NCBI RefSeq assembly: GCF_000327485.1
Contig: NC_019943.1
Span: 2,356,001 to 2,420,000 of the forward strand
Origin: Methanoregula formicica SMSP
Lineage (GTDB): Archaea; Halobacteriota; Methanomicrobia; Methanomicrobiales; Methanospirillaceae
DNA length: 64,000 bases
Reading direction: 5' to 3'
Numbering within the stretch: the first letter of the stretch is position 1; each line of letters starts with the position of its first letter. The translations under genes were made by a program, and so were the position numbers. The notes under the pieces were generated by a model, which did not search any database, was not told where the DNA came from, and saw only the letters and a list, made by a program, of their open reading frames with translations. Positions 1-64,000 of this stretch are shown piece by piece.

Positions 1-870
1 GCGCCGGGGATCTATCGCATCCGCCCGAATAACCAGGACCTCCTGATGTACATCGGCGAGACCGGTCAGTCGCTCCACAAGAGACTCTCAGGGCTCCGGC
101 AGACTCTCCGGCGGGGAGACCTCATGCCCTGGAGCGACCCGTATGCCGAAGCACCGGGACTCTGGAGCTGGTGGGTAGAGTGGGGCCTGGCTAAAGACAC
201 CGGAACACCCGTGGCACCATCCAAAGGGAGTAACGCACCCCCTCGTCCATCTTCCGGTGGTGAAACTGACGATACGGAACCGGTCATGCTTGAAGTCTCC
301 TCCGCCCCGCTCGATGCATCGGTGAGCGGACGGAAAGGAATGGAGAACTTCCTGCTCTACCGGTACCGGCAGGAGACCGGCGAATCCCCGCTCTGCAACT
401 TCGGCCGGTTCCACCCGCGGTACCGGAAGTCCACGACCCGGAGTGAGGGGCGACGGGGCGGGAGGCTTGCCAATAACCAGAAGGACAATCCGGCAGGATT
501 CCCCGGCATCACCCCGCTGGAACCCGTGGGGAACCCGGGCGATAGTGACTGGATGGGCATGGAATGGACAGAGCACAAACCCCTCCGCCCGGAACATGCC
601 CGTGAAGCGGGTGAAGGTGCCGGCCTCTACCTGCTCGCGGACGCCAAATCAAGGGAGATCCTGTATATCGGCCAGTCAGGGGATATCGCGGGGCGCCTGC
701 CCGAACTTTGCGGGAAAGACTGGCAGGGGCACGAGGTACAGTTCTCGTACCAGATCATCGGACAGAAAGTCCTCCCGCATAACCTCAGGGAACAGGAAGC
801 CGATCTTTTGGGGAATTATTACGAGAATTTCCGGAAGGTGCCCGCGTTCCAGTTCCAGAAAAGCAGATAA
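1..870 (+). CDS. Double GIY-YIG domain protein, 5' end outside window
   Basis: The frame is open from base 1, so the start lies upstream. Residues 3-23 (GIYRI, then MYIGETGQSL) show one GIY-YIG signature, and a second one (GLYLL, then ILYIGQSGDIAGRL) lies near codons 199-223. The middle, rich in Gly, Pro and Ser, looks like a linker. GIY-YIG folds are usually single-strand DNA-cleaving nuclease domains. The second copy keeps the YIG-like motif and a downstream Arg (GRL), but whether either is active cannot be told. No partner gene is visible. The function in the cell is unknown. Confidence 0.6.
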   Translation, partial: APGIYRIRPNNQDLLMYIGETGQSLHKRLSGLRQTLRRGDLMPWSDPYAEAPGLWSWWVEWGLAKDTGTPVAPSKGSNAPPRPSSGGETDDTEPVMLEVSSAPLDASVSGRKGMENFLLYRYRQETGESPLCNFGRFHPRYRKSTTRSEGRRGGRLANNQKDNPAGFPGITPLEPVGNPGDSDWMGMEWTEHKPLRPEHAREAGEGAGLYLLADAKSREILYIGQSGDIAGRLPELCGKDWQGHEVQFSYQIIGQKVLPHNLREQEADLLGNYYENFRKVPAFQFQKSR

Positions 871-947
871 TAAAACAAAATTTTCCCGAAACCCCGGGCC
901 ACACAACAAGAGAACAAAAGAAAAAAGAGTTTTTCCGGCAAGCCCGG

Positions 948-1560
948 TCACCGTGCTGTCGCAACCGGTGTTGCACCAGCGGTAAACGTCCCAGCGCCTG
1001 CCACCTGTTCCGCTTCGAACGGCACTTCCGCCTCTTCAAAGGCTGCCATCACTTCCGCCCACGCTTCATGGATTTCTGCAAATTCACCAGCATTCATCTT
1101 CTCCACACTCATCCAGTCTCTTACTGGATATACTTGCATATCAGGGGTGAGATAATAGTAATTTGCCAAAGCATTCTGCATGGCAGAACCGGCAGGCAGG
1201 TCTGTTGGCAATGCCACGTTCCGGGGGAAACCCATGCGTGTGAGGCCGTGGATAAAAAAGGGATCTTGTCGGGATACCCTGCAAAGCCCCGGGCCGGCGC
1301 AGTCCGCCCACTCACCCGCAGGTTTTATCGGACCGCCCGGTGACAAACCGCATCGTATGTGCACGAGCCCTCCCTGCCCGAACGGCTGCCGTACACAATC
1401 CGGCAGCAACCGGTGCCTGCACCTGTACCGGGCACACATCCGGGTTCGCGGGCCAGCCGGGAAGCTGAAGAATGTACCTGTCGGCTGGTGGTGCTCGGGC
1501 TGCCATGTCTTTGTCGATGACCTGCGGTGAAAAACCCTGCCGGAGCACTCCGGTTATGAG
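948..1560 (-). pseudogene. Decayed gene of unknown function
   Basis: Protein-like text is spread over more than one minus-strand frame. A 3' part (about 948-1260) reads as a plausible acidic C-terminus containing NALANYYYLTPDMQVYP and ending in GATPVATAR. An upstream part in another frame (about 1400-1560) contains DRYILQLPGWPANPDVCPVQ. The frames do not join, which suggests frameshifts. I do not recognise the family. The 57-codon gene just upstream (1674-1847) could be the former N-terminus. Confidence is low because GC-rich DNA yields chance open frames. Confidence 0.3.
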
Positions 1561-1673
1561 CCCGTCTGGCCGCTGCAGGCTGCCTGGATATCATCGCAAC
1601 CATACAGGCACGTGATGGATATATGGACCAACAAAGCCCCGACATAACACTGGCATGATGCTCTGCAGGCAGC

Positions 1674-1847
1674 CTAGATCCTCTGGTATTCATCACTCAG
1701 GATGTTCTCCGGTGCCTGCACCGCATTCTGCTGCGGCAGGTCAACCGTGTAATAATGCAGCCCGGCAACGAATGCCCCGGCAACCGACAGGCAGACCATG
1801 AACAACACCAGCCGGGCAACCGGTGATTTCCCTTCCTGCGATCCCAT
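1674..1847 (-). CDS. Small membrane protein, 57 aa, unknown
   Basis: ATG at 1847 opens a 57-codon frame ending in TAG at 1674-1676. It has a short polar N-terminus, one hydrophobic segment (about residues 11-31, VARLVLFMVCLSVAGAFVAG) and a soluble tail ending SDEYQRI. An AT-rich stretch with TTATATAA about 40-50 bp upstream fits an archaeal TATA box. It may be an intact small membrane protein or the surviving N-terminus of the decayed gene downstream; I cannot decide between these. Confidence 0.5.
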   Translation of the reverse strand: MGSQEGKSPVARLVLFMVCLSVAGAFVAGLHYYTVDLPQQNAVQAPENILSDEYQRI

Positions 1848-2370
1848 GATGAGATCATTCTCTTTAACAATCCAATTGAGGCCGGAATTATATAAATAAT
1901 AATTATTTGTGCACAGGTGAATTCCTCAGTTATGAGGATGAATCCCTCCCTCCTGCTCCACCAGTGTCCAGGGAAATGTCAAACCTTTTTTAAGGTGAGA
2001 CACGGGAAAGACCGGAATGGTTCTTCGGGGCAGGGTTGGAGCCAGATGAGGGTGTTCCTGACAGAGAGAGGTGTTCACCAAGGCATAAAAAAAAACTGCC
2101 GGGCCTGCATACCGGGCCCGGTCGGATTTCTCCTTGCATGCTCAAAGGTGAGTATATGTTTGAAGGCGCGCGAACACGGCTCCTGCGGACGAGGGATGTA
2201 GGCACAAAGTATCAGCAGGGGACAATATTCACAATAACAATATCATATGTTTTATAATAAAATGTTTCTTGTTTGCATCTCCACCGGCGCCCCCACAAAG
2301 CATACATACTCCCGGACGTATACGCCTAGATTACCGTACGTGAGTTGCGGACACAGGTCATGGATGCGCA
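1848..2370. other. Intergenic stretch with GC-rich hairpin and T-run
   Basis: No convincing gene is seen. On the minus strand, a GC stem (CCGGGC paired with GCCCGG, about 2098-2121) is followed by a run of T around 2086-2095, a terminator-like layout. AT-rich DNA at 1885-1912 probably serves the leftward small gene, and 2220-2270 is AT-rich in front of the UPF0316 gene. Confidence 0.35.
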
Positions 2371-2922
2371 ATGGATCTTGCTTTACCGCTCATCATCCTC
2401 CTTGCACGGATTGTCGAGACAGCAATGGAGACTGTCCGGCTTGTCTACGTGACAAAAGGCCACAAATACCTCGCTTCTGCGATCGGGACACTCAAGATCG
2501 GGATCTGGGTACTCTCCACCGGTCTTGTGCTGACAAACCTCAACAATATTCCCGGTATTCTCGCCTATATGCTGGGGTATGGGATCGGGACACTCCTCGG
2601 GATGACCATCGAGTCCTGGATCGGTCTTGGCACCGTCATTGTCCGGATCTTCTGCACACAAGATCCCGCGCCGCTCATCAGCCATCTTGGAAACCTCGGG
2701 TACGGGACAACGCGGATCAACGGCTCGGGCCAGTTCGTACCTGCAGTTGCCGTCCTCATCAGCATGGCGCCCAGGAAAGAGGCCGGCAGGTTGCTTGAAG
2801 TGCTGAAGACCGGCTATCCTGACGTGCATTTCACCATCGAGGATGTCTCCACCATGAGCGAGCGGGAGATCTACTTCGGGGCACGGAAGCGGGGGATTGC
2901 CGGGTTTATCGGGTACGGGTGA
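2371..2922 (+). CDS. UPF0316 / DUF2179 membrane protein
   Basis: 183 aa. The N-terminal half has about three hydrophobic segments (residues 3-20, 40-58, 60-90), and the C-terminal half (about 105-180) is a soluble DUF2179-like domain with GQFVPAVAVLISMAPRKEA. Length and layout match the UPF0316 (YebE-like) family, whose function is not established; DUF2179 domains have been proposed as small-ligand sensors. The first in-frame ATG was taken as the start. The gene stands alone, convergent with rpl10e. Confidence 0.8.
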   Translation: MDLALPLIILLARIVETAMETVRLVYVTKGHKYLASAIGTLKIGIWVLSTGLVLTNLNNIPGILAYMLGYGIGTLLGMTIESWIGLGTVIVRIFCTQDPAPLISHLGNLGYGTTRINGSGQFVPAVAVLISMAPRKEAGRLLEVLKTGYPDVHFTIEDVSTMSEREIYFGARKRGIAGFIGYG

Positions 2923-3064
2923 GGCGCCCGGGGGAGGGGCTGGTACCGGAAAAACCCGGTCATCGCTCCCTGGCCGGCTCACAACGAGACAACCAGCAAC
3001 CGCTCCCGACCGGAAGAAAGACTGGTTAAAATGAACGAAAAACGGTGAAGAGAAAAGAAAAATA

Positions 3065-3793
3065 TTACTTCTTGCCGCCCTTTGCCGGGGCTGCACCCTT
3101 CTTGTCGTCGGCCTTGGCCGGGGCACCGCCCTTCGCGTCCTTGGCCGGTGCGGCTTCCTTGCCGCCCTTTGCAGGTGCTGCACCCTTGGCGTCCTTTGCC
3201 GGCTCAGCTGCCGCCTCTTCGGTAACGACCGGCGCTGCAACAACCTTCTCACCGACGAGCTTCGGTGCTGCAACGACTCTGCCGCTGACCTTGATGGTCT
3301 TGACCTTCAGGTGTGCCGGGCTCGGGAGTTTGTGGGCGCCGTGGCGCATCGCGTCCTTGACCTTCTCGAGGTACTGTGCAGTGGAGAAGACCGTCATGAC
3401 AGCCTGGCCGGGGATGACGCGGGCCGCGGTACCGACTGCCTTGCCAAAGGCGAGGCGCATCCCTTCCGAGACACGGTCGGCACCGGCGCCGGTTGCCTGC
3501 TTGTTCTCGCGCAGGACATGGTGGGGGAAGACGCGGACCTTGAAATGGAAGTTGGAACGGCCGACATCCTTTAGGAGCCGGCGGTTGATAGTGATGCGGG
3601 CTGCCTCTAAGGAACTGTGCCGGATCTGGCAGGCCTCTTCAACAACCAGGTCAACTTCGGTCGGGAATTCCTGCGAGAGGTTGCCCATCTCGAACTGCAC
3701 GATCTTGTTGCCGGGAACACCGCCCATGTATTCGCGCCGTGTGTAGGCCTTCTTGGCAACGTCCCTGTACATCTTTGCCGGTTTTCTAACCAT
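3065..3793 (-). CDS. rpl10e: Large ribosomal subunit protein L10e (uL16)
   Basis: About residues 1-170 are a complete L10e, a protein at the base of the central protuberance that helps shape the tRNA-binding sites of the 50S subunit. The family start [22 protein letters not shown] places the ATG at 3793; an ATG-like start five codons earlier is not needed. The C-terminal 70-75 residues are an Ala/Lys/Pro/Gly-rich repeat of the type [12 protein letters not shown], which is not part of the usual fold (about 170-180 aa). The identification is secure; the tail is an oddity. Confidence 0.93.
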
Positions 3794-3917
3794 CGCGTCC
3801 AACTCCAAATGGATACTTTTTCAAAAAGCGGTCCGGAATATCAGGTATTGAGACAGATATCGGTCCGGTACGCTCCTCAAACTGCTTGTATAAAATGGAT
3901 ATGTGCCGTATTAAACC

Positions 3918-4679
3918 TTACTGGATACTACAGTGCTGGTTTATAAGGTCGAGGACCTCGCGCCGGAGCTCTGCAAACTCCCGGTCCGTCCGGTCACGGG
4001 GACGCGGGAGCCGGATCTCGAAGACCTGGCAGATCCGGCCCGGCCGTGGCGTCATGACGACAATCCGGTCCGCGAGGAAGACCGCCTCGTCCACGCTATG
4101 GGTGATAAAGACCACCGTCTTTTTCGTCTTCTCCCAGATCTCGAGGAGCTCGATCTGGAGCTTGTTGCGGGTCTGGGCGTCGAGCGCCCCGAACGGCTCG
4201 TCCATCAAAAGGAGGACCGGGTCGAGCGCCAGCGCCCGGGCAACGGCCACCCGCTGCCGCATCCCGCCCGAGAGTTCCGAGGGGAAACTGTCACGGAACT
4301 GGCTGAGGTTGACCAGCTCAAGGTACTCTTCTGCAACCCGGTGCCGCTCCCCCTTTGGCATGCCCCGCATCTCAAGGCCGAAGGCGATGTTGTCGATGAC
4401 CGTCCGCCACGGGAAAAGGGAGTACTCCTGGAAGACCATCCCGACCTTCGGGTTCGGGCCCCGGATCTCCTCGCCGTCGAGCACGACCGAGCCGGACTCC
4501 GCCGTGTCGAGGCCGGCGATCATGCGGAGCAGCGTTGTCTTGCCGCAGCCCGAGGAGCCAAGGATGCAGACAAACTCCTTGTCCTGTACCGTGAGGCTGA
4601 GGTCATCCAGCACCACGAGCCGCGACCCGTCGTCGCGGGGGAACGACTGGTTCAGGTTCCGGATCACCAAGTCGCCCAT
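3918..4679 (-). CDS. ABC transporter ATPase, nitrate/sulfonate/taurine type
   Basis: 253 aa. Walker A (GSSGCGKTT), Q-loop (FQEYSLFPW), signature (LSGGMRQR), Walker B (LLLMDEP) and H-loop (ITHSVDEA) are all present. The FPW after the Q-loop is typical of the SsuB/TauB/NrtD branch. It powers uptake through the permease encoded 1 bp upstream and the lipoprotein before that. The substrate cannot be read from sequence; sulfonates, nitrate-like anions or pyrimidine precursors are all possible in this family. Confidence 0.9.
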   Translation of the reverse strand: MGDLVIRNLNQSFPRDDGSRLVVLDDLSLTVQDKEFVCILGSSGCGKTTLLRMIAGLDTAESGSVVLDGEEIRGPNPKVGMVFQEYSLFPWRTVIDNIAFGLEMRGMPKGERHRVAEEYLELVNLSQFRDSFPSELSGGMRQRVAVARALALDPVLLLMDEPFGALDAQTRNKLQIELLEIWEKTKKTVVFITHSVDEAVFLADRIVVMTPRPGRICQVFEIRLPRPRDRTDREFAELRREVLDLINQHCSIQ

Positions 4680-4680
4680 C

Positions 4681-5466
4681 TCACGCCACCTCCCCGGTCC
4701 GCCACTTCAGGAACTTCTTGTCGATATAATGCCGGAAGACCATGTCGAACGCAAGGCCGATGAGGCCAAGCAGGATCATGTACACGACAACGCTGTCCAT
4801 CTGGTGGAGGGAGTAGTAGAACCAGAGTTTCTGGCCAAGGCCGTAGTTCGAGACCCCGAAGAGCTCGGCGGCGACAAGGCACATCCAGCCAACACCCGTT
4901 GCGATCCGGATCCCGGCGGCAACAGAGGGAAGGGCTGCCGGAAACGCGATGTACCGGATCAGCGGGAGGTCTTTTGTACACCCGAGCATCTTTGCCGCTT
5001 CGACAAAGACGCGGGGCACGCCGCGGAAGCCGCTGTAGGTGTTGATGATGATGGGAAAGAGCGCCCCGATAAAGATGATAAAACCGGCCGAGAACGAGGT
5101 GAGCCCAAACCAGATGATGGCAAACGGGATCCAGGCAAGCGGGGGGATCGGCCGGAGGAGCTCGATCAACGGGTCTACCAGCGCCTCGATACGGCGGTTC
5201 CACCCCATGATGATCCCAAGCGGGATGCCGACGATGAGCGCAAGGAACAGGCCTATGGCGAAGTGGACGAGACTTGTCCCAAGGTCGATGAAGATATCGC
5301 CGTCTTGGACAAGGTTGACAAACGCGGACGCGACATCGGTCGGCGCCGGGAGGATGAACGGGTAGCGGATGATGACTGACGCAATGAATTGCCAGGCGAT
5401 GAGTGCTAACACGATGGCAAGCACACCAAGCCGCCAGTCCCTGCCATTCTTCGCATGTTTTCCCAT
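4681..5466 (-). CDS. ABC transporter permease, SsuC/TauC type
   Basis: 261 aa from the ATG at 5466, which follows a GAGG motif by about 7 nt; a TTG four codons earlier is less likely. It has six predicted membrane segments and the EAA-type loop in the middle (VFVEAAKMLGCTKDLPLIRYIAFPAALPS). This is the BPD_transp_1 fold of the sulfonate/nitrate/taurine importers. It lies between the lipoprotein and ATPase genes of the same system. Confidence 0.9.
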   Translation of the reverse strand: MGKHAKNGRDWRLGVLAIVLALIAWQFIASVIIRYPFILPAPTDVASAFVNLVQDGDIFIDLGTSLVHFAIGLFLALIVGIPLGIIMGWNRRIEALVDPLIELLRPIPPLAWIPFAIIWFGLTSFSAGFIIFIGALFPIIINTYSGFRGVPRVFVEAAKMLGCTKDLPLIRYIAFPAALPSVAAGIRIATGVGWMCLVAAELFGVSNYGLGQKLWFYYSLHQMDSVVVYMILLGLIGLAFDMVFRHYIDKKFLKWRTGEVA

Positions 5467-5537
5467 GGGTGTCCTCAAGAGAGTGCGGATTTTCCTGTAT
5501 AGTAAAGGAGTTCAAGGGAAAAAAAGGGTTGGTTAAT

Positions 5538-6545
5538 TCAGCTCTTCTGGTAGAACGAGAGGTCAAAGATCTCGTCCTTTGTGAGCGGTTTCTTGATGTA
5601 CCCGAGGTCGTACTGGATCTTTGCATAGCTTAAGACCGGGTCCACGATGATGTTCGGGTCCGAGGCCCAGTTGCCGTCCCACTCTGCAAGGGAGACCTTG
5701 ACATCCTCGAGTTTTGCGCTGGTCTTGTTGGCATAGATGACGGCAGCCTCGTCGCGGTTCTGGATGTTCCAGGCAACTGCCTTGTCGTTTGTCGCGATGA
5801 TCTGCTTTACGATCTCCGGGTGTTCGCGGATCAGTTTGCCACTGACCACAAGGACACAGCAGGTGTGGTTGGGGTACATCTCACCGGAATGGACAACGAT
5901 TTTGCCCTTGCCCTGGTTGACGATGGTGCTCGGGGACGGGGTCGGGAGGAAGACGGCATCGACTTTGCCGGCCAGGATGGCCGTTACCGCATCACCCGGG
6001 GACATGGGGGCGATCGTCAGGTCCTTGTCGGGGTCGATGTTGTTCTTCTTGAGCCAGTCGCGGAGGATGGTGTCCTGGATGCTGCCAACGGCAAACGTGC
6101 CGATGGTCTTGCCTTTTAAACTCTCGGGGCCCGTATATTCGATGTTGTTGGCAACGACAAGGTCTGATCCCTGGGTGTTGACACCGGCAACGATCTTTGC
6201 GTCAAGGCCGGTGCTGACCGCGGTCAGGAACGGGGCTGCGCCGACATAGGCGACATCGAGATCGCCGGCCTGCATGGCCTGCATCTCGGAGGGGCCGCTC
6301 GGGAAGACCTTGTCGGAGACCTTTTTAACGCCGAGCGGAGCGAGGTCCTGCTGCCACCAGCTTTTCTCCATGGCAGTGATAAAGGCCATCTGGTGGGTGC
6401 TGGGCTGGTAACCGATGACGAGTTCATCGACAGGTGCTTTGCTGGTCTTCGTGTCAGAAGTGCCTGCCGGCTGGGTGCAGCCGGCCACAAGCAGGAGGAG
6501 GACAACCGCAAGGGAGGCGATTGCCATGATTGTGGAAGATTTCAT
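5538..6545 (-). CDS. ABC transporter substrate-binding lipoprotein, NMT1/SsuA-like
   Basis: 335 aa. A signal peptide with a lipobox (LLVAGC, Cys around residue 22) anchors it outside the membrane. The body (ELVIGYQPSTHQMAF, MQAGDLDVAYVGAAPF) matches the NMT1/SsuA family, which captures sulfonates, nitrate, taurine or thiamin precursors. It is the first gene of the leftward three-gene operon. An internal pair of Cys (HTCCVLV) is unusual. The ligand is unknown. Confidence 0.88.
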   Translation of the reverse strand: MKSSTIMAIASLAVVLLLLVAGCTQPAGTSDTKTSKAPVDELVIGYQPSTHQMAFITAMEKSWWQQDLAPLGVKKVSDKVFPSGPSEMQAMQAGDLDVAYVGAAPFLTAVSTGLDAKIVAGVNTQGSDLVVANNIEYTGPESLKGKTIGTFAVGSIQDTILRDWLKKNNIDPDKDLTIAPMSPGDAVTAILAGKVDAVFLPTPSPSTIVNQGKGKIVVHSGEMYPNHTCCVLVVSGKLIREHPEIVKQIIATNDKAVAWNIQNRDEAAVIYANKTSAKLEDVKVSLAEWDGNWASDPNIIVDPVLSYAKIQYDLGYIKKPLTKDEIFDLSFYQKS

Positions 6546-6743
6546 ACGGGAGTGTTGTCCGGGGATTATTAAAAACTACCCGATTCAGCCATAATTTCTC
6601 TCTTTTTGTCTTAAAAGTCTGCAAAAGTTCTACAATAAGAGAGGTTTTTTGGCATTACTGTCCATTTTCCCCGGTTTTCACCCGGCGCATTTTAGGACAA
6701 AAAGAAAATATTTTTCTTTGATTGGCCCTTTTGTGTCTATCAT
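6546..6743. promoter_or_regulatory. Divergent promoter region with near-palindrome
   Basis: This AT-rich region separates the ABC operon (leftward) from the HTH gene (rightward). AAAGAAAATATTTTTCTTT around 6700-6718 is almost self-complementary and could be an operator or overlap a TATA box of the HTH gene. This is inference only. Confidence 0.35.
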
Positions 6744-7277
6744 ATGGTACAGGTGGACCCGATTGACCGGATCATGCGCGCTGCACTCGTCTCGGACGAG
6801 GAGTTCGTTACGGCCTTAAACGACCTCCTCAGGCACGACCTGCGGATCAGCGTGCGGGAACTCTCGGAGAAGAGCGGGATCGCCCAGAGCTCGCTCTACA
6901 AGATCCTGCACGGGCGGAGGTCGCCCAACCTCTCGACCCTGCGGGCGATCGTCAGGGCCCTGCGGCAGCTCTACCACGTAGGGAACGAGGACTTCATCGG
7001 CCTCATCGCTGCACGCCCGGTGCTCGAGAGCGTAGAGGAACGGATGGCGGAGATCGACGGCCACCGCATGCGGGTGCGGGAGTATCCTGTCCACACGATG
7101 GAGGACGCAATCGTTGCCGCGGTCCGGGCTGAGCGGGAAGGGGCGATCGCGATCGTCTGTGCCCCGATCGTCTCGAGCATCATCGAGCAGCTCGTGCACG
7201 TCCCGGTTGCGACCATCATCCCCCGGGAGTCCGTGCAGCAGGCGATCGAGCTCGCGGCACGCAAGGCGTGGCTTTAA
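6744..7277 (+). CDS. XRE-type transcriptional regulator (COG1709-like)
   Basis: 177 aa. Residues about 30-75 form a helix-turn-helix (ISVRELSEKSGIAQSSLYKIL then LSTLRAIVRAL). The C-terminal half (about 85-175) looks like a ligand or regulatory domain with two conserved-looking hydrophobic blocks (GAIAIVCAPIVSSIIEQL). Such archaeal HTH proteins are poorly characterised. Divergent placement from the ABC importer suggests it may control it. Confidence 0.75.
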   Translation: MVQVDPIDRIMRAALVSDEEFVTALNDLLRHDLRISVRELSEKSGIAQSSLYKILHGRRSPNLSTLRAIVRALRQLYHVGNEDFIGLIAARPVLESVEERMAEIDGHRMRVREYPVHTMEDAIVAAVRAEREGAIAIVCAPIVSSIIEQLVHVPVATIIPRESVQQAIELAARKAWL

Positions 7278-7321
7278 TGGCATTATGACCAATAATAACG
7301 GTAATGAAAAAGGGTGAACGG

Positions 7322-8803
7322 ATGCGAACGGATGTTGTGAGGCGGGGGCGCCTCTCCGGAGAGCGGGACTCCGACATGCAGGAGTTCCTCTCCTCGATGG
7401 ACGCGGACCGCTATCTCGCGGAGGCCGACCTGCTCGTGGACATTGCCCACGTGCTGATGCTCGACCGGCAGAAGATCAATGAGCGGAAGACCACAAAGCA
7501 GATCCTTAAGGTGCTGCTGAAGCTCGCCGACAAGGGGATACCGGAGGACGTCTTCGACGATCGGTTCGAGGACGTGCACGCGGGGATCGAGTCACTTGTC
7601 ATCGAAGCTGCGGGGCCGGAAGCCGGGGGACGGATGCACATGGCCCGGTCGAGAAATGACGAGGTCGCGACCTGCATCCGGATCGCCCTGCGGGAGAAAC
7701 TGCTCTTCCAGATGATCCTCATTGCGGGGCTGCGGGACATCCTCCTTGAGCTTGCAGAGAAGCACACGGAGAATATCATGCCGGGGTTCACCCACCTCCA
7801 GCACGCCCAGCCAACTACCCTTGCCCATCACCTCCTTGCCTACGAACAGGCATTCAGCCGGGACTTCGACCGGCTGAAGGACGCGTACGCCCGCGTCAAC
7901 CTGTGCCCGCTGGGCGCAGCCGCGTTCGCCTCCACCGGCTACCCCATTGACCGGGAGTACACCGCATCTCTCCTCGGGTTCGACGGGCTTGTCGAGAACA
8001 GCATGGACGCTGTCGCCACCCGGGACTTCGCGCTCGAAACCCTTGCCGATCTCTCCATCCACATGGCGAACACGAGCCGGCTCTGCGAGGAGCTTGTGAT
8101 CTGGAGCACCTCGTTTGTGAAGTTCGTGGAGATGGACGACACCTACTGCTCCACCTCGTCCATCATGCCCCAGAAGAAGAACCCGGACACCGCCGAGATC
8201 ATGCGGGCGAAGACCGGCACGGTCTTTGGTTCTCTTGCAGCCGCGTTCACCATCACAAAGGGCCTGCCGATGAGTTACAACCGCGACCTCCAGGAACTGA
8301 CGCCAAACCTCTGGCGCGGGGTGCACAGCGCGGGGATCAGCACGTGGATCCTCCTTGGCATGCTCGAGACCGCGAAATTTGACACAAAGCGGATGCGGGA
8401 GGAGGCAGGACAGGGCTTCTCCACGGCAACGGAACTTGCCGACACGCTCGTGCGCTCGTACGACATCCCGTTCCGCACGGCACACTCGATCGTAGGCCGG
8501 GCGGTGCAGAAGGGCAGCCTCACGCTTGCAACCCTCGAAAAGGCAGCCACCGAAGTTGCACCGGGAATTTCACTGAAGAAGATGGGGCTCACCCAGAAAG
8601 AGATAACCGAAGTCCTTGATGCAGGCTATTCGGTTGCTGTCCGGGACATTATCGGCGGACCGGCGCCGAAGGCGACAAAGAAGGCAATTGCCGCCCGGAA
8701 GAAACAGGCAGCAAAGGACAGTGAACTCATCCGGGAAAAGTTCACGAACCAAAAAAAGAGATCCACTGACCTCACCGACACAGCACGGAGGCTGGTAGCA
8801 TAA
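7322..8803 (+). CDS. argH: Argininosuccinate lyase
   Basis: 493 aa. It splits argininosuccinate into arginine and fumarate, the last step of arginine synthesis. The fumarase/aspartase superfamily signature SSIMPQKKNP is intact, as are the HTHLQHAQPT-like catalytic His block (FTHLQHAQPTT) and ARSRNDEVAT. ATG at 7322 has GGTGA 4 nt before it; an ATG at 7304 is an alternative giving six more residues. The stop overlaps the proposed start of gatD by the sequence ATAA. Confidence 0.95.
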   Translation: MRTDVVRRGRLSGERDSDMQEFLSSMDADRYLAEADLLVDIAHVLMLDRQKINERKTTKQILKVLLKLADKGIPEDVFDDRFEDVHAGIESLVIEAAGPEAGGRMHMARSRNDEVATCIRIALREKLLFQMILIAGLRDILLELAEKHTENIMPGFTHLQHAQPTTLAHHLLAYEQAFSRDFDRLKDAYARVNLCPLGAAAFASTGYPIDREYTASLLGFDGLVENSMDAVATRDFALETLADLSIHMANTSRLCEELVIWSTSFVKFVEMDDTYCSTSSIMPQKKNPDTAEIMRAKTGTVFGSLAAAFTITKGLPMSYNRDLQELTPNLWRGVHSAGISTWILLGMLETAKFDTKRMREEAGQGFSTATELADTLVRSYDIPFRTAHSIVGRAVQKGSLTLATLEKAATEVAPGISLKKMGLTQKEITEVLDAGYSVAVRDIIGGPAPKATKKAIAARKKQAAKDSELIREKFTNQKKRSTDLTDTARRLVA

Positions 8804-10038
8804 CAACAGAGTTCGTATCCGGGGATATCGTACAGTGTGCCTATGGCGGAAAGCTGCTGGAGGGGATTTACATCACCGGGCGGGACGGCATGGCCGTCAT
8901 CAAGCTCGGATCGGGCTACAATATCGGCGTGCCGCCACAGGCCTGCACGTTCGTGGAGCGCCCGGCACCTGCCAGAGTAAAACCATACGAGGTTACGCAG
9001 AACAGCAGCCTCCCCAATCTTTCGATCGTCTCGACGGGCGGCACGATAGCAAGCCGGATCGACTACCGCACCGGCTCGGTCACGAGCCAGTTCAATGCAA
9101 GCGACATCCTTGTTGCCATCCCGGAACTTGCCTCGATTGCCAATTACCGGACGATCCCGCTCGCCACCATCCTCTCGGAGAATATGACGCCCGCCATCTG
9201 GCAGCAGCTGGCCCGGGCGGTGTACGAGGAGATCAAAAGGGGCGCAAAGGGCATCATCGTCACCCACGGTACCGACACCATGGCGTACAGCGCTGCAGCG
9301 CTCAGCTTCATGCTCGACACCCCGGTGCCGATCGTCTTTGTCGGTTCGCAGCGCTCGGCCGACCGGCCTTCGAGCGACAATGCCATGAACGCGGTCTGTG
9401 CGGCGGCAGCAGCAACAAGCGATCTCGGCGAGGTCGCAGTCGTGATGCACGCGACCACGAACGACGACACCTGCGCTATCCACCGGGGCACCCGGGTCCG
9501 CAAGATGCACACCTCCCGGCGCGATGCATTCCGGAGCCTCGGTGCTGACGCCATCGGGAGCATTGAGTACTCTTCACGGAAGGTGACGCTTGCTCCGGAT
9601 GCGGTCAAACGCGGGACGCACAAACTGGCCCTCCGCGACCAGCTCGACCCGCACTGCGCCCTCATCCAGTTCTTCCCGGGATTGTCACCCGATATCCTGA
9701 AGGCGTACGAGGGATACCACGGGCTCGTCATTGCAGGAACGGGGCTCGGGCATACGAGCACAGCGCTCATCCCCGGGCTGAAACGCCTCGCAGAGGGCGG
9801 GACGCTCATTGTCATGACCTCGCAGTGCATGCACGGCCGGGTCTGCGACCGGGTGTACGACACCGGCCGCGACCTGCTTGCTGCCGGCGTCATCGAGGGC
9901 GGCGACATGCTTCCCGAGGCGGCACTCGTCAAGCTGATGTGGGTGCTGGGCAATGAGAAGGACAAAACGAAAGCGGCTGCCATGATGCAGACCGCTCTCA
10001 AAGGCGAGTGCACGCGGAGGAGCGGCCATGGATTATAA
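8800..10038 (+). CDS. gatD: Glu-tRNA(Gln) amidotransferase subunit D, apparent AUA start
   Basis: GatD is the asparaginase-like subunit of the archaeal GatDE enzyme that turns Glu-tRNA(Gln) into Gln-tRNA(Gln). The asparaginase motifs are present (STGGTIASRID, VTHGTDTMAYSA, and a later Lys region). The small N-terminal beta domain (GDIVQCAYGGKLLEGIYI, then KLGSGYNIGV) reads in frame upstream of the first ATG (8890), so the start must be earlier. No ATG, GTG or TTG exists between the upstream stop (8767) and that domain; an ATA at 8800, 8 nt after GGAGG (8787-8791) and overlapping the argH stop, is the best start. This gives 412 aa. It overlaps gatE by 11 nt. Confidence 0.9.
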   Translation: MTTEFVSGDIVQCAYGGKLLEGIYITGRDGMAVIKLGSGYNIGVPPQACTFVERPAPARVKPYEVTQNSSLPNLSIVSTGGTIASRIDYRTGSVTSQFNASDILVAIPELASIANYRTIPLATILSENMTPAIWQQLARAVYEEIKRGAKGIIVTHGTDTMAYSAAALSFMLDTPVPIVFVGSQRSADRPSSDNAMNAVCAAAAATSDLGEVAVVMHATTNDDTCAIHRGTRVRKMHTSRRDAFRSLGADAIGSIEYSSRKVTLAPDAVKRGTHKLALRDQLDPHCALIQFFPGLSPDILKAYEGYHGLVIAGTGLGHTSTALIPGLKRLAEGGTLIVMTSQCMHGRVCDRVYDTGRDLLAAGVIEGGDMLPEAALVKLMWVLGNEKDKTKAAAMMQTALKGECTRRSGHGL

Positions 10039-11878
10039 GAAGGCCGGCCTGGTTGCCGGGATCGAGATCCACCAGCAGCTCGACACAGCGGAGAAGCTCT
10101 TCTGCCACTGCCCCACAACGCTCCGCGAGATTGCGGAGCATAACGGCGAGTTCTCGCGCTACCTGCGGGCGACCGTCTCCGAGATGGGCGAGATCGACCG
10201 GGCGGCAAAAGAGGAGATGAAGAGCGACCGAAAGTTCCTCTACTATGCGTACGACACCACCTGCCTGGTAGAGAATGACGAGGAGCCCCCGGCACCGATG
10301 AACGATGAGGCACTCTCGGTTTGCCTCACCATCGGGAAGATGTTTGGCATGACGCCCGTCCCGCAGGTGCACACGATGAGGAAGCTCGTCATCGACGGCT
10401 CCAACACCAGCGGGTTCCAGCGGACGGCGCTCGTTGCCCTGAACGGGAAACTGCCGAACAGCGGGGAGATCGAGACGATCTGCCTCGAGGAGGAGGCCTG
10501 CCAGCGGGTGAAGGACGAGGTCTTTTCCCTGGACCGGCTCGGCATCCCCTTAATCGAGATCACCACATCGCCCTGCATGCACACTCCCGAGGATGTGCAG
10601 AAGGTGGCGGAGTATATCGGCATGGTGCTCCGCTCAACGGGCAAGGTCAAGCGCGGCATCGGGACGATCCGGCAGGACGTCAACATCTCGATCGCGGCCG
10701 GCGCCCGCGTGGAGATCAAGGGTGTGCAGGAACTGGACCTGATTGCCGAAGTGGTCCGGCGCGAGGTGCAGCGGCAGACGAACCTGCTCGCTATCCGCGA
10801 CGAACTGAAGGGCCGCGGCGCAACAATCGGTGCAACAACCGGGACTGATGTGACGGAGCTCTTCAAAGAGACGAAGTCCGCAGTGCTGAAGAAGGCAAAG
10901 AAGATCCACGCCATCGTGCTCCCGGGCTTTGCGGGCCTTGTCGGCCGCGAGATCCAGCCGGAGCGGAGGCTCGGGAGCGAGATGTCCGATTACGCCAAGA
11001 AGTGCGGCGTGGGCGGGATTTTCCACACGGACGAGCTGCCGGCCTACGGCGTCACCGCAGAAGAGGTCGCAATGATCCGTACGCACCTGAAGGCCGGAGA
11101 GAGGGACTGCGTCATCATTGCGTCCGGCACAAGCGAGAAACAGGCTTCCTGTGCCATTGCCCAGGTCGTGACAAGGGCGCAGATCGCGCTCTCCGACAAG
11201 CCGGTTCCCGAAGAGACGCGGAAGATGCTCGAATCGGGAAGCACCGCATATATGCGCCCGCTGCCGGGCGCTGCCCGGATGTACCCGGAGACGGACGTGC
11301 TCCCGGTTACCATCAGCGAGGCACGCTGGAATGCGGTGAAGATTCCCGAGCTCCTGACGGCCCGGGCAGAGCGGTACGCAAAGGAGTACGAGATCGAGCT
11401 GCCGTACGCCCTCCAGCTGGCCGGCTCCGAGAAGCTCCCGCTCTTCGAGCGGGCAGTGAAAGAAGGCATCAGGGCCAAGCTCGCGGCGTTCACTATCCTC
11501 TCGACCGCAACAGAGTTGCGGAGGGACGGCATCGACATCGCGAAAATCCCCGACCAGGCATATCTTGATACCTGGCATGCCGTTGAGGGAGGGAAGGCCG
11601 CACGCGAGGCAATTCCCGAGATCTTCCGGAGCATTGCGGCCGGCAGCTCCTTTGAGGAGTCCTTAAAGAAACTGGCGCCCGCAGTCTCGCGCGAAGAACT
11701 CGAAGCGATTGTCCGGAAGATTATTGCCGAACGCTCGGACTTTGTCGCGCAGAAGGGCAAAGGGGCGCTCGGGCCCTTAATGGGCGTGGTTATGGCAGAG
11801 GTGCGGGGCTCCGTTGACGGGAAACTGGTCAGCGAGGTCCTGAGAAAGGAGATCGAGCGGGCATCAGGAACCAAGTAA
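10028..11878 (+). CDS. gatE: Glu-tRNA(Gln) amidotransferase subunit E
   Basis: 616 aa, of normal GatE length. It is the kinase and tRNA-binding subunit of GatDE, related to GatB, with YKKAGLVAGIEIHQQLDT at the start, GIGTIRQDVNISI in the core, an inserted AspRS-like domain (roughly residues 270-400) and a YqeY-like tail. Gene order argH-gatD-gatE with overlaps indicates one transcript. Confidence 0.96.
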   Translation: MDYKKAGLVAGIEIHQQLDTAEKLFCHCPTTLREIAEHNGEFSRYLRATVSEMGEIDRAAKEEMKSDRKFLYYAYDTTCLVENDEEPPAPMNDEALSVCLTIGKMFGMTPVPQVHTMRKLVIDGSNTSGFQRTALVALNGKLPNSGEIETICLEEEACQRVKDEVFSLDRLGIPLIEITTSPCMHTPEDVQKVAEYIGMVLRSTGKVKRGIGTIRQDVNISIAAGARVEIKGVQELDLIAEVVRREVQRQTNLLAIRDELKGRGATIGATTGTDVTELFKETKSAVLKKAKKIHAIVLPGFAGLVGREIQPERRLGSEMSDYAKKCGVGGIFHTDELPAYGVTAEEVAMIRTHLKAGERDCVIIASGTSEKQASCAIAQVVTRAQIALSDKPVPEETRKMLESGSTAYMRPLPGAARMYPETDVLPVTISEARWNAVKIPELLTARAERYAKEYEIELPYALQLAGSEKLPLFERAVKEGIRAKLAAFTILSTATELRRDGIDIAKIPDQAYLDTWHAVEGGKAAREAIPEIFRSIAAGSSFEESLKKLAPAVSREELEAIVRKIIAERSDFVAQKGKGALGPLMGVVMAEVRGSVDGKLVSEVLRKEIERASGTK

Positions 11879-11892
11879 CTCTCCTGGCCTGA

Positions 11893-11965
11893 TGGCCACT
11901 CGGAAGTCGAAGATTTTCCTCATGGAAAATCTTCTCCTCCTCGTGGTTCTTCGAACCACTCGGAG
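11893..11965. repeat. Two adjacent hairpins between direct repeats
   Basis: A perfect 11-bp stem with a 4-nt loop (GAAGATTTTCC / GGAAAATCTTC, 11909-11934) is followed by a 7-bp stem (GTGGTTC / GAACCAC, 11943-11959). CCACTCGGA flanks both at about 11897 and 11957. This could be a 3' end signal of the gatDE transcript or a structured leader for the next gene. Confidence 0.5.
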
Positions 11966-12012
11966 CCTAAAGGTTTATCACAGGCACGGACGAATAAAGT
12001 AAGGAGTTTATT

Positions 12013-12336
12013 ATGGGCAAGACAGGCACAACCCTCTGGGCTCAGGTAAAAGGCGTAAAGGGCCAGATCCGGCTCGTCCCCAAGAAGGAGGGCGAGGCAA
12101 AAACCCCGGGTCCAAACCAGCGCTTCAAGGCAGGAGCAAAAGTACAGCAGCTTGACATGATCGCCGAGGCACAGGGAGGCCGCGGCGGTGCACGTGGCGG
12201 ACGCGGCGGCAGGCGCGGCGGCGACCGCTCGGGCGGCTCGGGCATGAATGAGTCCACCGCAAACCCCATGATCCGCCGGCACATGAAGCGGGCAAAGGTC
12301 TCCGCGCTCGGTGCAAAGGCCAAGTCTTCCCGGTAA
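12013..12336 (+). CDS. Small Gly/Arg-rich protein (DUF5350-like)
   Basis: 107 aa, strongly basic. The N-terminus (MGKTGTTLWAQVKGVKGQIRLVPKKEGEAK) is lysine-rich; residues about 56-78 are an RGG-type run (GGRGGARGGRGGRRGG); the C-terminus is basic again. RGG repeats commonly bind RNA. I recall similar short proteins in Methanomicrobiales (DUF5350), but cannot confirm the family here. ATG at 12013 follows AAGGAG by about 6 nt. A T-run follows the gene. Confidence 0.7.
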   Translation: MGKTGTTLWAQVKGVKGQIRLVPKKEGEAKTPGPNQRFKAGAKVQQLDMIAEAQGGRGGARGGRGGRRGGDRSGGSGMNESTANPMIRRHMKRAKVSALGAKAKSSR

Positions 12337-12467
12337 TCCTTTTTTTATAACGGGCCCATCATGGGTTGAGGTTCCCTAAAAATACCTCAAACAATCTTTT
12401 CCTGAACATTTCTCCTGCAGGCTTACCACCCGCTTCATTCCGCCAAGGATAACTATCTTTTATCCCA

Positions 12468-12839
12468 ATGACTATGGTGACTATGGATCTTCCAACTGCA
12501 GTCAAGAATTACCAGTTCGGCGAACGGGCAAAATCCGAGCTGATCATGGTGTCCCAGCTCTGTGTTGCGCTCACCGGGTTCAAGGACCCGGAAAAGACCG
12601 GGGCCCGCCGCATGCTCATCATGGTGATGGAGGCAACAAGGGCCGAACTCCAGTTTGCGGTCCACAGTACTGGTCATTCGTCATTCCAGAAGGCAATCAA
12701 TTCCTTAAGCGAAGCGATCTCCCTTGTCGAGAGCGACCAGCCGGACCAGGCATCGCTGAAGATCGGGGCGGCTGTCAGCGCCGCGACAACGCCGGCGCAG
12801 GAAGCATGGCAGGTACTCTCGGAACATGGACTCCTCTGA
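12468..12839 (+). CDS. Conserved-looking helical protein, unknown
   Basis: 123 aa. Predominantly helical, with hydrophobic heptad-like spacing (RAKSELIMVSQLCVALTGFKDPEKT; SFQKAINSLSEAISLVES). No known motif. Three in-frame ATGs (12468, 12474, 12483) compete; the last gives MDLPTAVKNYQF. It overlaps the nitroreductase gene by 14 nt, so both are probably co-transcribed and translationally coupled. Confidence 0.65.
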   Translation: MTMVTMDLPTAVKNYQFGERAKSELIMVSQLCVALTGFKDPEKTGARRMLIMVMEATRAELQFAVHSTGHSSFQKAINSLSEAISLVESDQPDQASLKIGAAVSAATTPAQEAWQVLSEHGLL

Positions 12840-13353
12840 TTTTTACGCGTTCCTTGCCGGGCGGGCATCGGTCCGGGACTTTACGGGCGAGCCCGTATCG
12901 GGAGAGGATCTCGATTACCTCCTGAAATGCGCAAGCACCGCCCCGAGCGCTGGGAACCTGGAGGCGTGGGACGTGGTTGTGGTGACGGAAGAGGAGACCC
13001 GGGAAGCACTCGCTGAGGCCGCATTTAACCAGGAGCATGTCGGGCAGGCACCGCTCATCCTTATTGTCTGCTCGAACTATGTCCGCTCCATGTCGCGGTA
13101 CGGGGAGAGGGGGATCCTCTATGCGCTGGAAGACGCAACGATCGCCTGCACGTATATGATGCTTGCCGCCCGGGCCCGGGGCCTCGAAAGCTGCTGGACC
13201 GGTGCGTTCGACGATGAGGGCGTACGCGAGGTCCTGGACCTGCCGCAACACCTCCGGCCTGTTGCCCTGCTGGTCGTGGGGAAGGGAAAAGAGCCCGCAC
13301 AGTCGCCGCCACGGATGGCTGTCGGGGAGCACGTACATCACGAGAACTGGTGA
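12826..13353 (+). CDS. Nitroreductase family protein
   Basis: 175 aa, the short nitroreductase form. The N-terminal RASVRDFTGEPV and the PSAGNLEAWDVVVV block bind FMN in this family, and LESCWTGAFDDEGVREVLDLP is the usual C-terminal helix pair. It should be an FMN-dependent oxidoreductase using NAD(P)H or possibly F420H2; the substrate is unknown. Confidence 0.85.
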   Translation: MDSSDFYAFLAGRASVRDFTGEPVSGEDLDYLLKCASTAPSAGNLEAWDVVVVTEEETREALAEAAFNQEHVGQAPLILIVCSNYVRSMSRYGERGILYALEDATIACTYMMLAARARGLESCWTGAFDDEGVREVLDLPQHLRPVALLVVGKGKEPAQSPPRMAVGEHVHHENW

Positions 13354-13362
13354 GGAAATAGT

Positions 13363-13701
13363 ATGGGAGATTACCTGGTTACTATGGAAGCGGCATGGCT
13401 TGTCCGCGATGTCAAGACGCTGGACGACGCCATCGGGATCGCGATCAGCGAGGCAGGCAAACGCCTGAACCCGGCCGCAAAATTCGTTGAAGTTGAGGAA
13501 GGGTTCCTGACCTGCCCGTACTGCGAGGAGACGCTCTCGAGCGCGATCGTTGTCGCCGACACCGCGCTCGTCGGGCTCGTCCTGGAGATGAAAGTCTTCA
13601 GGGCCGAAAGTAAGGAGCATGCCGAGCGGATCGCAAAGTCGACCATCGGCAAGGCTCTCCGCGACGTGCCCTTAAAACTCGTGGATGTGCAGGAACTATG
13701 A
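13363..13701 (+). CDS. UPF0212 (DUF555) protein
   Basis: 112 aa. The sequence follows the archaeal UPF0212 pattern: a start like [12 protein letters not shown], a CxxC pair ([10 protein letters not shown]) and a C-terminal block ([19 protein letters not shown]). Function is not established; the Cys pair suggests metal binding. It overlaps the next gene by the 4 nt ATGA. Confidence 0.87.
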
Positions 13702-14588
13702 TCCATATCGTCGGCCACACGGCCATCGACCACATATCGAAAGTAGCCCACTTACCGGAGAAGAACTGCTCGACCCATATCACCGACCGCCAGATCTATT
13801 ATGGCGGCGGGGCGGCTAATATCGCGGCCGGTATCGCCATGCTCGGTGAGAAGGTAACGCTCCACTCCTGCGTGGGGAGCGACTTTAAAGGCAGCGACTA
13901 TGACCGGTGGATGACAAAACTCGGCGTTGGCCAGCAGTTCTTTATTGTGCCGGACGCCCACACGCCCACGGCCTTCATGTTCACCGACGAAACGGGCGAC
14001 CAGATGACCTTCTTTGAATGGGGTGCGTCAAGGGCGTTCCGGACCTCCGAGGCACCGGCCCTCCCGCTCGTCCACATGGCAACCGCAGACCCGGAATTCA
14101 ACTGCCGAGTTGCCGACAAGGGCGAATTCGTCTCATTCGACCCGGGGCAGGATGTCTTCTGGTACAATAAAGAGCAGCTGGATTCGATCATCTCGAATGC
14201 GGACATCCTCTTCGCCAACCAGCACGAAGTGAAGCAGATGTGCGAAACGCTCGGGATCACGAGGGATGCCCTCATTGCCCGGGTCGGCATGGCCATCTTC
14301 ACCATGAGCGGGGATGGGAGCACGCTCTACACGAAGGGAAAGGAGCACTTCATCCCGGTCGTTCCGGTCACTCTTGCCGATCCCACCGGTGCCGGCGATT
14401 CGTACCGGGCCGGGTTCCTCTCCGCGTATGTGCGGGAGTACGACCCGCTTACCTGCTGTAAGATCGGGACTGTTACCGCATCGCATGTCGTAGAACACGT
14501 GGGATGCCAGACCCACCTGCCCACGTGGGACACCATGGAAGCCCGGTATAAGAAGAACTTCGGGGAACTGCCGGCCCCAAAACAGTAG
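13698..14588 (+). CDS. PfkB-family carbohydrate/nucleoside kinase
   Basis: 296 aa. [15 protein letters not shown] near residue 37 and the C-terminal signature [13 protein letters not shown], with its catalytic Asp, identify a PfkB kinase. These phosphorylate sugars or nucleosides with ATP; in methanogens several are nucleoside kinases or ADP-sugar kinases. The substrate cannot be assigned. It is coupled to the UPF0212 gene. Confidence 0.87.
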
Positions 14589-14598
14589 GAGAAGAAGA

Positions 14599-15255
14599 AT
14601 GAGCTGGGCGGCGCTGACATCCGGAGGAAAAGACTCGATCCTCTCGTGCCAGAAGGCCATTGATAGCGGAAAGGATGTCCGGTATCTCGTAACCGCCCGG
14701 CCAAAGAACCGCGACTCCTACATGTTCCACTCGGCAAACCTCGACATTGTGCCGGTCATCGCGAAGGTCGCGGGCATTGAGTACGTGGAGATTGCCACCG
14801 AGGGGAACAAGGAGGAGGAACTCAAGGACCTGGAAACAGGCCTTGCAGCGCTCGATGTTGAGGGCGTGGTAGCCGGTGCGGTGGCCTCGGAGTACCAGGC
14901 TGCCCGCGTGAAGGCGATCACTGACAGGCTCGAGTTGGAACTATTCACCCCGCTCTGGCACATGGATCCGGAGGCCCTCCTCCATGAGGTGGCAGAGCGG
15001 CTGGACGCCCGGATCATCGTCACGGCAGCGGAAGGGCTCGATGCCAGCTTCCTCGGCGCACGGTTTGACGACGCCCTCATCCGCCGGCTCAAACGTATTG
15101 CCGCAACCCGACGCATCAACATTGCCGGCGAGGGTGGGGAGTACGAGAGCATCACACTCAATGCCCCGTTCTACTCCCGCCCGGTCACCTACGCGACCGC
15201 ACACGTCCGGTCGGAAAACGACCGCCACGAACTGGTCCTCGGAGGTTTTGCATAA
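14599..15255 (+). CDS. Diphthine-ammonia ligase-like PP-loop protein (Dph6/DUF71)
   Basis: 218 aa. PP-loop SGGKDSI at residues 8-14 binds ATP, and the C-terminal GEGGEYESITLNAP is the hallmark of the Dph6 (ATP_bind_4, DUF71) family. It likely performs the last amidation in making diphthamide on elongation factor 2. It ends one base before the DUF2070 start. Confidence 0.87.
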   Translation: MSWAALTSGGKDSILSCQKAIDSGKDVRYLVTARPKNRDSYMFHSANLDIVPVIAKVAGIEYVEIATEGNKEEELKDLETGLAALDVEGVVAGAVASEYQAARVKAITDRLELELFTPLWHMDPEALLHEVAERLDARIIVTAAEGLDASFLGARFDDALIRRLKRIAATRRINIAGEGGEYESITLNAPFYSRPVTYATAHVRSENDRHELVLGGFA

Positions 15256-17064
15256 ATGTCGCAGGGACACGATGTACGGCTCGGGCAGCTCACGAAATAC
15301 ATCTTCACCGCACCCACGTGGCAGCGGTCGCTCATCTTAATCATCCTCCTCGGCCTTATCATCGACGGAGCGAACGCCCGGGCATGGCTGAGCCTGCCCT
15401 CATCGGGGATCATCGCGTTCCCCGTCCCGGACCTCCTCTCCGACCTCTTCCCCCTGCCGGAGAAGTTCCTCTTTTCGGGTACGATCGCGTTCACCATCCC
15501 CGCCATTGCCGCATTCGTGCTGACAAAACCGATCATCGAGTGGAGCGGCAAGACCATGACCTGGAACCGCTCGGCCCTGCTTGCGCTTGCCTGCACGGTC
15601 TTTGCAGTCATCATCACGCTTGCCTCGATAGCTGTCTCGATTACCCACCTCCCGCTCTTCTATGCCATCTCGCTCGGGTTCATCTTCGGGCTCCGACTCT
15701 TCGTGCTGGTCGCTATCGCGGACTACCGCGTGCCGTGGATGGTGCTTCCGGCCATCACGCAGAGTGGAATCGGGATCCTTGCCGGCATGCTCCTTTTCTC
15801 CTCCTCGTTTGCCATCTTCGCGCTCGTCCTCCACCTTGTCTTTGGGCTGGGTTTTGCCATCCTCATCTGGATGATCGAGCGCCCGCTGAAAAAAGCATTC
15901 AAAATACGGGGGCTCGCGTTCATCAACGCGTTCATCGCCCACATGACGGACGGCTCGAAGGGCATGGAGGACTTCTTCCGGGAGATTGGCGAAGAGATCT
16001 TTGTCCCGCAGGTGAGTTTCTTCTTCCGTCGCGGGAAGAAGAAGTCGGTCATGTTCACGGTCCCCAACCTCCATCCCGGGCCCATGGGCGAGATCGGCGG
16101 GGGAAACCTCCCCAAAATCCTGCACGAGAGCATGGAGGACGAGACCCTGGTGGCACACGGGTGCGCCACGCACGACTTCAACCTCGTCTCCGAGTCCGAG
16201 AGTAACAAGGTGATCGCGGCTTTGAAAGAGTCACGGACGAACCTCGCCTATTCGGCCGGGACGGGCAGGTCTGCGATCGTAACGGTCGGGACGGTCACCG
16301 TGCTCTGCCAGAAGTTCGGGGACTCGGTGCTCCTTGTCACGACCCGCTTCCCGCACCGGACCGAAGACGTGGACTTCTCGATCGGATCCACCATCATGGC
16401 AGAGGGGCACCGCTGGTTCCCCCATGTTGCGGTCGTGGATGCGCACAACTGCATGACCGATCTTTCGTCGCCGGTCCTCCTCGCCACGCTGACCGCACAG
16501 GAGTACCAGAAGGCAGCCATGGATGCGATGGAGGTGTGCCGCGCTGCTCCCCTCCACCCGTTCCGGATCGGCGTCTCGCAGGTCACGGTCCCGTACACCC
16601 GGGAGCAGGGCTTCGGGGACCTCGGCATTCAGGTGATGCTTGTGGAGGCAGACGGCCAGAAGACCGCCTACATCTTAATTGACGGCAACAACATGGCAGC
16701 CGGTGTCCGTGAGGTTATCCTGAAGGAAGTCCGCACTCTCGTAGACAACGCGGAGGTGATGACCACTGATTCGCACGTCGTGAACACCATCACCGGCAAG
16801 AACCCGATAGGGCTGAATGTCCAGGTCGAAGAGTTCCTCCCCCACATCATGCAGGCCGTCCGGGTGGCTATCGACGATCTCACCCCTGCCGAAAGCGCTG
16901 CTGCAACGGCGCACTGCGAGCATATCGTGGTCTTCGGCTCCAACCGGATCTCGCAGCTTGCAAGCACGGTAAACGCGATGCTCGTATTCGTTGCGCCGCT
17001 CTCGCTTGCGATGCTGCTCCTTGCCTTCCTCCTCTCGCTTGTCGCCTATGCGGTGATGGTCTGA
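15256..17064 (+). CDS. DUF2070 family membrane protein
   Basis: 602 aa. The N-terminal 210 residues contain about six to seven membrane segments. A long soluble domain follows (about 215-560), with VPNLHPGPMGEIGGGNLP and HGCATHDFNLVSESES, and a final membrane hairpin (about 565-600). This is the layout of the archaeal DUF2070 family, of unknown role. The conserved HPGP, HGCATHD and DAHNCM motifs look like a hydrolase or metal site (inference). Confidence 0.88.
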   Translation: MSQGHDVRLGQLTKYIFTAPTWQRSLILIILLGLIIDGANARAWLSLPSSGIIAFPVPDLLSDLFPLPEKFLFSGTIAFTIPAIAAFVLTKPIIEWSGKTMTWNRSALLALACTVFAVIITLASIAVSITHLPLFYAISLGFIFGLRLFVLVAIADYRVPWMVLPAITQSGIGILAGMLLFSSSFAIFALVLHLVFGLGFAILIWMIERPLKKAFKIRGLAFINAFIAHMTDGSKGMEDFFREIGEEIFVPQVSFFFRRGKKKSVMFTVPNLHPGPMGEIGGGNLPKILHESMEDETLVAHGCATHDFNLVSESESNKVIAALKESRTNLAYSAGTGRSAIVTVGTVTVLCQKFGDSVLLVTTRFPHRTEDVDFSIGSTIMAEGHRWFPHVAVVDAHNCMTDLSSPVLLATLTAQEYQKAAMDAMEVCRAAPLHPFRIGVSQVTVPYTREQGFGDLGIQVMLVEADGQKTAYILIDGNNMAAGVREVILKEVRTLVDNAEVMTTDSHVVNTITGKNPIGLNVQVEEFLPHIMQAVRVAIDDLTPAESAAATAHCEHIVVFGSNRISQLASTVNAMLVFVAPLSLAMLLLAFLLSLVAYAVMV

Positions 17065-17329
17065 GCAAACGGGGAAAACCTGTTTTTTTGGAGCCCATGG
17101 AAATTGCAGAGAGTACTGGGTTCCCCTGCAGCCTTTTTTTAAATCCTGCATGGATCATCACCCTTTTTTGAATCCGGGGCCCCTGAGGACCACAGCCTAT
17201 ATTCGTGAGGAGAGAAGTATTCACCTGTAACGGAGGAGAGTTAACAAAACAGATCTGTTCATGAAGTCAATGTTGTTTTGTACTGTGGTTGAACTCCAGA
17301 CTTGGGTATAACAGGAGATCAGATTTCAT

Positions 17330-17757
17330 TCATCCACATCCCTGACGACCCACTGGATCGGCGTTGATCTCAACACCACCGGCCACATTGCCGTTGCCGC
17401 CGACCCGAAGAGTGGGAAAGTAATGAAACTCGGGAAAAACATCCACTATGTCCATTCGCACTCCACAAAAAACTGCACAAAACACTACAAAGAAGGAAAA
17501 CACTGGAAACTCAAAAAAGCCAAGACCCGCAAACGAAAAAAATTCAAGTCGGCACTCCATACCATCTGCCGTCAGATCGTTTCCTTTGCCGAGGCGCTCG
17601 ATCGCGGGATCCCGGTCATCTACGTGAACCCGGAGTATATGTCCAAGCGGTGCAGCCGCTGCGGGCACTTCGGGCGGAGGACACGGAAGCATTTCGAGGC
17701 CCGTACTGCGGTTTTGTCGCGCACGCCGAAGTGAACGCGGCATTCAACATCGCGACT
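17330..17757 (+). pseudogene. TnpB/OrfB (IS200/IS605-type) remnant
   Basis: The frame reads THWIGVDLNTTGHIAVAAD, then KLGKNIHYVHSHS, a KKAKTRKRKKFK block, IPVIYVNPEYMSKRCSRCG and, after a one-base shift near 17699, GPYCGFVAHAEVNAAFNIA. These are the RuvC-like and zinc-finger parts of TnpB. The N-terminal half and the second RuvC block are missing and the finger is frameshifted, so it is inactive. It abuts and truncates the channel gene. Confidence 0.8.
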
Positions 17758-18307
17758 ACATCATCCAGGATCATCAGGAGAAAGCCCTTCTTCTCTTTGA
17801 GGAACTGGTAGAGTTCGTCCATGGGCACGGCGCAGCTGTCGATGGTGTAGGTGTGCTTCTCGATCAGGGTACGCGCTTTGGAAAAATCGGCATCGATCCA
17901 GTTGTTTGAGACGACCAGGGCCGAGCGGATTTCGGCTGCGGCCGGGTCGCTGGAACTCATGATCTTCAAAAGATTCGTGCCGACCTCCGAGAAGAAGAGC
18001 CCGATGATCATGTTCAGTTTCTCAAACTGGCTCCTGCGTTCCCTTTCATCGATCATGGACTCGATGGAGTTTGCTGCCACGCCGACAAAACAGCCTACTC
18101 CGGTGATGATGGCAAGCGTGAGGATCTTGCCCGGGACCGTCCGGGATGGATGTCACCGTAGCCCACGGTCGCGACGGTTACGATGAGAAAATAGAAGGCG
18201 TCAAAGGGATGCATCCCTTCCGCAAGGCTGATGCCGAGAGTTCCGAGGCATACTACCGAGAGGAAGACCATGATATAGACACGGAACCGGAACGAGATCT
18301 GTTTCAT
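17755..18307 (-). pseudogene. Potassium channel gene, frameshifted and truncated
   Basis: From ATG 18307 the protein shows two membrane segments around the selectivity filter VTVATVGYGDIHP, then shifts frame near 18145. The other frame continues TVPGKILTLAIITGVGCFVGVAANSIESM and a cytoplasmic domain of about 110 residues (ERRSQFEKLNMIIGLFFSEVG). It ends LLMILDD where the TnpB remnant begins. Two lesions make a working channel unlikely unless the shift is a sequencing error. Confidence 0.8.
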
Positions 18308-18423
18308 TGCTGATCGGGTACTTGTCGCGGCCGGTTAAGAAATGTTCGGTACGGGCAGGAGAACCTGATGTCAGCGTGAAAGGGTATAAGTGCGGAGAGC
18401 GCCCCGTTCCATGCAGGAATACC

Positions 18424-18948
18424 ATGATCGAATGGTTCACCATGGCAAGCTGGTCACCGTACCTTGCCGGCGCGGGGATCGGGGTCCTGATCTGGACAGT
18501 ATTTGTGCTCTCCGACCACCCGCTTGGGTGCTCAACGGGCTTCTCGAGCACGGCCGGCATGGTAGAGGCGGGGCTCTCGGGCGGGAAGACACGGGAGATG
18601 CCGTATTACCAAAAGTTCGTCCCGTGCATTGACTGGTACTGGGTGCTCATTATCGGGATTGTGATCGGAGCGTTCCTCTCGTCATTCTTGTCCGGCACGT
18701 TCGGAATCGTAGCGGTGCCCCCGTTCTTTGCTGCGGCCGTTGGGCCGGATGCGGCATTCCGGTTCGCTGCTGCACTCATCGGGGGGATCCTTGTCGGCCT
18801 TGGGGCACGCTGGGCCGGGGGCTGCACCTCCGGGCACGGCATCTCGGGAACACTCCAGCTCGCCCTCTCAAGCTGGGTTGCGGCTGCCTGCTTCTTCATC
18901 GGAGGGATCCTGGTGGCGGGGCTGCTGTTCGGGTTCCGGTTCCCGTGA
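18424..18948 (+). CDS. YeeE/YedE-family sulfur transport protein, first half
   Basis: 174 aa with four or five membrane segments. HPLGCSTGFSSTAGM and GARWAGGCTSGHGISG are the Cys-containing loops of the YeeE/YedE (TsuA) family, which moves thiosulfate or other reduced sulfur. ATG 18424 was chosen; ATG 18442 is possible. Ten bp separate it from the second half-protein. Confidence 0.87.
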   Translation: MIEWFTMASWSPYLAGAGIGVLIWTVFVLSDHPLGCSTGFSSTAGMVEAGLSGGKTREMPYYQKFVPCIDWYWVLIIGIVIGAFLSSFLSGTFGIVAVPPFFAAAVGPDAAFRFAAALIGGILVGLGARWAGGCTSGHGISGTLQLALSSWVAAACFFIGGILVAGLLFGFRFP

Positions 18949-18957
18949 GGTGGAGAG

Positions 18958-19515
18958 ATGTCCATTGAAACCATCAGGAACAACAGGAATGTCCAGGTGC
19001 TCCTCGGGCTTCTGACCGGCATCGCGTTCGGCTTCCTGCTCCAGAAAGCCGGAGTGACAAATTATGACATGATCATCGGGCAGCTCCTCCTCACGGACTT
19101 TACGGTCGTCAAGGTGATGCTCTCGGCCGTGCTCATCGGCATGATCGGAGTCTATGCCATGAAGTTGGCGAGAATTGCACACCTTCACTGCCGGAGTGGA
19201 TCAATCGGCTCAACGGTAGTCGGTGGCCTTATCTTCGGGGCCGGTTTTGCCCTGCTCGGGTACTGTCCCGGCACGGCCGCAGGTGCAGTCGGGACCGGGG
19301 CGCTGGACGCATTCTTCGGGGCCGTCGGGATAGCAATCGGGGCCGGGATCTTCGCACGCCTTTACCCGATCCTCGCGAGTACCATCCTGAACCGCGGCGC
19401 TTTCCCGGCCGAGACGGTGCCGGAACTGATCGGGATTCGACCTGTTGTGGTTGTTGCGGGCGTTGCGGTAATGATCCTTTTGCTGTTCTGGATATTCCGG
19501 GTGTACGGGATATGA
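18958..19515 (+). CDS. YeeE/YedE-family sulfur transport protein, second half
   Basis: 185 aa, about five membrane segments. GFALLGYCPGTAAGAVGTGALD is the second-half Cys motif of YeeE/YedE transporters. In many genomes both halves are fused; here two adjacent genes probably form the heteromeric transporter. A preceding AGGTGGAGAG gives a good ribosome binding site. Confidence 0.88.
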   Translation: MSIETIRNNRNVQVLLGLLTGIAFGFLLQKAGVTNYDMIIGQLLLTDFTVVKVMLSAVLIGMIGVYAMKLARIAHLHCRSGSIGSTVVGGLIFGAGFALLGYCPGTAAGAVGTGALDAFFGAVGIAIGAGIFARLYPILASTILNRGAFPAETVPELIGIRPVVVVAGVAVMILLLFWIFRVYGI

Positions 19516-20057
19516 CAAAATCAGGGAATTGCAGGAAATAGTGAGGGGGAATCGCTTTTTTCAAAGCGAAATCCTGTGAAAGAGTGTATGAACAGAGTAC
19601 CCCCGACCAGATTCCTGACAATAAGTTAGAATCTTTTACAATCCGGGACCGTGACGCGCTGTTTTACAGTCTTCCGGACCGCCCCGCCCCTACCCCTCCC
19701 CACCACGCCGAGGGGAGGGAGAGCGCATTGTTGAGCCGGTCCGCGGAGCAGGTGCGAGTGCGCCGAAGGTGCACGAAGCGTGCGGAGCGGGGCGGCGATC
19801 CACACGGCAATGAACTACTTTTTTTGTATCTCCGCAGTAATCAGATGACTGCAGAAGGGAAGTTCTTCCCGAAACAAACTGCACTCGATATTTTTACAGG
19901 GAATAAGGAACGGGTTTGCAAACGGATCCTGCTGGCGCTCTTCATCAGTGAGATGTAACCCGCACCAAAGGAATACCATGCCCTGAATTTAGCTCGCGAG
20001 ATTATGTGAGGATGGCGAGGGCGTTGTGAAACTATTCCTGGGCGGCTGGCATGAAGA
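19516..20057. other. Intergenic stretch, left edge of the accessory island
   Basis: No gene is supported. About 19733-19803 (GAGCCGGTCC..., ending GGCGGCGATC) matches in reverse complement about 23166-23236, an outer pair of the inverted-repeat system around the ardC operon. A C-rich block at 19675-19720 also resembles the complement of 23095-23155, in swapped order. Confidence 0.45.
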
Positions 20058-20405
20058 CGCTCGGTCATGTTCGTCTCCACGGGCTTGCGCCCGTTCCGCT
20101 CACATCACCTCCCTGTTCTCCGGGGTTGTCCTGTTGATAGGATGACGCCCCTGGCTTGTCGCGTTGCTCCGGCACCAGCGGCTGCTCCGGCCCGCTCCTC
20201 ACACCATGCTCCGCATCGTGTTCGTCGCTGTTGATCGGGCATATGCTGTACGTTCAGTGACTCACTCGCACGACGCACAGGGGGCTCGGACTCGCCGCTG
20301 ATGCGGCTCATTACCTTCGCGCCCCTGTCGCGGTGCTCGTTCGGGCCACTGCGGCCACGACCCACCGCCCGCTTCGCTCCTCCCGCCCTTGAAAGGGCGG
20401 GCAGT
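20058..20405 (-). repeat. Island repeat, copy 1 (inverted relative to copy 2)
   Basis: The reverse complement of this segment runs parallel to 22715-23066 with many matching blocks: GGCGGGAGGAGCGAAGCGGG, GAGCCGCATCAGCGG, ACACGATGCGGAGCATGGTG and GACAAGCCAGGGGCGTCATC. Both copies end near GAACATGACCG. They face each other across the ardC operon. Confidence 0.8.
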
Positions 20406-20693
20406 CAGATGCGATAACCACGGGGGAAGGTTTCCGGTTGGGGGTGGGTGGATGCGAGCCGAAACACGGCGACCTTCGCCGTGTCGCGCGAGCATCGGGC
20501 GGGCCCAGGAAGATCAGAGCAGCCCAACAAAACAGGCACACGGGAGCGCGGCGGGGGGCGGGAGAAGGCGAGCCGGATACGGGACCGCAGGGCGGGCCCG
20601 TCGCGCGAGCCTTCGGGGTGGGCCTACTTTTGCCAAGAAAGATAATGCCGGGCGTCGATTATGTACCAACCCGGCAGGGCTCTTTGATTGGCG
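20406..20693. other. Very GC-rich spacer with stem-loops
   Basis: GC-rich DNA with self-complementary parts such as CACGGCGA / TCGCCGTG (about 20466-20484). Open frames on both strands here have low-complexity Arg/Gly/Pro composition and no recognisable protein, so no gene is called. Confidence 0.4.
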
Positions 20694-20855
20694 TCACGGT
20701 GTCCCTGTCCGGGCCACCTTTTTCCTGTACCAGAAAATGATCCTCTTCTTCACCCGGTGCAGCCACCAGCGCAGGCTTTTCACCAGCCCAAAAATAGTTG
20801 ATCGTTTTTTCCGGTACTCCCAGAGTTTTTTACGACTGATCATGGGATACCTCAT
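20694..20855 (-). CDS. Small very basic protein, 53 aa, last gene of ardC operon
   Basis: The ATG at 20855 overlaps the preceding stop as TGATG, a translational coupling arrangement. The product is dense in Lys/Arg and aromatic residues (KKLWEYRKKRS, SLRWWLHRVKKRIIFWYRKK), suggesting nucleic-acid or membrane-surface binding. No family is recognised. It could be a chance frame, but the exact coupling supports it. Confidence 0.5.
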   Translation of the reverse strand: MRYPMISRKKLWEYRKKRSTIFGLVKSLRWWLHRVKKRIIFWYRKKVARTGTP

Positions 20856-21118
20856 CACTGAGTGGGGATCCCACTCGGCAGCGGATCGCAGGCCCACGCG
20901 ATCGCGTCCTCCCGGTGCCTCTGTTCCACCAGATTATCTAAGCCCTCCCACGCGGCCCGGGCTTTCCACGATGCGATAATCTCATCGTGCCGGTAGCGGA
21001 GATCCTGCGCTTCAGCCTGCAGCATGAATGCCCGGCGCTCTATGACGGGTATCCGGGTTTCGATGCGTTCGAGTTCTTCGAGAACCTTGATCGGCATGGC
21101 ATCATAAATCGAGGTCAT
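20855..21118 (-). CDS. Small helical protein, 87 aa, ardC operon
   Basis: The sequence is almost wholly helical and charged (IKVLEELERIETRIPVIERRAFMLQ...), likely a coiled coil. Its start overlaps the ardC stop by 4 nt (ATGA). No homolog is recognised. Position suggests it works with the ArdC-like protein. Confidence 0.65.
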   Translation of the reverse strand: MTSIYDAMPIKVLEELERIETRIPVIERRAFMLQAEAQDLRYRHDEIIASWKARAAWEGLDNLVEQRHREDAIAWACDPLPSGIPTQ

Positions 21119-22026
21119 GCCGTCACCTCTTCCGCTGCATCTGTCCCGATTGCGCCGGTGGGGACCGGGGCAGAAGCCCCGATCATGAAATCCGCTGCCT
21201 TCTCTGCCCTGCCGGCTGCATACATCACGAGATCGGCATCAGCCTTGATCGCCGTGGCCCAGTTCTGGAGGTATGCCGCCTGATTCTGAATTATCGCCGT
21301 TGAGTCGATGCCGGTGAGCGCAGCCAGGTATGCACTCCCGATCTCGGCGACCAGTTCTTCGCGCCCGTAGGTGTCGGACCCGAAGCAGACCGGATCGGTC
21401 CTCTTGAACCGGTCGAGCCGGGGCCCGGTGGAGTGGATGCACTCGTGAAACATCGTCGCATAATAGTACTCGGAGGTTCTGAACTGGCCGATCTCCGGGC
21501 AGGTGATGATATCCATCTGCGGGGAGTAGGCGGCACGGTTTCCCGCCGTAACCCGTATTGAGTGCCGGTCCGTGTAGTCCTGAATAACTGCATCGCATCC
21601 GAGAAGGTGGGCGTTCTCTTTCAGGTCCGGGAGCTTGTAGCCCTTCTCCTGATAATCAGTCTGGGCGATATTGAAAACTACAAAGGCTTTCAGGAAACGG
21701 ATTTGTTTTTTGTTCTCGGTCTCCTTGCCGTTTTCATCGGTCTTGGTGTCGGTCTTCACGGTCCGGCCTGCGTAGATAATCCCGGTCCCGTGTTCTCCGA
21801 ACTGGACCTGTAACCCTGCGGCGAGATACTGGCGATAGGTTGCCCAAAAAGGGAGAGGGTAGGAGCTGAGTCCGAGGATCAACCGGTTCAGCCCGGTGTA
21901 TGCCCTGCCGCTGAAGAGGTTACGCGGGCCGTTCTCCGTCCACGGTTTCAGCCAGGGGATCTTTCCCTCCGAGAGGGATTTTATGATCCTCTCGTTGATC
22001 TGTGCTTTTACGTCAGCGGCTTTCAT
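21115..22026 (-). CDS. ardC: ArdC-like antirestriction protein with zincin domain
   Basis: 303 aa. The N-terminal domain (residues 1-110; VKAQINERIIKSLSEGKIPWLKPW, NLFSGRAYTGLNRLIL) is the ArdC ssDNA-binding module. The C-terminal domain contains HECIH (HExxH) near residue 190 and a downstream REELVAEIGSAYLAA glutamate helix, so the zinc-metalloprotease-like site is complete. ArdC proteins protect incoming DNA against restriction during conjugation. It is the second gene of a four-gene overlapping operon and marks this as a mobile segment. Confidence 0.87.
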   Translation of the reverse strand: MKAADVKAQINERIIKSLSEGKIPWLKPWTENGPRNLFSGRAYTGLNRLILGLSSYPLPFWATYRQYLAAGLQVQFGEHGTGIIYAGRTVKTDTKTDENGKETENKKQIRFLKAFVVFNIAQTDYQEKGYKLPDLKENAHLLGCDAVIQDYTDRHSIRVTAGNRAAYSPQMDIITCPEIGQFRTSEYYYATMFHECIHSTGPRLDRFKRTDPVCFGSDTYGREELVAEIGSAYLAALTGIDSTAIIQNQAAYLQNWATAIKADADLVMYAAGRAEKAADFMIGASAPVPTGAIGTDAAEEVTA

Positions 22027-22391
22027 GCGGTCACCCCGACGGGCTGCATAGTCGAGACGTTCGCATATTTCCGCTCGCCCTTGAGCATCCCTTTTACCTG
22101 TGCGAGCGGGGCGACGTACTGCACATCGTTGATCGAGATCATCACGGCTTTACCGGACCGGGTGATCCAAGCTTTCCCGACCGGGGCCGCGTCTGCACTC
22201 TTCATTACATCCGATATATCGTAGACCGGCGCGGGCCAGTGGTCTTCGAGCCTGCAGACTTCCCCGGCGGGGATAACCGCCTGCATGGTCTTGACATCGA
22301 TACGGACCGAGCCGTTATAGAGGCGAGCCGCCCCTATGTGCTCGAACTTAACATCTGTTTTTGTGTTTGGCGTCACGGTGATTTTCACCAT
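22023..22391 (-). CDS. Unknown small protein, first gene of ardC operon
   Basis: 122 aa from ATG 22391; longer versions of the frame run into AT-rich noncoding DNA. The N-terminus MVKITVTPNTKTDVKFEHIGAAR and strand-rich text (AWITRSGKAVMISINDVQYVAPL) suggest a beta-rich fold. Unrecognised. Its stop overlaps the ardC start by ATGA. Confidence 0.65.
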   Translation of the reverse strand: MVKITVTPNTKTDVKFEHIGAARLYNGSVRIDVKTMQAVIPAGEVCRLEDHWPAPVYDISDVMKSADAAPVGKAWITRSGKAVMISINDVQYVAPLAQVKGMLKGERKYANVSTMQPVGVTA

Positions 22392-22514
22392 ACATTCATC
22401 GACGTTAGAGCATATAACTCTCCGCCGTGCGCAGGGTGAAAGTAAAAGCGGTGCGTTGTCCGATTTGAGAAATAAGGCAATTGCGCAGAATTTAATTTTT
22501 ATTTTTACGCAAGG

Positions 22515-22690
22515 CCCGCCCAGGCACACAACGCGACAGGCCGCTGATGCGTCCCGTAACCGCGCCGTGTGACCATCACCCGCCCTCTCGGTTTCCTGTT
22601 GGTACGCGATCGCCCCGGTTGGACCCGCCCGACAAAGCGAGCGACCGTCCGCTGATGCGTCCGGTAACCGTCGCTTTGTCCTCCCTCCCC
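22515..22690. repeat. Two related stem-loops sharing one loop sequence
   Basis: CACAACGCG...CGCGCCGTGTG (about 22527-22571) and ACAAAGCGA...TCGCTTTGT (about 22634-22681) are stems. Both enclose CGCTGATGCGTCC followed by GTAACCG, about 110 bp apart, while the stems differ in sequence. Compensated stems around a fixed loop point to a structural element rather than chance. Confidence 0.55.
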
Positions 22691-22714
22691 CGACATGAAA
22701 CCGACCTCCGTCCT

Positions 22715-23066
22715 ATCGCTATGACTGCCCGCCCCTGGGCGGGAGGAGCGAAGCGGGAGGTGGGTAGTGGCCCAGCGGCCCGAGGGAGCGCCGCTTCAGG
22801 GTGCGAAGGTAACGAGCCGCATCAGCGGTGAGTCCGAGCCCCTGATGCGTCGCGCGAGCGAGTCACTGAGCGTTATTCACTTGCTCAGTACACAGCGACG
22901 AACACGATGCGGAGCATGGTGTGAGGAGCGGGCCGGGGCAGCCGCTGGCGCCGGAGCATCGCGACAAGCCAGGGGCGTCATCCTACCAACAGGACAATCC
23001 GGAAAACAAGGGAGGTGATGTGAAGCGAGCCGGAGCATCAGCGAGGACGAGTGAACATGACCGACC
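22715..23066 (+). repeat. Island repeat, copy 2
   Basis: It pairs with copy 1 in inverted orientation and shares its right half with copy 3 at 37701-37876 in direct orientation. It includes a perfect 8-bp hairpin CGCATCAG / CTGATGCG (about 22817-22848). Open frames across the repeat give low-complexity text (DKPGASS..., ARTSEHDR) shared between copies, but no start signal is convincing. Confidence 0.8.
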
Positions 23067-23110
23067 GATCTCCTACCAGCCGGACACGATGGTTCCCGCC
23101 CTCGGTGTGG

Positions 23111-23151
23111 TGGGCGGGACTCCAGGGTGGGCGGGACTCCAGGGTGGGCGG
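23111..23151 (+). repeat. 17-bp tandem repeat, about 2.4 units
   Basis: The unit TGGGCGGGACTCCAGGG occurs at 23111-23127 and 23128-23144, followed by a partial third unit. It lies just after repeat copy 2. Confidence 0.75.
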
Positions 23152-23447
23152 TCCGGAGGATAATCACCCGTAGATCGCCGCCCGCGTCGCATGCTTCGCA
23201 CAGCTTCGCCGTGCTCGCACCGCTCTGCGACCGGCTCTGTACATCTAAAATTTACCATACTTCACTCCCGCCCTTGGCCTCTTGAGCTGAATAATAATAC
23301 TCTGTGGGAGGCGGGACTTAGATTTTGCTGAAGGGATGATATCTTTTTCAAAATCGAATTCCTAAACCTTTTTCGATTCAAAGACCATGATTAGTAATCG
23401 GAGGGAAATTAACGACAGAATCTAATCAGAATACCGGCATCCGGGAT

Positions 23448-26400
23448 TTGCTCAATAAACTTAAACCAAATACCTGCCTGGAAGGGCCCCTTTTTCCTGA
23501 ACCTATCCAGATTATTACTACGATACCCAAAGGTGACAAATCAATTGAGATTATCGGGGAAGGTCTTCAAACAAAATCGGTTCACCGCAGGACTCTTTCT
23601 TATGATCAATTGCCGTCTCTGATTTTTTTGGGAGAACAGGACTCATTTACCGGCGATGCCCGTAAGTTCCGTCTCGGGGTTGAGGCAATACGTCTAGGAC
23701 TTGCATACGAATACGACCCCTATTTTACCCTCTCTATTGCTCGTATCGATCCTCTCCCTCACCAGCTTGAAGCGGTGTATGATTATTTTCTGAATCTTCC
23801 CCGCATACGGTTTCTCCTGGCCGATGACCCCGGTGCTGGTAAAACCATCATGGCCGGACTTCTGATTAAAGAATTAAAAATACGGGGCCTTATAAAACGA
23901 ATTCTTTTAGTGACACCGGCAAACCTCACATTCCAATGGCAACGTGAGATGCATGAAAAATTCCGCGAATCCTTTAAAATTGTTAATGCTGAGGATCTTC
24001 GCTCGATGTATGGCCAGAATCCCTGGCAACAGTATGATCAGGCCGTGACGTCAATTTCATGGGTCTCACGCATTGAAGATGCGAATCAGAGCCTTCTGCG
24101 GAGTCATTGGGATCTCATCATCGTCGATGAAGCGCACAAGATGAGTGCTTACAATGAAGATAAAAAGACCCTCGCCTATCAATTGGGCGAACACTTGTCG
24201 GAGATGACGGATCATTTTCTGCTAATGACAGCAACGCCCCATAAGGGTGATCCTGATAATTTCCGATTGTTCCTTGAACTGCTTGACAAGGATGTGTATG
24301 GAGATATCAAGAGCCTTGAGAAAGCAATCGAGAACCGGAGTGCTCCGTTTTATCTTCGCCGTGTCAAAGAAGCTCTCGTCTCTTTCCCAGATCCAGAAAC
24401 CGGCAAAACAATCAGTCTGTTTACTAAACGAAACGTCCGGACAATCGGGTTTGAGATCAATGATGAGGAACTCGAATTTTACGATGGACTCACGCGGTTT
24501 GTCGAAGACCAGTCAATCAAGGCGGCAGCCGACAATTCTATCCGAGGTAGGGCCCTCGGGTTCACTATGGCAATGTTGCAGCGGCGGTTTGCATCCAGTA
24601 TGTACGCCGTGAGACGTAGTCTCGAACGGATGAAAGAAAAAAGGGAAATTATTCTCAAAGATCCAGAAGCGTACCGGAAGAAGCAGATAGAGAAGAGAGT
24701 CCCCGAGGATTATTACGATCTTACCGATGAAGAGCAACAAGAGGTACTTGCAGAACTGGAAAATGCTGTAATCTCGTACAATCCCGCTGATTTGCGAAGT
24801 GAGATAACCACATTGGGTCTCCTAATCGGGCAGGCCAAGGTTCTTGAGAACAAAGAGATCGAAACTAAACTTACCAAACTTCGTGAGGCAATAACCACGC
24901 AAGGGATCTTTAAAGATCCGTCAATGAAACTCCTTATCTTCACTGAGCATAAGGACACCCTTGACTATCTCGTTGAAAAGCTACGGGCCTGGGGGCTCAC
25001 CGTTACACAGATCCATGGAGGAATGAAGGTAGGTAACCGCAATGAACCCGGGACCCGCCTCTGTGCAGAGAAGGATTTCCGAGAGAATTGTCAGATTATG
25101 GTTGCGACGGAGGCAGCAGGAGAAGGTATCAATCTCCAATTCTGTTGGTTCATGGTCAATTATGATATACCATGGAATCCGGTCCGGCTTGAGCAGCGGA
25201 TGGGACGTATCCACCGGTACGGGCAAGAAAAAGATTGCCTGATCTTCAATTTTGTTGCAACCAATACACGCGAGGGGAGAGTTCTTCAAACATTGTTTGA
25301 TCGGATACGGCAGATTGAAGACGATCTTGATCCTGGCCGCACTGGGAAAATCTTCAACGTTCTCGGTGATATTTTCCCGGCGAATTCACTCGAAAAGATG
25401 CTTCGGGATATGTACTCACAGAACCTGCGTCCCGATATGATACTTGATCGGATCGTGGAGGTTGTGGATACCCAGCGGTTTAAGCATATAACCGATTCAG
25501 CACTTGAAGGATTGGCAAAACGTGAACTGAACCTGAGCGTGATTGTCGGGAAACGCGAAGAAGCAAAAGAGCGCCGGCTTGTTCCAGAGGTTATCGAGGA
25601 CTTCTTCATCCAGTCAGGAGCAGTATGCGGAGTTGTTCCCAAGGAGACTTCCCATGGTTCGCATATGTATCGGTTGGGGAAAATTCCCAGAAGCCTGCAG
25701 ATTGTGGGTGAGAGGCTGGAACCCCGGTACGGAACGCTGGGAAAAGAGTACCAGAAGATTGCCTTTAGCAAAGATATCCTGAAAAAGGATAGTACGGTCG
25801 AATGGGTGACACCCGGTCATCCGCTGTTCGAATGTGTCCGAGAGGATCTCCAGGAACAAGTCCAGAAAGATCTTCGGGAGGGGGCGGTCTATTATGATCT
25901 GAATCGCACTCTTCCTGCACTCCTCGATGTTTTCTCTGCATCCGTAAAGGATGGGTTGGGTAACAGTATTCACCAACGCCTTTTCGTTGTTGAAACGTTC
26001 CAAGGCGGTTTGATGAACATCCGTCAGCCCACTATGTTTCTGGATCTCCAGCCTGCAGAAACCGGAGCAGATGTACCAGATATCGCGATCATGCCCCAGC
26101 CTGCACAGATTGAATCCTATCTCCTCGACAATAATCTCCAGACATTCCTGAATGAAGTGAGACAGGAACGGCTGAGACAGACAGCAACCATTGAGCGACA
26201 CATCGAGATCAGCTTAAAGGAATTAATCAATCGTCAGAATACCCGGTTGATTGATCTCTTTGCGCGGCAGCAGAGTGGGGTGTCCGATTCCTTACTTCCT
26301 GCAAATATCAAGACAACGCAGGACCGTCTCGATGAGCTGAATAACCGACTTGACCGGAGAAGAAAAGAACTGGAGCAGGAACGGACATGTAGCATCGGTG

Positions 26401-26864
26401 AGATCCGGCATCTTGGCCGGGCGTGGGTGCTCCCCCATCCAGAGCGAAAATCCCCTGGCATGGTAATGATGGTCAGAGATGACGAGATAGAACGAATTGC
26501 TGTGCAAGCCGTTATACGCCAAGAGGAAGCGAGAGGCTGGAAGGTTCAGAGTGTAGAGACAGAAGACCGAGGATTCGATCTCATCTCCCGTAAGCCCCAC
26601 CCTGAAGATCCCAGCACTGCAATAGAAGTGCGGTTTATTGAAGTGAAAGGACGGGCATCGATTGGTGAGGTTGCTCTCTCATCCAATGAATACAAGACCG
26701 CCAGCCGTTTGAAAAATGATTACTGGCTCTATGTGGTATTCAATTGTGCAACAAACCCGGAGATCACTATCGTGCAGGACCCCGCCCGGCTCGGATGGCA
26801 GCCACTCGTGAAGATCGAACATTATCATATCGGAGCGGATAAAATACTGGGGGCAAAACAATGA
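23448..26864 (+). CDS. SNF2-type helicase with C-terminal DUF3883 domain
   Basis: About 1138 aa. Helicase motifs: Walker A DPGAGKT (near residue 128), DEAH in LIIVDEAHKM, TATPHKGD, and C-lobe TEAAGEGINLQF with RLEQRMGRIHRYGQ. Residues about 1045-1130 (GFDLISRKP, VRFIEVKGRA) form a DUF3883 domain with a nuclease-like E-x-K pattern. It resembles the helicases of methylation-linked phage defence. TTG 23448 is the first accepted start codon, but the frame is open from 23391 and GGAGG at 23400 points to an earlier non-standard start (ACG 23412 or TTA 23409). It probably opens the defence operon. Confidence 0.88.
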   Translation: MLNKLKPNTCLEGPLFPEPIQIITTIPKGDKSIEIIGEGLQTKSVHRRTLSYDQLPSLIFLGEQDSFTGDARKFRLGVEAIRLGLAYEYDPYFTLSIARIDPLPHQLEAVYDYFLNLPRIRFLLADDPGAGKTIMAGLLIKELKIRGLIKRILLVTPANLTFQWQREMHEKFRESFKIVNAEDLRSMYGQNPWQQYDQAVTSISWVSRIEDANQSLLRSHWDLIIVDEAHKMSAYNEDKKTLAYQLGEHLSEMTDHFLLMTATPHKGDPDNFRLFLELLDKDVYGDIKSLEKAIENRSAPFYLRRVKEALVSFPDPETGKTISLFTKRNVRTIGFEINDEELEFYDGLTRFVEDQSIKAAADNSIRGRALGFTMAMLQRRFASSMYAVRRSLERMKEKREIILKDPEAYRKKQIEKRVPEDYYDLTDEEQQEVLAELENAVISYNPADLRSEITTLGLLIGQAKVLENKEIETKLTKLREAITTQGIFKDPSMKLLIFTEHKDTLDYLVEKLRAWGLTVTQIHGGMKVGNRNEPGTRLCAEKDFRENCQIMVATEAAGEGINLQFCWFMVNYDIPWNPVRLEQRMGRIHRYGQEKDCLIFNFVATNTREGRVLQTLFDRIRQIEDDLDPGRTGKIFNVLGDIFPANSLEKMLRDMYSQNLRPDMILDRIVEVVDTQRFKHITDSALEGLAKRELNLSVIVGKREEAKERRLVPEVIEDFFIQSGAVCGVVPKETSHGSHMYRLGKIPRSLQIVGERLEPRYGTLGKEYQKIAFSKDILKKDSTVEWVTPGHPLFECVREDLQEQVQKDLREGAVYYDLNRTLPALLDVFSASVKDGLGNSIHQRLFVVETFQGGLMNIRQPTMFLDLQPAETGADVPDIAIMPQPAQIESYLLDNNLQTFLNEVRQERLRQTATIERHIEISLKELINRQNTRLIDLFARQQSGVSDSLLPANIKTTQDRLDELNNRLDRRRKELEQERTCSIGEIRHLGRAWVLPHPERKSPGMVMMVRDDEIERIAVQAVIRQEEARGWKVQSVETEDRGFDLISRKPHPEDPSTAIEVRFIEVKGRASIGEVALSSNEYKTASRLKNDYWLYVVFNCATNPEITIVQDPARLGWQPLVKIEHYHIGADKILGAKQ

Positions 26865-26913
26865 TTCTGATCAATTATTTCTCTGTAGACAATTACGACG
26901 GACAGGAATTCTC

Positions 26914-29901
26914 ATGACCTCACCCCCTTACCCCAAACGCCTCATCGAAGTCGATCTCCCGATCAAGAAAATCAGTGTGCACGCCCGTCGGGAAAAAGCA
27001 ATCCGTCACGGCCACATCTCGACGCTGCATATCTGGTGGGCTCGCCGTCCGCTTGCAGCCTGTCGGGCAGTGATCTGTGCAGCTCTCTGGCCAGACCCAG
27101 CTGATCAACTCTGCCCGGAATCATTCAAAGCAGAAGCAAAGAAACAGATGATGCAGTTCTGGAACCAAGCAGATACAGAGTCCCGAATCATTAACCATCC
27201 ACTTGAACTCCGTACAGCACTTCTTGATTTCATTGCTGATTTTGCGAACTGGGACAACTCAACTGATATGCGGTATTTGAATACGGCACGGGCACTAACG
27301 CAATCAGCGCATGAAGCATTGGGTGGGAAGCCAGGTTCTCGCCCGCTAGTTGTAGACCCGTTTGCTGGAGGGGGATCAATCCCACTCGAAGCACTTCGCA
27401 CTGGGGCCGATGCATATGCGAGTGATCTCAACCCGGTTGCGGTGCTGCTCAATAAGGTATTACTTGAATATATCCCGAAGTACGGGGAGTTACTCCCCGA
27501 CGAGGTGGCGAAATGGGGCAAGTGGATGAAAGTAGAAGCGGAAAAAGAACTCGCGGAGTATTATCCAAAAGATCCAGGCGGTGCGACACCAATTGCCTAC
27601 CTCTGGGCGAGGACGATCACCTGCGAGGGTCCGGGATGCGGGGTGGAGGTTCCGCTTATCCGTTCGCTTTGGCTTGCAAAGAAGTCTAACCGTTCCGTCG
27701 CCCTCCAGCTTATTCCAAATCCTGTTGAGAAGCGAGTAGATATTGAAATTATCCGCGATGCAAAGGCCGCTGAGGTGAAGAGTGGCACAGTGAAGCGGGG
27801 TTCGGCGACATGCCCCTGCTGCGGATATACTACTCCAGTGGCGTCAGTGCGGAAACAGCTCAAGGCTCGGCATGGCGGGACTGAAGACGCCCGAATGTTC
27901 TGTGTAGTGACGACGAAAACCTCCGAGCAAGGACGGTTCTATCGGTTACCTACACAGAGAGATCTTGATGTGGTACGGCGAGCGAAGGAAGAACTGGAGC
28001 GAAGGAAGAAGGCGTGGACAGGTGAGTTGAGTCTTGTCCCGAGTGAATCCACGACGCATTATCATACTTTTGTTAATCGGGGATCAATTTATGGAATGAA
28101 TACCTGGGATAATTATTTTACATCTCGACAGTTGTTATCTCTTTCATATTTGGTTAATTTGGTAAATAAAGTACGAAATAAAAGTATTTCCACTGGAAAT
28201 AAAGGGGTGGAGATTCCACTACAGACTTGTTTGGCATTTATCGTCGATAAATTAGCAGATAAAAGTAGTTCGTTGTGTCGTTGGAAATCATCCGCGGAAT
28301 ACATGGCGGGAAATACATTTAGCAGACAAGCATTGCCAATGGTTTTCGATTTTTGCGAGACAAATCTTTTCGGTGATGTAACAGGAGATATTAATTCCGA
28401 AGTTGTTTGGCTTGAAAAGATGCTACGACATGGGTGTTCATCACTAGATCATCAAGGTCATGTAGAACTAGCTTCTGCAACTTCTCATCCATTACCCAGC
28501 GATTCAGTTCAAGGATTTGTAACCGATCCCCCGTATTACTACTCAGTTCAATATGCGGATCTTTCAGACTTTTTTTATGTATGGCTTCATCGTAGTTTAG
28601 GCGCACTCTATCCAGAACTTTTTACCACTCAGTTCACTCCCAAAAATGATGAGATTATTGTTCAATCCCCTGGGCATGAATTTGCTGCAGAAGGAAAAAA
28701 TAAAAAATTTTATGAATCACGAATGCACGTGGCGATGGAAGAGGGGCGTCGAATTCTTGCTCCTAATGGGATTGGAGTTATCGTTTTCGCTAATACATCA
28801 ACGTCCGGATGGGAGACGATGCTTCAATCACTTGTTGAATCCGGCTGGGTGATTGTCGGATCCTGGCCAATCGATACAGAAATGGCTCAACGGATATTAG
28901 CACAGAACCGGTCGGTTCTCGCCTCCTCTATCCACCTCGTCTGTCGTCCACGCGAGACTCCTGATGGTTCCGTTCGTAGCGATGATGTGGGCGACTGGCG
29001 GGATGTACTCCACGAACTCCCGATCCGGATCCATGAATGGATGCCCCGGCTTGCTGCAGAAGGGGTTGTCGGTGCAGATGCGATCTTTGCTTGCCTCGGC
29101 CCCGCACTCGAAATTTATTCTCGATATTCCCGAGTGGAGAAGCCAAATGGGGAACAGGTGTTGCTTCACGAATATCTGGAGAAAGTCTGGGAAACGGTCG
29201 CACGGGAGGCACTCACAGTTATCTTCAAAGATGTCGATACGAGCGGGTTTGAAGAGGATGCCCGGCTCACGGCAATGTGGCTCTGGACACTCTTTGCAAA
29301 CAGTGGGGAAATAAACGGGGTGGCAGCATCAGAGCAAGACGATGATGACACCGTAGATGAGGATGAGAAGAGCACCGGGAAAAAGAGCGGGGCAAAGAGC
29401 GGGTTTATCCTTGATTACGATACAGCTCGTAAAATTGCCCAGGGGCTCGGGGCTCATCCGGATGAGATGAAGACACTGGTTGATGTCAAGGGCGATACAG
29501 CCCGGCTCCTGCCGGTCTCGGAGCGGGCACAATTTCTCTTCGGGAAACAGGGTGTTACAAAAATCCCTATAGTTGCGAAGAGGAAAGGCAAGCAGTTAAC
29601 GCTCGGCGAATCAACCGGGGACGGAGCTGATGATGCAGTCATTTCAGCAAAAGCCTCCATGGAGGGAGATTTTGACCTCGTGCTCGGGAAGACCGTGCTT
29701 GACAGTGTTCATCAGAGCATGCTCCTCTTCGGTGCCGGACGGAGCGATGCTCTCAAGACATTCCTTGTCGATAACGGAGCCGGCAAAGATCCCCGGTTCT
29801 GGCGGCTGGCACAGGCACTGTCGGCGTTGTACCCGAAATCGTGTGAAGAGAAGCGGTGGGTTGATGGGGTGCTCGCGAGGAAGAAGGGATTGGGGTTGTG
29901 A
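26914..29901 (+). CDS. DUF1156 DNA adenine methyltransferase
   Basis: 995 aa. The N-terminus (KRLIEVDLPIKKISVHARREKAIR..., WWARRPLAACR) is the DUF1156 signature. Motif I VVDPFAGGGSIPLEAL (about residue 146) binds SAM and the catalytic motif IV VTDPPYYYSVQYAD (about residue 536) indicates amino-group methylation. A CxxC pair (GSATCPCCGY) sits near residue 298. The acidic segment near 806-820 (EQDDDDTVDEDEKSTGKKSG) is a linker. In defence systems it would mark host DNA. Codons about 375-650 are clearly more AT-rich than the ends. Confidence 0.88.
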   Translation: MTSPPYPKRLIEVDLPIKKISVHARREKAIRHGHISTLHIWWARRPLAACRAVICAALWPDPADQLCPESFKAEAKKQMMQFWNQADTESRIINHPLELRTALLDFIADFANWDNSTDMRYLNTARALTQSAHEALGGKPGSRPLVVDPFAGGGSIPLEALRTGADAYASDLNPVAVLLNKVLLEYIPKYGELLPDEVAKWGKWMKVEAEKELAEYYPKDPGGATPIAYLWARTITCEGPGCGVEVPLIRSLWLAKKSNRSVALQLIPNPVEKRVDIEIIRDAKAAEVKSGTVKRGSATCPCCGYTTPVASVRKQLKARHGGTEDARMFCVVTTKTSEQGRFYRLPTQRDLDVVRRAKEELERRKKAWTGELSLVPSESTTHYHTFVNRGSIYGMNTWDNYFTSRQLLSLSYLVNLVNKVRNKSISTGNKGVEIPLQTCLAFIVDKLADKSSSLCRWKSSAEYMAGNTFSRQALPMVFDFCETNLFGDVTGDINSEVVWLEKMLRHGCSSLDHQGHVELASATSHPLPSDSVQGFVTDPPYYYSVQYADLSDFFYVWLHRSLGALYPELFTTQFTPKNDEIIVQSPGHEFAAEGKNKKFYESRMHVAMEEGRRILAPNGIGVIVFANTSTSGWETMLQSLVESGWVIVGSWPIDTEMAQRILAQNRSVLASSIHLVCRPRETPDGSVRSDDVGDWRDVLHELPIRIHEWMPRLAAEGVVGADAIFACLGPALEIYSRYSRVEKPNGEQVLLHEYLEKVWETVAREALTVIFKDVDTSGFEEDARLTAMWLWTLFANSGEINGVAASEQDDDDTVDEDEKSTGKKSGAKSGFILDYDTARKIAQGLGAHPDEMKTLVDVKGDTARLLPVSERAQFLFGKQGVTKIPIVAKRKGKQLTLGESTGDGADDAVISAKASMEGDFDLVLGKTVLDSVHQSMLLFGAGRSDALKTFLVDNGAGKDPRFWRLAQALSALYPKSCEEKRWVDGVLARKKGLGL

Positions 29902-29984
29902 TTAAAAATCAGAGGCGGCTTTAGTACTTCCACCGATCTTTAATCCCCAGAATTCGTATTTTCACTCTGCGCGGGAATGGATTA

Positions 29985-30015
29985 ATAGTTTATAAATCTC
30001 ACTAATTATTAGCAG
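29985..30015 (+). promoter_or_regulatory. Probable internal promoter of the accessory trio
   Basis: TTTATAAAT around 29988-29996 lies about 30 bp before the start at 30025, within a 123-bp gap, the only sizeable AT-rich gap between the methylase and the trio. This fits an archaeal TATA box. Confidence 0.45.
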
Positions 30016-30024
30016 AGATGCTGT

Positions 30025-31254
30025 ATGAGTTACATTGAGGTCGAGGAGCTGTCAAGGGAACCGGAGACCCTTATCCGTTCCTGCAAAATAAAAGTAAATG
30101 GAAAATCGTTCACCACTCCGAGCAGATCGGTTAGTGTAACGAAGTCAACAAAAACCGAACTAGATGTTGCAAAACCATTGATTACTCAAAACAATACCCC
30201 CCTCGGGGAGGTATATACAAGAATCAGTCTTGACGATCTTTCCCGGATTGCAGATGATAGCAAGCAAGGACATGAAAGAGGCGAGGAATTCAGCAAGAGT
30301 ATCTCCTTACGATTAGAACAATTGAGAGATCTCGGAACGATACCTTACCTTGTTATTTCAGTGGTCGATTCGAATGGCAATCCTTACAATCAGTTACCCG
30401 AGAAAAAAATCCTCGACTTGATTTTTAATTTGTTATGGGGTACCCAGAACAATGCAATTATTGTTCCTCCTCTGATGGGGATTTTCCCGGAAGAAAAACA
30501 ATACCTCGATCTGATCAATGCTTTGCATGAACGCCAGGAGTCAAGCAACGGACGCAAACCCCTCCCCATCATGCCGATTATTCCTTCAGCCTATGCACTT
30601 GTTGCACCAACACTCCTGAAACAGTACTGGGATATCGGATGCCGGTTATTTGCATTCAACTGTGAAAACAAAAAATACGGGGCGTTCGGTTTCGTCATTG
30701 AAAAGGCACATACAGAATTGGATAAATTCAGTAAGGAATCGAAGGAATCATACGCGATTCACGCTCTTAATTCAAAATTAAAGACTGGTAAGGGAGACAC
30801 AAGCCGTATCAACAGTATTCTTGGATCCGGCTTTGGATTTGACTCCTTCAGTTCTAACCATATAATTCCTAAATTTATCCCCCCGAGCACTGATATAAAG
30901 GATTTTTTCGTATTCAATGATGGAGATTATGGATTTTCATCGTTCTCAAAAGTGGTTGATCCCGACAAAGTGCTGAACACGAACATCTTCAAAAAATATG
31001 ATCTCGGCGAATTCGATAATTTGTCCTCAAGTGTGAAACTTAAAGTCTGCAACTCACACAATATCGAAAAAAGCATTCGGGAAATTCAGTCGTATCCGAA
31101 GTTCATTGAGAGTGAAAAATTAGTTACCTATCTATCGAATAAAGAGAAAATTAAAGGGGAGATCCTGGAGATCAAGAATATCGCCGGTCACATTAAAAAC
31201 CCTGAAATGGCCAATGAAAAGGCAAGTAAAAAGAAAAAGTGGTTTAAAAAATGA
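30025..31254 (+). CDS. Unknown 409-aa protein in defence island
   Basis: Not recognised. Residues about 95-260 alternate strands and helices (IPYLVISVVDSNGNPY, NAIIVPPLMGIFPEE, PIMPIIPSAYALVAPTLLKQYWDIGCRLFAFNCEN), which could be a TIM-barrel-like core (inference). Residues 270-300 contain GSGFGFDSFSSNHIIP. The C-terminus is Lys-rich (KASKKKKWFKK). It overlaps the following winged-helix gene by ATGA and lies between the methylase and the DUF499 ATPase, so a role in the same system, as sensor or effector, is plausible. Confidence 0.7.
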   Translation: MSYIEVEELSREPETLIRSCKIKVNGKSFTTPSRSVSVTKSTKTELDVAKPLITQNNTPLGEVYTRISLDDLSRIADDSKQGHERGEEFSKSISLRLEQLRDLGTIPYLVISVVDSNGNPYNQLPEKKILDLIFNLLWGTQNNAIIVPPLMGIFPEEKQYLDLINALHERQESSNGRKPLPIMPIIPSAYALVAPTLLKQYWDIGCRLFAFNCENKKYGAFGFVIEKAHTELDKFSKESKESYAIHALNSKLKTGKGDTSRINSILGSGFGFDSFSSNHIIPKFIPPSTDIKDFFVFNDGDYGFSSFSKVVDPDKVLNTNIFKKYDLGEFDNLSSSVKLKVCNSHNIEKSIREIQSYPKFIESEKLVTYLSNKEKIKGEILEIKNIAGHIKNPEMANEKASKKKKWFKK

Positions 31255-31727
31255 TTGAGAATTTATCCACTACACAACTGGCAATTTTGTCATTACTGAA
31301 GGCGAAGAATAAGAAGGACATCGAATATGCTCCGATTCCCGGTGTGACCCATGTTGTGAAGGAATTATTCGCACTGAAGAATACGAAGCTGGGAAACGAA
31401 TTACTTGATGAGTTAAATTTCGAACCGGATAATTTTGGTCCGTTTGATGAAACGGTTAGTGCAGCACTCGAAGACCTCAATGCGATAGGTTTAATCAGAG
31501 TCGATACGATCGGGTCGTCCCGACAGATACAATTAACGCAAAAGGGAAGAGAACTTTCCGATAGTATCTGGGATGTATTGGACGACGATGTGAAGGGGCT
31601 TGTTTCATACATTAAAATCAATTTCAATAATCTTTCAACAGAGGGTCTGTTAAATAAAATATATGCACTTTATCCTGAGATGACGGTGAATTCGAAGTCA
31701 CGGGTGGCATTAAAATATCGGCACTAG
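31251..31727 (+). CDS. Winged-helix protein (YwgA-like)
   Basis: 158 aa. LTTQ-type helices at the start, FEPDNFGPFDETVSAALEDLNAIGLI in the middle and a C-terminus YPEMTVNSKSRVALKYRH resemble YwgA-type winged-helix proteins often found beside toxins and defence genes. It may repress or neutralise the neighbouring PIN protein or regulate the trio. Coupled to the upstream gene (ATGA), 10 bp from the next. Confidence 0.65.
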   Translation: MIENLSTTQLAILSLLKAKNKKDIEYAPIPGVTHVVKELFALKNTKLGNELLDELNFEPDNFGPFDETVSAALEDLNAIGLIRVDTIGSSRQIQLTQKGRELSDSIWDVLDDDVKGLVSYIKINFNNLSTEGLLNKIYALYPEMTVNSKSRVALKYRH

Positions 31728-31737
31728 GAGATGCCAA

Positions 31738-32199
31738 ATGCTCTTTTTTGCGGACAGTTGTTTTTTTATCGGCCTTCATTATGATAAAGATAACAACCAC
31801 GATGCCGCAGAAGCAATCTGGAACCACCTGATCCAAGAGCAGATGATTGATGGGTTGAATTCTTTTTTAGTAACGGATTATATCCTCATCGAAGTTTTTC
31901 AGACACTACAAAATAAAATTGGTTTCAAAAAAACAAAGGACATCCACGGCAGTCTCATCGAAGGCTGCAAACTCCAGCATATCACGAGAGAGATGATCGA
32001 TAATGCCATTCATCAAAAATTACTTCCTTCCTGTAACCATTCAACAAAAAAGCCCAAAATCGGACTGGTTGATGGGACATCTTTGATTGTAATGGACCAG
32101 CAGGATATTCCAAGAATTATCAGTTTTGACGACCATTTCGATTCGATTCCTTTGATTAAGAGGATTTATAGTGTTGAGACTATTCCAAGCGCTCATTAA
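31738..32199 (+). CDS. PIN-domain ribonuclease
   Basis: 153 aa. The acidic residues of a PIN site are visible: D6 in LFFADSCFF, E in YILIEVFQTL (about 61), D in LVDGTSLIVM (about 120) and D in IISFDDHFD (about 138). PIN domains are metal-dependent RNases, often VapC-type toxins. Within a defence operon it may be the abortive effector, with the winged-helix protein as its partner. Confidence 0.82.
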   Translation: MLFFADSCFFIGLHYDKDNNHDAAEAIWNHLIQEQMIDGLNSFLVTDYILIEVFQTLQNKIGFKKTKDIHGSLIEGCKLQHITREMIDNAIHQKLLPSCNHSTKKPKIGLVDGTSLIVMDQQDIPRIISFDDHFDSIPLIKRIYSVETIPSAH

Positions 32200-32275
32200 C
32201 GAAGCAGCAGCCGATCATATCTTATAACTTTTTTAATCAAGGGGCGCAAATACTCCTCAACTGAGAAGGCGGCAC

Positions 32276-35221
32276 ATGGCACTAAAACCCTGGTACAAAA
32301 TCGTCACTCCCCGTGATGATCTCAAAGAAGGACGACCGCTAGATGCAGCGGAATTCGCAGTCAACCTGGATCTGGTCCGAAATGGTCAGGCAAGCGAGGA
32401 TTATCTCGACCCAAAACAGTTTTTCAAAAGAACGTACCTCACTGAGAATCTTACCGGTCTCGCTGCCGAAGTGATACGCCGCCTCTCCGGTGAACGCACA
32501 CAGACCTCTGCCGTCTTCAATCTCGCCACCCAGTTCGGCGGGGGAAAAACACACTCCCTCACGCTCCTCTACCATCTGGCAAAGGAAGGTCCGGCTGCAA
32601 ATAACCTGCCCGGGGTCATGACCATTCTCAACCGTGCAGAGATCGACACCGTGCCCAACGCCGCCATTGCCATCTTCGACGGGAAAGAATTCGATTCTTT
32701 GTCTGGCCGCGGTGGCGATGACGGGACGCCGCTGCGGAAAACTCCGTGGGGTGAAATCGCATTTCAGCTCGGCGGAGAGAAAGCGCTGAAAATTCTCAAG
32801 GAGCACGAGGAAAAACTGACCGCTCCTTCCGGGGACGTAATCCGGAAATTCCTGCCAAAAGACACGCCCTCCCTCATCCTCATGGACGAGCTCATGAATT
32901 ATGTGACCCGCACCCGCAAGAGCGGGCTTGCCGATCAATTCTATGCTTTCCTCCATAACCTCTCAGAAGCCGCGCGGGGAATGGATCGCGTTGTCCTTGT
33001 CGTTTCAGTGCCAGCGTCTGAGCTTGAGATGACACCGAGCGACCAGGAGGATTACGACAGGATCAAGAAACTCCTTGACCGTGTGGGAAAACCTGTCCAG
33101 ATCTCTCATGAAAAAGAAACTGCTGAAATCATCCGCCGCCGCCTCTTTGAATGGGAGGGTGTTCCGAACGAGGCAAATAAGATCATCCAGGAATATGCGG
33201 ACTGGGTTGTTGAACACCGGCAGCAGGTACCTTCATGGTTCCCGGTTGACCGGGCCCGTGAAGAGTTCAAAGCATCCTATCCTTTTCATCCGCTAGTTAT
33301 ATCAGTCTTTGAACGAAAATGGCGGGCACTCCCCCGGTTCCAGCAGACCCGCGGAGTATTGCGTATGCTTGCTCTTTGGGTCTCTCAGGCTTATCGGGAG
33401 GGCTATCTCGGTAAGCATAAAGACATCCTTATCGGGATCGGTTCCGCCCCTCTTGATGAATCCCTTTTCCGTGCTGCAGTCTTTGAACAGCTTGGGGAAT
33501 CGAGGCTTGAAGCGGCAGTAACAACCGATATCTGCGGTAAGAGTGACTCGAATGCTACACGACTTGACGCGGAAGCAACTGAACCGATCCGGAAAGCCCG
33601 GCTCCACCGCAAAGTAGCAACAACCATCTTCTTCGAATCCAATGGGGGTCAGGCAAGGACTGCAGAAGCGACGCTCTCGGAGATACGACTCGCGGTCGGG
33701 GAGCCGGACCTGGATATCGGTAACATCGAGACCGTACTTGAAGCACTCGCTCCACCAAACGGAGCCTGTTTCTATCTCGATGTCTCCAAAAACCGGTACT
33801 GGTTCAGCATGAAGCCGAACCTGTCCAAGGTTCTCGCTGACCGGAAAGCAAGTGTGGATCCCAAAAAGATCGACGAGCGGTTACTTGAAGAAATCCGGAA
33901 AGTCTTCACTGTTGGCGGGGGTATCGAAAGGATTTATTTCCCGACGAAGAGTGGTCAAATCCCGGATTCCGCACAACTCAAGCTTATCATAATTTCTCCG
34001 GGTTACCCGGCCACGGACTCACGCACCCTCGAATGCATCGACAAGATGACCAAAGAGTCTGGTTCTTCCGCCCGGACATTCAAAAACGCTCTCATCTGGG
34101 CCGTAGCAGATGACATCAATCAGCTGAAAGATGATACGAAAAAGGTTCTTGCATGGGAAGAGATCAAAGGTGAAAAAGATGAACTTGGCCTTGACGACAC
34201 CCAGAAGAAACAACTCGATGAACATGTCGGCAAAGCAGCACGGGATGTAAAAGAGAGCGTCTGGAGGACATACAAAAAAATTGCTGTTCTTGGCAAAGAC
34301 AACACCCTCAGGGTTATTGACCTTGGCCTTGTTCATTCAAGTTCTGCTGATTCCATGGTCCGCCTAATTCTGGACCGGCTCCGCAATGATGGTGATATCA
34401 CTGACGATGTAAGTCCAAACTTCCTGATACGGAACTGGCCTCCGGCGTTTAAGGAATGGAGTACTCGCTCGGTGCAGAATGTCTTTTATGCATCTCCGCT
34501 CTTCCCCCGGCTCACTCATCCCGAACGTGTCAAGGATGCAATCGTTCGAGGTGTCACTAACGGCGTATTGGCATATGTCGGAAAAGCAGGTACCAAGTAT
34601 GATCCGTTCCTCTACAAAACATCCGTCAGTCCCCTTGAAATAGAAATTTCTGATGATATATTCATCATCACCTCACAGGAAGCTGAAGAATACCTTGTTA
34701 GAACAAGAAAACCCGCATGCCTTACAACTCTGGAAATCGTCTCACATCAGGGTGAATGCAAACCCAATGAGTCGTTTACCTTCAGTGTGAAAGGATACGA
34801 CCAATATGATCAACCCATTGACGTGGAGGCAATTGTTTGGGAAGTAAATGGCGGGGAAATTGATGACCTGGGTAATTTTACATCCCCGGGCGCTGCCGGT
34901 GTTTATCAGATATCTGCACATTCGGGAAAAATCTGTGCAAATACCACAATCTCTGTCAGAGAAATCCATACCCAGATCCCTGGTGAGGAATTCCCTATTG
35001 CAGAACACGGCACCTATGCGGACGAACAGGTAATTTGGCAGGGAGAACTGACAAAACAGAAATGGATGTCATTTTTCACAAAGATCCTCAAGGACATTGA
35101 GAATGACAAGGGAATCCGGATTCATATTAACTTTTCAATCACCGATAACAAGGCAATAAGTCAGGACAGAATCAGAGAGATAGAAGCCGCGATGCGGGAG
35201 TTCGGGATGGATAAGAAATAA
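32276..35221 (+). CDS. DUF499 ATPase
   Basis: 981 aa. ATQFGGGKTHSL (about residue 90) is Walker A and SLILMDELMNYV (about residue 200) is Walker B of the DUF499 AAA-like family. Residues about 820-910 form an Ig-like beta domain (CKPNESFTFSVKGYDQYDQPIDV...), and the end is a charged domain. DUF499 ATPases travel with DUF1156 methylases and large helicases in antiviral islands. Separate from the trio by 76 bp. Substrate and oligomeric state unknown. Confidence 0.88.
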   Translation: MALKPWYKIVTPRDDLKEGRPLDAAEFAVNLDLVRNGQASEDYLDPKQFFKRTYLTENLTGLAAEVIRRLSGERTQTSAVFNLATQFGGGKTHSLTLLYHLAKEGPAANNLPGVMTILNRAEIDTVPNAAIAIFDGKEFDSLSGRGGDDGTPLRKTPWGEIAFQLGGEKALKILKEHEEKLTAPSGDVIRKFLPKDTPSLILMDELMNYVTRTRKSGLADQFYAFLHNLSEAARGMDRVVLVVSVPASELEMTPSDQEDYDRIKKLLDRVGKPVQISHEKETAEIIRRRLFEWEGVPNEANKIIQEYADWVVEHRQQVPSWFPVDRAREEFKASYPFHPLVISVFERKWRALPRFQQTRGVLRMLALWVSQAYREGYLGKHKDILIGIGSAPLDESLFRAAVFEQLGESRLEAAVTTDICGKSDSNATRLDAEATEPIRKARLHRKVATTIFFESNGGQARTAEATLSEIRLAVGEPDLDIGNIETVLEALAPPNGACFYLDVSKNRYWFSMKPNLSKVLADRKASVDPKKIDERLLEEIRKVFTVGGGIERIYFPTKSGQIPDSAQLKLIIISPGYPATDSRTLECIDKMTKESGSSARTFKNALIWAVADDINQLKDDTKKVLAWEEIKGEKDELGLDDTQKKQLDEHVGKAARDVKESVWRTYKKIAVLGKDNTLRVIDLGLVHSSSADSMVRLILDRLRNDGDITDDVSPNFLIRNWPPAFKEWSTRSVQNVFYASPLFPRLTHPERVKDAIVRGVTNGVLAYVGKAGTKYDPFLYKTSVSPLEIEISDDIFIITSQEAEEYLVRTRKPACLTTLEIVSHQGECKPNESFTFSVKGYDQYDQPIDVEAIVWEVNGGEIDDLGNFTSPGAAGVYQISAHSGKICANTTISVREIHTQIPGEEFPIAEHGTYADEQVIWQGELTKQKWMSFFTKILKDIENDKGIRIHINFSITDNKAISQDRIREIEAAMREFGMDKK

Positions 35222-35249
35222 AAATTGTGTTTCACCGTAATAAAAAAAA

Positions 35250-35318
35250 ACAGATTGGGCGAGGATCTCTCCCCGCCCTTCTACCCCTAGTATCCCCGAA
35301 GGGACACTAAAATATCGC
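35250..35318. terminator. Two hairpins between convergent genes
   Basis: GGGCG-AGG...CCCCGCCC (about 35257-35280) followed by TAGT-TCCC / GGGA-ACTA (about 35289-35311) lie between the DUF499 gene and the leftward cluster that faces it. They probably end transcripts from both sides. Confidence 0.5.
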
Positions 35319-35365
35319 CGTCCCGACCCAAGCCAGTTTCGTTTTCCGGGTGAAAACCCGGTCCC

Positions 35366-35818
35366 TTACGGCACCCCCGACGTGATAATCCCGACAATCT
35401 GCTGAGCTGTCGCAGGGTCCAGGACCCGGGCCAGCACCAGCCCCGCCATCGCGACGAACAGGGCCCAGAAGACCTTCTTCACCTGCCCATTCTTCCCGAA
35501 CGTATCGATCGCCGCATCAGTATCCGCCTTCATGCCGCGCTGGATCAGCTTCGGCAGGAAGACAAAGAGCGGCAGGAACAGGACAGCCGCCCCGATGAAT
35601 GCCAGGGACAACTCGGTCCGGCCCGCAAACCAGATCCCCGCAGGGACCGCAATGATCCCAGCCAGGACTCCGGCCATGCTCACTTCGCCAAGCCAGAACC
35701 AGGTTGTCCGCCCGGCAATATCGGCCTTCTCCGCATCGGTGAGAGCGGACAGGTCGAATGCCCCGATCGCGTGCAATACCCCGCACCAGAATGTGCGGAC
35801 CGCCGACCCGTCAGTCAT
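35366..35818 (-). CDS. Three-segment membrane protein, unknown
   Basis: 150 aa with about three hydrophobic segments (residues 42-66, 70-90, 113-133) and a short soluble N-terminus (LSALTDAEKADIAGRT). Unrecognised. It is the last gene of a leftward four-gene cluster and overlaps the previous one by 8 nt. Size and topology would fit a holin-like or virion membrane protein, but nothing proves it. Confidence 0.6.
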   Translation of the reverse strand: MTDGSAVRTFWCGVLHAIGAFDLSALTDAEKADIAGRTTWFWLGEVSMAGVLAGIIAVPAGIWFAGRTELSLAFIGAAVLFLPLFVFLPKLIQRGMKADTDAAIDTFGKNGQVKKVFWALFVAMAGLVLARVLDPATAQQIVGIITSGVP

Positions 35819-36293
35819 CGGCAGCCACGCCCTGGGCGATCAGGACCTCGAAGACCGGGCTGGTATACCCGCCATTCTCCGGGCTGAAATCCCGGACCCG
35901 GCCCATCTGTGCCCACTTCCGGCGACCGGTCCGTATCTGGACCGTGTGCTTTCCTGGGGCCCGGGGATAGACCCGGCGGCCATCGATATCCCGCATTTCC
36001 TGATAGGGGGGAATGTCGAACCAGTCCGGCCAGAACTGGACATTCCGCGGAATGTCCGTTCCCCGGTAAAGGTCCCGCAGCCGGATGGGCGCGAGGTTGT
36101 CATAGATCACATCAATAATCAGGTTCTCATCTCCCTGCTTGGGGTGCAGGGCCAGTTCATAGAAAATGGGGTTACGGCGCACTTCTTCCGGAGTGAGCGG
36201 TTTATCCGGGGTCAGCGGCTCGAGCCCGCTAAACTTTCCCCGGTACAGGCCAGTCACAGTTGCAACCGGCTGCATTGCGTTTTCAGGTTCCAT
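35811..36293 (-). CDS. Soluble 160-aa protein, unknown
   Basis: ATG 36293 (MEPENAMQPVATVTGLYRG) was preferred because the upstream in-frame text overlaps another gene. It appears beta-rich with many Pro and aromatic residues (FWPDWFDIPPYQEMRDIDG, HTVQIRTGRRKWAQMGRVRDF). No family recognised. Overlaps neighbours on both sides, so co-translated. Confidence 0.6.
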   Translation of the reverse strand: MEPENAMQPVATVTGLYRGKFSGLEPLTPDKPLTPEEVRRNPIFYELALHPKQGDENLIIDVIYDNLAPIRLRDLYRGTDIPRNVQFWPDWFDIPPYQEMRDIDGRRVYPRAPGKHTVQIRTGRRKWAQMGRVRDFSPENGGYTSPVFEVLIAQGVAADD

Positions 36294-36447
36294 GGTATCT
36301 CTCCTTGTAACTTTCGTGTTCCGTCCGGAGTTTCTTGAACTCCTCGACGATCTCATCATATTTGCCAATCTTCTGGTGGATGACAAACAGCATGGGATAG
36401 ATCGGGAGTACGACTCCCAGCAGAATCCCTAACGTATCAAGATCCAA
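36283..36447 (-). CDS. Small membrane-anchored coiled-coil protein, TTG start
   Basis: 54 aa. TTG at 36447 is preceded by GGAGG with 7 nt spacing. The product has one N-terminal hydrophobic segment (LGILLGVVLPIYPMLFVI) followed by a charged helix (YDEIVEEFKKLRTEHESYKERY). The stop TGA overlaps the start of the next gene. This architecture is common in small phage genes, but the protein is not recognised. Confidence 0.6.
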   Translation of the reverse strand: MDLDTLGILLGVVLPIYPMLFVIHQKIGKYDEIVEEFKKLRTEHESYKERYHGT

Positions 36448-36532
36448 TTACGGTCCTCCGCAAGCGACGAGAGAACCAAAAAGAGAGGGACCGGGGGGTC
36501 GCCTCCCCTCCGGGTTAATTCGTCTGAAGTGA

Positions 36533-37036
36533 TCAGGCCAGAGCTGCGACGGTATCCGCCCAGGTCTCAATCCGGGTCCGGATCGCGTCGTCTTCGTAGG
36601 ACGAGATGGTGATCTGGTCACGGGAGAAGTTCACGATGTACATCTCACCACTGGCATCGTGGCATTTGAGGGTTGCCGAATAGGTCTCGTTCGGGGTGTC
36701 CCGGACCGGCGAGCCCCCGTGGGCTGCGGCCAGAGCGGTGTTGCCGAGCAGGGCCGTTGCGCCGGCATTGAATCCGGCGATCGTGTTGAACTTCGATGAG
36801 TCCGTGCCCACGGTCTTTGCATCATTGTCCTGATACACGACTTTCGCTACGTAGGCTTCCTTGCTCTTCTCGACCGGTGCGTGGTTGACGCCACCGCTCT
36901 CATAGGCTGTGCAGGCAAACGGGTTGTCGGTGATGATCGACTGGACGATCGTGTTGAACGCCGCCACGTCTGCAATCGGTATCGCGAGATTGCGAACCGC
37001 TGACTTTACTACTGTTTTCTGTACGAAATCTGCCAT
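36533..37036 (-). CDS. Unknown 167-aa protein heading small cluster
   Basis: It starts MADFVQKTVVKSAVRNLAIP after a good AGGAG. Ala/Thr/Asp-rich, alternating helices and strands, low in charge (NTIAGFNAGATALLGNTALAAAHGG). This composition resembles a structural or self-assembling protein, and the first position suggests high expression. A hairpin (GGTTCGT/ACGAACC) lies in its leader. No homolog recognised. Confidence 0.6.
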   Translation of the reverse strand: MADFVQKTVVKSAVRNLAIPIADVAAFNTIVQSIITDNPFACTAYESGGVNHAPVEKSKEAYVAKVVYQDNDAKTVGTDSSKFNTIAGFNAGATALLGNTALAAAHGGSPVRDTPNETYSATLKCHDASGEMYIVNFSRDQITISSYEDDAIRTRIETWADTVAALA

Positions 37037-37049
37037 AGTTGTGGTAGCT

Positions 37050-37072
37050 CCTGGTTCGTTTTACGAACCACA
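37050..37072. promoter_or_regulatory. Inverted repeat in leader of the small cluster
   Basis: TGGTTCGT TTT ACGAACCA (about 37052-37070) is a perfect 8-bp inverted repeat with a 3-nt loop, 15-35 bp upstream of the leftward start at 37036. It may be a repressor site or an mRNA leader hairpin. Confidence 0.5.
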
Positions 37073-37159
37073 AACAGTGTATTTCCGGAATTTTTTTAAC
37101 GCTTTGGAAAAATGGGGTGAAAATCGATATCGGAATAGGTTCAATTAATCAGGTCATAC

Positions 37160-37699
37160 GTGAGCTATTCTGTAATTATAAGTGAGAATATGATTCCTCT
37201 CGAACGTGATCTTAAGATAGCAATTCCACTATTAAAAACACCAGAAAAATTTGAGGACTACATTTCTTTGAAAATTACTCCCGACGATGGCGGATGTTGT
37301 TGTTTCAATCATTGGCCTGAAACATGGAACGCAGTAAATAAATTCATCTCTCCCTGTGGACCTATTCGAAATGAAGGAGCCGTTTTAATTGAAAAGAGCA
37401 ACGAGCAATTTGTTTTAGAATGCCACGAAAGCGGTCCGGAAATAGTAGTCTATCTCGGACTAGGAACAGCTTCAATTCTTTTGGTAAAATCCATTGTGGA
37501 CCTTATTTTAACGATATTGAAATCTCGTCAAAAAAGAAATTATCACAGTAATTTAAAATTCAAAATCACGTCTTATCATTACATCAATCCGACAAAAATT
37601 GATGAATCGGTGATTGAAGTTGATTTGCCGCTTTCTGATGAATCTGTTAAATTATTGAATGAAAAAATAGAAACAATTCTTTTTCAGAAGAGGGAATGA
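37160..37699 (+). CDS. Unknown protein with one membrane segment
   Basis: 179 aa from a GTG at 37160 (AGGT just upstream); an ATG at codon 11 is possible. Residues 1-90 are soluble with a CCC run (DDGGCCCFNHWPETW), about 92-116 form a hydrophobic segment (IVVYLGLGTASILLVKSIVDLILTIL) and the rest is polar. Low GC, unlike its neighbours to the left. It ends just before repeat copy 3. Function unknown. Confidence 0.6.
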   Translation: MSYSVIISENMIPLERDLKIAIPLLKTPEKFEDYISLKITPDDGGCCCFNHWPETWNAVNKFISPCGPIRNEGAVLIEKSNEQFVLECHESGPEIVVYLGLGTASILLVKSIVDLILTILKSRQKRNYHSNLKFKITSYHYINPTKIDESVIEVDLPLSDESVKLLNEKIETILFQKRE

Positions 37700-37700
37700 T

Positions 37701-37876
37701 CAGCGACGAGCATTCCGCGGGAGCGGTATGCGAGGAGCGGGCCCTTGCAGCCGCTGGCGCCGGAGCAGCGCGACAAGCCAGGGGCGTCCTCATCCCAACA
37801 ATCAACCGAAGAAAAACAGCGAGGTGATGTGAAGCGAGCCAGAGCATCAGCGAGGACGAGTGAACATGACCGGGCG
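37701..37876 (+). repeat. Island repeat, copy 3
   Basis: It aligns with the right half of copy 2: CAGCGACGA, GAGGAGCGGGCC, CAGCCGCTGGCGCCGGAGCA, GCGACAAGCCAGGGGCGTC, GAGGTGATGTGAAGCGAGCC and AGCATCAGCGAGGACGAGTG all recur in order. It is in direct orientation to copy 2 and lies at the right edge of the defence island. Confidence 0.85.
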
Positions 37877-37941
37877 TCCGCGTGCCGGCCAAACAATAAA
37901 AAGAAGGGTATAATATCAATTACTTTTATATCAAATACAAT

Positions 37942-38247
37942 ATGGCAGAGTCTACCACTCCTACCTGGGAAGCTGTCGTTACGTGGCTGATGTTCATCGT
38001 CACTTTCGACACGGTGATTGTTTTGCTCATCATCGCTCCCTACCGCTGCAACCGCATGTTCATTGAGACCGGGGGAGAATACGCCTGCGAACTTGGGACG
38101 GGCTGGTATTTTTTTTCTGCCTTATTCTCTTTTCTCGCGTTCTACCTCGGATACAGGTTCTACAAGACCTATCGAATTCTCGTTGCTCTTATTAACAGAA
38201 TTACCGGTAGAGAAAAAATCGACACTCCTCAAATCGTTCAGGGATAA
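37942..38247 (+). CDS. Small two-helix membrane protein
   Basis: 101 aa with two hydrophobic segments (about residues 13-33 and 53-75) and a Cys-containing outer loop (RCNRMFIETGGEYACELG). Unrecognised. A TATA-like stretch (TTTTATATCAAATA) lies upstream. Confidence 0.6.
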   Translation: MAESTTPTWEAVVTWLMFIVTFDTVIVLLIIAPYRCNRMFIETGGEYACELGTGWYFFSALFSFLAFYLGYRFYKTYRILVALINRITGREKIDTPQIVQG

Positions 38248-38301
38248 AATCAGTCATTTGTCAACGTAATTTAATGAAATTCAAAGAAGCATGGTGATCT
38301 A

Positions 38302-38673
38302 ATGAGAGAAGAAGTGATTCAGTATTTTACCGAGACGGAAGAAGAATTCGCCAATCTGCTGATCGATATCGGATTGAAAAAAAATGTTGCAAAGGTCCTG
38401 GTATTCCTCGTGAATACACAAGAGGCGACATCCTGGGCACTCGAACGCGGAATCGGCCTGCGCCAGCCGGAAGTCAGCCTGGCAGTCAAATACATGGCCG
38501 AACAGGGGTGGATATCGAGAAGGGATACCCCATCAGTGAGGAAAGGACGACCGAATAAGATCTATGCCTTGGCAATGCCTGTCAAGGATATTATTGCGGC
38601 AATCGAGAAGAATACGAAAAACGAGGTGAACAAACAACTCACCCTCGTAAAGAAAATCAGAGATCATATCTGA
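38302..38673 (+). CDS. ArsR/TrmB-type winged-helix regulator
   Basis: 123 aa. A winged helix covers about residues 20-95 (NVAKVLVFLVNTQEATSWALERGIGLRQPEVSLAVKYMAEQGWI, then RKGRPNKIYAL wing), followed by a dimer helix. It is typical of archaeal ArsR-like transcription factors. No obvious target; it may act on the small membrane protein gene just upstream. Confidence 0.8.
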   Translation: MREEVIQYFTETEEEFANLLIDIGLKKNVAKVLVFLVNTQEATSWALERGIGLRQPEVSLAVKYMAEQGWISRRDTPSVRKGRPNKIYALAMPVKDIIAAIEKNTKNEVNKQLTLVKKIRDHI

Positions 38674-39029
38674 AATAGACCCTTCATTCCCGTTTTTTCT
38701 TATTCATCGTTTTTTATAATCTCACCGTCAGAAAGACCGGGGCTCATATTCGCGTTCTGACGGCCTTTCTCAGGGCCGGAAGGGGTAAACATCGTGGCAA
38801 AAAAGGGCCTGTAAAAAGGGCCCCGGTGCCGTTTTAATGAGGTGCAATTCTGCCGTATTTTGGCAAACGGGGTTCATTTAAAGCGTATTTTTTAAGAGGT
38901 TGGAAAATCTCGATTTTACGGGGTTTTCCGGGAAGGGGACCAAGAAAAGGAGGCCAAATTGAGGTTATTTTGGATCAGGTACACAGTAGTGATCTTATTT
39001 TGCCTGATACCCAACATTTATCATGACGA
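38674..39029. other. Intergenic stretch with 9-bp stem-loop
   Basis: CCGTCAGAA / TTCTGACGG (38725-38763) is a perfect 9-bp stem with a 21-nt loop, preceded by a T-run. No gene is supported in the rest. Confidence 0.45.
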
Positions 39030-39416
39030 ATGGAACATTCCTCCCTCATGGCATACATGATGGATTCATGGTGGGGGAGCGGAGACGCCTGCATGGGCGG
39101 CTATGGCGGCTGGGGTTTCCCGTTCTTCGGCATGTGGTGGATGATGCTTGTATGGTTCATCATCTTCCTCATAATCGGTTACTTCGTGTACCAGGATGCA
39201 AACAAACGCGGCATGAATGGCCTTCTGTGGTGGATACTGATCATCATCCCGATGATTGGGATCCTGGCACTGATACTGTACGTCATTCTCCGGGAAAGCA
39301 GTGGGAATAAAATCACGGAAGGGAAGACTGCGATAGACATCCTGAAGGAGCGGTATGCGAAAGGGGAGATCACAAGCGAGCAGTTCCAGAGGATGAGCGA
39401 AGAGCTGAAAAAGTAA
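39030..39416 (+). CDS. SHOCT-domain membrane protein
   Basis: 128 aa; ATG 39048 is an alternative start. Two hydrophobic segments (about 34-55 and 65-86) with a Gly/Trp/Met-rich N-terminus (GGYGGWGFPFFGMWWMM), followed by a SHOCT helix pair (AIDILKERYAKGEITSEQFQRMSEEL). SHOCT modules mediate small oligomers. The Met-rich start and the metal ATPase nearby hint at metal handling. Confidence 0.75.
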   Translation: MEHSSLMAYMMDSWWGSGDACMGGYGGWGFPFFGMWWMMLVWFIIFLIIGYFVYQDANKRGMNGLLWWILIIIPMIGILALILYVILRESSGNKITEGKTAIDILKERYAKGEITSEQFQRMSEELKK

Positions 39417-39421
39417 TCTCT

Positions 39422-39826
39422 TTATTTTCCCCTTGACGTTTCCCTTGTTGCAGGGGAAGTATTCCGCGCCCGTATCGGGCACCCCGGCATATCCTGCCCG
39501 CCCCGTTCCGAAACCCAAAGAAGCATGGGGATCAGATGTTCCCGCAATTCCCGGCCATCGGACGTAAGCGAGTACTTCACGGTCGGCGGCGAGGTCTTCA
39601 GAACTTTCTTGCTCACGAGCCCTATCCGCTCAAGGTTTTTCAGCGTATCCGAGAGCGGCTTCGGACTGATGCAACCGAGATCTTTTTTGAGTTCATTGAA
39701 TCCCTTCTCACCTTCGTTACCAAGGATAGCAATGATCAGGAGCGCCCATTTCTTCGCGATCACATCGAGGATCCCGGACAACGGGCAGAAACAGATATCA
39801 TCATTTACAACGGGAGGTTTCTTCAT
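39422..39826 (-). CDS. HxlR-family transcriptional regulator
   Basis: 134 aa. CPLSGILDVIAKKWALLIIAIL and the winged helix (LSDTLKNLERIGLVSKKV...TVKYSLTSDGREL) define HxlR. Two N-terminal Cys and one C-terminal Cys could sense redox or metals. It diverges from the P-type ATPase gene and probably controls it, perhaps through the GGATACTA direct repeats between them. Confidence 0.85.
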   Translation of the reverse strand: MKKPPVVNDDICFCPLSGILDVIAKKWALLIIAILGNEGEKGFNELKKDLGCISPKPLSDTLKNLERIGLVSKKVLKTSPPTVKYSLTSDGRELREHLIPMLLWVSERGGQDMPGCPIRARNTSPATRETSRGK

Positions 39827-39889
39827 GGATACTACCTACCTGGTGCGTTACTTTTCTGCTTATCAACTATTAAACGGATACTATCTATC
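39827..39889. promoter_or_regulatory. Direct repeats in divergent HxlR/ATPase promoter
   Basis: GGATACTACCTACC (39827-39840) and GGATACTATCTATC (39876-39889) match at 12 of 14 positions, 49 bp apart, the first touching the HxlR start codon. They are candidate operators. Confidence 0.5.
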
Positions 39890-39919
39890 AGGAAATTACC
39901 GGTAACGGGAGAGGATATC

Positions 39920-41836
39920 ATGGGTCATGCATGTTCAAAAAAATGCGACGGCGACGATGATGGAGGTTATGACGGGGAATGGTACGGTTTTCCCCCGCTC
40001 CGCAACGCGCTGATTGCCGGAGTGATTGCAGGAATCGGACTCATACTTGGTCACCTGGGTATTATCCCGGGACAGGTTGAGAACCTGTTTTTCCTCATCG
40101 CTATCCCGATCGGGGCGTATCACTGGGCGAAGGAAGGATTTGAGGAGCTGATCCACGAGCACGCGATCGACATCGAGATGCTGATGATCGCCGCAGCGCT
40201 GGGGGCAATCGTCCTCGGGCTCTGGGACGAGGCAGCAACGCTGGTCATCCTGTACGCTGCAGCCGAAGGCGTGGAGCATATCACGTACGCCCGGACACGT
40301 GCATCGATCCGGAAACTGCTGGACCTTGCGCCGAAGGAAGCGGTCCTGATCCGGAACGGGACCGAACAGGTGATCCCGGCCGAACAGCTGCAAGTCGGGG
40401 ATATGTTCCTGGTGAAACCCGGCGCCGGCATTCCCACGGATGGGATCATTGTAAAAGGCCGGTCCAGTATCAATGAGGCGGCAGTCACCGGCGAATCCGT
40501 ACCCGCAGAGAAGCAGGAGGGCATGAAGGTCTTCGCAGCAACCCTGAATGTCGATGGCGCCCTGGAGGTACGGGCAACCGCGACGTTTAAGGACAACTCC
40601 CTGATGAAGATGATCCATATGGTCGAGGAGGCGCAGGAGCAGAAGGGAAAGACGCAGGCCTTCATCGAGAAGTTCGGGCGGAAGTATACCCCGGCGATCT
40701 TCTTCATATCCCTCGTTCTTATCATTGTCCCGCCGTTCTTTGGCATCCCGTTCAACGATCTGGCAATACGGGGCGTGGTGCTCCTTGTTGCAGCAGCACC
40801 ATGTGCACTGGTCATGTCTACTCCGATCGCGGTTGCAGCAGGAATTGGATCGGCCGGGAAACGCGGCATTCTCATCAAGGGAGGTATCCACCTTGAGAAC
40901 CTCGGGAAGACAAAAGCGGTCGCATTCGACAAGACCGGGACGCTTACGACCGGGACCCCGGCTGTGACCGATGTCGTTGCGCTGAATGGAGATGAAACCG
41001 CAGTCCTCCGGATTGCGTATACGGTTGAGCGCTGCTCCGATCACCCAATCGCCCGGGCAATAGTAAAGCGTGCGGAAACCGATAACCTCCAGCCACACGA
41101 GGCGGTGGGTGAATGCGCCCTTCCCGGTCAGGCCGCTACGGCAATTATCGGCGGGACCCCATGGTTCGCCGGCAGACCGGAGTATTTCACCGGTCCAACC
41201 AGGAATGCAGAAACCCAGCGTACCATCGACAAACTCCGGGCTGAAGGAAAGACGGTCATATTCGTAGGAACGCAGGAGAAGATCATCGGCCTCATTGCCA
41301 TGCGGGACCAGGTCCGGCCGAATGCAAAGGCCATGATCGATGAGCTCCACACCATGGGTGTTGCAACCATCATGCTGACCGGAGACAACGGGGTTACGGC
41401 AAAAGCAGTGGCAGCGGATCTCGGTATCGATGATATCCGGGCCGATCTGAAACCGGAGGACAAGACCGCGGCAATCGAGTCGCTCAAAGAGAAGTATGGG
41501 GCGGTCGTCATGATCGGCGACGGCATCAACGATGCCCCGGCCCTTGCCAAAGCCACGGTCGGTGTGGCAATGGGGACGATCGGCACCGATGCGGCAATCG
41601 AGGCGGCCGATGTGGCGCTCATGGCCGACGACCTGTCCAAGGTGCCGGAGGCCATTGCATTCGGGAAGAAAGCCCTGTCCATCTCTAACCAGAACATTGT
41701 CTTCTCGGTTGCCGTGCTTGCCATCCTTATCCCCGGTGCCCTGCTCGGGGTTCTCGGAGTGACCCTTGCGGTGATCTTCCACGAGGCGTCCGAACTCCTC
41801 GCGGTAGGGAACGGCCTGCGGGTTGCGAAGCGGTAA
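39920..41836 (+). CDS. P1B-type heavy-metal-transporting ATPase, APC variant
   Basis: 638 aa from ATG 39920. The P-type motifs are intact: DKTGTLT, TGESVP, HP locus (CSDHPIARA) and GDGINDAPAL. There is no HMA domain; instead the N-terminus is MGHACSKKCDGDDDGG, a possible metal-binding tail. The sixth membrane segment carries APC in place of the CPC, SPC or TPC of known classes, and the last segment has HEASELLAVGN, reminiscent of the P1B-4 HEGG motif. It should export a transition metal; Co, Fe or Zn are possible. Confidence 0.9.
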   Translation: MGHACSKKCDGDDDGGYDGEWYGFPPLRNALIAGVIAGIGLILGHLGIIPGQVENLFFLIAIPIGAYHWAKEGFEELIHEHAIDIEMLMIAAALGAIVLGLWDEAATLVILYAAAEGVEHITYARTRASIRKLLDLAPKEAVLIRNGTEQVIPAEQLQVGDMFLVKPGAGIPTDGIIVKGRSSINEAAVTGESVPAEKQEGMKVFAATLNVDGALEVRATATFKDNSLMKMIHMVEEAQEQKGKTQAFIEKFGRKYTPAIFFISLVLIIVPPFFGIPFNDLAIRGVVLLVAAAPCALVMSTPIAVAAGIGSAGKRGILIKGGIHLENLGKTKAVAFDKTGTLTTGTPAVTDVVALNGDETAVLRIAYTVERCSDHPIARAIVKRAETDNLQPHEAVGECALPGQAATAIIGGTPWFAGRPEYFTGPTRNAETQRTIDKLRAEGKTVIFVGTQEKIIGLIAMRDQVRPNAKAMIDELHTMGVATIMLTGDNGVTAKAVAADLGIDDIRADLKPEDKTAAIESLKEKYGAVVMIGDGINDAPALAKATVGVAMGTIGTDAAIEAADVALMADDLSKVPEAIAFGKKALSISNQNIVFSVAVLAILIPGALLGVLGVTLAVIFHEASELLAVGNGLRVAKR

Positions 41837-41944
41837 TAGCTGCCGCTCGCAATTCTCACATTTCCACTTCTCTCATCGGTCTGCATTAAGCAAAAATCTC
41901 TGACAAGCACGAATCCCGGATACCAAGGACTATACCCTATAAAA

Positions 41945-41961
41945 AATAACAATTGTGAATC
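41945..41961. promoter_or_regulatory. Half-conserved copy of the TTCACAATTGTGAA palindrome
   Basis: AATAACAATTGTGAAT keeps the ACAATTGT core and the right arm of the site found in the sulfur region; the left arm differs. It is about 65 bp before DUF63 and next to a CTATAAAAAA TATA-like element. Confidence 0.5.
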
Positions 41962-42021
41962 ATTCCGGAACCTGATCTTCCCTCTCTGCCGGCTCCTGCC
42001 GGCACACCAGGACCTGAAACC

Positions 42022-42867
42022 ATGATTGCCGAATTCATCACAAAGTATTACATTGATCCCATCCGGTACGGACAGCCGTACAATGTTGTGGACACCCTGA
42101 CCTATGCAATCATCCTCATCATTGCAGTGTACCTCATCTACCGGTGGCTGAACAGTACAGGAATCTCGGTGGATAGGAAATTTGTCCTTGCTACCGTCCC
42201 GTTCATTGTCCTTGGGGGACTCCTGCGGGTTGTGGAAGACACCGGTTTCATCACGTCCGACATTCGTTTCCTCCTGATCACGCCGCTGATTTATTTCGTC
42301 CTGTTCTTCTTCACCGTCGCGGCGCTCCTGCTGTCGCGGACCCTGGAGCGTGCCGGGATCATCGCCTCCTACCATACCGGGTATGCCGGGATCGGAACAC
42401 TCGCCTGCACGATCTCCGCAGCATTCCTGGTATGGTGGGGGCTGACCTATTCGCAGGTTGCGGTGAGTGTCCTTCTCATCATCATGGGTCTGGCAATTGT
42501 CATCTCTGCCGGTGTCTGGGGATTCATGCGGTATGTGCTCAAATGGGAATATGTAAGCGATCCGCTCTATTGCGTGCTCATCTTCGGGCAGTTGTTGGAT
42601 GCAAGTGCCACGAGTTATGGTATCGACCTTCACTCCATGGCATACAACGAAGCCCATGTTGTCGGGGGAGCCCTGATTGCATGGACCGGGACGGCATTCT
42701 CGATGTTCCCCTTAAAACTGGTAATCCTGTTCCCTGCGATTTATATTCTCCAGCAGTACCGGAAGGAAGCAGCCCCGGTCTTCTGGCACCTGGTCCTGCT
42801 TGCTATGATCATTGTGGGATTTGCACCGGGCGTGCGGGACATGGTCCGAATGATATTGTTCACGTAA
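42022..42867 (+). CDS. DUF63 family membrane protein
   Basis: 281 aa, about seven to eight membrane segments. The N-terminus (FITKYYIDPIRYGQPYNVVDTLTYAII) and GGLLRVVEDTGF, LDASATSYGI motifs match the archaeal DUF63 family, of unknown function. A run of related membrane and thiol genes follows. Confidence 0.87.
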   Translation: MIAEFITKYYIDPIRYGQPYNVVDTLTYAIILIIAVYLIYRWLNSTGISVDRKFVLATVPFIVLGGLLRVVEDTGFITSDIRFLLITPLIYFVLFFFTVAALLLSRTLERAGIIASYHTGYAGIGTLACTISAAFLVWWGLTYSQVAVSVLLIIMGLAIVISAGVWGFMRYVLKWEYVSDPLYCVLIFGQLLDASATSYGIDLHSMAYNEAHVVGGALIAWTGTAFSMFPLKLVILFPAIYILQQYRKEAAPVFWHLVLLAMIIVGFAPGVRDMVRMILFT

Positions 42868-42894
42868 ATTCCGTTGTGGCAGGTCAGAAAAGAG

Positions 42895-44049
42895 ATGAAA
42901 CAGAATTGCAGTGTGCTGACAGGAGCCGTAATCGTATTCCTGAGCCTGCTCCTTCTTGCATTGCCGGTCTCGGCTGCGTCAGGTGGAGAGGGAGCATGCC
43001 CTCTGCACCCGGCCTGCGGGGAGGAGCACACCATCTGTATCTACGTGTTCTATGGGCAGGGATGCCCGCACTGCGAACGGGCAAAACCTGTTATCGAAGC
43101 GCTTGCCGCACAATATCCGCAGGTGCAGCTGAAAACGTATGAAGTATATTTCAATACCACGAACCAGGCCATGTTCGCGGAGTTCCAGCAGCGGTACGGG
43201 GTGACCGAGAAAGGGGTCCCAACTCTCTTCATCGGGGACCGGGCACTTGTCGGTGAAACAGCCATCCGCACGGAACTTGAAGAGCGGATTGTCTGGTACA
43301 CCGCAAATCCCAGCGTCTGCCCGGCAACCAATACGAAGTCTGTCGGACTCCCGTTCGACATTTCGCCGGCCAAGCCCGTTGACCTGACTGTCCCTTCGAT
43401 CGTGATCGCCGCAGTCATCGACAGCGTCAATCCGTGCGCCTTTGCAGTCCTGATCCTCCTGCTCGCGTACCTGTCATCGCTCGGGGAGCGGCGCCGGATC
43501 GTTCTTGTCGGCTGCACGTATATCACCACGGTCTTTGTCGTGTATTTCGTCGCCGGGTTGGGGCTCCTCACCGTTGTCCAGCAGATCGGCCTGACCGGCA
43601 TCGTCTTCACGCTGGCCGCGATTGTCGCACTTATTACCGGGCTCATCAACATTGCCGAGGTCCTCCTCAAACGCGAGATCTTCACGCTCGCGATCCCGGT
43701 CTCGCAGAAGGGTGCTATCGACCGGTACATCAAGCGGGCATCCGTCCCGTCCGCCATCGTTCTCGGGGCGCTGGTCAGCATGGTCGAGCTGCCATGTACC
43801 GGCGGGATTTACCTGGCGATCCTTGGGCTCCTGGGCGACCGCATGACGCTTGCCGAAGGGATCCCGTACCTGCTGCTGTATAACCTGATCTTCGTGCTCC
43901 CCCTGATCCTCATCCTCATCCTGATGTACTGGGGCGGGACTCCGGAACGGATGGAAACATTCCGGTCGGGAAGCAAACGCTGGGTACGCCTGGTCATGGG
44001 TATCGTCATGGTTGCACTCGGGGCACTGATGCTGAGCGGGGCGGTATAA
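42895..44049 (+). CDS. Secreted thioredoxin domain fused to CcdA/DsbD-type membrane domain
   Basis: 384 aa from ATG 42895. A signal segment (residues 8-27) precedes an extracytoplasmic thioredoxin-like domain with CPHC in GQGCPHCERAKP, then about six membrane segments with DSVNPCAF and ELPCTGG, the two Cys loops of CcdA. It would carry electrons across the membrane to outside thiols. An additional Cys pair (ACPLHPACGEEH) follows the signal. Such fusions support disulfide reduction of exported proteins. Confidence 0.87.
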   Translation: MKQNCSVLTGAVIVFLSLLLLALPVSAASGGEGACPLHPACGEEHTICIYVFYGQGCPHCERAKPVIEALAAQYPQVQLKTYEVYFNTTNQAMFAEFQQRYGVTEKGVPTLFIGDRALVGETAIRTELEERIVWYTANPSVCPATNTKSVGLPFDISPAKPVDLTVPSIVIAAVIDSVNPCAFAVLILLLAYLSSLGERRRIVLVGCTYITTVFVVYFVAGLGLLTVVQQIGLTGIVFTLAAIVALITGLINIAEVLLKREIFTLAIPVSQKGAIDRYIKRASVPSAIVLGALVSMVELPCTGGIYLAILGLLGDRMTLAEGIPYLLLYNLIFVLPLILILILMYWGGTPERMETFRSGSKRWVRLVMGIVMVALGALMLSGAV

Positions 44050-44050
44050 C

Positions 44051-44143
44051 ATGAACACAAAGCCGCGGGGTGCCCTGGATTTCGTACACCGGGCCGGCCC
44101 GGATAACCCGGGTCTCGGAAAGAATACCAGGATAATGGCATGA
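44051..44143 (+). CDS. Possible 30-codon leader ORF
   Basis: ATG 44051 lies 1 nt after the preceding stop and the frame ends in TGA overlapping the archaeosortase start (ATGA). The peptide MNTKPRGALDFVHRAG... has no recognisable feature. The overlap at both ends suggests translational coupling, but 30 codons can arise by chance. Confidence 0.3.
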   Translation: MNTKPRGALDFVHRAGPDNPGLGKNTRIMA

Positions 44144-44961
44144 CAGAAATTCTGATCCTCCTGGCATTTATCGCGTTCATCATTTTTCTCGTAGCAGGGC
44201 GGGGGAAAAAGTATGCTGCCATCGCCGGCTGGACGCTCATCGTAGTCAATCTCCTGATCGAAGTCCCCGGGTATCTCACGCTGGATAATTTCCTGTACCC
44301 GGCAATAGCAGTCCTGTCGGTACCGTTTCTGGCAATCACCATCCGGGAGCTTCTCACTGACAGTCCGATCGTGATGCAGTTGTCAAATGCCGCTGCCGTC
44401 GGCACACTCATCTATGTCCCGTTCGCGTTTATCTCCGTGTTCCGGGATGCGCTTATCGCGATCGTCGTCCAGCAGGTTGTCTGGCTGCTTCATATCTTTG
44501 GCCGGGATGCACAGCTTGAAGGATGGAACATCATCATGCGGAACGGGTTTTCAACCGAGATCATCCTTGCCTGCACCGGGATCACCGCGATGGCAATCCT
44601 GCTCGGGGTCGCGGCAGGTTCCCGGGATCTCTCGATCAGACAGGGAGTGTACGCATTCCTCCTCGTAGTTCCCACCATCTATATCCTCAACCTCCTCCGC
44701 GTTGCAGGTGTGATCATTGCATGGTCGGACCAGTGGTTTGCTTTCATCCCCGACCCGACCGGCACTACCGAGTTCGGGGCAGGGTATGCGAGTTTCTTCT
44801 GGGCGCATAACGTCTTTGCCGAGGTCCTGTCGCTGGGAGTTCTTATCGCTATAACCCTGGCTCTTCTCAGGGTTATCCCGGGACTTGCTGATTTCACCCG
44901 GGAACTGGTGAATCTTTACCTCAACGAAGCCCGGGCATTAATCAGATACAGGAGAGACTGA
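44140..44961 (+). CDS. Archaeosortase (exosortase family)
   Basis: 273 aa, about seven to eight membrane segments. The three catalytic markers are present: Cys in LACTGITAMA, Arg in LNLLRVAGV and His in FFWAHNVFAE. Archaeosortase A cleaves PGF-type C-terminal signals of surface proteins and attaches lipid. No target with such a signal is visible in the window. Confidence 0.87.
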   Translation: MTEILILLAFIAFIIFLVAGRGKKYAAIAGWTLIVVNLLIEVPGYLTLDNFLYPAIAVLSVPFLAITIRELLTDSPIVMQLSNAAAVGTLIYVPFAFISVFRDALIAIVVQQVVWLLHIFGRDAQLEGWNIIMRNGFSTEIILACTGITAMAILLGVAAGSRDLSIRQGVYAFLLVVPTIYILNLLRVAGVIIAWSDQWFAFIPDPTGTTEFGAGYASFFWAHNVFAEVLSLGVLIAITLALLRVIPGLADFTRELVNLYLNEARALIRYRRD

Positions 44962-44980
44962 AGGGAGACCCGGGATAGGA

Positions 44981-45736
44981 ATGTCTGACGGGATACGGGA
45001 TCAGGGATCGCGGTACCGGGAAATCGATGGTGTCCGCGGCATCGCGATCCTGATGATGGTGATTTTTCATCTCGTCTTTGATCTCGGTTATTTTGATATC
45101 TTCCCGGTCAGTACCAGCAGCGGGTTCTGGCGGTATTTCGGGCTGTCAACGGCATCGTTGTTCCTCTTAATTGTGGGAGTGTCGTTCTCCCTGAGCTATG
45201 CCCGGACCGCTGAAACGATATCCGGCTGGCAACTGTACCGAAAGTTCCTGTACCGGGGTGCGGGGATCTTTGCACTCGGTATCCTGGTCACGCTGGGAAC
45301 CTGGTGGTATCTTGGTGAAGGATACGTCATCTTCGGCATCCTGCACCTCATTGGGATCTCGATCATCCTGGCACCCTTTTTTTACCGGTTCGGTTTATCC
45401 AACCTGCTGATGGGAGGAATCTGTATCTTGATTGGACTCGCGATCGGGAACAGTCCCGGACCTGCCTGGCTGCTCCCGCTCGGGATCCACCCGGCACCAT
45501 TCTGGTCTGTTGATTATACACCGCTCTTCCCCTGGTTCGGCGTGGTGTTGATCGGTATGGGTGTGGGGTCCCTCTTGTACCCTGACGGTACACGAAGGTT
45601 TTCTCTACCTTTTTCGTTGCCGGGATGGAGTTCGGTACTGGAATTTGCCGGAAAACACTCTCTGGTGATCTACCTGGTGCACCAGCCAATTATTATTCTT
45701 CTCCTGCTGGTTTTCACAGGAAAGGTACCGGTTTGA
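44981..45736 (+). CDS. DUF1624 membrane acyltransferase-like protein
   Basis: 251 aa. YREIDGVRGIAILMMVIFHLVFDL at the N-terminus is the DUF1624 (heparan-alpha-glucosaminide acetyltransferase-like) signature with its conserved His, followed by six or seven membrane segments. It may acylate surface glycans (inference). It lies 19 bp after the archaeosortase gene and may share its transcript. Confidence 0.83.
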   Translation: MSDGIRDQGSRYREIDGVRGIAILMMVIFHLVFDLGYFDIFPVSTSSGFWRYFGLSTASLFLLIVGVSFSLSYARTAETISGWQLYRKFLYRGAGIFALGILVTLGTWWYLGEGYVIFGILHLIGISIILAPFFYRFGLSNLLMGGICILIGLAIGNSPGPAWLLPLGIHPAPFWSVDYTPLFPWFGVVLIGMGVGSLLYPDGTRRFSLPFSLPGWSSVLEFAGKHSLVIYLVHQPIIILLLLVFTGKVPV

Positions 45737-45805
45737 CCGGGGGATCCTGTATTCAAAAAAAAGGAAGCGAAAAAAGAGAGACAGATACAAGATTGGAACA
45801 GGGAT

Positions 45806-45982
45806 TTAATTCTCCAGGGAAGATCCCTTCAGAATAAAAACCGCAATAGCCCCGATAATAATACCCACAACAATGGCAAATGCTATGGGTGTATGAAACG
45901 CAATCAGCAGGATTACAACGATAAGCCCATAGATAGATCCTTCAACCAGGGGTGCGCTCAGGGCCTTAACGTTCATTTTCAT
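45806..45982 (-). CDS. Small two-segment membrane protein, 58 aa
   Basis: ATG 45982 to TAA 45806-45808. Two hydrophobic segments (IYGLIVVILLIAFH and IAFAIVVGIIIGAIAVFIL) occupy most of the protein. Codons read cleanly and an AT-rich promoter-like stretch lies upstream. Unrecognised. Confidence 0.6.
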   Translation of the reverse strand: MKMNVKALSAPLVEGSIYGLIVVILLIAFHTPIAFAIVVGIIIGAIAVFILKGSSLEN

Positions 45983-46084
45983 ATATTCTCATCATGTTGA
46001 TAAATAGACCTCTCTCCCGGAATCTCCCCGGAGGTCCAATCCAGGGATCCCGACGCTGCCTTATGGATAGACTGCGGGTTTTTG

Positions 46085-46501
46085 TCAGCGCTTTTTTAGT
46101 TCGGCGAGAATTACCTGGTCCAGTTTTTCGGGAATATCCTTCGAGCCAACGAGTACCACCTTGCCCACAATGACCTCCGGGACACCGGGATTGCTGACAC
46201 CCAGTTGCTGATTGAGGGATGCGGAGAGCTTATTGTTGGTCTCATTATGCCAGGTCTCCAGCATGCGGAAATCCACATCCGGATATTTCTGCGGAAGAGA
46301 CTGCATGAACGGCATGACCTTTTCACAGTGCGGGCATTCCTGGCCATAGAAAAAGTACACGATTACCTTACCGGGAGTATCGGACCCCGCACTCTCCGGA
46401 ATTGTCTGACCGGAAGGCATGCCGGGAAAGACGAACGCCAGTACGGTGCAAAGAATAATCGCTGCAAACAACAGTGCTGAAATTTTGATGACTTTATCCA
46501 T
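46085..46501 (-). CDS. Membrane-anchored thioredoxin-like protein
   Basis: 138 aa. An N-terminal signal anchor (residues 5-26) precedes a thioredoxin fold with CPHC (GQECPHCEKVMPFMQ), cis-Pro region NPGVPEVIVG and a C-terminal helix. It resembles the extracytoplasmic domain of the 42895 protein (GQGCPHC...), so it is a likely partner. Confidence 0.83.
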   Translation of the reverse strand: MDKVIKISALLFAAIILCTVLAFVFPGMPSGQTIPESAGSDTPGKVIVYFFYGQECPHCEKVMPFMQSLPQKYPDVDFRMLETWHNETNNKLSASLNQQLGVSNPGVPEVIVGKVVLVGSKDIPEKLDQVILAELKKR

Positions 46502-46650
46502 AAGGGTATTTCCTTATACCGGTTTTCCCGATCACGATAAGAACGAGCGAGTGTCGGCAATTCTTGCCGCCAATTTGTTGTCAGCGGGGACCGTGAAGCG
46601 GGTAGTCAAGCGGTAACTTTTTTCCAATCCGGAAAAGCAGTACTGACTGC

Positions 46651-46998
46651 ATGGTTCTCCAGTCACTTTTTCTCTTCATCCTCGCCGGCCTGTGTGAGAT
46701 CGGTGGGGGATATCTGGTCTGGCTCTGGATACGGGAAGGGAAAGGTATCGAATATGCCGCGCTTGGTGCTGTTATTCTCATCCTGTACGGGATCATCCCG
46801 ACCCTGCAAACGGAAAATTTCGGAAGAGTGTATGCAGCATACGGCGGGATCTTTATTGTGCTTGCCCTGCTCTGGGGCTGGCAGATCGATCATGTTGTGC
46901 CGGACCGGTTTGATATCATCGGGGCCGCTATCGCGCTGGTCGGCGTGTTTATTATCATGTACTGGCCACGGTCCGGAATAATCCCTCCCGGCATATAA
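46651..46998 (+). CDS. UPF0060 (YnfA-like) membrane protein
   Basis: 115 aa, four membrane segments. [20 protein letters not shown] and [20 protein letters not shown] are the characteristic YnfA family blocks. The family is related to small multidrug transporters; its substrate is unproven. Confidence 0.9.
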
Positions 46999-47179
46999 TT
47001 CTTTAAAATACATTATAAACGGTAAGTTCTTGAAATTTGGTCATTGATTGTATCTTCTTTTTTTTAGAATTTTGGATGATCTGCTTTCACCTGTTTTTCA
47101 ACGCTATCATCAGGTAGGCCGGGTCGGCTGCCAGTTTTTTCCCGTTTTCCCTGTTCTCCATCCCGACCGACCTCCCTGA

Positions 47180-48322
47180 CTATGCCATCCCGACAAACAC
47201 TGCATAGAAGACAAACCCTCCCAGCGTTGCCGTGACGAACACCCAGAGGACATAGGCAGCAATAGCCTTGGGTTTGAGCATAGATCCGAGGATCGCAATC
47301 TCCGGCAGGCTTGCACCGGTCCCTCCGATGAGGAGGGCCATGGCCGCACCGAGGCTCATACCTTTGGTGAGGAGGACCGAAAGCAGCGGGATCGCCATCT
47401 CGATTCTCAGATAGAGCGGGACACCGATTGCAGCCGCGATGGGAATCGCGAGCAGGTTTGAGTTCCCTACGTAGGCTTCAACAATCGATGCCGGGAGGAA
47501 CGCTGCACAGATACCACTGATCGCTGCACCGATGAGCACGTACGGGATGATCTGCACAAACAATGCCCGGGCAAACGGCATACTGCGGATGAGCCGGGGC
47601 CGGTTGCGTTCCCAGAAATTTCCCGATGAATACTCCACATCTGGCGCCGCGGTTCCACAACACCCGGATGTCGGGACGGGATCCGGTACTGGTGCAGAGA
47701 CGCATGCCGGCTCCTGCTTTGTCGCGGTACCCGTACTTCCGCACGTGGGGACCGGCTCGGGTGCAGGGGACCCGCAACAGGGTATGGGCCGGCATGCCGG
47801 CTGCGATACCGTGGCAGAGCACCCGCACGCGGACGGGGTCTCAGGTACCGATGCACAACCGCAGGATTGCACGAAGGTCATCACTTCTTTGACCTCGTGT
47901 TTCAGCCGGGTGTTGCCCAGGAACGCCCCGCCGATAATTGCCATGACAAGCGTTATGACGAAATACACGAGAGCGATTTGCCAGCCGAAGACGCCGAAGA
48001 TGATCCCCACGACCATGAAGTTGCAGACAGGAGCCGAGAACAAAAATGCCAATACGGTTGAGAAGGGAACTTTTGATTCTATCATACCCATGGAAACCGG
48101 TACCATCGAGGCACTGCAGAAGGGAGTAAGTATTCCTAAAAGCGCCCCGACAATGGGTCCTTTCCTCCCGAGACCGCTTCCAAGGCGTTTCTGGATCTTT
48201 TCCTGCGGGACATATTCACGCATGATACCGGTAAGGACCGAGATAATGGCGATAAGGATCACGAGTACGAGGGCAACGTGGACAAATTCATTGAATGCGA
48301 GGGTCAGCTGTTCTTCAAACAC
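47180..48322 (-). CDS. Permease (COG0701/DUF318) with Cys-rich loop
   Basis: 380 aa from GTG 48322, with GGTGA 4 nt before. Two sets of about four membrane segments each contain the family motifs (LGILTPFCSASMVP; LIGGTGASLPEI). Between them (about residues 150-225) is a soluble loop with many Cys in CGC, CCG and SGCCG settings among Pro and Thr. Such permeases are linked to arsenic, mercury or other thiophilic ions. The loop could chelate metal. Divergent from an HxlR gene. Confidence 0.85.
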   Translation of the reverse strand: MFEEQLTLAFNEFVHVALVLVILIAIISVLTGIMREYVPQEKIQKRLGSGLGRKGPIVGALLGILTPFCSASMVPVSMGMIESKVPFSTVLAFLFSAPVCNFMVVGIIFGVFGWQIALVYFVITLVMAIIGGAFLGNTRLKHEVKEVMTFVQSCGCASVPETPSACGCSATVSQPACRPIPCCGSPAPEPVPTCGSTGTATKQEPACVSAPVPDPVPTSGCCGTAAPDVEYSSGNFWERNRPRLIRSMPFARALFVQIIPYVLIGAAISGICAAFLPASIVEAYVGNSNLLAIPIAAAIGVPLYLRIEMAIPLLSVLLTKGMSLGAAMALLIGGTGASLPEIAILGSMLKPKAIAAYVLWVFVTATLGGFVFYAVFVGMA

Positions 48323-48404
48323 GGTTTCACCAGTCAGGAATAAAATGATGATGAAATGTCAGCCAGCACTAAATTTATAGAGGATACTAATTCTGATTTA
48401 ATAT

Positions 48405-48422
48405 ACTATGCAAAAACATAGT
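48405..48422. promoter_or_regulatory. Perfect palindrome between permease and HxlR genes
   Basis: ACTATG-N6-CATAGT lies 9 bp before the HxlR start and 83 bp before the permease start, overlapping a TATA-like ATATACTAT. It is a likely operator for both divergent genes, bound by the HxlR protein (inference). Confidence 0.6.
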
Positions 48423-48430
48423 GATACATC

Positions 48431-48802
48431 ATGATGAAAGATCCCTCGTGTTATTTCTGCCCGGTCGAAGGTACGCTCGATGTGATCGGCGGGAAATGGA
48501 AGCCGCTGATTATCTGGTTCCTGCGGAAACGTGTGCTCCGGTTCAGCGAGATCAAGCGGGCGATCCCCGGTATTACCGATGTGATGCTGGCAAAACAGTT
48601 GCGCGAGCTGGAGCAGGACGGGGTTATCAAAAGGAAAGTATACACCCAGGTCCCGCCCAAGGTCGAATATTCGCTCACGCCGCTCGGGAAGAGCATCATC
48701 CCGCTCCTCAATGCCCTCTGCGACTGGGCCATCGAGCACATGAAGATCCCGATGATTGACGATGATGAGATTTTAGTGTGCGGCCCGAAGAAGAAAAAGT
48801 GA
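48431..48802 (+). CDS. HxlR-family transcriptional regulator
   Basis: 123 aa. CPVEGTLDVIGGKWKPLIIWFL and the winged helix (VMLAKQLRELEQDGVIKRKVY...KVEYSLTPLGKSI) are classic HxlR, with Cys residues at 7 and 10 that may sense metal or redox. The final KKKK tail and a late Cys are shared with the truncated duplicate at 51.2 kb. Confidence 0.88.
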   Translation: MMKDPSCYFCPVEGTLDVIGGKWKPLIIWFLRKRVLRFSEIKRAIPGITDVMLAKQLRELEQDGVIKRKVYTQVPPKVEYSLTPLGKSIIPLLNALCDWAIEHMKIPMIDDDEILVCGPKKKK

Positions 48803-48809
48803 AGGAAGA

Positions 48810-49733
48810 TTATTGTTTCGTGGCCGAAGGATCTTCTTTCGGAGATGAACGGTCAGCTGGCCACTTGCCCAGCACGATCTCCCAAGTATAGAGCCACGCG
48901 ACAAAGACCCAGACAAATCCTCCGACAGTGCCCGGATCGAACCGGAACACTGACACGATCGCATAATACGATGCAAATGTCAGGATTATCGATACACCCA
49001 GACCTGCGATCGCTTTTACCGGTTGTGCAACCAGTTTGACCGGCCAGGTCTCCAGTTGCCAGGAGGTGGCGACCAGCCACCATACGAAGAGAACAAACCA
49101 GAGGCCAGCTTCAGGTTTGAAAAAGTCTGTGCCGGCAGCTTTGAATCCATACTCAAGGACGAGCGTAATTGCCCCGATAAGGACAAATGCAAGGATACCT
49201 TTTGCCGGCTGGGGGATCTGATTGACCGGCCAGAACTCCAGCCAGAAGACCACGAACACAAAGATTGCAAACCAGATCGCAGGAACCATACCAAAGACCT
49301 GGATGAGCAGGATAGCCAGCACATAACAGAAGAGTGCGTTTAATGCAATTGCCGTTGGCTGGGTGAATCCATCAACGAGTTTGTTGCCAAATGCGATCAG
49401 AATGCCAATACCGAGAAAAAGGTTCGAGATGAGTGGCCAGTAGAAGTCAGGTGAAAAACCGAGAACCTGCATAATGACCGGGTGCAGGATACCGATAATC
49501 AGGGCTACTGCAAGAAAAATGAAACCTGCAACCGGCTGCCGGAGTTTCTGAACCGGCCAGCGGTCGCACATCGAGATCAGGAATGCAGTCCATACAAAGA
49601 AGAGGGCATACACGCTCAACATGGCAGCATCCAGGCCGAAGAAAATTTTTCCCATAAGGATGAAGAGGACAGATGCTATAAGTACAAAGATAATCGGGAT
49701 GATCCCGCGAAGGGGTTGCTGGTTGAGTGTCAT
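48810..49733 (-). CDS. Membrane protein built from four repeats
   Basis: 307 aa, about eight to nine membrane segments. A motif of the form WPV-x-x-(L/I/V)-x-QP recurs three times (RWPVQKLRQPVAG, FWPVNQIPQPAKG, TWPVKLVAQPVKA), with a fourth WPADR near the end. Each follows a Trp-rich segment such as FVVFWLEF or LFVWWLVA. No family recognised. Its start overlaps the stop of the Fe-S gene by ATGA, so both are made together; it may be the membrane anchor of that protein. Confidence 0.75.
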   Translation of the reverse strand: MTLNQQPLRGIIPIIFVLIASVLFILMGKIFFGLDAAMLSVYALFFVWTAFLISMCDRWPVQKLRQPVAGFIFLAVALIIGILHPVIMQVLGFSPDFYWPLISNLFLGIGILIAFGNKLVDGFTQPTAIALNALFCYVLAILLIQVFGMVPAIWFAIFVFVVFWLEFWPVNQIPQPAKGILAFVLIGAITLVLEYGFKAAGTDFFKPEAGLWFVLFVWWLVATSWQLETWPVKLVAQPVKAIAGLGVSIILTFASYYAIVSVFRFDPGTVGGFVWVFVAWLYTWEIVLGKWPADRSSPKEDPSATKQ

Positions 49734-50887
49734 GTCAGGTTACCTCGAATTTTTCCCGGCTTTTTCTTTGATGGAGTTTTCTTTTGAACTGCTTTTTTTG
49801 TTGACAGCGCAACAAGTTTCTTTTTGAGCGACCGGAGATTTTCTTTCGCGATCTGTGGGTCTTTTGGGGGTACCTGACCGGCTGCCTTCCATGCAGGATT
49901 GAAGATCAGGTCAAGCAAATGAACGATCTGCCCTTTCTGGCCGGCAATTGTCTCACGGCATGTGGCGCAATAGGTGACGATCTCCCCTTTCGCTTCCTCG
50001 ATCGTCCGCCTGGTCTTCGCAGCACCAACTTCGGCGTTTGCGGCATAGACCATTCCACCCATGCCGCAACAGTGCGTGGTCCTGCCACTATGCCCGGTCT
50101 CGATAAATTCGTGTCCGCTCTGCCGGAGGAGTACACGGGCACTTTCCTGGATCCCCCGCTCGTTCCTGGTCGAGCAGGGATCGTGAATCGTGTAGGGCGC
50201 ATGATGAGCAGACTTCTGTGCGGGAATTCCTATCTCTTCAAGAATCGTATAGAGCGAGATGGGGTTCAGTTCTGGCCGGTTCATTTTAAGGAGTTGATAG
50301 CAGTACGGGCAGGCAGTAATGATCCCAGTGGCACCCATCCGCCGGAAGTCCTCAGCGATCCCATCCTCGATTTTCGTAGCAGTACCTGTATCGCCAAGCA
50401 GGTATACCGGTCCACCGCAGCAACCGAGCATAATACCGGTCTCCGGCAGGCTTTTGCAGATATGCTCATAGGTTTGCAGGACGAGGTCCGGAGAATATGC
50501 AGAAAGGGCACAACCCGGGAAGAAGAGAAACTGTGCTTTTTCTTTCCCGGGGGCCGGTAGTGTGACTCTGATTTCATCGGATATGTAGAACTGCTGGATC
50601 TCTTTGATCGGAGTGTGCCGGGGGAGGGGAGCACGACCGGCGTTTACCATCTCTTCGCGTATCTCAAATATCATTTTGCCGACATTCAGGCCTTCAGGGC
50701 ATCTGACTTCACATAACCCGCAGAGATTACAGGAATAGGGAATGATCGGATCATCACTATAACTGTTTTCCCGGAAATGCTCTGCAAGTTCTTTGGGACC
50801 TGCACCGTATTTTGACAGAAAGTCACAGTCTTCTGTGCAGATACCACACCCAATACAACTGTCGATAATCGTTTGAATTTCACTCAT
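49730..50887 (-). CDS. HdrD/GlpC-like Fe-S oxidoreductase
   Basis: 385 aa from ATG 50887. Two [4Fe-4S] motifs (CIGCGICTEDC, CNLCGLCEVRCP) precede two CCG domains (GCALS...LGCCGGP, and HDPCSTRNER...HCCGMGG). This is the HdrD/GlpC plan, in which CCG clusters handle disulfides or quinone-type electrons. A Lys-rich tail (KKTPSKKKPGKIRG) follows. A perfect palindrome lies 45 bp upstream. Its substrate is unknown. Confidence 0.85.
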   Translation of the reverse strand: MSEIQTIIDSCIGCGICTEDCDFLSKYGAGPKELAEHFRENSYSDDPIIPYSCNLCGLCEVRCPEGLNVGKMIFEIREEMVNAGRAPLPRHTPIKEIQQFYISDEIRVTLPAPGKEKAQFLFFPGCALSAYSPDLVLQTYEHICKSLPETGIMLGCCGGPVYLLGDTGTATKIEDGIAEDFRRMGATGIITACPYCYQLLKMNRPELNPISLYTILEEIGIPAQKSAHHAPYTIHDPCSTRNERGIQESARVLLRQSGHEFIETGHSGRTTHCCGMGGMVYAANAEVGAAKTRRTIEEAKGEIVTYCATCRETIAGQKGQIVHLLDLIFNPAWKAAGQVPPKDPQIAKENLRSLKKKLVALSTKKAVQKKTPSKKKPGKIRGNLT

Positions 50888-51215
50888 GGTGTTCAACCTT
50901 TGAAATTGTAATCAATCGGTCTGCCCGGCGTATTCACAATTGTGAATGTTTTGTGTTGGGGATTATGCGTGATAAATAAAAACCTCGAGGCAGATATTAC
51001 CGCAATTTGTCGGGATAATGCGATCAATTATTTTTTAGAGAATCGATCTGTGATGGGTGCTGATACCCCACATTATCGGAAAAAATAGCTGATAATTGTA
51101 GTCGATTTCCATTTTTATTGAAATCCGGTTCCGCGATTTATATGATGAGACGCCATTTTTTTACGTGAAAACAGGGAACGGGAACATGGGACAATGCAGA
51201 TTTTTTTAATGTTCG
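50888..51215. other. AT-rich intergenic stretch
   Basis: No gene is seen. It holds the palindrome at 50932-50947 serving the leftward Fe-S gene, and a TATA-like TTTATATGA near 51137 in front of the truncated HxlR copy. Confidence 0.5.
50932..50947. promoter_or_regulatory. Perfect 16-bp palindrome ATTCACAATTGTGAAT
   Basis: It is identical to the site at 52811-52826 and 45 bp upstream of the Fe-S protein start. Best-conserved member of the set. Confidence 0.75.
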
Positions 51216-51518
51216 AGGGAATGGAAAATCTGGTTCCTGCGGAAACGCGTGCTCCGGTTCAGCGAGATCAAGCGGGCGATCCCCGGTATTACCGATGTGA
51301 TGCTGGCAAAACAGTTGCGCGAGCTGGAGCAGGACGGGGTTATCAAAAGGAAAGTATACACCCAGGTCCCGCCCAAGGTCGAATATTCGCTCACGCCGCT
51401 CGGGAAGAGCATCATCCCGCTCCTCAATGCCCTCTGCGACTGGGCCATCGAGCACATGAAGATCCCGATGATCAACGATGATGAAATTATTGTGTGCGGA
51501 CCGAAGAAGAAAAAGTGA
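51216..51518 (+). pseudogene. Truncated duplicate of the HxlR gene
   Basis: From about 51226 the DNA is nearly identical to 48510-48802 through the KKKK stop. The N-terminal part, including the Cys pair and first helix, is missing. The frame runs back to a stop at about 51209 with no ATG; only an internal GTG (51249) could start it. Differences are few and clustered near the 3' end, so the duplication is recent or kept alike by gene conversion. Confidence 0.75.
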
Positions 51519-51569
51519 AGATTATCGCAGTGTTCCTGTGCTGGAATCCTCCCTTTTCATCTGGACCTG

Positions 51570-52382
51570 CTACAAGCTGGCTGAACTGAGCACCTCGTCC
51601 ATACTTCCGCTCCGGTATCCTTCAAGGTCGAGGGTGATATAGGCAAACCCGATAGACCTGAGGGATTTGACAACGTCATTCCGGATTGAGAGAATGTTTG
51701 GGATATCTTCCGGCAATACTTCTATCCGGGCAACATGGCCGTGCAGCCGTACACGGAGCTGGGAAAAACCCCGGGCTGAAAGGAACGCTTCCGCCCGTTC
51801 GATCATTCGGAGTTTGTCAAACGTTATTTCTTCGCCATAAGGGATCCGTGATGAAAGGCAGGCAGCAGAGGGTTTTTGCCAGACGGGAAGTCCGCATTCA
51901 CGGGCGATCTCCCGTATGTCCTGCTTGGTGATCCCGGCTTCAATAAATGGATGGACAATTCCCTCTTCGCTTGATGCTATAAGACCGGGCCGGTGCTCAA
52001 GGGTGTCAGAGACGTTGATACCATCGGCGATGCAGGTAAAGCCCAACTCCTTGGCCCGTTGTTTCAGGTACTGTGCCGAGATTTTTTTACAGTGATAACA
52101 CCGGTCCGGGGGATTTTTCCGGAATTTTTCATGGTCCATCTGCGGAATAGAGATCGTCTCGAGCTGGAGTCCATAGTCAGCGGCAATTTTCTGTGCCTGT
52201 TCCACAGCTTTCCGCGGTACGACCGGACTGTCGAGCAGGACGCACCAGCTTCTGTTGCCGAGAACCTCTTTTGCCAGCATTGCAAGGAGCGTGCTGTCCA
52301 CGCCGCCGGAGAACGCAACGAGCATCGATCCCCGCTCCCGGATACTCTGTACAAGGATGCTTTTCTTATCGGTTATGTCCAT
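51570..52382 (-). CDS. larE: LarE-like ATP-dependent sulfur transferase
   Basis: 270 aa from ATG 52382. PP-loop FSGGVDSTLL activates substrate with ATP; CYHCKK and PSAACLSSRIPYGEE match LarE, which gives sulfur to a pyridinium cofactor. Three Cys are present, so the sulfur donor could be a protein Cys or a cluster. No larB or larC lies nearby, so in this cluster it may serve another sulfur transfer. Confidence 0.83.
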   Translation of the reverse strand: MDITDKKSILVQSIRERGSMLVAFSGGVDSTLLAMLAKEVLGNRSWCVLLDSPVVPRKAVEQAQKIAADYGLQLETISIPQMDHEKFRKNPPDRCYHCKKISAQYLKQRAKELGFTCIADGINVSDTLEHRPGLIASSEEGIVHPFIEAGITKQDIREIARECGLPVWQKPSAACLSSRIPYGEEITFDKLRMIERAEAFLSARGFSQLRVRLHGHVARIEVLPEDIPNILSIRNDVVKSLRSIGFAYITLDLEGYRSGSMDEVLSSASL

Positions 52383-52422
52383 GAAACACCGGATACGGGG
52401 GAAAAGGTCGTTAATTCCGGTA

Positions 52423-52764
52423 TTATGTCCCGCATCGTTCCGACGCCGATCCGGATGGCCCGCCGCACTGTTCATCCCCCTCGCGCAATTGCCGGCAGAT
52501 CTCGCAGGTGCGCTGCACAAGGTTGACTTTTTTTCCATCTTTCAAATCCTCAGCAAGAAGTTCTATCGACCGTTTCACTTCGTTCTCGAACTCGATGCGG
52601 TACCCGCGTTTTCCTGACAGGTACTGGGATACTGCGGAGGGAGCGATCTCAAGCATCCGCGCCGACTCAACCTGGGACACGCCGCATTTCACCAGTTCAA
52701 CGGCTATCGCCGCACGGATCGCGGGCAACACATCCCAGACAATTCTCTGACAAGGGGCTTCCAT
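52423..52764 (-). CDS. XRE-like HTH regulator with Cys-containing tail
   Basis: 113 aa from ATG 52764. HTH at about residues 29-55 (GVSQVESARMLEIAPSAVSQYLSGKRGYRI) is followed by a helix and a tail with three Cys (CEICRQLREGDEQCGG). Such Cys-tailed HTH proteins are thought to be cluster- or redox-responsive. It diverges from nifS across the perfect palindrome 52811-52826, making it the leading candidate for the regulator of that site. Confidence 0.83.
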   Translation of the reverse strand: MEAPCQRIVWDVLPAIRAAIAVELVKCGVSQVESARMLEIAPSAVSQYLSGKRGYRIEFENEVKRSIELLAEDLKDGKKVNLVQRTCEICRQLREGDEQCGGPSGSASERCGT

Positions 52765-52810
52765 CACATCACAACCTTTTTATTTTGTCAAGGGTGAAAT
52801 TACTTATTGC

Positions 52811-52826
52811 ATTCACAATTGTGAAT
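52811..52826. promoter_or_regulatory. Perfect 16-bp palindrome ATTCACAATTGTGAAT
   Basis: It sits between the HTH gene (start 52764) and nifS (start 52892), so it can control both. Identical to 50932-50947. Confidence 0.78.
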
Positions 52827-52891
52827 TGGTTCTGGAACTACAAAAATATATTGTATCAGCCCGCTCATTCGAAAACGTTAGGGGAGGAATC

Positions 52892-54085
52892 ATGGGAGAG
52901 AAACGCATCATTTACCTGGATCATGCTGCAACCACACCGGTAAAACCCTCTGTCGCGGATACCATGTGGTCCTGCATGAATACTCATTTCGGCAATCCGT
53001 CATCGATTTACCGCATTGCCCGTGAATCAAGGAACGCAATCGAGACATCACGGGCACAGGTTGCAAAGGCCGTCGGAGCTGAACCCGGCGAGATTTTTTT
53101 TACTTCCGGAGGGAGCGAGTCCGACAACTGGGCAATCAAAGGTGTTGCCTTTGCCAATCGGAAAAAGGGAAACCATATCATAACATCGGCAATCGAGCAT
53201 CATGCCGTTCTCCATACCTGCCAGTATCTTGAAAAGGAAGGTTTCACCGTAACGTACCTCCCGGTCGATCACTATGGACTTATCGATCCAGCAGACCTTG
53301 AACGTGCGATTACCGACAAGACAATCCTGATCTCGATTATGTACGCCAACAATGAGATCGGCACTATCGAACCCGTTGCAGAACTTGGCGCGATTGCCCG
53401 GAAGCACAAGATCCCCTTCCACACCGATGCCGTGCAGGCAATCGGCAATGTGCCAATCGATGTGCGGACGCAGAACATCGACCTGCTCTCGCTCTCTGCC
53501 CACAAGTTCTACGGGCCAAAGGGCTGCGGGGCGCTCTACATCCGGAAGGGCACAAGGATTGACAACCTGATCCACGGCGGGGGCCAGGAAAACCGGCGCC
53601 GGGCAGGCACCGAGAACATTGCCGCGATTGTCGGGATGGGAAAAGCTATCGGACTCGCAACGGCGGATATTGAATGGCACAATACGCAAATCCGGACTCT
53701 CCGGGACCGGCTCCTGAACGGGATCCTTGAAAAAATCCCGCATGCCCGTCTCAACGGTCACCCGGAGAAACGGCTGCCGAGCAATATCAACATCAGCTTC
53801 GAATTCATCGAGGGGGAATCCATGCTTCTCTGGCTCGATGACGAGGGGATCTGTGCATCGACCGGCAGTGCCTGCACCTCGGGGTCGCTCGAACCCTCGC
53901 ACGTCCTGTTGGCAATCGGCCTTCCGCACGAAGTTGCGCATGGCTCCCTCAGGCTGACACTGGGCGATGCAAACACGGAAGCGGACGTGGACTTCGTGCT
54001 GGAGGTGCTGCCGAAGGTAGTATCCCGTCTTCGCGCGATGTCCCCCCTGTACAAAGGCGAAAAGGAGGAAAAGAGGAATGTATAG
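52892..54085 (+). CDS. nifS: Cysteine desulfurase (NifS/IscS)
   Basis: 397 aa. ATG 52892 follows GGGGAGGAA. The PLP lysine is in SAHKFYGPKGCGAL, the substrate-binding His and Asp/Asn sites are in HHAVLHTC and YANNEIGTIEPV, and the active Cys in STGSACTSGSLEPSHV. It takes sulfur from cysteine for Fe-S clusters. It overlaps iscU by 8 nt. Confidence 0.95.
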   Translation: MGEKRIIYLDHAATTPVKPSVADTMWSCMNTHFGNPSSIYRIARESRNAIETSRAQVAKAVGAEPGEIFFTSGGSESDNWAIKGVAFANRKKGNHIITSAIEHHAVLHTCQYLEKEGFTVTYLPVDHYGLIDPADLERAITDKTILISIMYANNEIGTIEPVAELGAIARKHKIPFHTDAVQAIGNVPIDVRTQNIDLLSLSAHKFYGPKGCGALYIRKGTRIDNLIHGGGQENRRRAGTENIAAIVGMGKAIGLATADIEWHNTQIRTLRDRLLNGILEKIPHARLNGHPEKRLPSNINISFEFIEGESMLLWLDDEGICASTGSACTSGSLEPSHVLLAIGLPHEVAHGSLRLTLGDANTEADVDFVLEVLPKVVSRLRAMSPLYKGEKEEKRNV

Positions 54086-54509
54086 CGACAAGGTAATGGA
54101 CCATTTCAAAAATCCCCGTAACGTGGGCGAGATTGAGAACCCTGACGGGGTTGGCGAGGTCGGCAACCCGGTCTGCGGCGACATCATGAACATTTACCTC
54201 AAGATTGAGAATAACATCATCACCGATGCAAAGTTCAAGACGTTCGGCTGCGGCGCTGCCATCGCATCGAGCAGCATGGCAACGGAACTGGTGAAAGGCA
54301 AGACCCTTGAGGAAGCGTGGGACGTATCCAACAAGGCGGTTGCCGATGCACTCGAAGGTCTGCCACCGATCAAGATGCACTGTTCGGTACTTGCCGAGGA
54401 AGGTATCCACAAAGCGATTAATAATTACCGGAAGAAACAGGGACTTCCCGAATGGGAGGAGAAGAACCCGCACTCCCATGAACATGAGGATGTGACCTGC
54501 GAGCATTAA
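54078..54509 (+). CDS. iscU: Fe-S scaffold protein IscU/NifU N-terminal type
   Basis: 143 aa. The three cluster ligand Cys are in GNPVCGD, FGCGAAIASSS and KMHCSVLAEEGI. It builds [2Fe-2S]/[4Fe-4S] clusters with sulfur from the overlapping nifS product. The C-terminus (NPHSHEHEDVTCEH) adds a His/Cys-rich tail that could hold metal. Confidence 0.95.
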   Translation: MYSDKVMDHFKNPRNVGEIENPDGVGEVGNPVCGDIMNIYLKIENNIITDAKFKTFGCGAAIASSSMATELVKGKTLEEAWDVSNKAVADALEGLPPIKMHCSVLAEEGIHKAINNYRKKQGLPEWEEKNPHSHEHEDVTCEH

Positions 54510-54673
54510 CGGCGGTCAGCACCCGGACCATGCAGCAATGCGGAAAAAATTGCCGAAACATCATCTCATTTATTTGTCCCCGGCAAAGGTGAGCATGGGA
54601 CAACCCGATCCGCATCACGGTATGCGACGGTTTTACCGGTGAACAGGTTTTCCTGTCAAACCCCAGGTGAGAA

Positions 54674-55432
54674 ATGTTATCAGAACGCGAACGTGAACGC
54701 TACAAGCGTCAAATCCTGCTTTTCGGGAACGAAGGGCAGGAACGGTTGAAATCTTCGCACATCTTCATAGCCGGGGCCGGCGGTCTTGGCTCGCCCGCAG
54801 CCATCTATCTCGCGGTTGCCGGGGTCGGGGAGATCACGATTGTCGATATGGATACCGTTGACCAGAGCAACCTGAACCGCCAGATCCTCCATACGGACCG
54901 GGATATCGGGAAAAAGAAGACGGTCTCGGCCATCGCGAAGCTCCGGGAGTATAACCCGGATATCATCATCAACGCGATCGATACCACCATCACCGCTGAC
55001 AATATCCGCGGGCTGGTGGGACAGGCTGACGGAATCGTTGACGCGATGGATAACTACCCGGTCCGTTATCTGCTCAACCGTGTTGCGCTGGAGAAGAAAA
55101 TCCCGTTCTTCCACGGGGCCATCCGGGGATTCTACGGGCAGGCGACGACCATCCTCCCGGAAAAAACCCCATGCCTGGCCTGCATCTTCCCCCGGGCTCC
55201 CCCAAAGGAGGTTTTCCCGGTGGTAGGGGCAACGCCCGGGGTCATCGGAACGATACAGGCAACCGAGGTTGTCAAGTATCTCACAAAACAGGGCGAGCTG
55301 CTGGCCGGCCGGCTCTTCCTCTGGGACGGTCTTGCAGCAACGTCCGAGGAAATTGCACTTGAGAAGAACCCGGCCTGCCCGGTTTGCGGGAGCGGGGCTG
55401 GTACAGAACCGCCTGCGAGGATGATACGATGA
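54674..55432 (+). CDS. ThiF/MoeB-type adenylyltransferase
   Basis: 252 aa. GAGGLGSPAAIYLAVAGVG binds ATP; CxxC pairs (CLACIF, CPVCGSG) bind zinc. It should adenylate the C-terminal Gly-Gly of the MoaD-like protein encoded next (overlap ATGA). Whether it serves molybdopterin or another sulfur carrier is unclear, as ThiF and MoeB cannot be separated here. Confidence 0.9.
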   Translation: MLSERERERYKRQILLFGNEGQERLKSSHIFIAGAGGLGSPAAIYLAVAGVGEITIVDMDTVDQSNLNRQILHTDRDIGKKKTVSAIAKLREYNPDIIINAIDTTITADNIRGLVGQADGIVDAMDNYPVRYLLNRVALEKKIPFFHGAIRGFYGQATTILPEKTPCLACIFPRAPPKEVFPVVGATPGVIGTIQATEVVKYLTKQGELLAGRLFLWDGLAATSEEIALEKNPACPVCGSGAGTEPPARMIR

Positions 55433-55707
55433 AGGTAACGTTGAGATTTTTTGCACGGTTCCGGGAACTCCTCGGGACAGATATTATTGTTGAGCCCCAT
55501 GACGGCACCCGGCTTGCGGACCTTGTTGCTGAGGTTGCCCAAAAGAACACGGACGGCTATGCTGCGATCTTCGATGAACAGGGAGCGTTCCGCGAGTTCG
55601 TGATCCTGATGCGGAACAAGAAGCGTGTGGAGACTGCCGAGGCCGGGACAATCACAGTTACCGATGGCGACGAGATCGCGGTCTTCCCGCCCGTTGCAGG
55701 AGGATAG
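55429..55707 (+). CDS. moaD: MoaD-like sulfur carrier
   Basis: 92 aa from ATG 55429. Ubiquitin-like fold pattern (KVTLRFFARFRELLG, DGDEIAVFPPVAGG) ending in Gly-Gly, the thiocarboxylate site. With the preceding ThiF/MoeB and following MoaE it forms molybdopterin synthase or a related sulfur relay. Confidence 0.9.
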   Translation: MKVTLRFFARFRELLGTDIIVEPHDGTRLADLVAEVAQKNTDGYAAIFDEQGAFREFVILMRNKKRVETAEAGTITVTDGDEIAVFPPVAGG

Positions 55708-55712
55708 GGTCC

Positions 55713-56135
55713 ATGGTGTTCAGGGTCCAGAAAGAGGATGTGGATATCGGCGCCCTCATCGAAGCGGCAAAGAGGCCCGGGACCGGTGCGATCGTCCTCT
55801 TTGACGGGATCGTCAGGGATGACGATATCACCGAGATGGAACTGGAAGCCTACGCGGAGGTGGCGGTCGCCGAGATGGAGAAGATCGCAACAGCAGCAAT
55901 GGAACAGTTCCGGCTCCTGCATGTCGATATCATCCACCGTATCGGGCGGCTTGCGGTCGGCGAGAATATCCTGATCATCGTGGTGAGTGCCGGTCACCGC
56001 CCCGATGCATATGCAGGATCCCGGTATATCATCGAAGAGATCAAGAAGAGCGTTCCTGTCTGGAAGAAGGAACTGACCAAAGACGGAGGGAGGTGGGTGC
56101 CGGGCGAGCACGGGCACGGATCGGCGATACTATGA
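55713..56135 (+). CDS. moaE: Molybdopterin synthase catalytic subunit MoaE
   Basis: 140 aa. GAIVLFDGIVRDD, HRIGRLAVGENILIIVVSAGHR and SVPVWKKE are the MoaE blocks with the catalytic Lys. It converts cPMP to molybdopterin using MoaD thiocarboxylate, which formate or formylmethanofuran dehydrogenases need. Confidence 0.93.
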   Translation: MVFRVQKEDVDIGALIEAAKRPGTGAIVLFDGIVRDDDITEMELEAYAEVAVAEMEKIATAAMEQFRLLHVDIIHRIGRLAVGENILIIVVSAGHRPDAYAGSRYIIEEIKKSVPVWKKELTKDGGRWVPGEHGHGSAIL

Positions 56136-56273
56136 AGAAATGACCTGCATCTTTTCTTGTGCTCCATTATTTAGTTCAGAATTTTCAGGATAAAGTGGGG
56201 AATGAACATGAGTTCTCCCTTTTCACATTTTTTATCCCTTTTCTTGTTCAGTCAATCGTTCACCAGATAAAAA

Positions 56274-57170
56274 TTACCGCCCGCGTGTCGCAAGCGTCTC
56301 TTCTTTTGTCAGCAGGTGCACATCCAGCCCGGGCATCGCTTCCCCAAGATTCCTGCTCGCGTTTGCAATGACTGTGGCATCGGTAAAGTGGTTCACGGCT
56401 TCGACAATAGCCTTTGCCCGGCGGGCCGGGTTCTCTGACTTGAAGATCCCGGACCCTACAAAGACACCGTCAGCGCCCAGCTGCATCATAAGGGCGGCAT
56501 CGGCAGGAGTGGCAATACCACCGGCCGAGAAGTTCACAACGGGCAGCCGCCCCCGTTTTGCGGTCTCGATGAGAAGCTCGACCGGGGCTTCGATCTCGCG
56601 GGCATATGCCACAAGTTCCTGTGGTTCGAGTTTTTGGATCGTGCGGATCCCTCCCTGGATCGCCCGCATGTGGCGGACCGCCTCGACAACGTTGCCGGTA
56701 CCGGCCTCGCCTTTCGTGCGGATCATGGCCGCACCTTCGTTGATTCTTCGGAGCGCTTCGCCGAGGTTCCGGGCACCGCAGACAAACGGGACAGTGAATT
56801 TTGTCTTCTCGATGTGGAACTCTTCATCGGCTGGAGTCAGGACTTCGCTTTCATCGATCATATCCACGCCAAGTACTTCCAGTAACTGTGCCTCGACAAA
56901 ATGACCGATCCGGACCTTGCCCATCACGGGAATCGTGACGGCCTCGATAATCTCGATCACTTTTTCCGGATCCGCCATCCGTGCAACGCCGCCGGCCTTG
57001 CGGATATCTGACGGCACCCGTTCGAGCGACATCACCGCAACGGCACCGGCTTCTTCTGCTATCTTCGCTTGTTCGGCGTTCACGACATCCATGATCACGC
57101 CGCCTTTCTGCATGGCAGCAAATCCCCGTTTGAGGAGTTCGGTACCATGCCTGAGTTCTGATAATTCCAT
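56274..57170 (-). CDS. pdxS: Pyridoxal 5'-phosphate synthase lyase subunit
   Basis: 298 aa. The catalytic Lys region ([14 protein letters not shown]), MRTKGE-like [11 protein letters not shown] and [33 protein letters not shown] are complete. It makes PLP from ribose 5-phosphate, glyceraldehyde 3-phosphate and ammonia; the glutaminase pdxT is not in the window. PLP is needed by NifS and CysK nearby. Confidence 0.96.
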
Positions 57171-57230
57171 CTGGATTCTCCTTTCTTTTGTAAAGAAAAT
57201 TTTTGTAAAAATGGTAGTATCTGAGTGATT

Positions 57231-58199
57231 TCAGATCTGGCGGAGGTTGCCCCGCTGTTTCACGAACCGGTCCCAGTTCCACGGCTCATCAAGCACATTC
57301 ACCGTCACCTGCCCGATGCCGCACACCCCCAGCGCCTTCCGCCGGACCTGATCGCAAAGATGATCGGTGAGAGGGCAGGTTTTACACGTGAGGACCATGT
57401 CAATCTCTACACGGGTTCCGGCAACCCGGATCTCCTTGATAAGCCCGAGGTCCACAATATCAATGCCCACCTCAGGATCGATTACCTCCTTCAATGCCTC
57501 CCGTATCTCGTTTTCACAGACAACTTCCTGCGGTAGTGCAGCCGGGCCCGTGTCGGGCTTTGTCTGTTCGATGGTACGAAGCCGTTCCTCCAGCTGGTTC
57601 TGCCGGTCAAGCAGCCGGCTGATGACCCGGAGCATCGGGTCGGGCATCACTTCTTCGGTCTGCTCGTCTGTTTTCCGGCCGTGTTCCGGCCCGGCAATCC
57701 TGCCAGGGACCCCTACCACGGTCGCACCCGGCGGCACCGTGCGGACCACTACCGATCCCGCACCCACTTTTGCCCCTTTGCCAATCCGGATGGGTCCAAG
57801 GATGGTAGCACCGGAACCAAGGATCACATCGGCCTCAATAGTCGGATGGCGTTTGACATTCTCAAGGGCCGTGCCGCCAAGGACAACCCCCATGTAGATG
57901 AGGACATCGTTCCCCACTTCAGCAGTCTCCCCGATGACAACACCCATGCCATGGTCGATGACCACGCGGCGACCCATGGTTGCTCCGGGATGGATCTCGA
58001 TCCCGGTCAGGAACCGGCTGATGTGCGAGATGAACCGGGCAAAGAACTTCAGGTTATGGAGCCAGAGCCAGTGGGCCCTTCGGTGGAACCAGAGGGCATG
58101 GAGTCCCGGGTAACAAAACAGGATCTCCAGTGTGGATCGGGCCGCGGGATCCTTCCCATAAATTGCGGATATATCTTCACGGATGTGGTCAAACACCAT
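57231..58199 (-). CDS. cysE: Serine O-acetyltransferase fused to DUF59/MIP18 domain
   Basis: 322 aa. Residues about 1-190 are CysE: helical start ([18 protein letters not shown]...), [27 protein letters not shown] and the hexapeptide left-handed helix. After a linker with a coiled helix ([17 protein letters not shown]), residues about 225-322 form a DUF59/MIP18 domain ([34 protein letters not shown]), which acts in Fe-S cluster assembly. The fusion ties cysteine synthesis to cluster delivery. cysK follows in the same direction upstream by 11 bp. Confidence 0.92.
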
Positions 58200-58210
58200 A
58201 ACGGTCCCTC

Positions 58211-59143
58211 TTACTCCGGGAAAAGATCGGGGATACTCAGGTAGCGTTCACCGGTGTCGGGGAGTATGACAACAATGATCTTTCCCTTGTTTACGGGACG
58301 CCAGGCAACGTTAAGTGCAGCATACAGGGCAGCACCGCCGGAAATCCCGGCAAGGATGCCCTCCTCGCGTGCGAGCCTGCGTGCGGTGTCAAAAGCATCC
58401 TCGTTCTTCACCCGGATGATCTCATCAATAAGATCGCGCTGGAAGATGTCCGGTACAAAACCAGCACCTATCCCCTGGATCCGGTGTGGGCCGGGAGATC
58501 CGCCAGAGAGGACCGGCGATGCGTCAGGTTCGACCGCGATGGCACGGAACGAGGGTTTTTTCTTCCCGATTACATCCGCGATGCCGGTGATTGTCCCGCC
58601 GGTCCCCACACCGGCAACAAGGATATCGACTTTTCCGTCGGTATCGCGCCAAATCTCCTCAGCGGTTGTCTTCCGGTGGATCTCGGGATTTGCCAGATTT
58701 TTGAACTGCTGGGGAATATAGAAGTAGTCCGGGTTCTCCGCAGCCATCTTCTCGGCTTTGGCAACTGCTCCTTTCATCCCCTCGGCCCCGGGGGTGAGCA
58801 CAATCTTCGCACCGAACGCCTTGGCAAGTTTCCGCCGTTCGATGCTCATGGTCTCCGGCATGACGAGAGTAATCTTATAACCACGGGCCGCCGCGACCAT
58901 GGCAAGCCCGATGCCGGTATTACCGCTTGTGGGTTCAAGGATGATGGTATCAGCTTTGAATAGCCCTCCCGCTTCCGCGGCATCGATCATGGATATGGCA
59001 ATCCGGTCCTTAACGCTGCTACCCGGGTTGAAGGACTCGAGCTTGGCAAGCACGGTTGCCCCGGCCCCGGCGGTTATGCGGTTCAGCCGCACGAGCGGGG
59101 TGTCGCCGATGGTTGCGAGGATATTTTCGTAAATTTTTGTCAT
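58211..59143 (-). CDS. cysK: Cysteine synthase (O-acetylserine sulfhydrylase)
   Basis: 310 aa. The PLP Lys lies in [15 protein letters not shown], the substrate loop in [13 protein letters not shown] and phosphate loop in [10 protein letters not shown]. It makes cysteine from O-acetylserine and sulfide. First gene of cysK-cysE. A palindrome variant lies 94 bp upstream. Confidence 0.96.
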
Positions 59144-59856
59144 GGGAATACTTCCTGGTTTCAGGAATGATCAGGTATTGAAGAATCCCGGTCTGGTGGC
59201 AGGGTGACCGTGGGATCCGGTTGGACCATTCCTGACTTCACAATTGTTAATTATCATTGGAAGATAAATACCTTGGTCTCGGCAAAAATTACCATTCCTG
59301 ATACCATGGCGATTACACCCGGCCTGTGACGGCGATAAAGATTGCGGCAAAACCTGACGCAAAATCAGGCTATATCAGCATGCCTGTTCCATACTGTGTG
59401 TTCACACTCGTGAACAGGAACAAAGCTATGAACATATACCACGCGAATATCGCAAAAACCGCAGCAGTCCCGGAAGCATCCGGTGATGCGGGCCGCGCCC
59501 GTCCCGGCATCAGGCTGGTCAGGCCGGTCGAACGGTTCAGCGGTATCCGGAGCTCCGGACAGTATTGTTGTCCAGAGGAGCTGACATGCACAGGCACGCA
59601 GATGACTGCACACCGCGGGGTCCGCGGACGATTCGCAGCCGATGGTATGTGTCCCTGAACCTTTCGTCCTGAACTCACGTCCTCATCCATGATCCGGGTA
59701 TGCACCTGCGGTCTCACACAGCCGCAGGAGCGCCATACCCGAACGATCACAATCGCCTCACGCAGTACAGCACGCACCCGCTGTGATATCCGGGGTTTTC
59801 ATAAAAAATCCCCCCAATAGAATTTTTGATGCAGAGGCTCTGTCCCGATAAAAAAA
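59144..59856. other. Long intergenic region between cysK and tRNA-Cys
   Basis: Apart from the operator at 59237-59250 and a weaker dyad TTCAC-ACTC-GTGAA at 59401-59414, nothing is clear. A plus-strand frame at 59326-59658 has Cys but no family resemblance or start signal, so it is not called. Confidence 0.4.
59237..59250. promoter_or_regulatory. Palindrome variant TTCACAATTGTTAA before cysK
   Basis: It matches the consensus TTCACAATTGTGAA with one change (G to T in the right arm). Identical to the site at 61656-61669. Confidence 0.7.
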
Positions 59857-59929
59857 GCCGGTGTGGCAGAACGGTTAATGCCTTCGCCTGCAAAGCGAAT
59901 GTCTGGGGGTTCGACTCCACCCGCCGGCG
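59857..59929 (+). tRNA. tRNA-Cys (GCA), unusual discriminator
   Basis: Cloverleaf: acceptor GCCGGTG / CGCCGGC, anticodon stem TTCGC / GCGAA with loop CTGCAAA (anticodon GCA), variable TGTCT, T-arm GGGGG TTCGACT CCACC. The T-stem has a G-A mismatch and the base at the discriminator place is G, with TCCA following one base later. Canonical tRNA-Cys has U73. It lies 22 bp before cysS. Confidence 0.85.
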
Positions 59930-59950
59930 TCCAATACCAGGAAGACCATA

Positions 59951-61210
59951 ATGGAATTATACAGTACATTGTCAGGAACCGTTGAACCGTTAGAGACTCT
60001 TCACCCGGACCGGGTGTACCTGTTTGTCTGCGGTCCTACGGTCTATGACTACTCGCATCTCGGGCATGCCCGGACATATGTAGCCTTTGATGTACTGACA
60101 AAGTACCTCCGGTGGACCGGAAAAGAAGTGTTCTATCTTCAGAACATCACGGACGTTGACGATAAGATCATCAACCGGGCCCGCGAGGAGAATATCTCCC
60201 AGAGCGAGCTTGCCCGGAAGTTCGAGACCGAGTACTTCTGCGATATGCAGGCGCTTGGTATCGATGCAGTCAGTTACTATGCACGGGCCACAACGCACAT
60301 TCCCGAGATCATCAGTCAGGTGGAGCGCCTGGTTGCCCGTGGCGTGGCCTATGTTACGGAGACCGGGGTCTATTTCAACGTGGATTCCTTCGAGCGCAAC
60401 GGGGAACTGTCCGGCCAGGACAAAACGAAGCGTGTCAGCCGCGTAACTGATACAACAAAACAGGACCCGCTCGACTTTGCGCTCTGGAAGACCGGGGAGT
60501 ACGGAGAGTACACATGGGATTCCCCCTGGGGCAGGGGACGGCCCGGTTGGCATATCGAAGATACCGCCATCTCCGAGAAGTACTTCGGGCAGCAGTACGA
60601 TATCCATGGCGGCGGACTCGATCTCATCTTCCCTCACCACGAGGCAGAGATAGCCCAGATGGAATCACTGGAAGGGAAACACCCGATGGTCCGGTACTGG
60701 ATGCACACGGGTTTCCTCACGGTCAAGGGTGAGAAGATGTCCAAGTCTCTTGGAAACTTCACCACCATCCGCGATGCCCTGAAAAGATGGAACAAGGATA
60801 TCCTGCGGTATTTCATCCTGCTCTCTCATTACCGGTCCCCGCTCCAGGCAACCGATGAGGGATTTGCCAATGCGGCCAAAGGGCTTGAGCATATCCGGGC
60901 AATTGCACGGAACGACAATGGCCCCGATGTGGAAGGCCGGAAAGCCTTCACTGATGCCATGGAGGCCGACCTCAATACTCCGATGGCTCTGGCAGCAATC
61001 CAACGACTTGCCGGAAACGGGGATATCGGGGCATTGCGGGAGTACGGTGCGATCCTCGGGATCAATTTTCTCCGGGAGACAAGTGCACCGTTAAGTGTCC
61101 TTCACGAGATCCGTGCAGAGCTGCGGGCCAGAAAGCAGTTCGAAGTGGCCGATCTGATCCGCGAGAAGATGGTAGCAGCCGGTATTACGATTACGGACCA
61201 GTCATTGTGA
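59951..61210 (+). CDS. cysS: Cysteinyl-tRNA synthetase
   Basis: 419 aa. HIGH motif is HLGH (YSHLGHARTYV), KMSKS is intact (GEKMSKSLGN), and zinc ligands C28 and C/H near residues 205-240 (WHIEDTAIS, HGGGLDLIFPHHEAEIAQ) are present. Somewhat shorter than most bacterial CysRS. Many methanogens make Cys-tRNA by SepRS/SepCysS, so a CysRS beside tRNA-Cys genes indicates the direct route here. Confidence 0.96.
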   Translation: MELYSTLSGTVEPLETLHPDRVYLFVCGPTVYDYSHLGHARTYVAFDVLTKYLRWTGKEVFYLQNITDVDDKIINRAREENISQSELARKFETEYFCDMQALGIDAVSYYARATTHIPEIISQVERLVARGVAYVTETGVYFNVDSFERNGELSGQDKTKRVSRVTDTTKQDPLDFALWKTGEYGEYTWDSPWGRGRPGWHIEDTAISEKYFGQQYDIHGGGLDLIFPHHEAEIAQMESLEGKHPMVRYWMHTGFLTVKGEKMSKSLGNFTTIRDALKRWNKDILRYFILLSHYRSPLQATDEGFANAAKGLEHIRAIARNDNGPDVEGRKAFTDAMEADLNTPMALAAIQRLAGNGDIGALREYGAILGINFLRETSAPLSVLHEIRAELRARKQFEVADLIREKMVAAGITITDQSL

Positions 61211-61346
61211 TCAAATCCTCATAAAAAGGTTCCAGATCTCCCCCTTTTTCAATACGGATAAAGAGAGATGAGGACGGGATGCCAGTATCAGCACCGCACC
61301 CGGAAGGCCGGGTTTTTCTTACCAGCATGACACATGGGGGGTCGCG

Positions 61347-61629
61347 TCATACCGTAACCACCTCCTTCGATGGCTGGATAAGGCCGTAGAGGCTCTGCCG
61401 GGCATCAATGAAATAATGACGCTCGATGAGGAATTGTTCTTCCTTGAGCCGGTTCAATGCGTACCGCACAGTCCGGGATGGCAGGGAGGTCTCGCGGATG
61501 AGATCCTTCTGTGTCAGCTGGCCACCATTCTCAAGCACTTTGTACACGAGCTTTGCCGATGGCGGCAGGTGCCCGATTCTTCGGATGTTGTTATTCCCGT
61601 TTGTGTTTACGACAAAAACGATCCCTCAT
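61347..61629 (-). CDS. Winged-helix regulator with unclear start (possible frameshift)
   Basis: The clear part reads IRRIGHLPPSAKLVYKVLENGGQLTQKDLIRETSLPSRTVRYALNRLKEE..., a MarR/ArsR-like winged helix with a C-terminal tail. In that frame no ATG lies upstream; GTG 61547 would cut off the first helix. ATG 61629, with GGTGATCC before it, is one base out of frame; losing one G of the GGG at about 61623 would join them as MRIVFVVNTNGNN.... So either a frameshift or an odd start. A palindrome lies 27 bp upstream. Confidence 0.6.
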
Positions 61630-61655
61630 AGTGGATCACCATAACAACGTAAGAG

Positions 61656-61669
61656 TTCACAATTGTTAA
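61656..61669. promoter_or_regulatory. Palindrome variant TTCACAATTGTTAA before winged-helix gene
   Basis: Identical to the cysK site. It lies between the leftward winged-helix gene and the rightward tRNA-Cys. Confidence 0.68.
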
Positions 61670-61820
61670 GTATTTCGATTTCCCCTGCCGGAACTGATCC
61701 ATCAGGCACCGGGAAATTCCGCGACCCCGGACTTTGCGGCAAAAAATGCCCGTAAATCATTCCCTAAATAGATCCCTGGCTTACCATGGTATGGCACAAT
61801 TGCGCTGATAAAAAAACAAT

Positions 61821-61892
61821 GCCAATGTGGCGGAGTGGCTACGCGGCTGACTGCAGATCAGCTACAACCCGGTTCGAATCCGGGCATTGGCT
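61821..61892 (+). tRNA. tRNA-Cys (GCA), canonical
   Basis: Acceptor GCCAATG / CATTGGC, anticodon stem GCTGA / TCAGC with loop CTGCAGA (anticodon GCA), T-arm CCCGG TTCGAAT CCGGG, discriminator T. No CCA is encoded. Sequence differs throughout from the first tRNA-Cys, so it is not a simple duplicate. Confidence 0.93.
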
Positions 61893-61998
61893 TTCCGAAG
61901 AGGGACGAAGTGCAGCGGGGACGAGAAGACCTGCGAAGCAGTTCTTTGAACCGGAATATGGTATCAGAATTACATTCTTGTAACAAGGAGAATTCACA

Positions 61999-62994
61999 AT
62001 GCACCGGGGTCTCACAGCGGAAACAAAAGCGCTCCTGATCAACATCGGCAGTGCAGACATCGACCCCTGCCTGCTGCCAGCCGATTTCAGGACAACGGCT
62101 ACCGCAGGACCGGGGGCCGGCGGAGTCTCATTTTTCCTTCGTTCGGGCGATCACCGGGTCCGGCTCTCAATAAAACCGGATTCCTCCCTGAAGGTGATCC
62201 CCTGGAACGAGGGGGTGGCTGTACAGAAGGAGGGCAGGATCATTGCATACGGTACATTGGAGCTCCCGCTCTGCCACTGCCCGGAACAGGCCTATATTAC
62301 GGTCAGTGAGCGCTGCATTTTTGACTGCAAATTCTGCCCGGTGCCGAAACTGAACGGGCATGTAAAGACGATTGCTGAGATCACCGGGCTCGTAGATGCT
62401 GCACTGGCGCGGGGGACGGTACGGGCCATCTCCCTGACCAGCGGGGTCGCAGAATCCCCGGAAAAAGAGGCCGGGTACATGGCCGAGGTCGTCCGGCATC
62501 TTGCAGCACAATTCGATTTGCCCATCGGCGTCTCGGTCTACCCGACTGCAACATCTACCGAAGATCTCCATGCGGCAGGAGCCATTGAGATAAAGTACAA
62601 TGTCGAGACAATGGACCGTGCAATCTTTGAACGGGTCTGTCCCGGGCTCTCGCTGGATTATATCCTGTCTTCTCTTGAAAACGCAGTCCGGGTTTTCGGG
62701 AAGAACCGGGTATCCTCGAACTTCATCATCGGCCTTGGTGAGACTGACGCGTGCGTTCAGGAGGGAATCGAGACTCTTACCTCAATGGGAGTCATCCCCA
62801 ACCTGCGCCCGATCTCGCCGCATCCCTTAAGGAAAGGTGAGATCGCCGTGGACCGCCCGTCAGGGTACCGCCTCATGCTCCTTGCACGGCTCAACAAATC
62901 CGCTCTCGAACGCCACGGGCTCGATATCCGGGTTGCACAGACCATGTGCCTGCCATGCACCGGCTGCGATCTGACTCCCCAGCGGGATCTGTGA
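61999..62994 (+). CDS. Radical SAM protein of unknown substrate
   Basis: 331 aa. CIFDCKFC (Cys 106, 110, 113) binds the SAM [4Fe-4S] cluster; TSGVAESPEKE and IEIKYNVETMD are later radical SAM blocks. The C-terminal CLPCTGC gives a possible second cluster. ATG 61999 follows AAGGAGAA. It resembles the biotin synthase/lipoyl synthase-like branch but I cannot assign a reaction. Position after tRNA-Cys suggests a cysteine- or sulfur-linked task. Confidence 0.83.
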   Translation: MHRGLTAETKALLINIGSADIDPCLLPADFRTTATAGPGAGGVSFFLRSGDHRVRLSIKPDSSLKVIPWNEGVAVQKEGRIIAYGTLELPLCHCPEQAYITVSERCIFDCKFCPVPKLNGHVKTIAEITGLVDAALARGTVRAISLTSGVAESPEKEAGYMAEVVRHLAAQFDLPIGVSVYPTATSTEDLHAAGAIEIKYNVETMDRAIFERVCPGLSLDYILSSLENAVRVFGKNRVSSNFIIGLGETDACVQEGIETLTSMGVIPNLRPISPHPLRKGEIAVDRPSGYRLMLLARLNKSALERHGLDIRVAQTMCLPCTGCDLTPQRDL

Positions 62995-63057
62995 ATCCTT
63001 TTTCAGGCATACTCTTTCATGTCCTGAACTTCCATTTTTTGCCAATATCGGGTAATT

Positions 63058-63389
63058 TCAGATTGCCAGCATCCGATCTATCGCCGCCCGCGCTTTTATG
63101 GCAACACTATCAGGGACGGTGATGCGGGAGCTGTTTTGGATAAGCGCGGCATATACCTTCGCGAGGTCGGTCTTTTTCATATTCCGGCAGATTGCGTGGT
63201 CCGAAAGGGGATAACACTGTTTATCCGGGCACTCTTTTTTGAGCCGGTGTAAGATCCCGACTTCGGTACCGATGACGAACTCGGGATCAACAGAAGTACA
63301 GACATGTCTGATGACTCCCGATGTACTGGCAACAGGATCCGCGAGGTCAATCACTTCCGGTCTGCATTCCGGGTGAATCTTGTTTTATT
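63058..63389 (-). pseudogene. nadA: Quinolinate synthase (nadA) C-terminal remnant
   Basis: Reading from about 63389: KIHPECRPEVIDLADPVASTSGVIRHV, then EFVIGTEVGILHRL, a Cys-containing CYPLSDHAICRNMKKTDL and VPDSVAIKARAAIDRML. This is the last third of NadA with the HPEC and GTE motifs. The N-terminal two thirds are absent and no start is present, so it is a remnant. Confidence 0.83.
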
Positions 63390-63671
63390 TGTTGAATCTT
63401 CTCTGTGAGTTCCGTTGAATTCAGCATAGTGGAAATCCCCAATGGATTGTCTCTTGCTTACCTTCCCGGGGGAAAAACTCTGGCAGATACTGCCTATATC
63501 AAAATGTTTATGCATTCACAATTGTTATTTATTTGGTCAGGATTCCCTCGGTTGAACGTGCGATACTGCTGGTATGGCGTTGCTTGATATCCAGTGCATA
63601 TCAGCGCGTCCGGTTTCCGACAACAGTTCACGTGAAGGGCCCGGGAACATTTTACCAAGGCAGTGACGGTT
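63390..63671. other. Intergenic region before marker 8 gene
   Basis: It holds the palindrome variant at 63515-63528 and AT-rich DNA after it. No gene is seen. Confidence 0.45.
63515..63528. promoter_or_regulatory. Palindrome variant TTCACAATTGTTAT
   Basis: Same core and left arm as the cysK site, with a weaker right arm. It lies 144 bp before the marker 8 start and just outside the nadA remnant. Confidence 0.58.
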
Positions 63672-64000
63672 ATGAAATCATCTTCTGTTAGTGACGAACA
63701 TATCATCGAGGCGATTGGCCGGTCCCGGATCGTTATCCGGGATGGTGTTATCGTGGAGATCGGCGAAGCACAGGTCAGGAAATGCCCGCTGGCAAAACGG
63801 TTTGCATACCCGGTGCCGGTGATTACCATAGATGCAGTGAAGGCAAACATCGAACACCGGATAAAGGCATTCGGCATGTGCACACCCGACCGTGATGTCA
63901 TCGATACCCGCGAGTTCGTGGGATTCGGAGCAACAGAATTGCTCAGTTTCGCGTCTCGTGCGGGTCTGATCGATGCAGCAGTGCTGGCATGCGATGGTGC
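63672..64000 (+). CDS. Methanogenesis marker protein 8 (DUF2099), 3' end outside window
   Basis: 110 codons are visible. DEHIIEAIGRSRIVIRDGVIVEIGE, RKCPLAKRFAYPVP, IEHRIKAFGMCTPDRDV and FVGFGATELLSFASRAGLIDAAVLACDG follow the pattern I know for DUF2099. The family is confined to methanogens and relatives; its function is unproven. The frame runs off the window. A GTG three codons upstream is an alternative start. Confidence 0.82.
   Translation, partial: MKSSSVSDEHIIEAIGRSRIVIRDGVIVEIGEAQVRKCPLAKRFAYPVPVITIDAVKANIEHRIKAFGMCTPDRDVIDTREFVGFGATELLSFASRAGLIDAAVLACDG

Follow-up and report, generated by a model that had tools for sequence, protein, structure and literature searches.

Antirestriction genes are known mainly from bacterial plasmids and phages. 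The ArdC protein of plasmid R388 binds single-stranded DNA and shields incoming DNA from restriction (PMC7213743). In the leading regions of plasmids, anti-defence genes are preceded by hairpins of the Frpo type, i.e. sequences that fold as single strands (PMC11541004). Papers on archaeal dark-matter islands and on polyvalent proteins describe no inverted repeats around ardC. Two further groups of elements bear on the present locus: archaeal integrative elements that target tRNA genes with a tyrosine recombinase, and the MITE, fold-back and REP/REPIN sequences, which lack an internal transposase and have inverted repeats and hairpin ends.

A window of 64,000 nucleotides from the chromosome of Methanoregula formicica SMSP (genome G000; G000:C1:2356001-2420000) contains an ardC operon between nested inverted repeats. 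The segment appears to belong to a family of small mobile cassettes with exchangeable cargo in the Methanoregulaceae that had not been described before. Its ArdC matches plasmid ArdC (R388/pSa; PDB 6i89 and 6sna; E 1e-36) along its entire length, with both domains and the HExxH zinc motif, but belongs to a chromosomal, archaeal subfamily with <60% identity to any plasmid copy, and is set apart by unique neighbours (i.e. 'up', orf87 and orf49) and by inverted arms. As in the Frpo islands, anti-restriction cargo lies beside sequences that fold as single strands; the arms of this archaeal unit differ in that they stand inverted on either side of the operon and are far longer and of modular build, no conjugation genes were seen, and a promoter role would be hypothetical. 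With the tRNA-targeting elements the unit shares tRNA 3'-end fragments, a common motif at the edge and nearby recombinases, but the recombinase lies outside and the unit is defined by a hairpin-rich arm pair around an exchangeable operon. Unlike MITEs, fold-back elements and REP sequences, it has a conserved four-gene operon and no target duplication, and a Y1/RAYT-type transposase is absent from the genome. This would be an archaeal family whose antirestriction genes reside in chromosomal cassettes with hairpin arms, which are exchangeable, pass from species to species and sit beside intact defence systems. The 'up' protein and the covarying arm hairpins provide starting points for studying how mobile DNA in archaea withstands restriction, perhaps by way of a single-stranded stage, a subject little explored in methanogens.

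Layout of the unit

An earlier note on this DNA had placed an inverted pair of ~350 bp at 20058-20405 and 22715-23066. Alignment bore this out and extended the pair to 413 bp (20043-20452 versus 22679-23082; 82% identity, E about 1e-104). The second pair of the note (about 19733-19803 and 23166-23236) was recovered at 19733-19803 and 23170-23237 (71 bp, 80%, E 5e-9) and flanks the first. Both pairs enclose the minus-strand operon up-ardC-orf87-orf49, as had been described, and the absence of a transposase was upheld, no transposase family being represented among the operon proteins.

The unit starts with a left terminal imperfect hairpin (LO; 19733-19803, plus strand), defined by an alignment of 30 termini with the consensus RAGCCGGTC. 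A spacer between terminus and arm follows (19811-20029, plus), which is absent in most copies and present as fragments in L100 and L105, and then the hairpin-rich left arm (20043-20452, plus) with its covarying core hairpin. Inner hairpin modules border the operon on its downstream side (20453-20640, plus; 83–95% conserved in other copies) and, from comparison and alignment of copies, on its 5' side (22530-22720, plus). Alignment places the right arm at 22679-23082 (minus), and the unit ends with the right terminal imperfect hairpin (RO; 23170-23237, minus), identified from the termini alignment and hairpin pairing. The Hma defence system directly adjoining the unit is complete (HmaA, HmaB and HmaC by PADLOC; 23448-35221); it is a neighbour and not a part of the unit, other copies having other neighbours. 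A solitary arm remnant (37701-37890, unstranded; 74–83% match to the arms) lies on the far side of the Hma genes. A TnpB-like gene remnant with a Cas12f1-like TNB domain is located at 17423-17734.

Genes of the operon

The four ORFs of the operon overlap or are closely spaced, and 'up' (22023-22391, minus) is the first of them. It encodes a hallmark protein of 122 aa with no match in Pfam, NCBIfam, PHROGs, PDB (by sequence profile), plasmids or phages; its predicted fold was not used as the model was of low confidence (pLDDT 44). An AT-rich stretch upstream of 'up' is a candidate ordinary promoter. The second predicted protein (21115-22026, minus) has an ArdC-N single-stranded-DNA-binding domain followed by a zincin-like MPTase-PolyVal metallopeptidase domain with an HECIH motif. 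Both Pfam matches were above cut-off (PF08401, E 3e-28; PF18818, E 9e-28) and, with the match to the solved R388 ArdC, the protein is filed as ArdC by homology. The third gene, orf87 (20855-21118, minus; 87 aa), encodes a predicted long coiled-coil helix (model pLDDT 82), and the fourth, orf49 (20694-20843, minus), a small basic peptide of 49 aa beginning MISRKKLWEYRKKRSTIFG that is kept in most copies examined. Median dN/dS values of 0.157 for up, 0.115 for ardC (14 copies) and 0.185 for orf87 (9 copies) indicate that these three genes are maintained by purifying selection.

Distribution and exchange of cargo

A search for the same unit at other loci, as the earlier note had proposed, identified a second, diverged copy in G000 (about 1175.8-1178.5 kb), with an ardC of 90% identity (dS between the two copies, 0.47), a stop within orf87 and a truncated left arm. 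A weak third 'up' homologue (G000:C1:762318-762617) had no detectable inverted repeats around it. Units with ArdC (i.e. type I) are found again, with varying flanks, in roughly 15 genomes of the Methanoregulaceae. Of 199 genomes from the order, 51 had matches to the arm sequence or terminal hairpin, and close relatives of ardC (85% or more) were confined to the same family. The named records with the unit were Methanoregula or Methanomicrobiales assemblies, and searches of viral contigs, plasmids and phages with the ardC subfamily, 'up' and the arm sequence found no units. The unit of genome G121 carries an extra DUF6876 gene between orf87 and an arm (L077, 9195-9578). One genome contains both an armed copy (L137) and an armless up-ardC-orf87 copy (L145, 5492-7196; ArdC at 76%), indicating that the arms are dispensable for persistence of the operon.

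At L111, the arms frame another operon, comprising an 'up' paralogue, a coiled-coil ORF, small ORFs, DUF6573 and HTH_17, and use of this 'up' protein as a query led to further loci. These type II units have DUF6573 and an HTH gene in place of ardC, share 'up' with the type I unit of the window and are consistent in their make-up across genera. In L184 and L187, the outer arms are separated from the inner ones by extra genes, as though cargo could enter between modules.

The arms are GC-rich, and the earlier note had held that a merely GC-driven similarity would undo its reading. Chance or base composition is refuted as the source of the arms by the E value of the inner pair, by conservation of the arms across genera and by compensatory changes (see below). 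Sequence searches, on which all genome-wide counts rest, located arm sequence at no more than some six sites across the 2.82-Mb genome, two of which frame the second ardC copy. Furthermore, an inverted repeat of at least 60 bp (in most cases 150–550 bp) straddles 29 of 33 'up' loci versus 3 of 72 control ORFs, all three of the latter being at a single locus (L121, repeats 6024-6190 and 12687-12853).

Lateral movement between species

Between G000 and G121, dS was 0.168 for ardC versus 1.77 for a neighbouring chromosomal gene encoding a 602-aa membrane protein, presumably DUF2070. A type II unit was 99.77% identical over 3,490 bp between L175 (genome G175) and L178 (genome G117) in unrelated flanks, and the single stretch of chromosome compared for the two genomes showed about 70% identity. 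Both loci are on metagenome-assembled contigs in which binning errors are possible; such an error would be insufficient because the flanks differ. On these sequence comparisons, it is well supported that the cassettes move laterally and do so without an internal transposase. Of the non-autonomous mobile unit suggested in the earlier note, the mobility thus stands, whilst the form of a classical transposon finds no support, since the duplications expected at the target were missing.

Several observations would suit a non-autonomous transposon (MITE-like or fold-back), in which a transposase acting from another locus would recognise the terminal hairpins and mobilise the DNA that they enclose. 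The unit has no transposase of its own, the 30 aligned termini start sharply at RAGCCGGTC with differing DNA outside, and an operon-less derivative of 0.54 kb occupies the site that holds a full unit in G121. This explanation is nevertheless considered unlikely. Target-site duplications were absent from all five units with both ends (i.e. the window, L077, L078, L083 and L093), no solitary clean empty site was found, and type II units do not stop at the arms but continue as far as a tRNA fragment. The transposase that would best suit hairpin ends, the Y1 type of IS200/IS605, is missing from G000 and from almost every genome of the genus in which a unit occurs; the search for this Y1 HUH family (PF01797) was negative for G000 and most carriers and positive for controls. 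Action of a Y1 transposase in trans was ruled out by its absence from the host genome. The two hallmarks of DDE-type transposons, target-site duplication and a transposase within the element, were likewise both absent. An integron cassette was also rejected, as attC-type core sites (RYYYAAC/GTTRRRY) are absent from the hairpin ends and the terminal hairpins begin RAGCCGG.

Folding of the arms and termini

The terminal 64–70 nt form an imperfect hairpin in which 95.6% of cells pair. Changes on both sides affected 38 cells, and 0 of 500 shuffles came as high; the two types of terminus, however, amount for the most part to a single split. In a second hairpin, at the arm core, covariation was detected in four of five pairs and 0 of 500 shuffles reached the score. 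Arm identity between copies was 86–99%, which exceeds the neutral expectation from ardC synonymous divergence. The compensatory changes in both hairpins make it probable that the arms and termini function in a folded, single-stranded form (DNA or RNA) and, taken with the arm identity, we infer that the arms have been selected as such. Rfam gave no match to a known structured RNA at the gathering threshold or at E<=1. As folded DNA or RNA, the arms might protect the strand, recruit ArdC or 'up', or regulate expression during entry.

A more specific possibility is that the arms are single-stranded promoters or initiation sites (Frpo/ssi-like), which would fold on entry, recruit a polymerase or primase and switch on ardC ahead of restriction. 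The compensatory changes, the plasmid-type cargo (ArdC and DUF6573) and the placement of Frpo-type hairpins before plasmid anti-defence genes (PMC11541004) are all in keeping with this proposal. The arms, however, are inverted on both sides of an operon for which one side only is upstream, and the AT-rich stretch before 'up' could act as an ordinary promoter. Moreover, Frpo sequences are defined by bacterial sigma-70 boxes, and no relaxase or conjugation gene was found near the unit. Overall, a promoter function of this type appears distinctly improbable.

Orientation of the operon

At a shared tRNA-Gln flank the operon takes opposite orientations: an LO terminus abuts the flank in both cases, but the downstream end of the operon faces the tRNA in L077 (G121) and the 5' end does so in L086 (G179). 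Nor is the type of terminus linked to the side of the operon in L082, L083, L085, L090, L092 and L139. The difference at the shared flank suggests inversion between the arms as the simplest account of these sequences, with gene conversion of the termini as an alternative account. The earlier note had also raised an invertible segment, and the contrast between G121 and G179 provides that idea with support of a comparative kind only. Were inversion a regulatory switch, recombination between the arms would turn the operon on and off and mobility would be incidental. The observed orientations are compatible with such a switch but it is very improbable: the candidate promoter lies within the invertible part, so that a flip would have no obvious effect on expression, arm pairs within loci are just 73–94% identical and thus poor substrates for frequent recombination, no site-specific invertase is present in the unit, and conversion of termini could yield the same pattern.

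tRNA-gene edges and recombinases

The window contains a 16-bp 3' end of tRNA-Gln (19599-19614, minus; an exact match, with none expected by chance) that resembles an att scar. It is abutted by an att-like motif (19615-19633, minus), which reads GATTCTAACTTATTGTCAG on that strand. The edge common to L175 and L178, the only edge defined for these units, is GAGTCCCCATAGCAGCATCC, which corresponds to the 3' end of tRNA-Glu but for 1–2 bases. The motif that follows this fragment, AACTNATTGTCAG, has an exact copy joined to the tRNA-Gln fragment at 19599-19633 of the window. Versions with 1–2 mismatches occupy the equivalent place in L084, L094, L095 and L098, and a tRNA-Leu-like fragment is present in flank class B. 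The 3' ends of tRNA genes form an edge in two independent cases, the window (tRNA-Gln) and L175/L178 (tRNA-Glu). In unit-free genomes, flank classes F, D and A are adjacent to one another and several classes are parts of a single tRNA-Gln hot spot; several flanks (genes E, F, G and H) are not tRNA-derived.

Tyrosine recombinases were found near the units and never inside the arms. A phage-integrase-family gene (genome 2434380-2435603) adjoins the intact tRNA-Gln of G000 (genome 2435660-2435738, minus), i.e. at the far end, about 60 kb to the right of the scar and outside the window. In L188, an intact recombinase gene lies between tRNA-Phe and the arms, a second tRNA-Phe end not being found within the examined stretch, and recombinase fragments are located near the units of L096, L099, L108 and L175. 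The 60-kb stretch from window position 19599 to genome position 2435738 holds housekeeping genes and so is not one simple island, which suggests a rearrangement. Joining the flanks of five units produced no contiguous clean empty site, and no unit combined both att ends with an intact empty site. Integration associated with tRNA genes fits these data better than a classical transposon does.

The unit is treated as a mobile cassette variant on tRNA-integrating islands, and membership of a transposon family is not claimed. With moderate confidence, we favour a new family of laterally mobile cassettes that ride on islands integrated at tRNA 3' ends. Each cassette would comprise an operon starting with 'up' between long inverted hairpin-rich arms, with ArdC carried by type I. 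The divergence between copies in one genome, the lack of a recombinase within the units, the flanks of other than tRNA origin, the housekeeping genes in the 60-kb stretch and the armless operon weigh against this reading. As to how the cassette moves, we infer that the work would be done by a tyrosine recombinase of the phage-integrase type belonging to the host island. Recombination between the arms may occasionally flip the operon, and its products might aid survival of the island against restriction in a new cell. A quite unlikely variant is a minimal class of archaeal element whose arms would be recognised in single-stranded form, whose 'up' protein, helped by ArdC or other cargo, would process or protect a single-stranded intermediate, and for which tRNA islands would be a favoured landing place only.

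Elsewhere in the window, at 59857-61892, two tRNA-Cys genes flank an ORF (59951-61210) whose product is cysteinyl-tRNA synthetase-like by sequence only.
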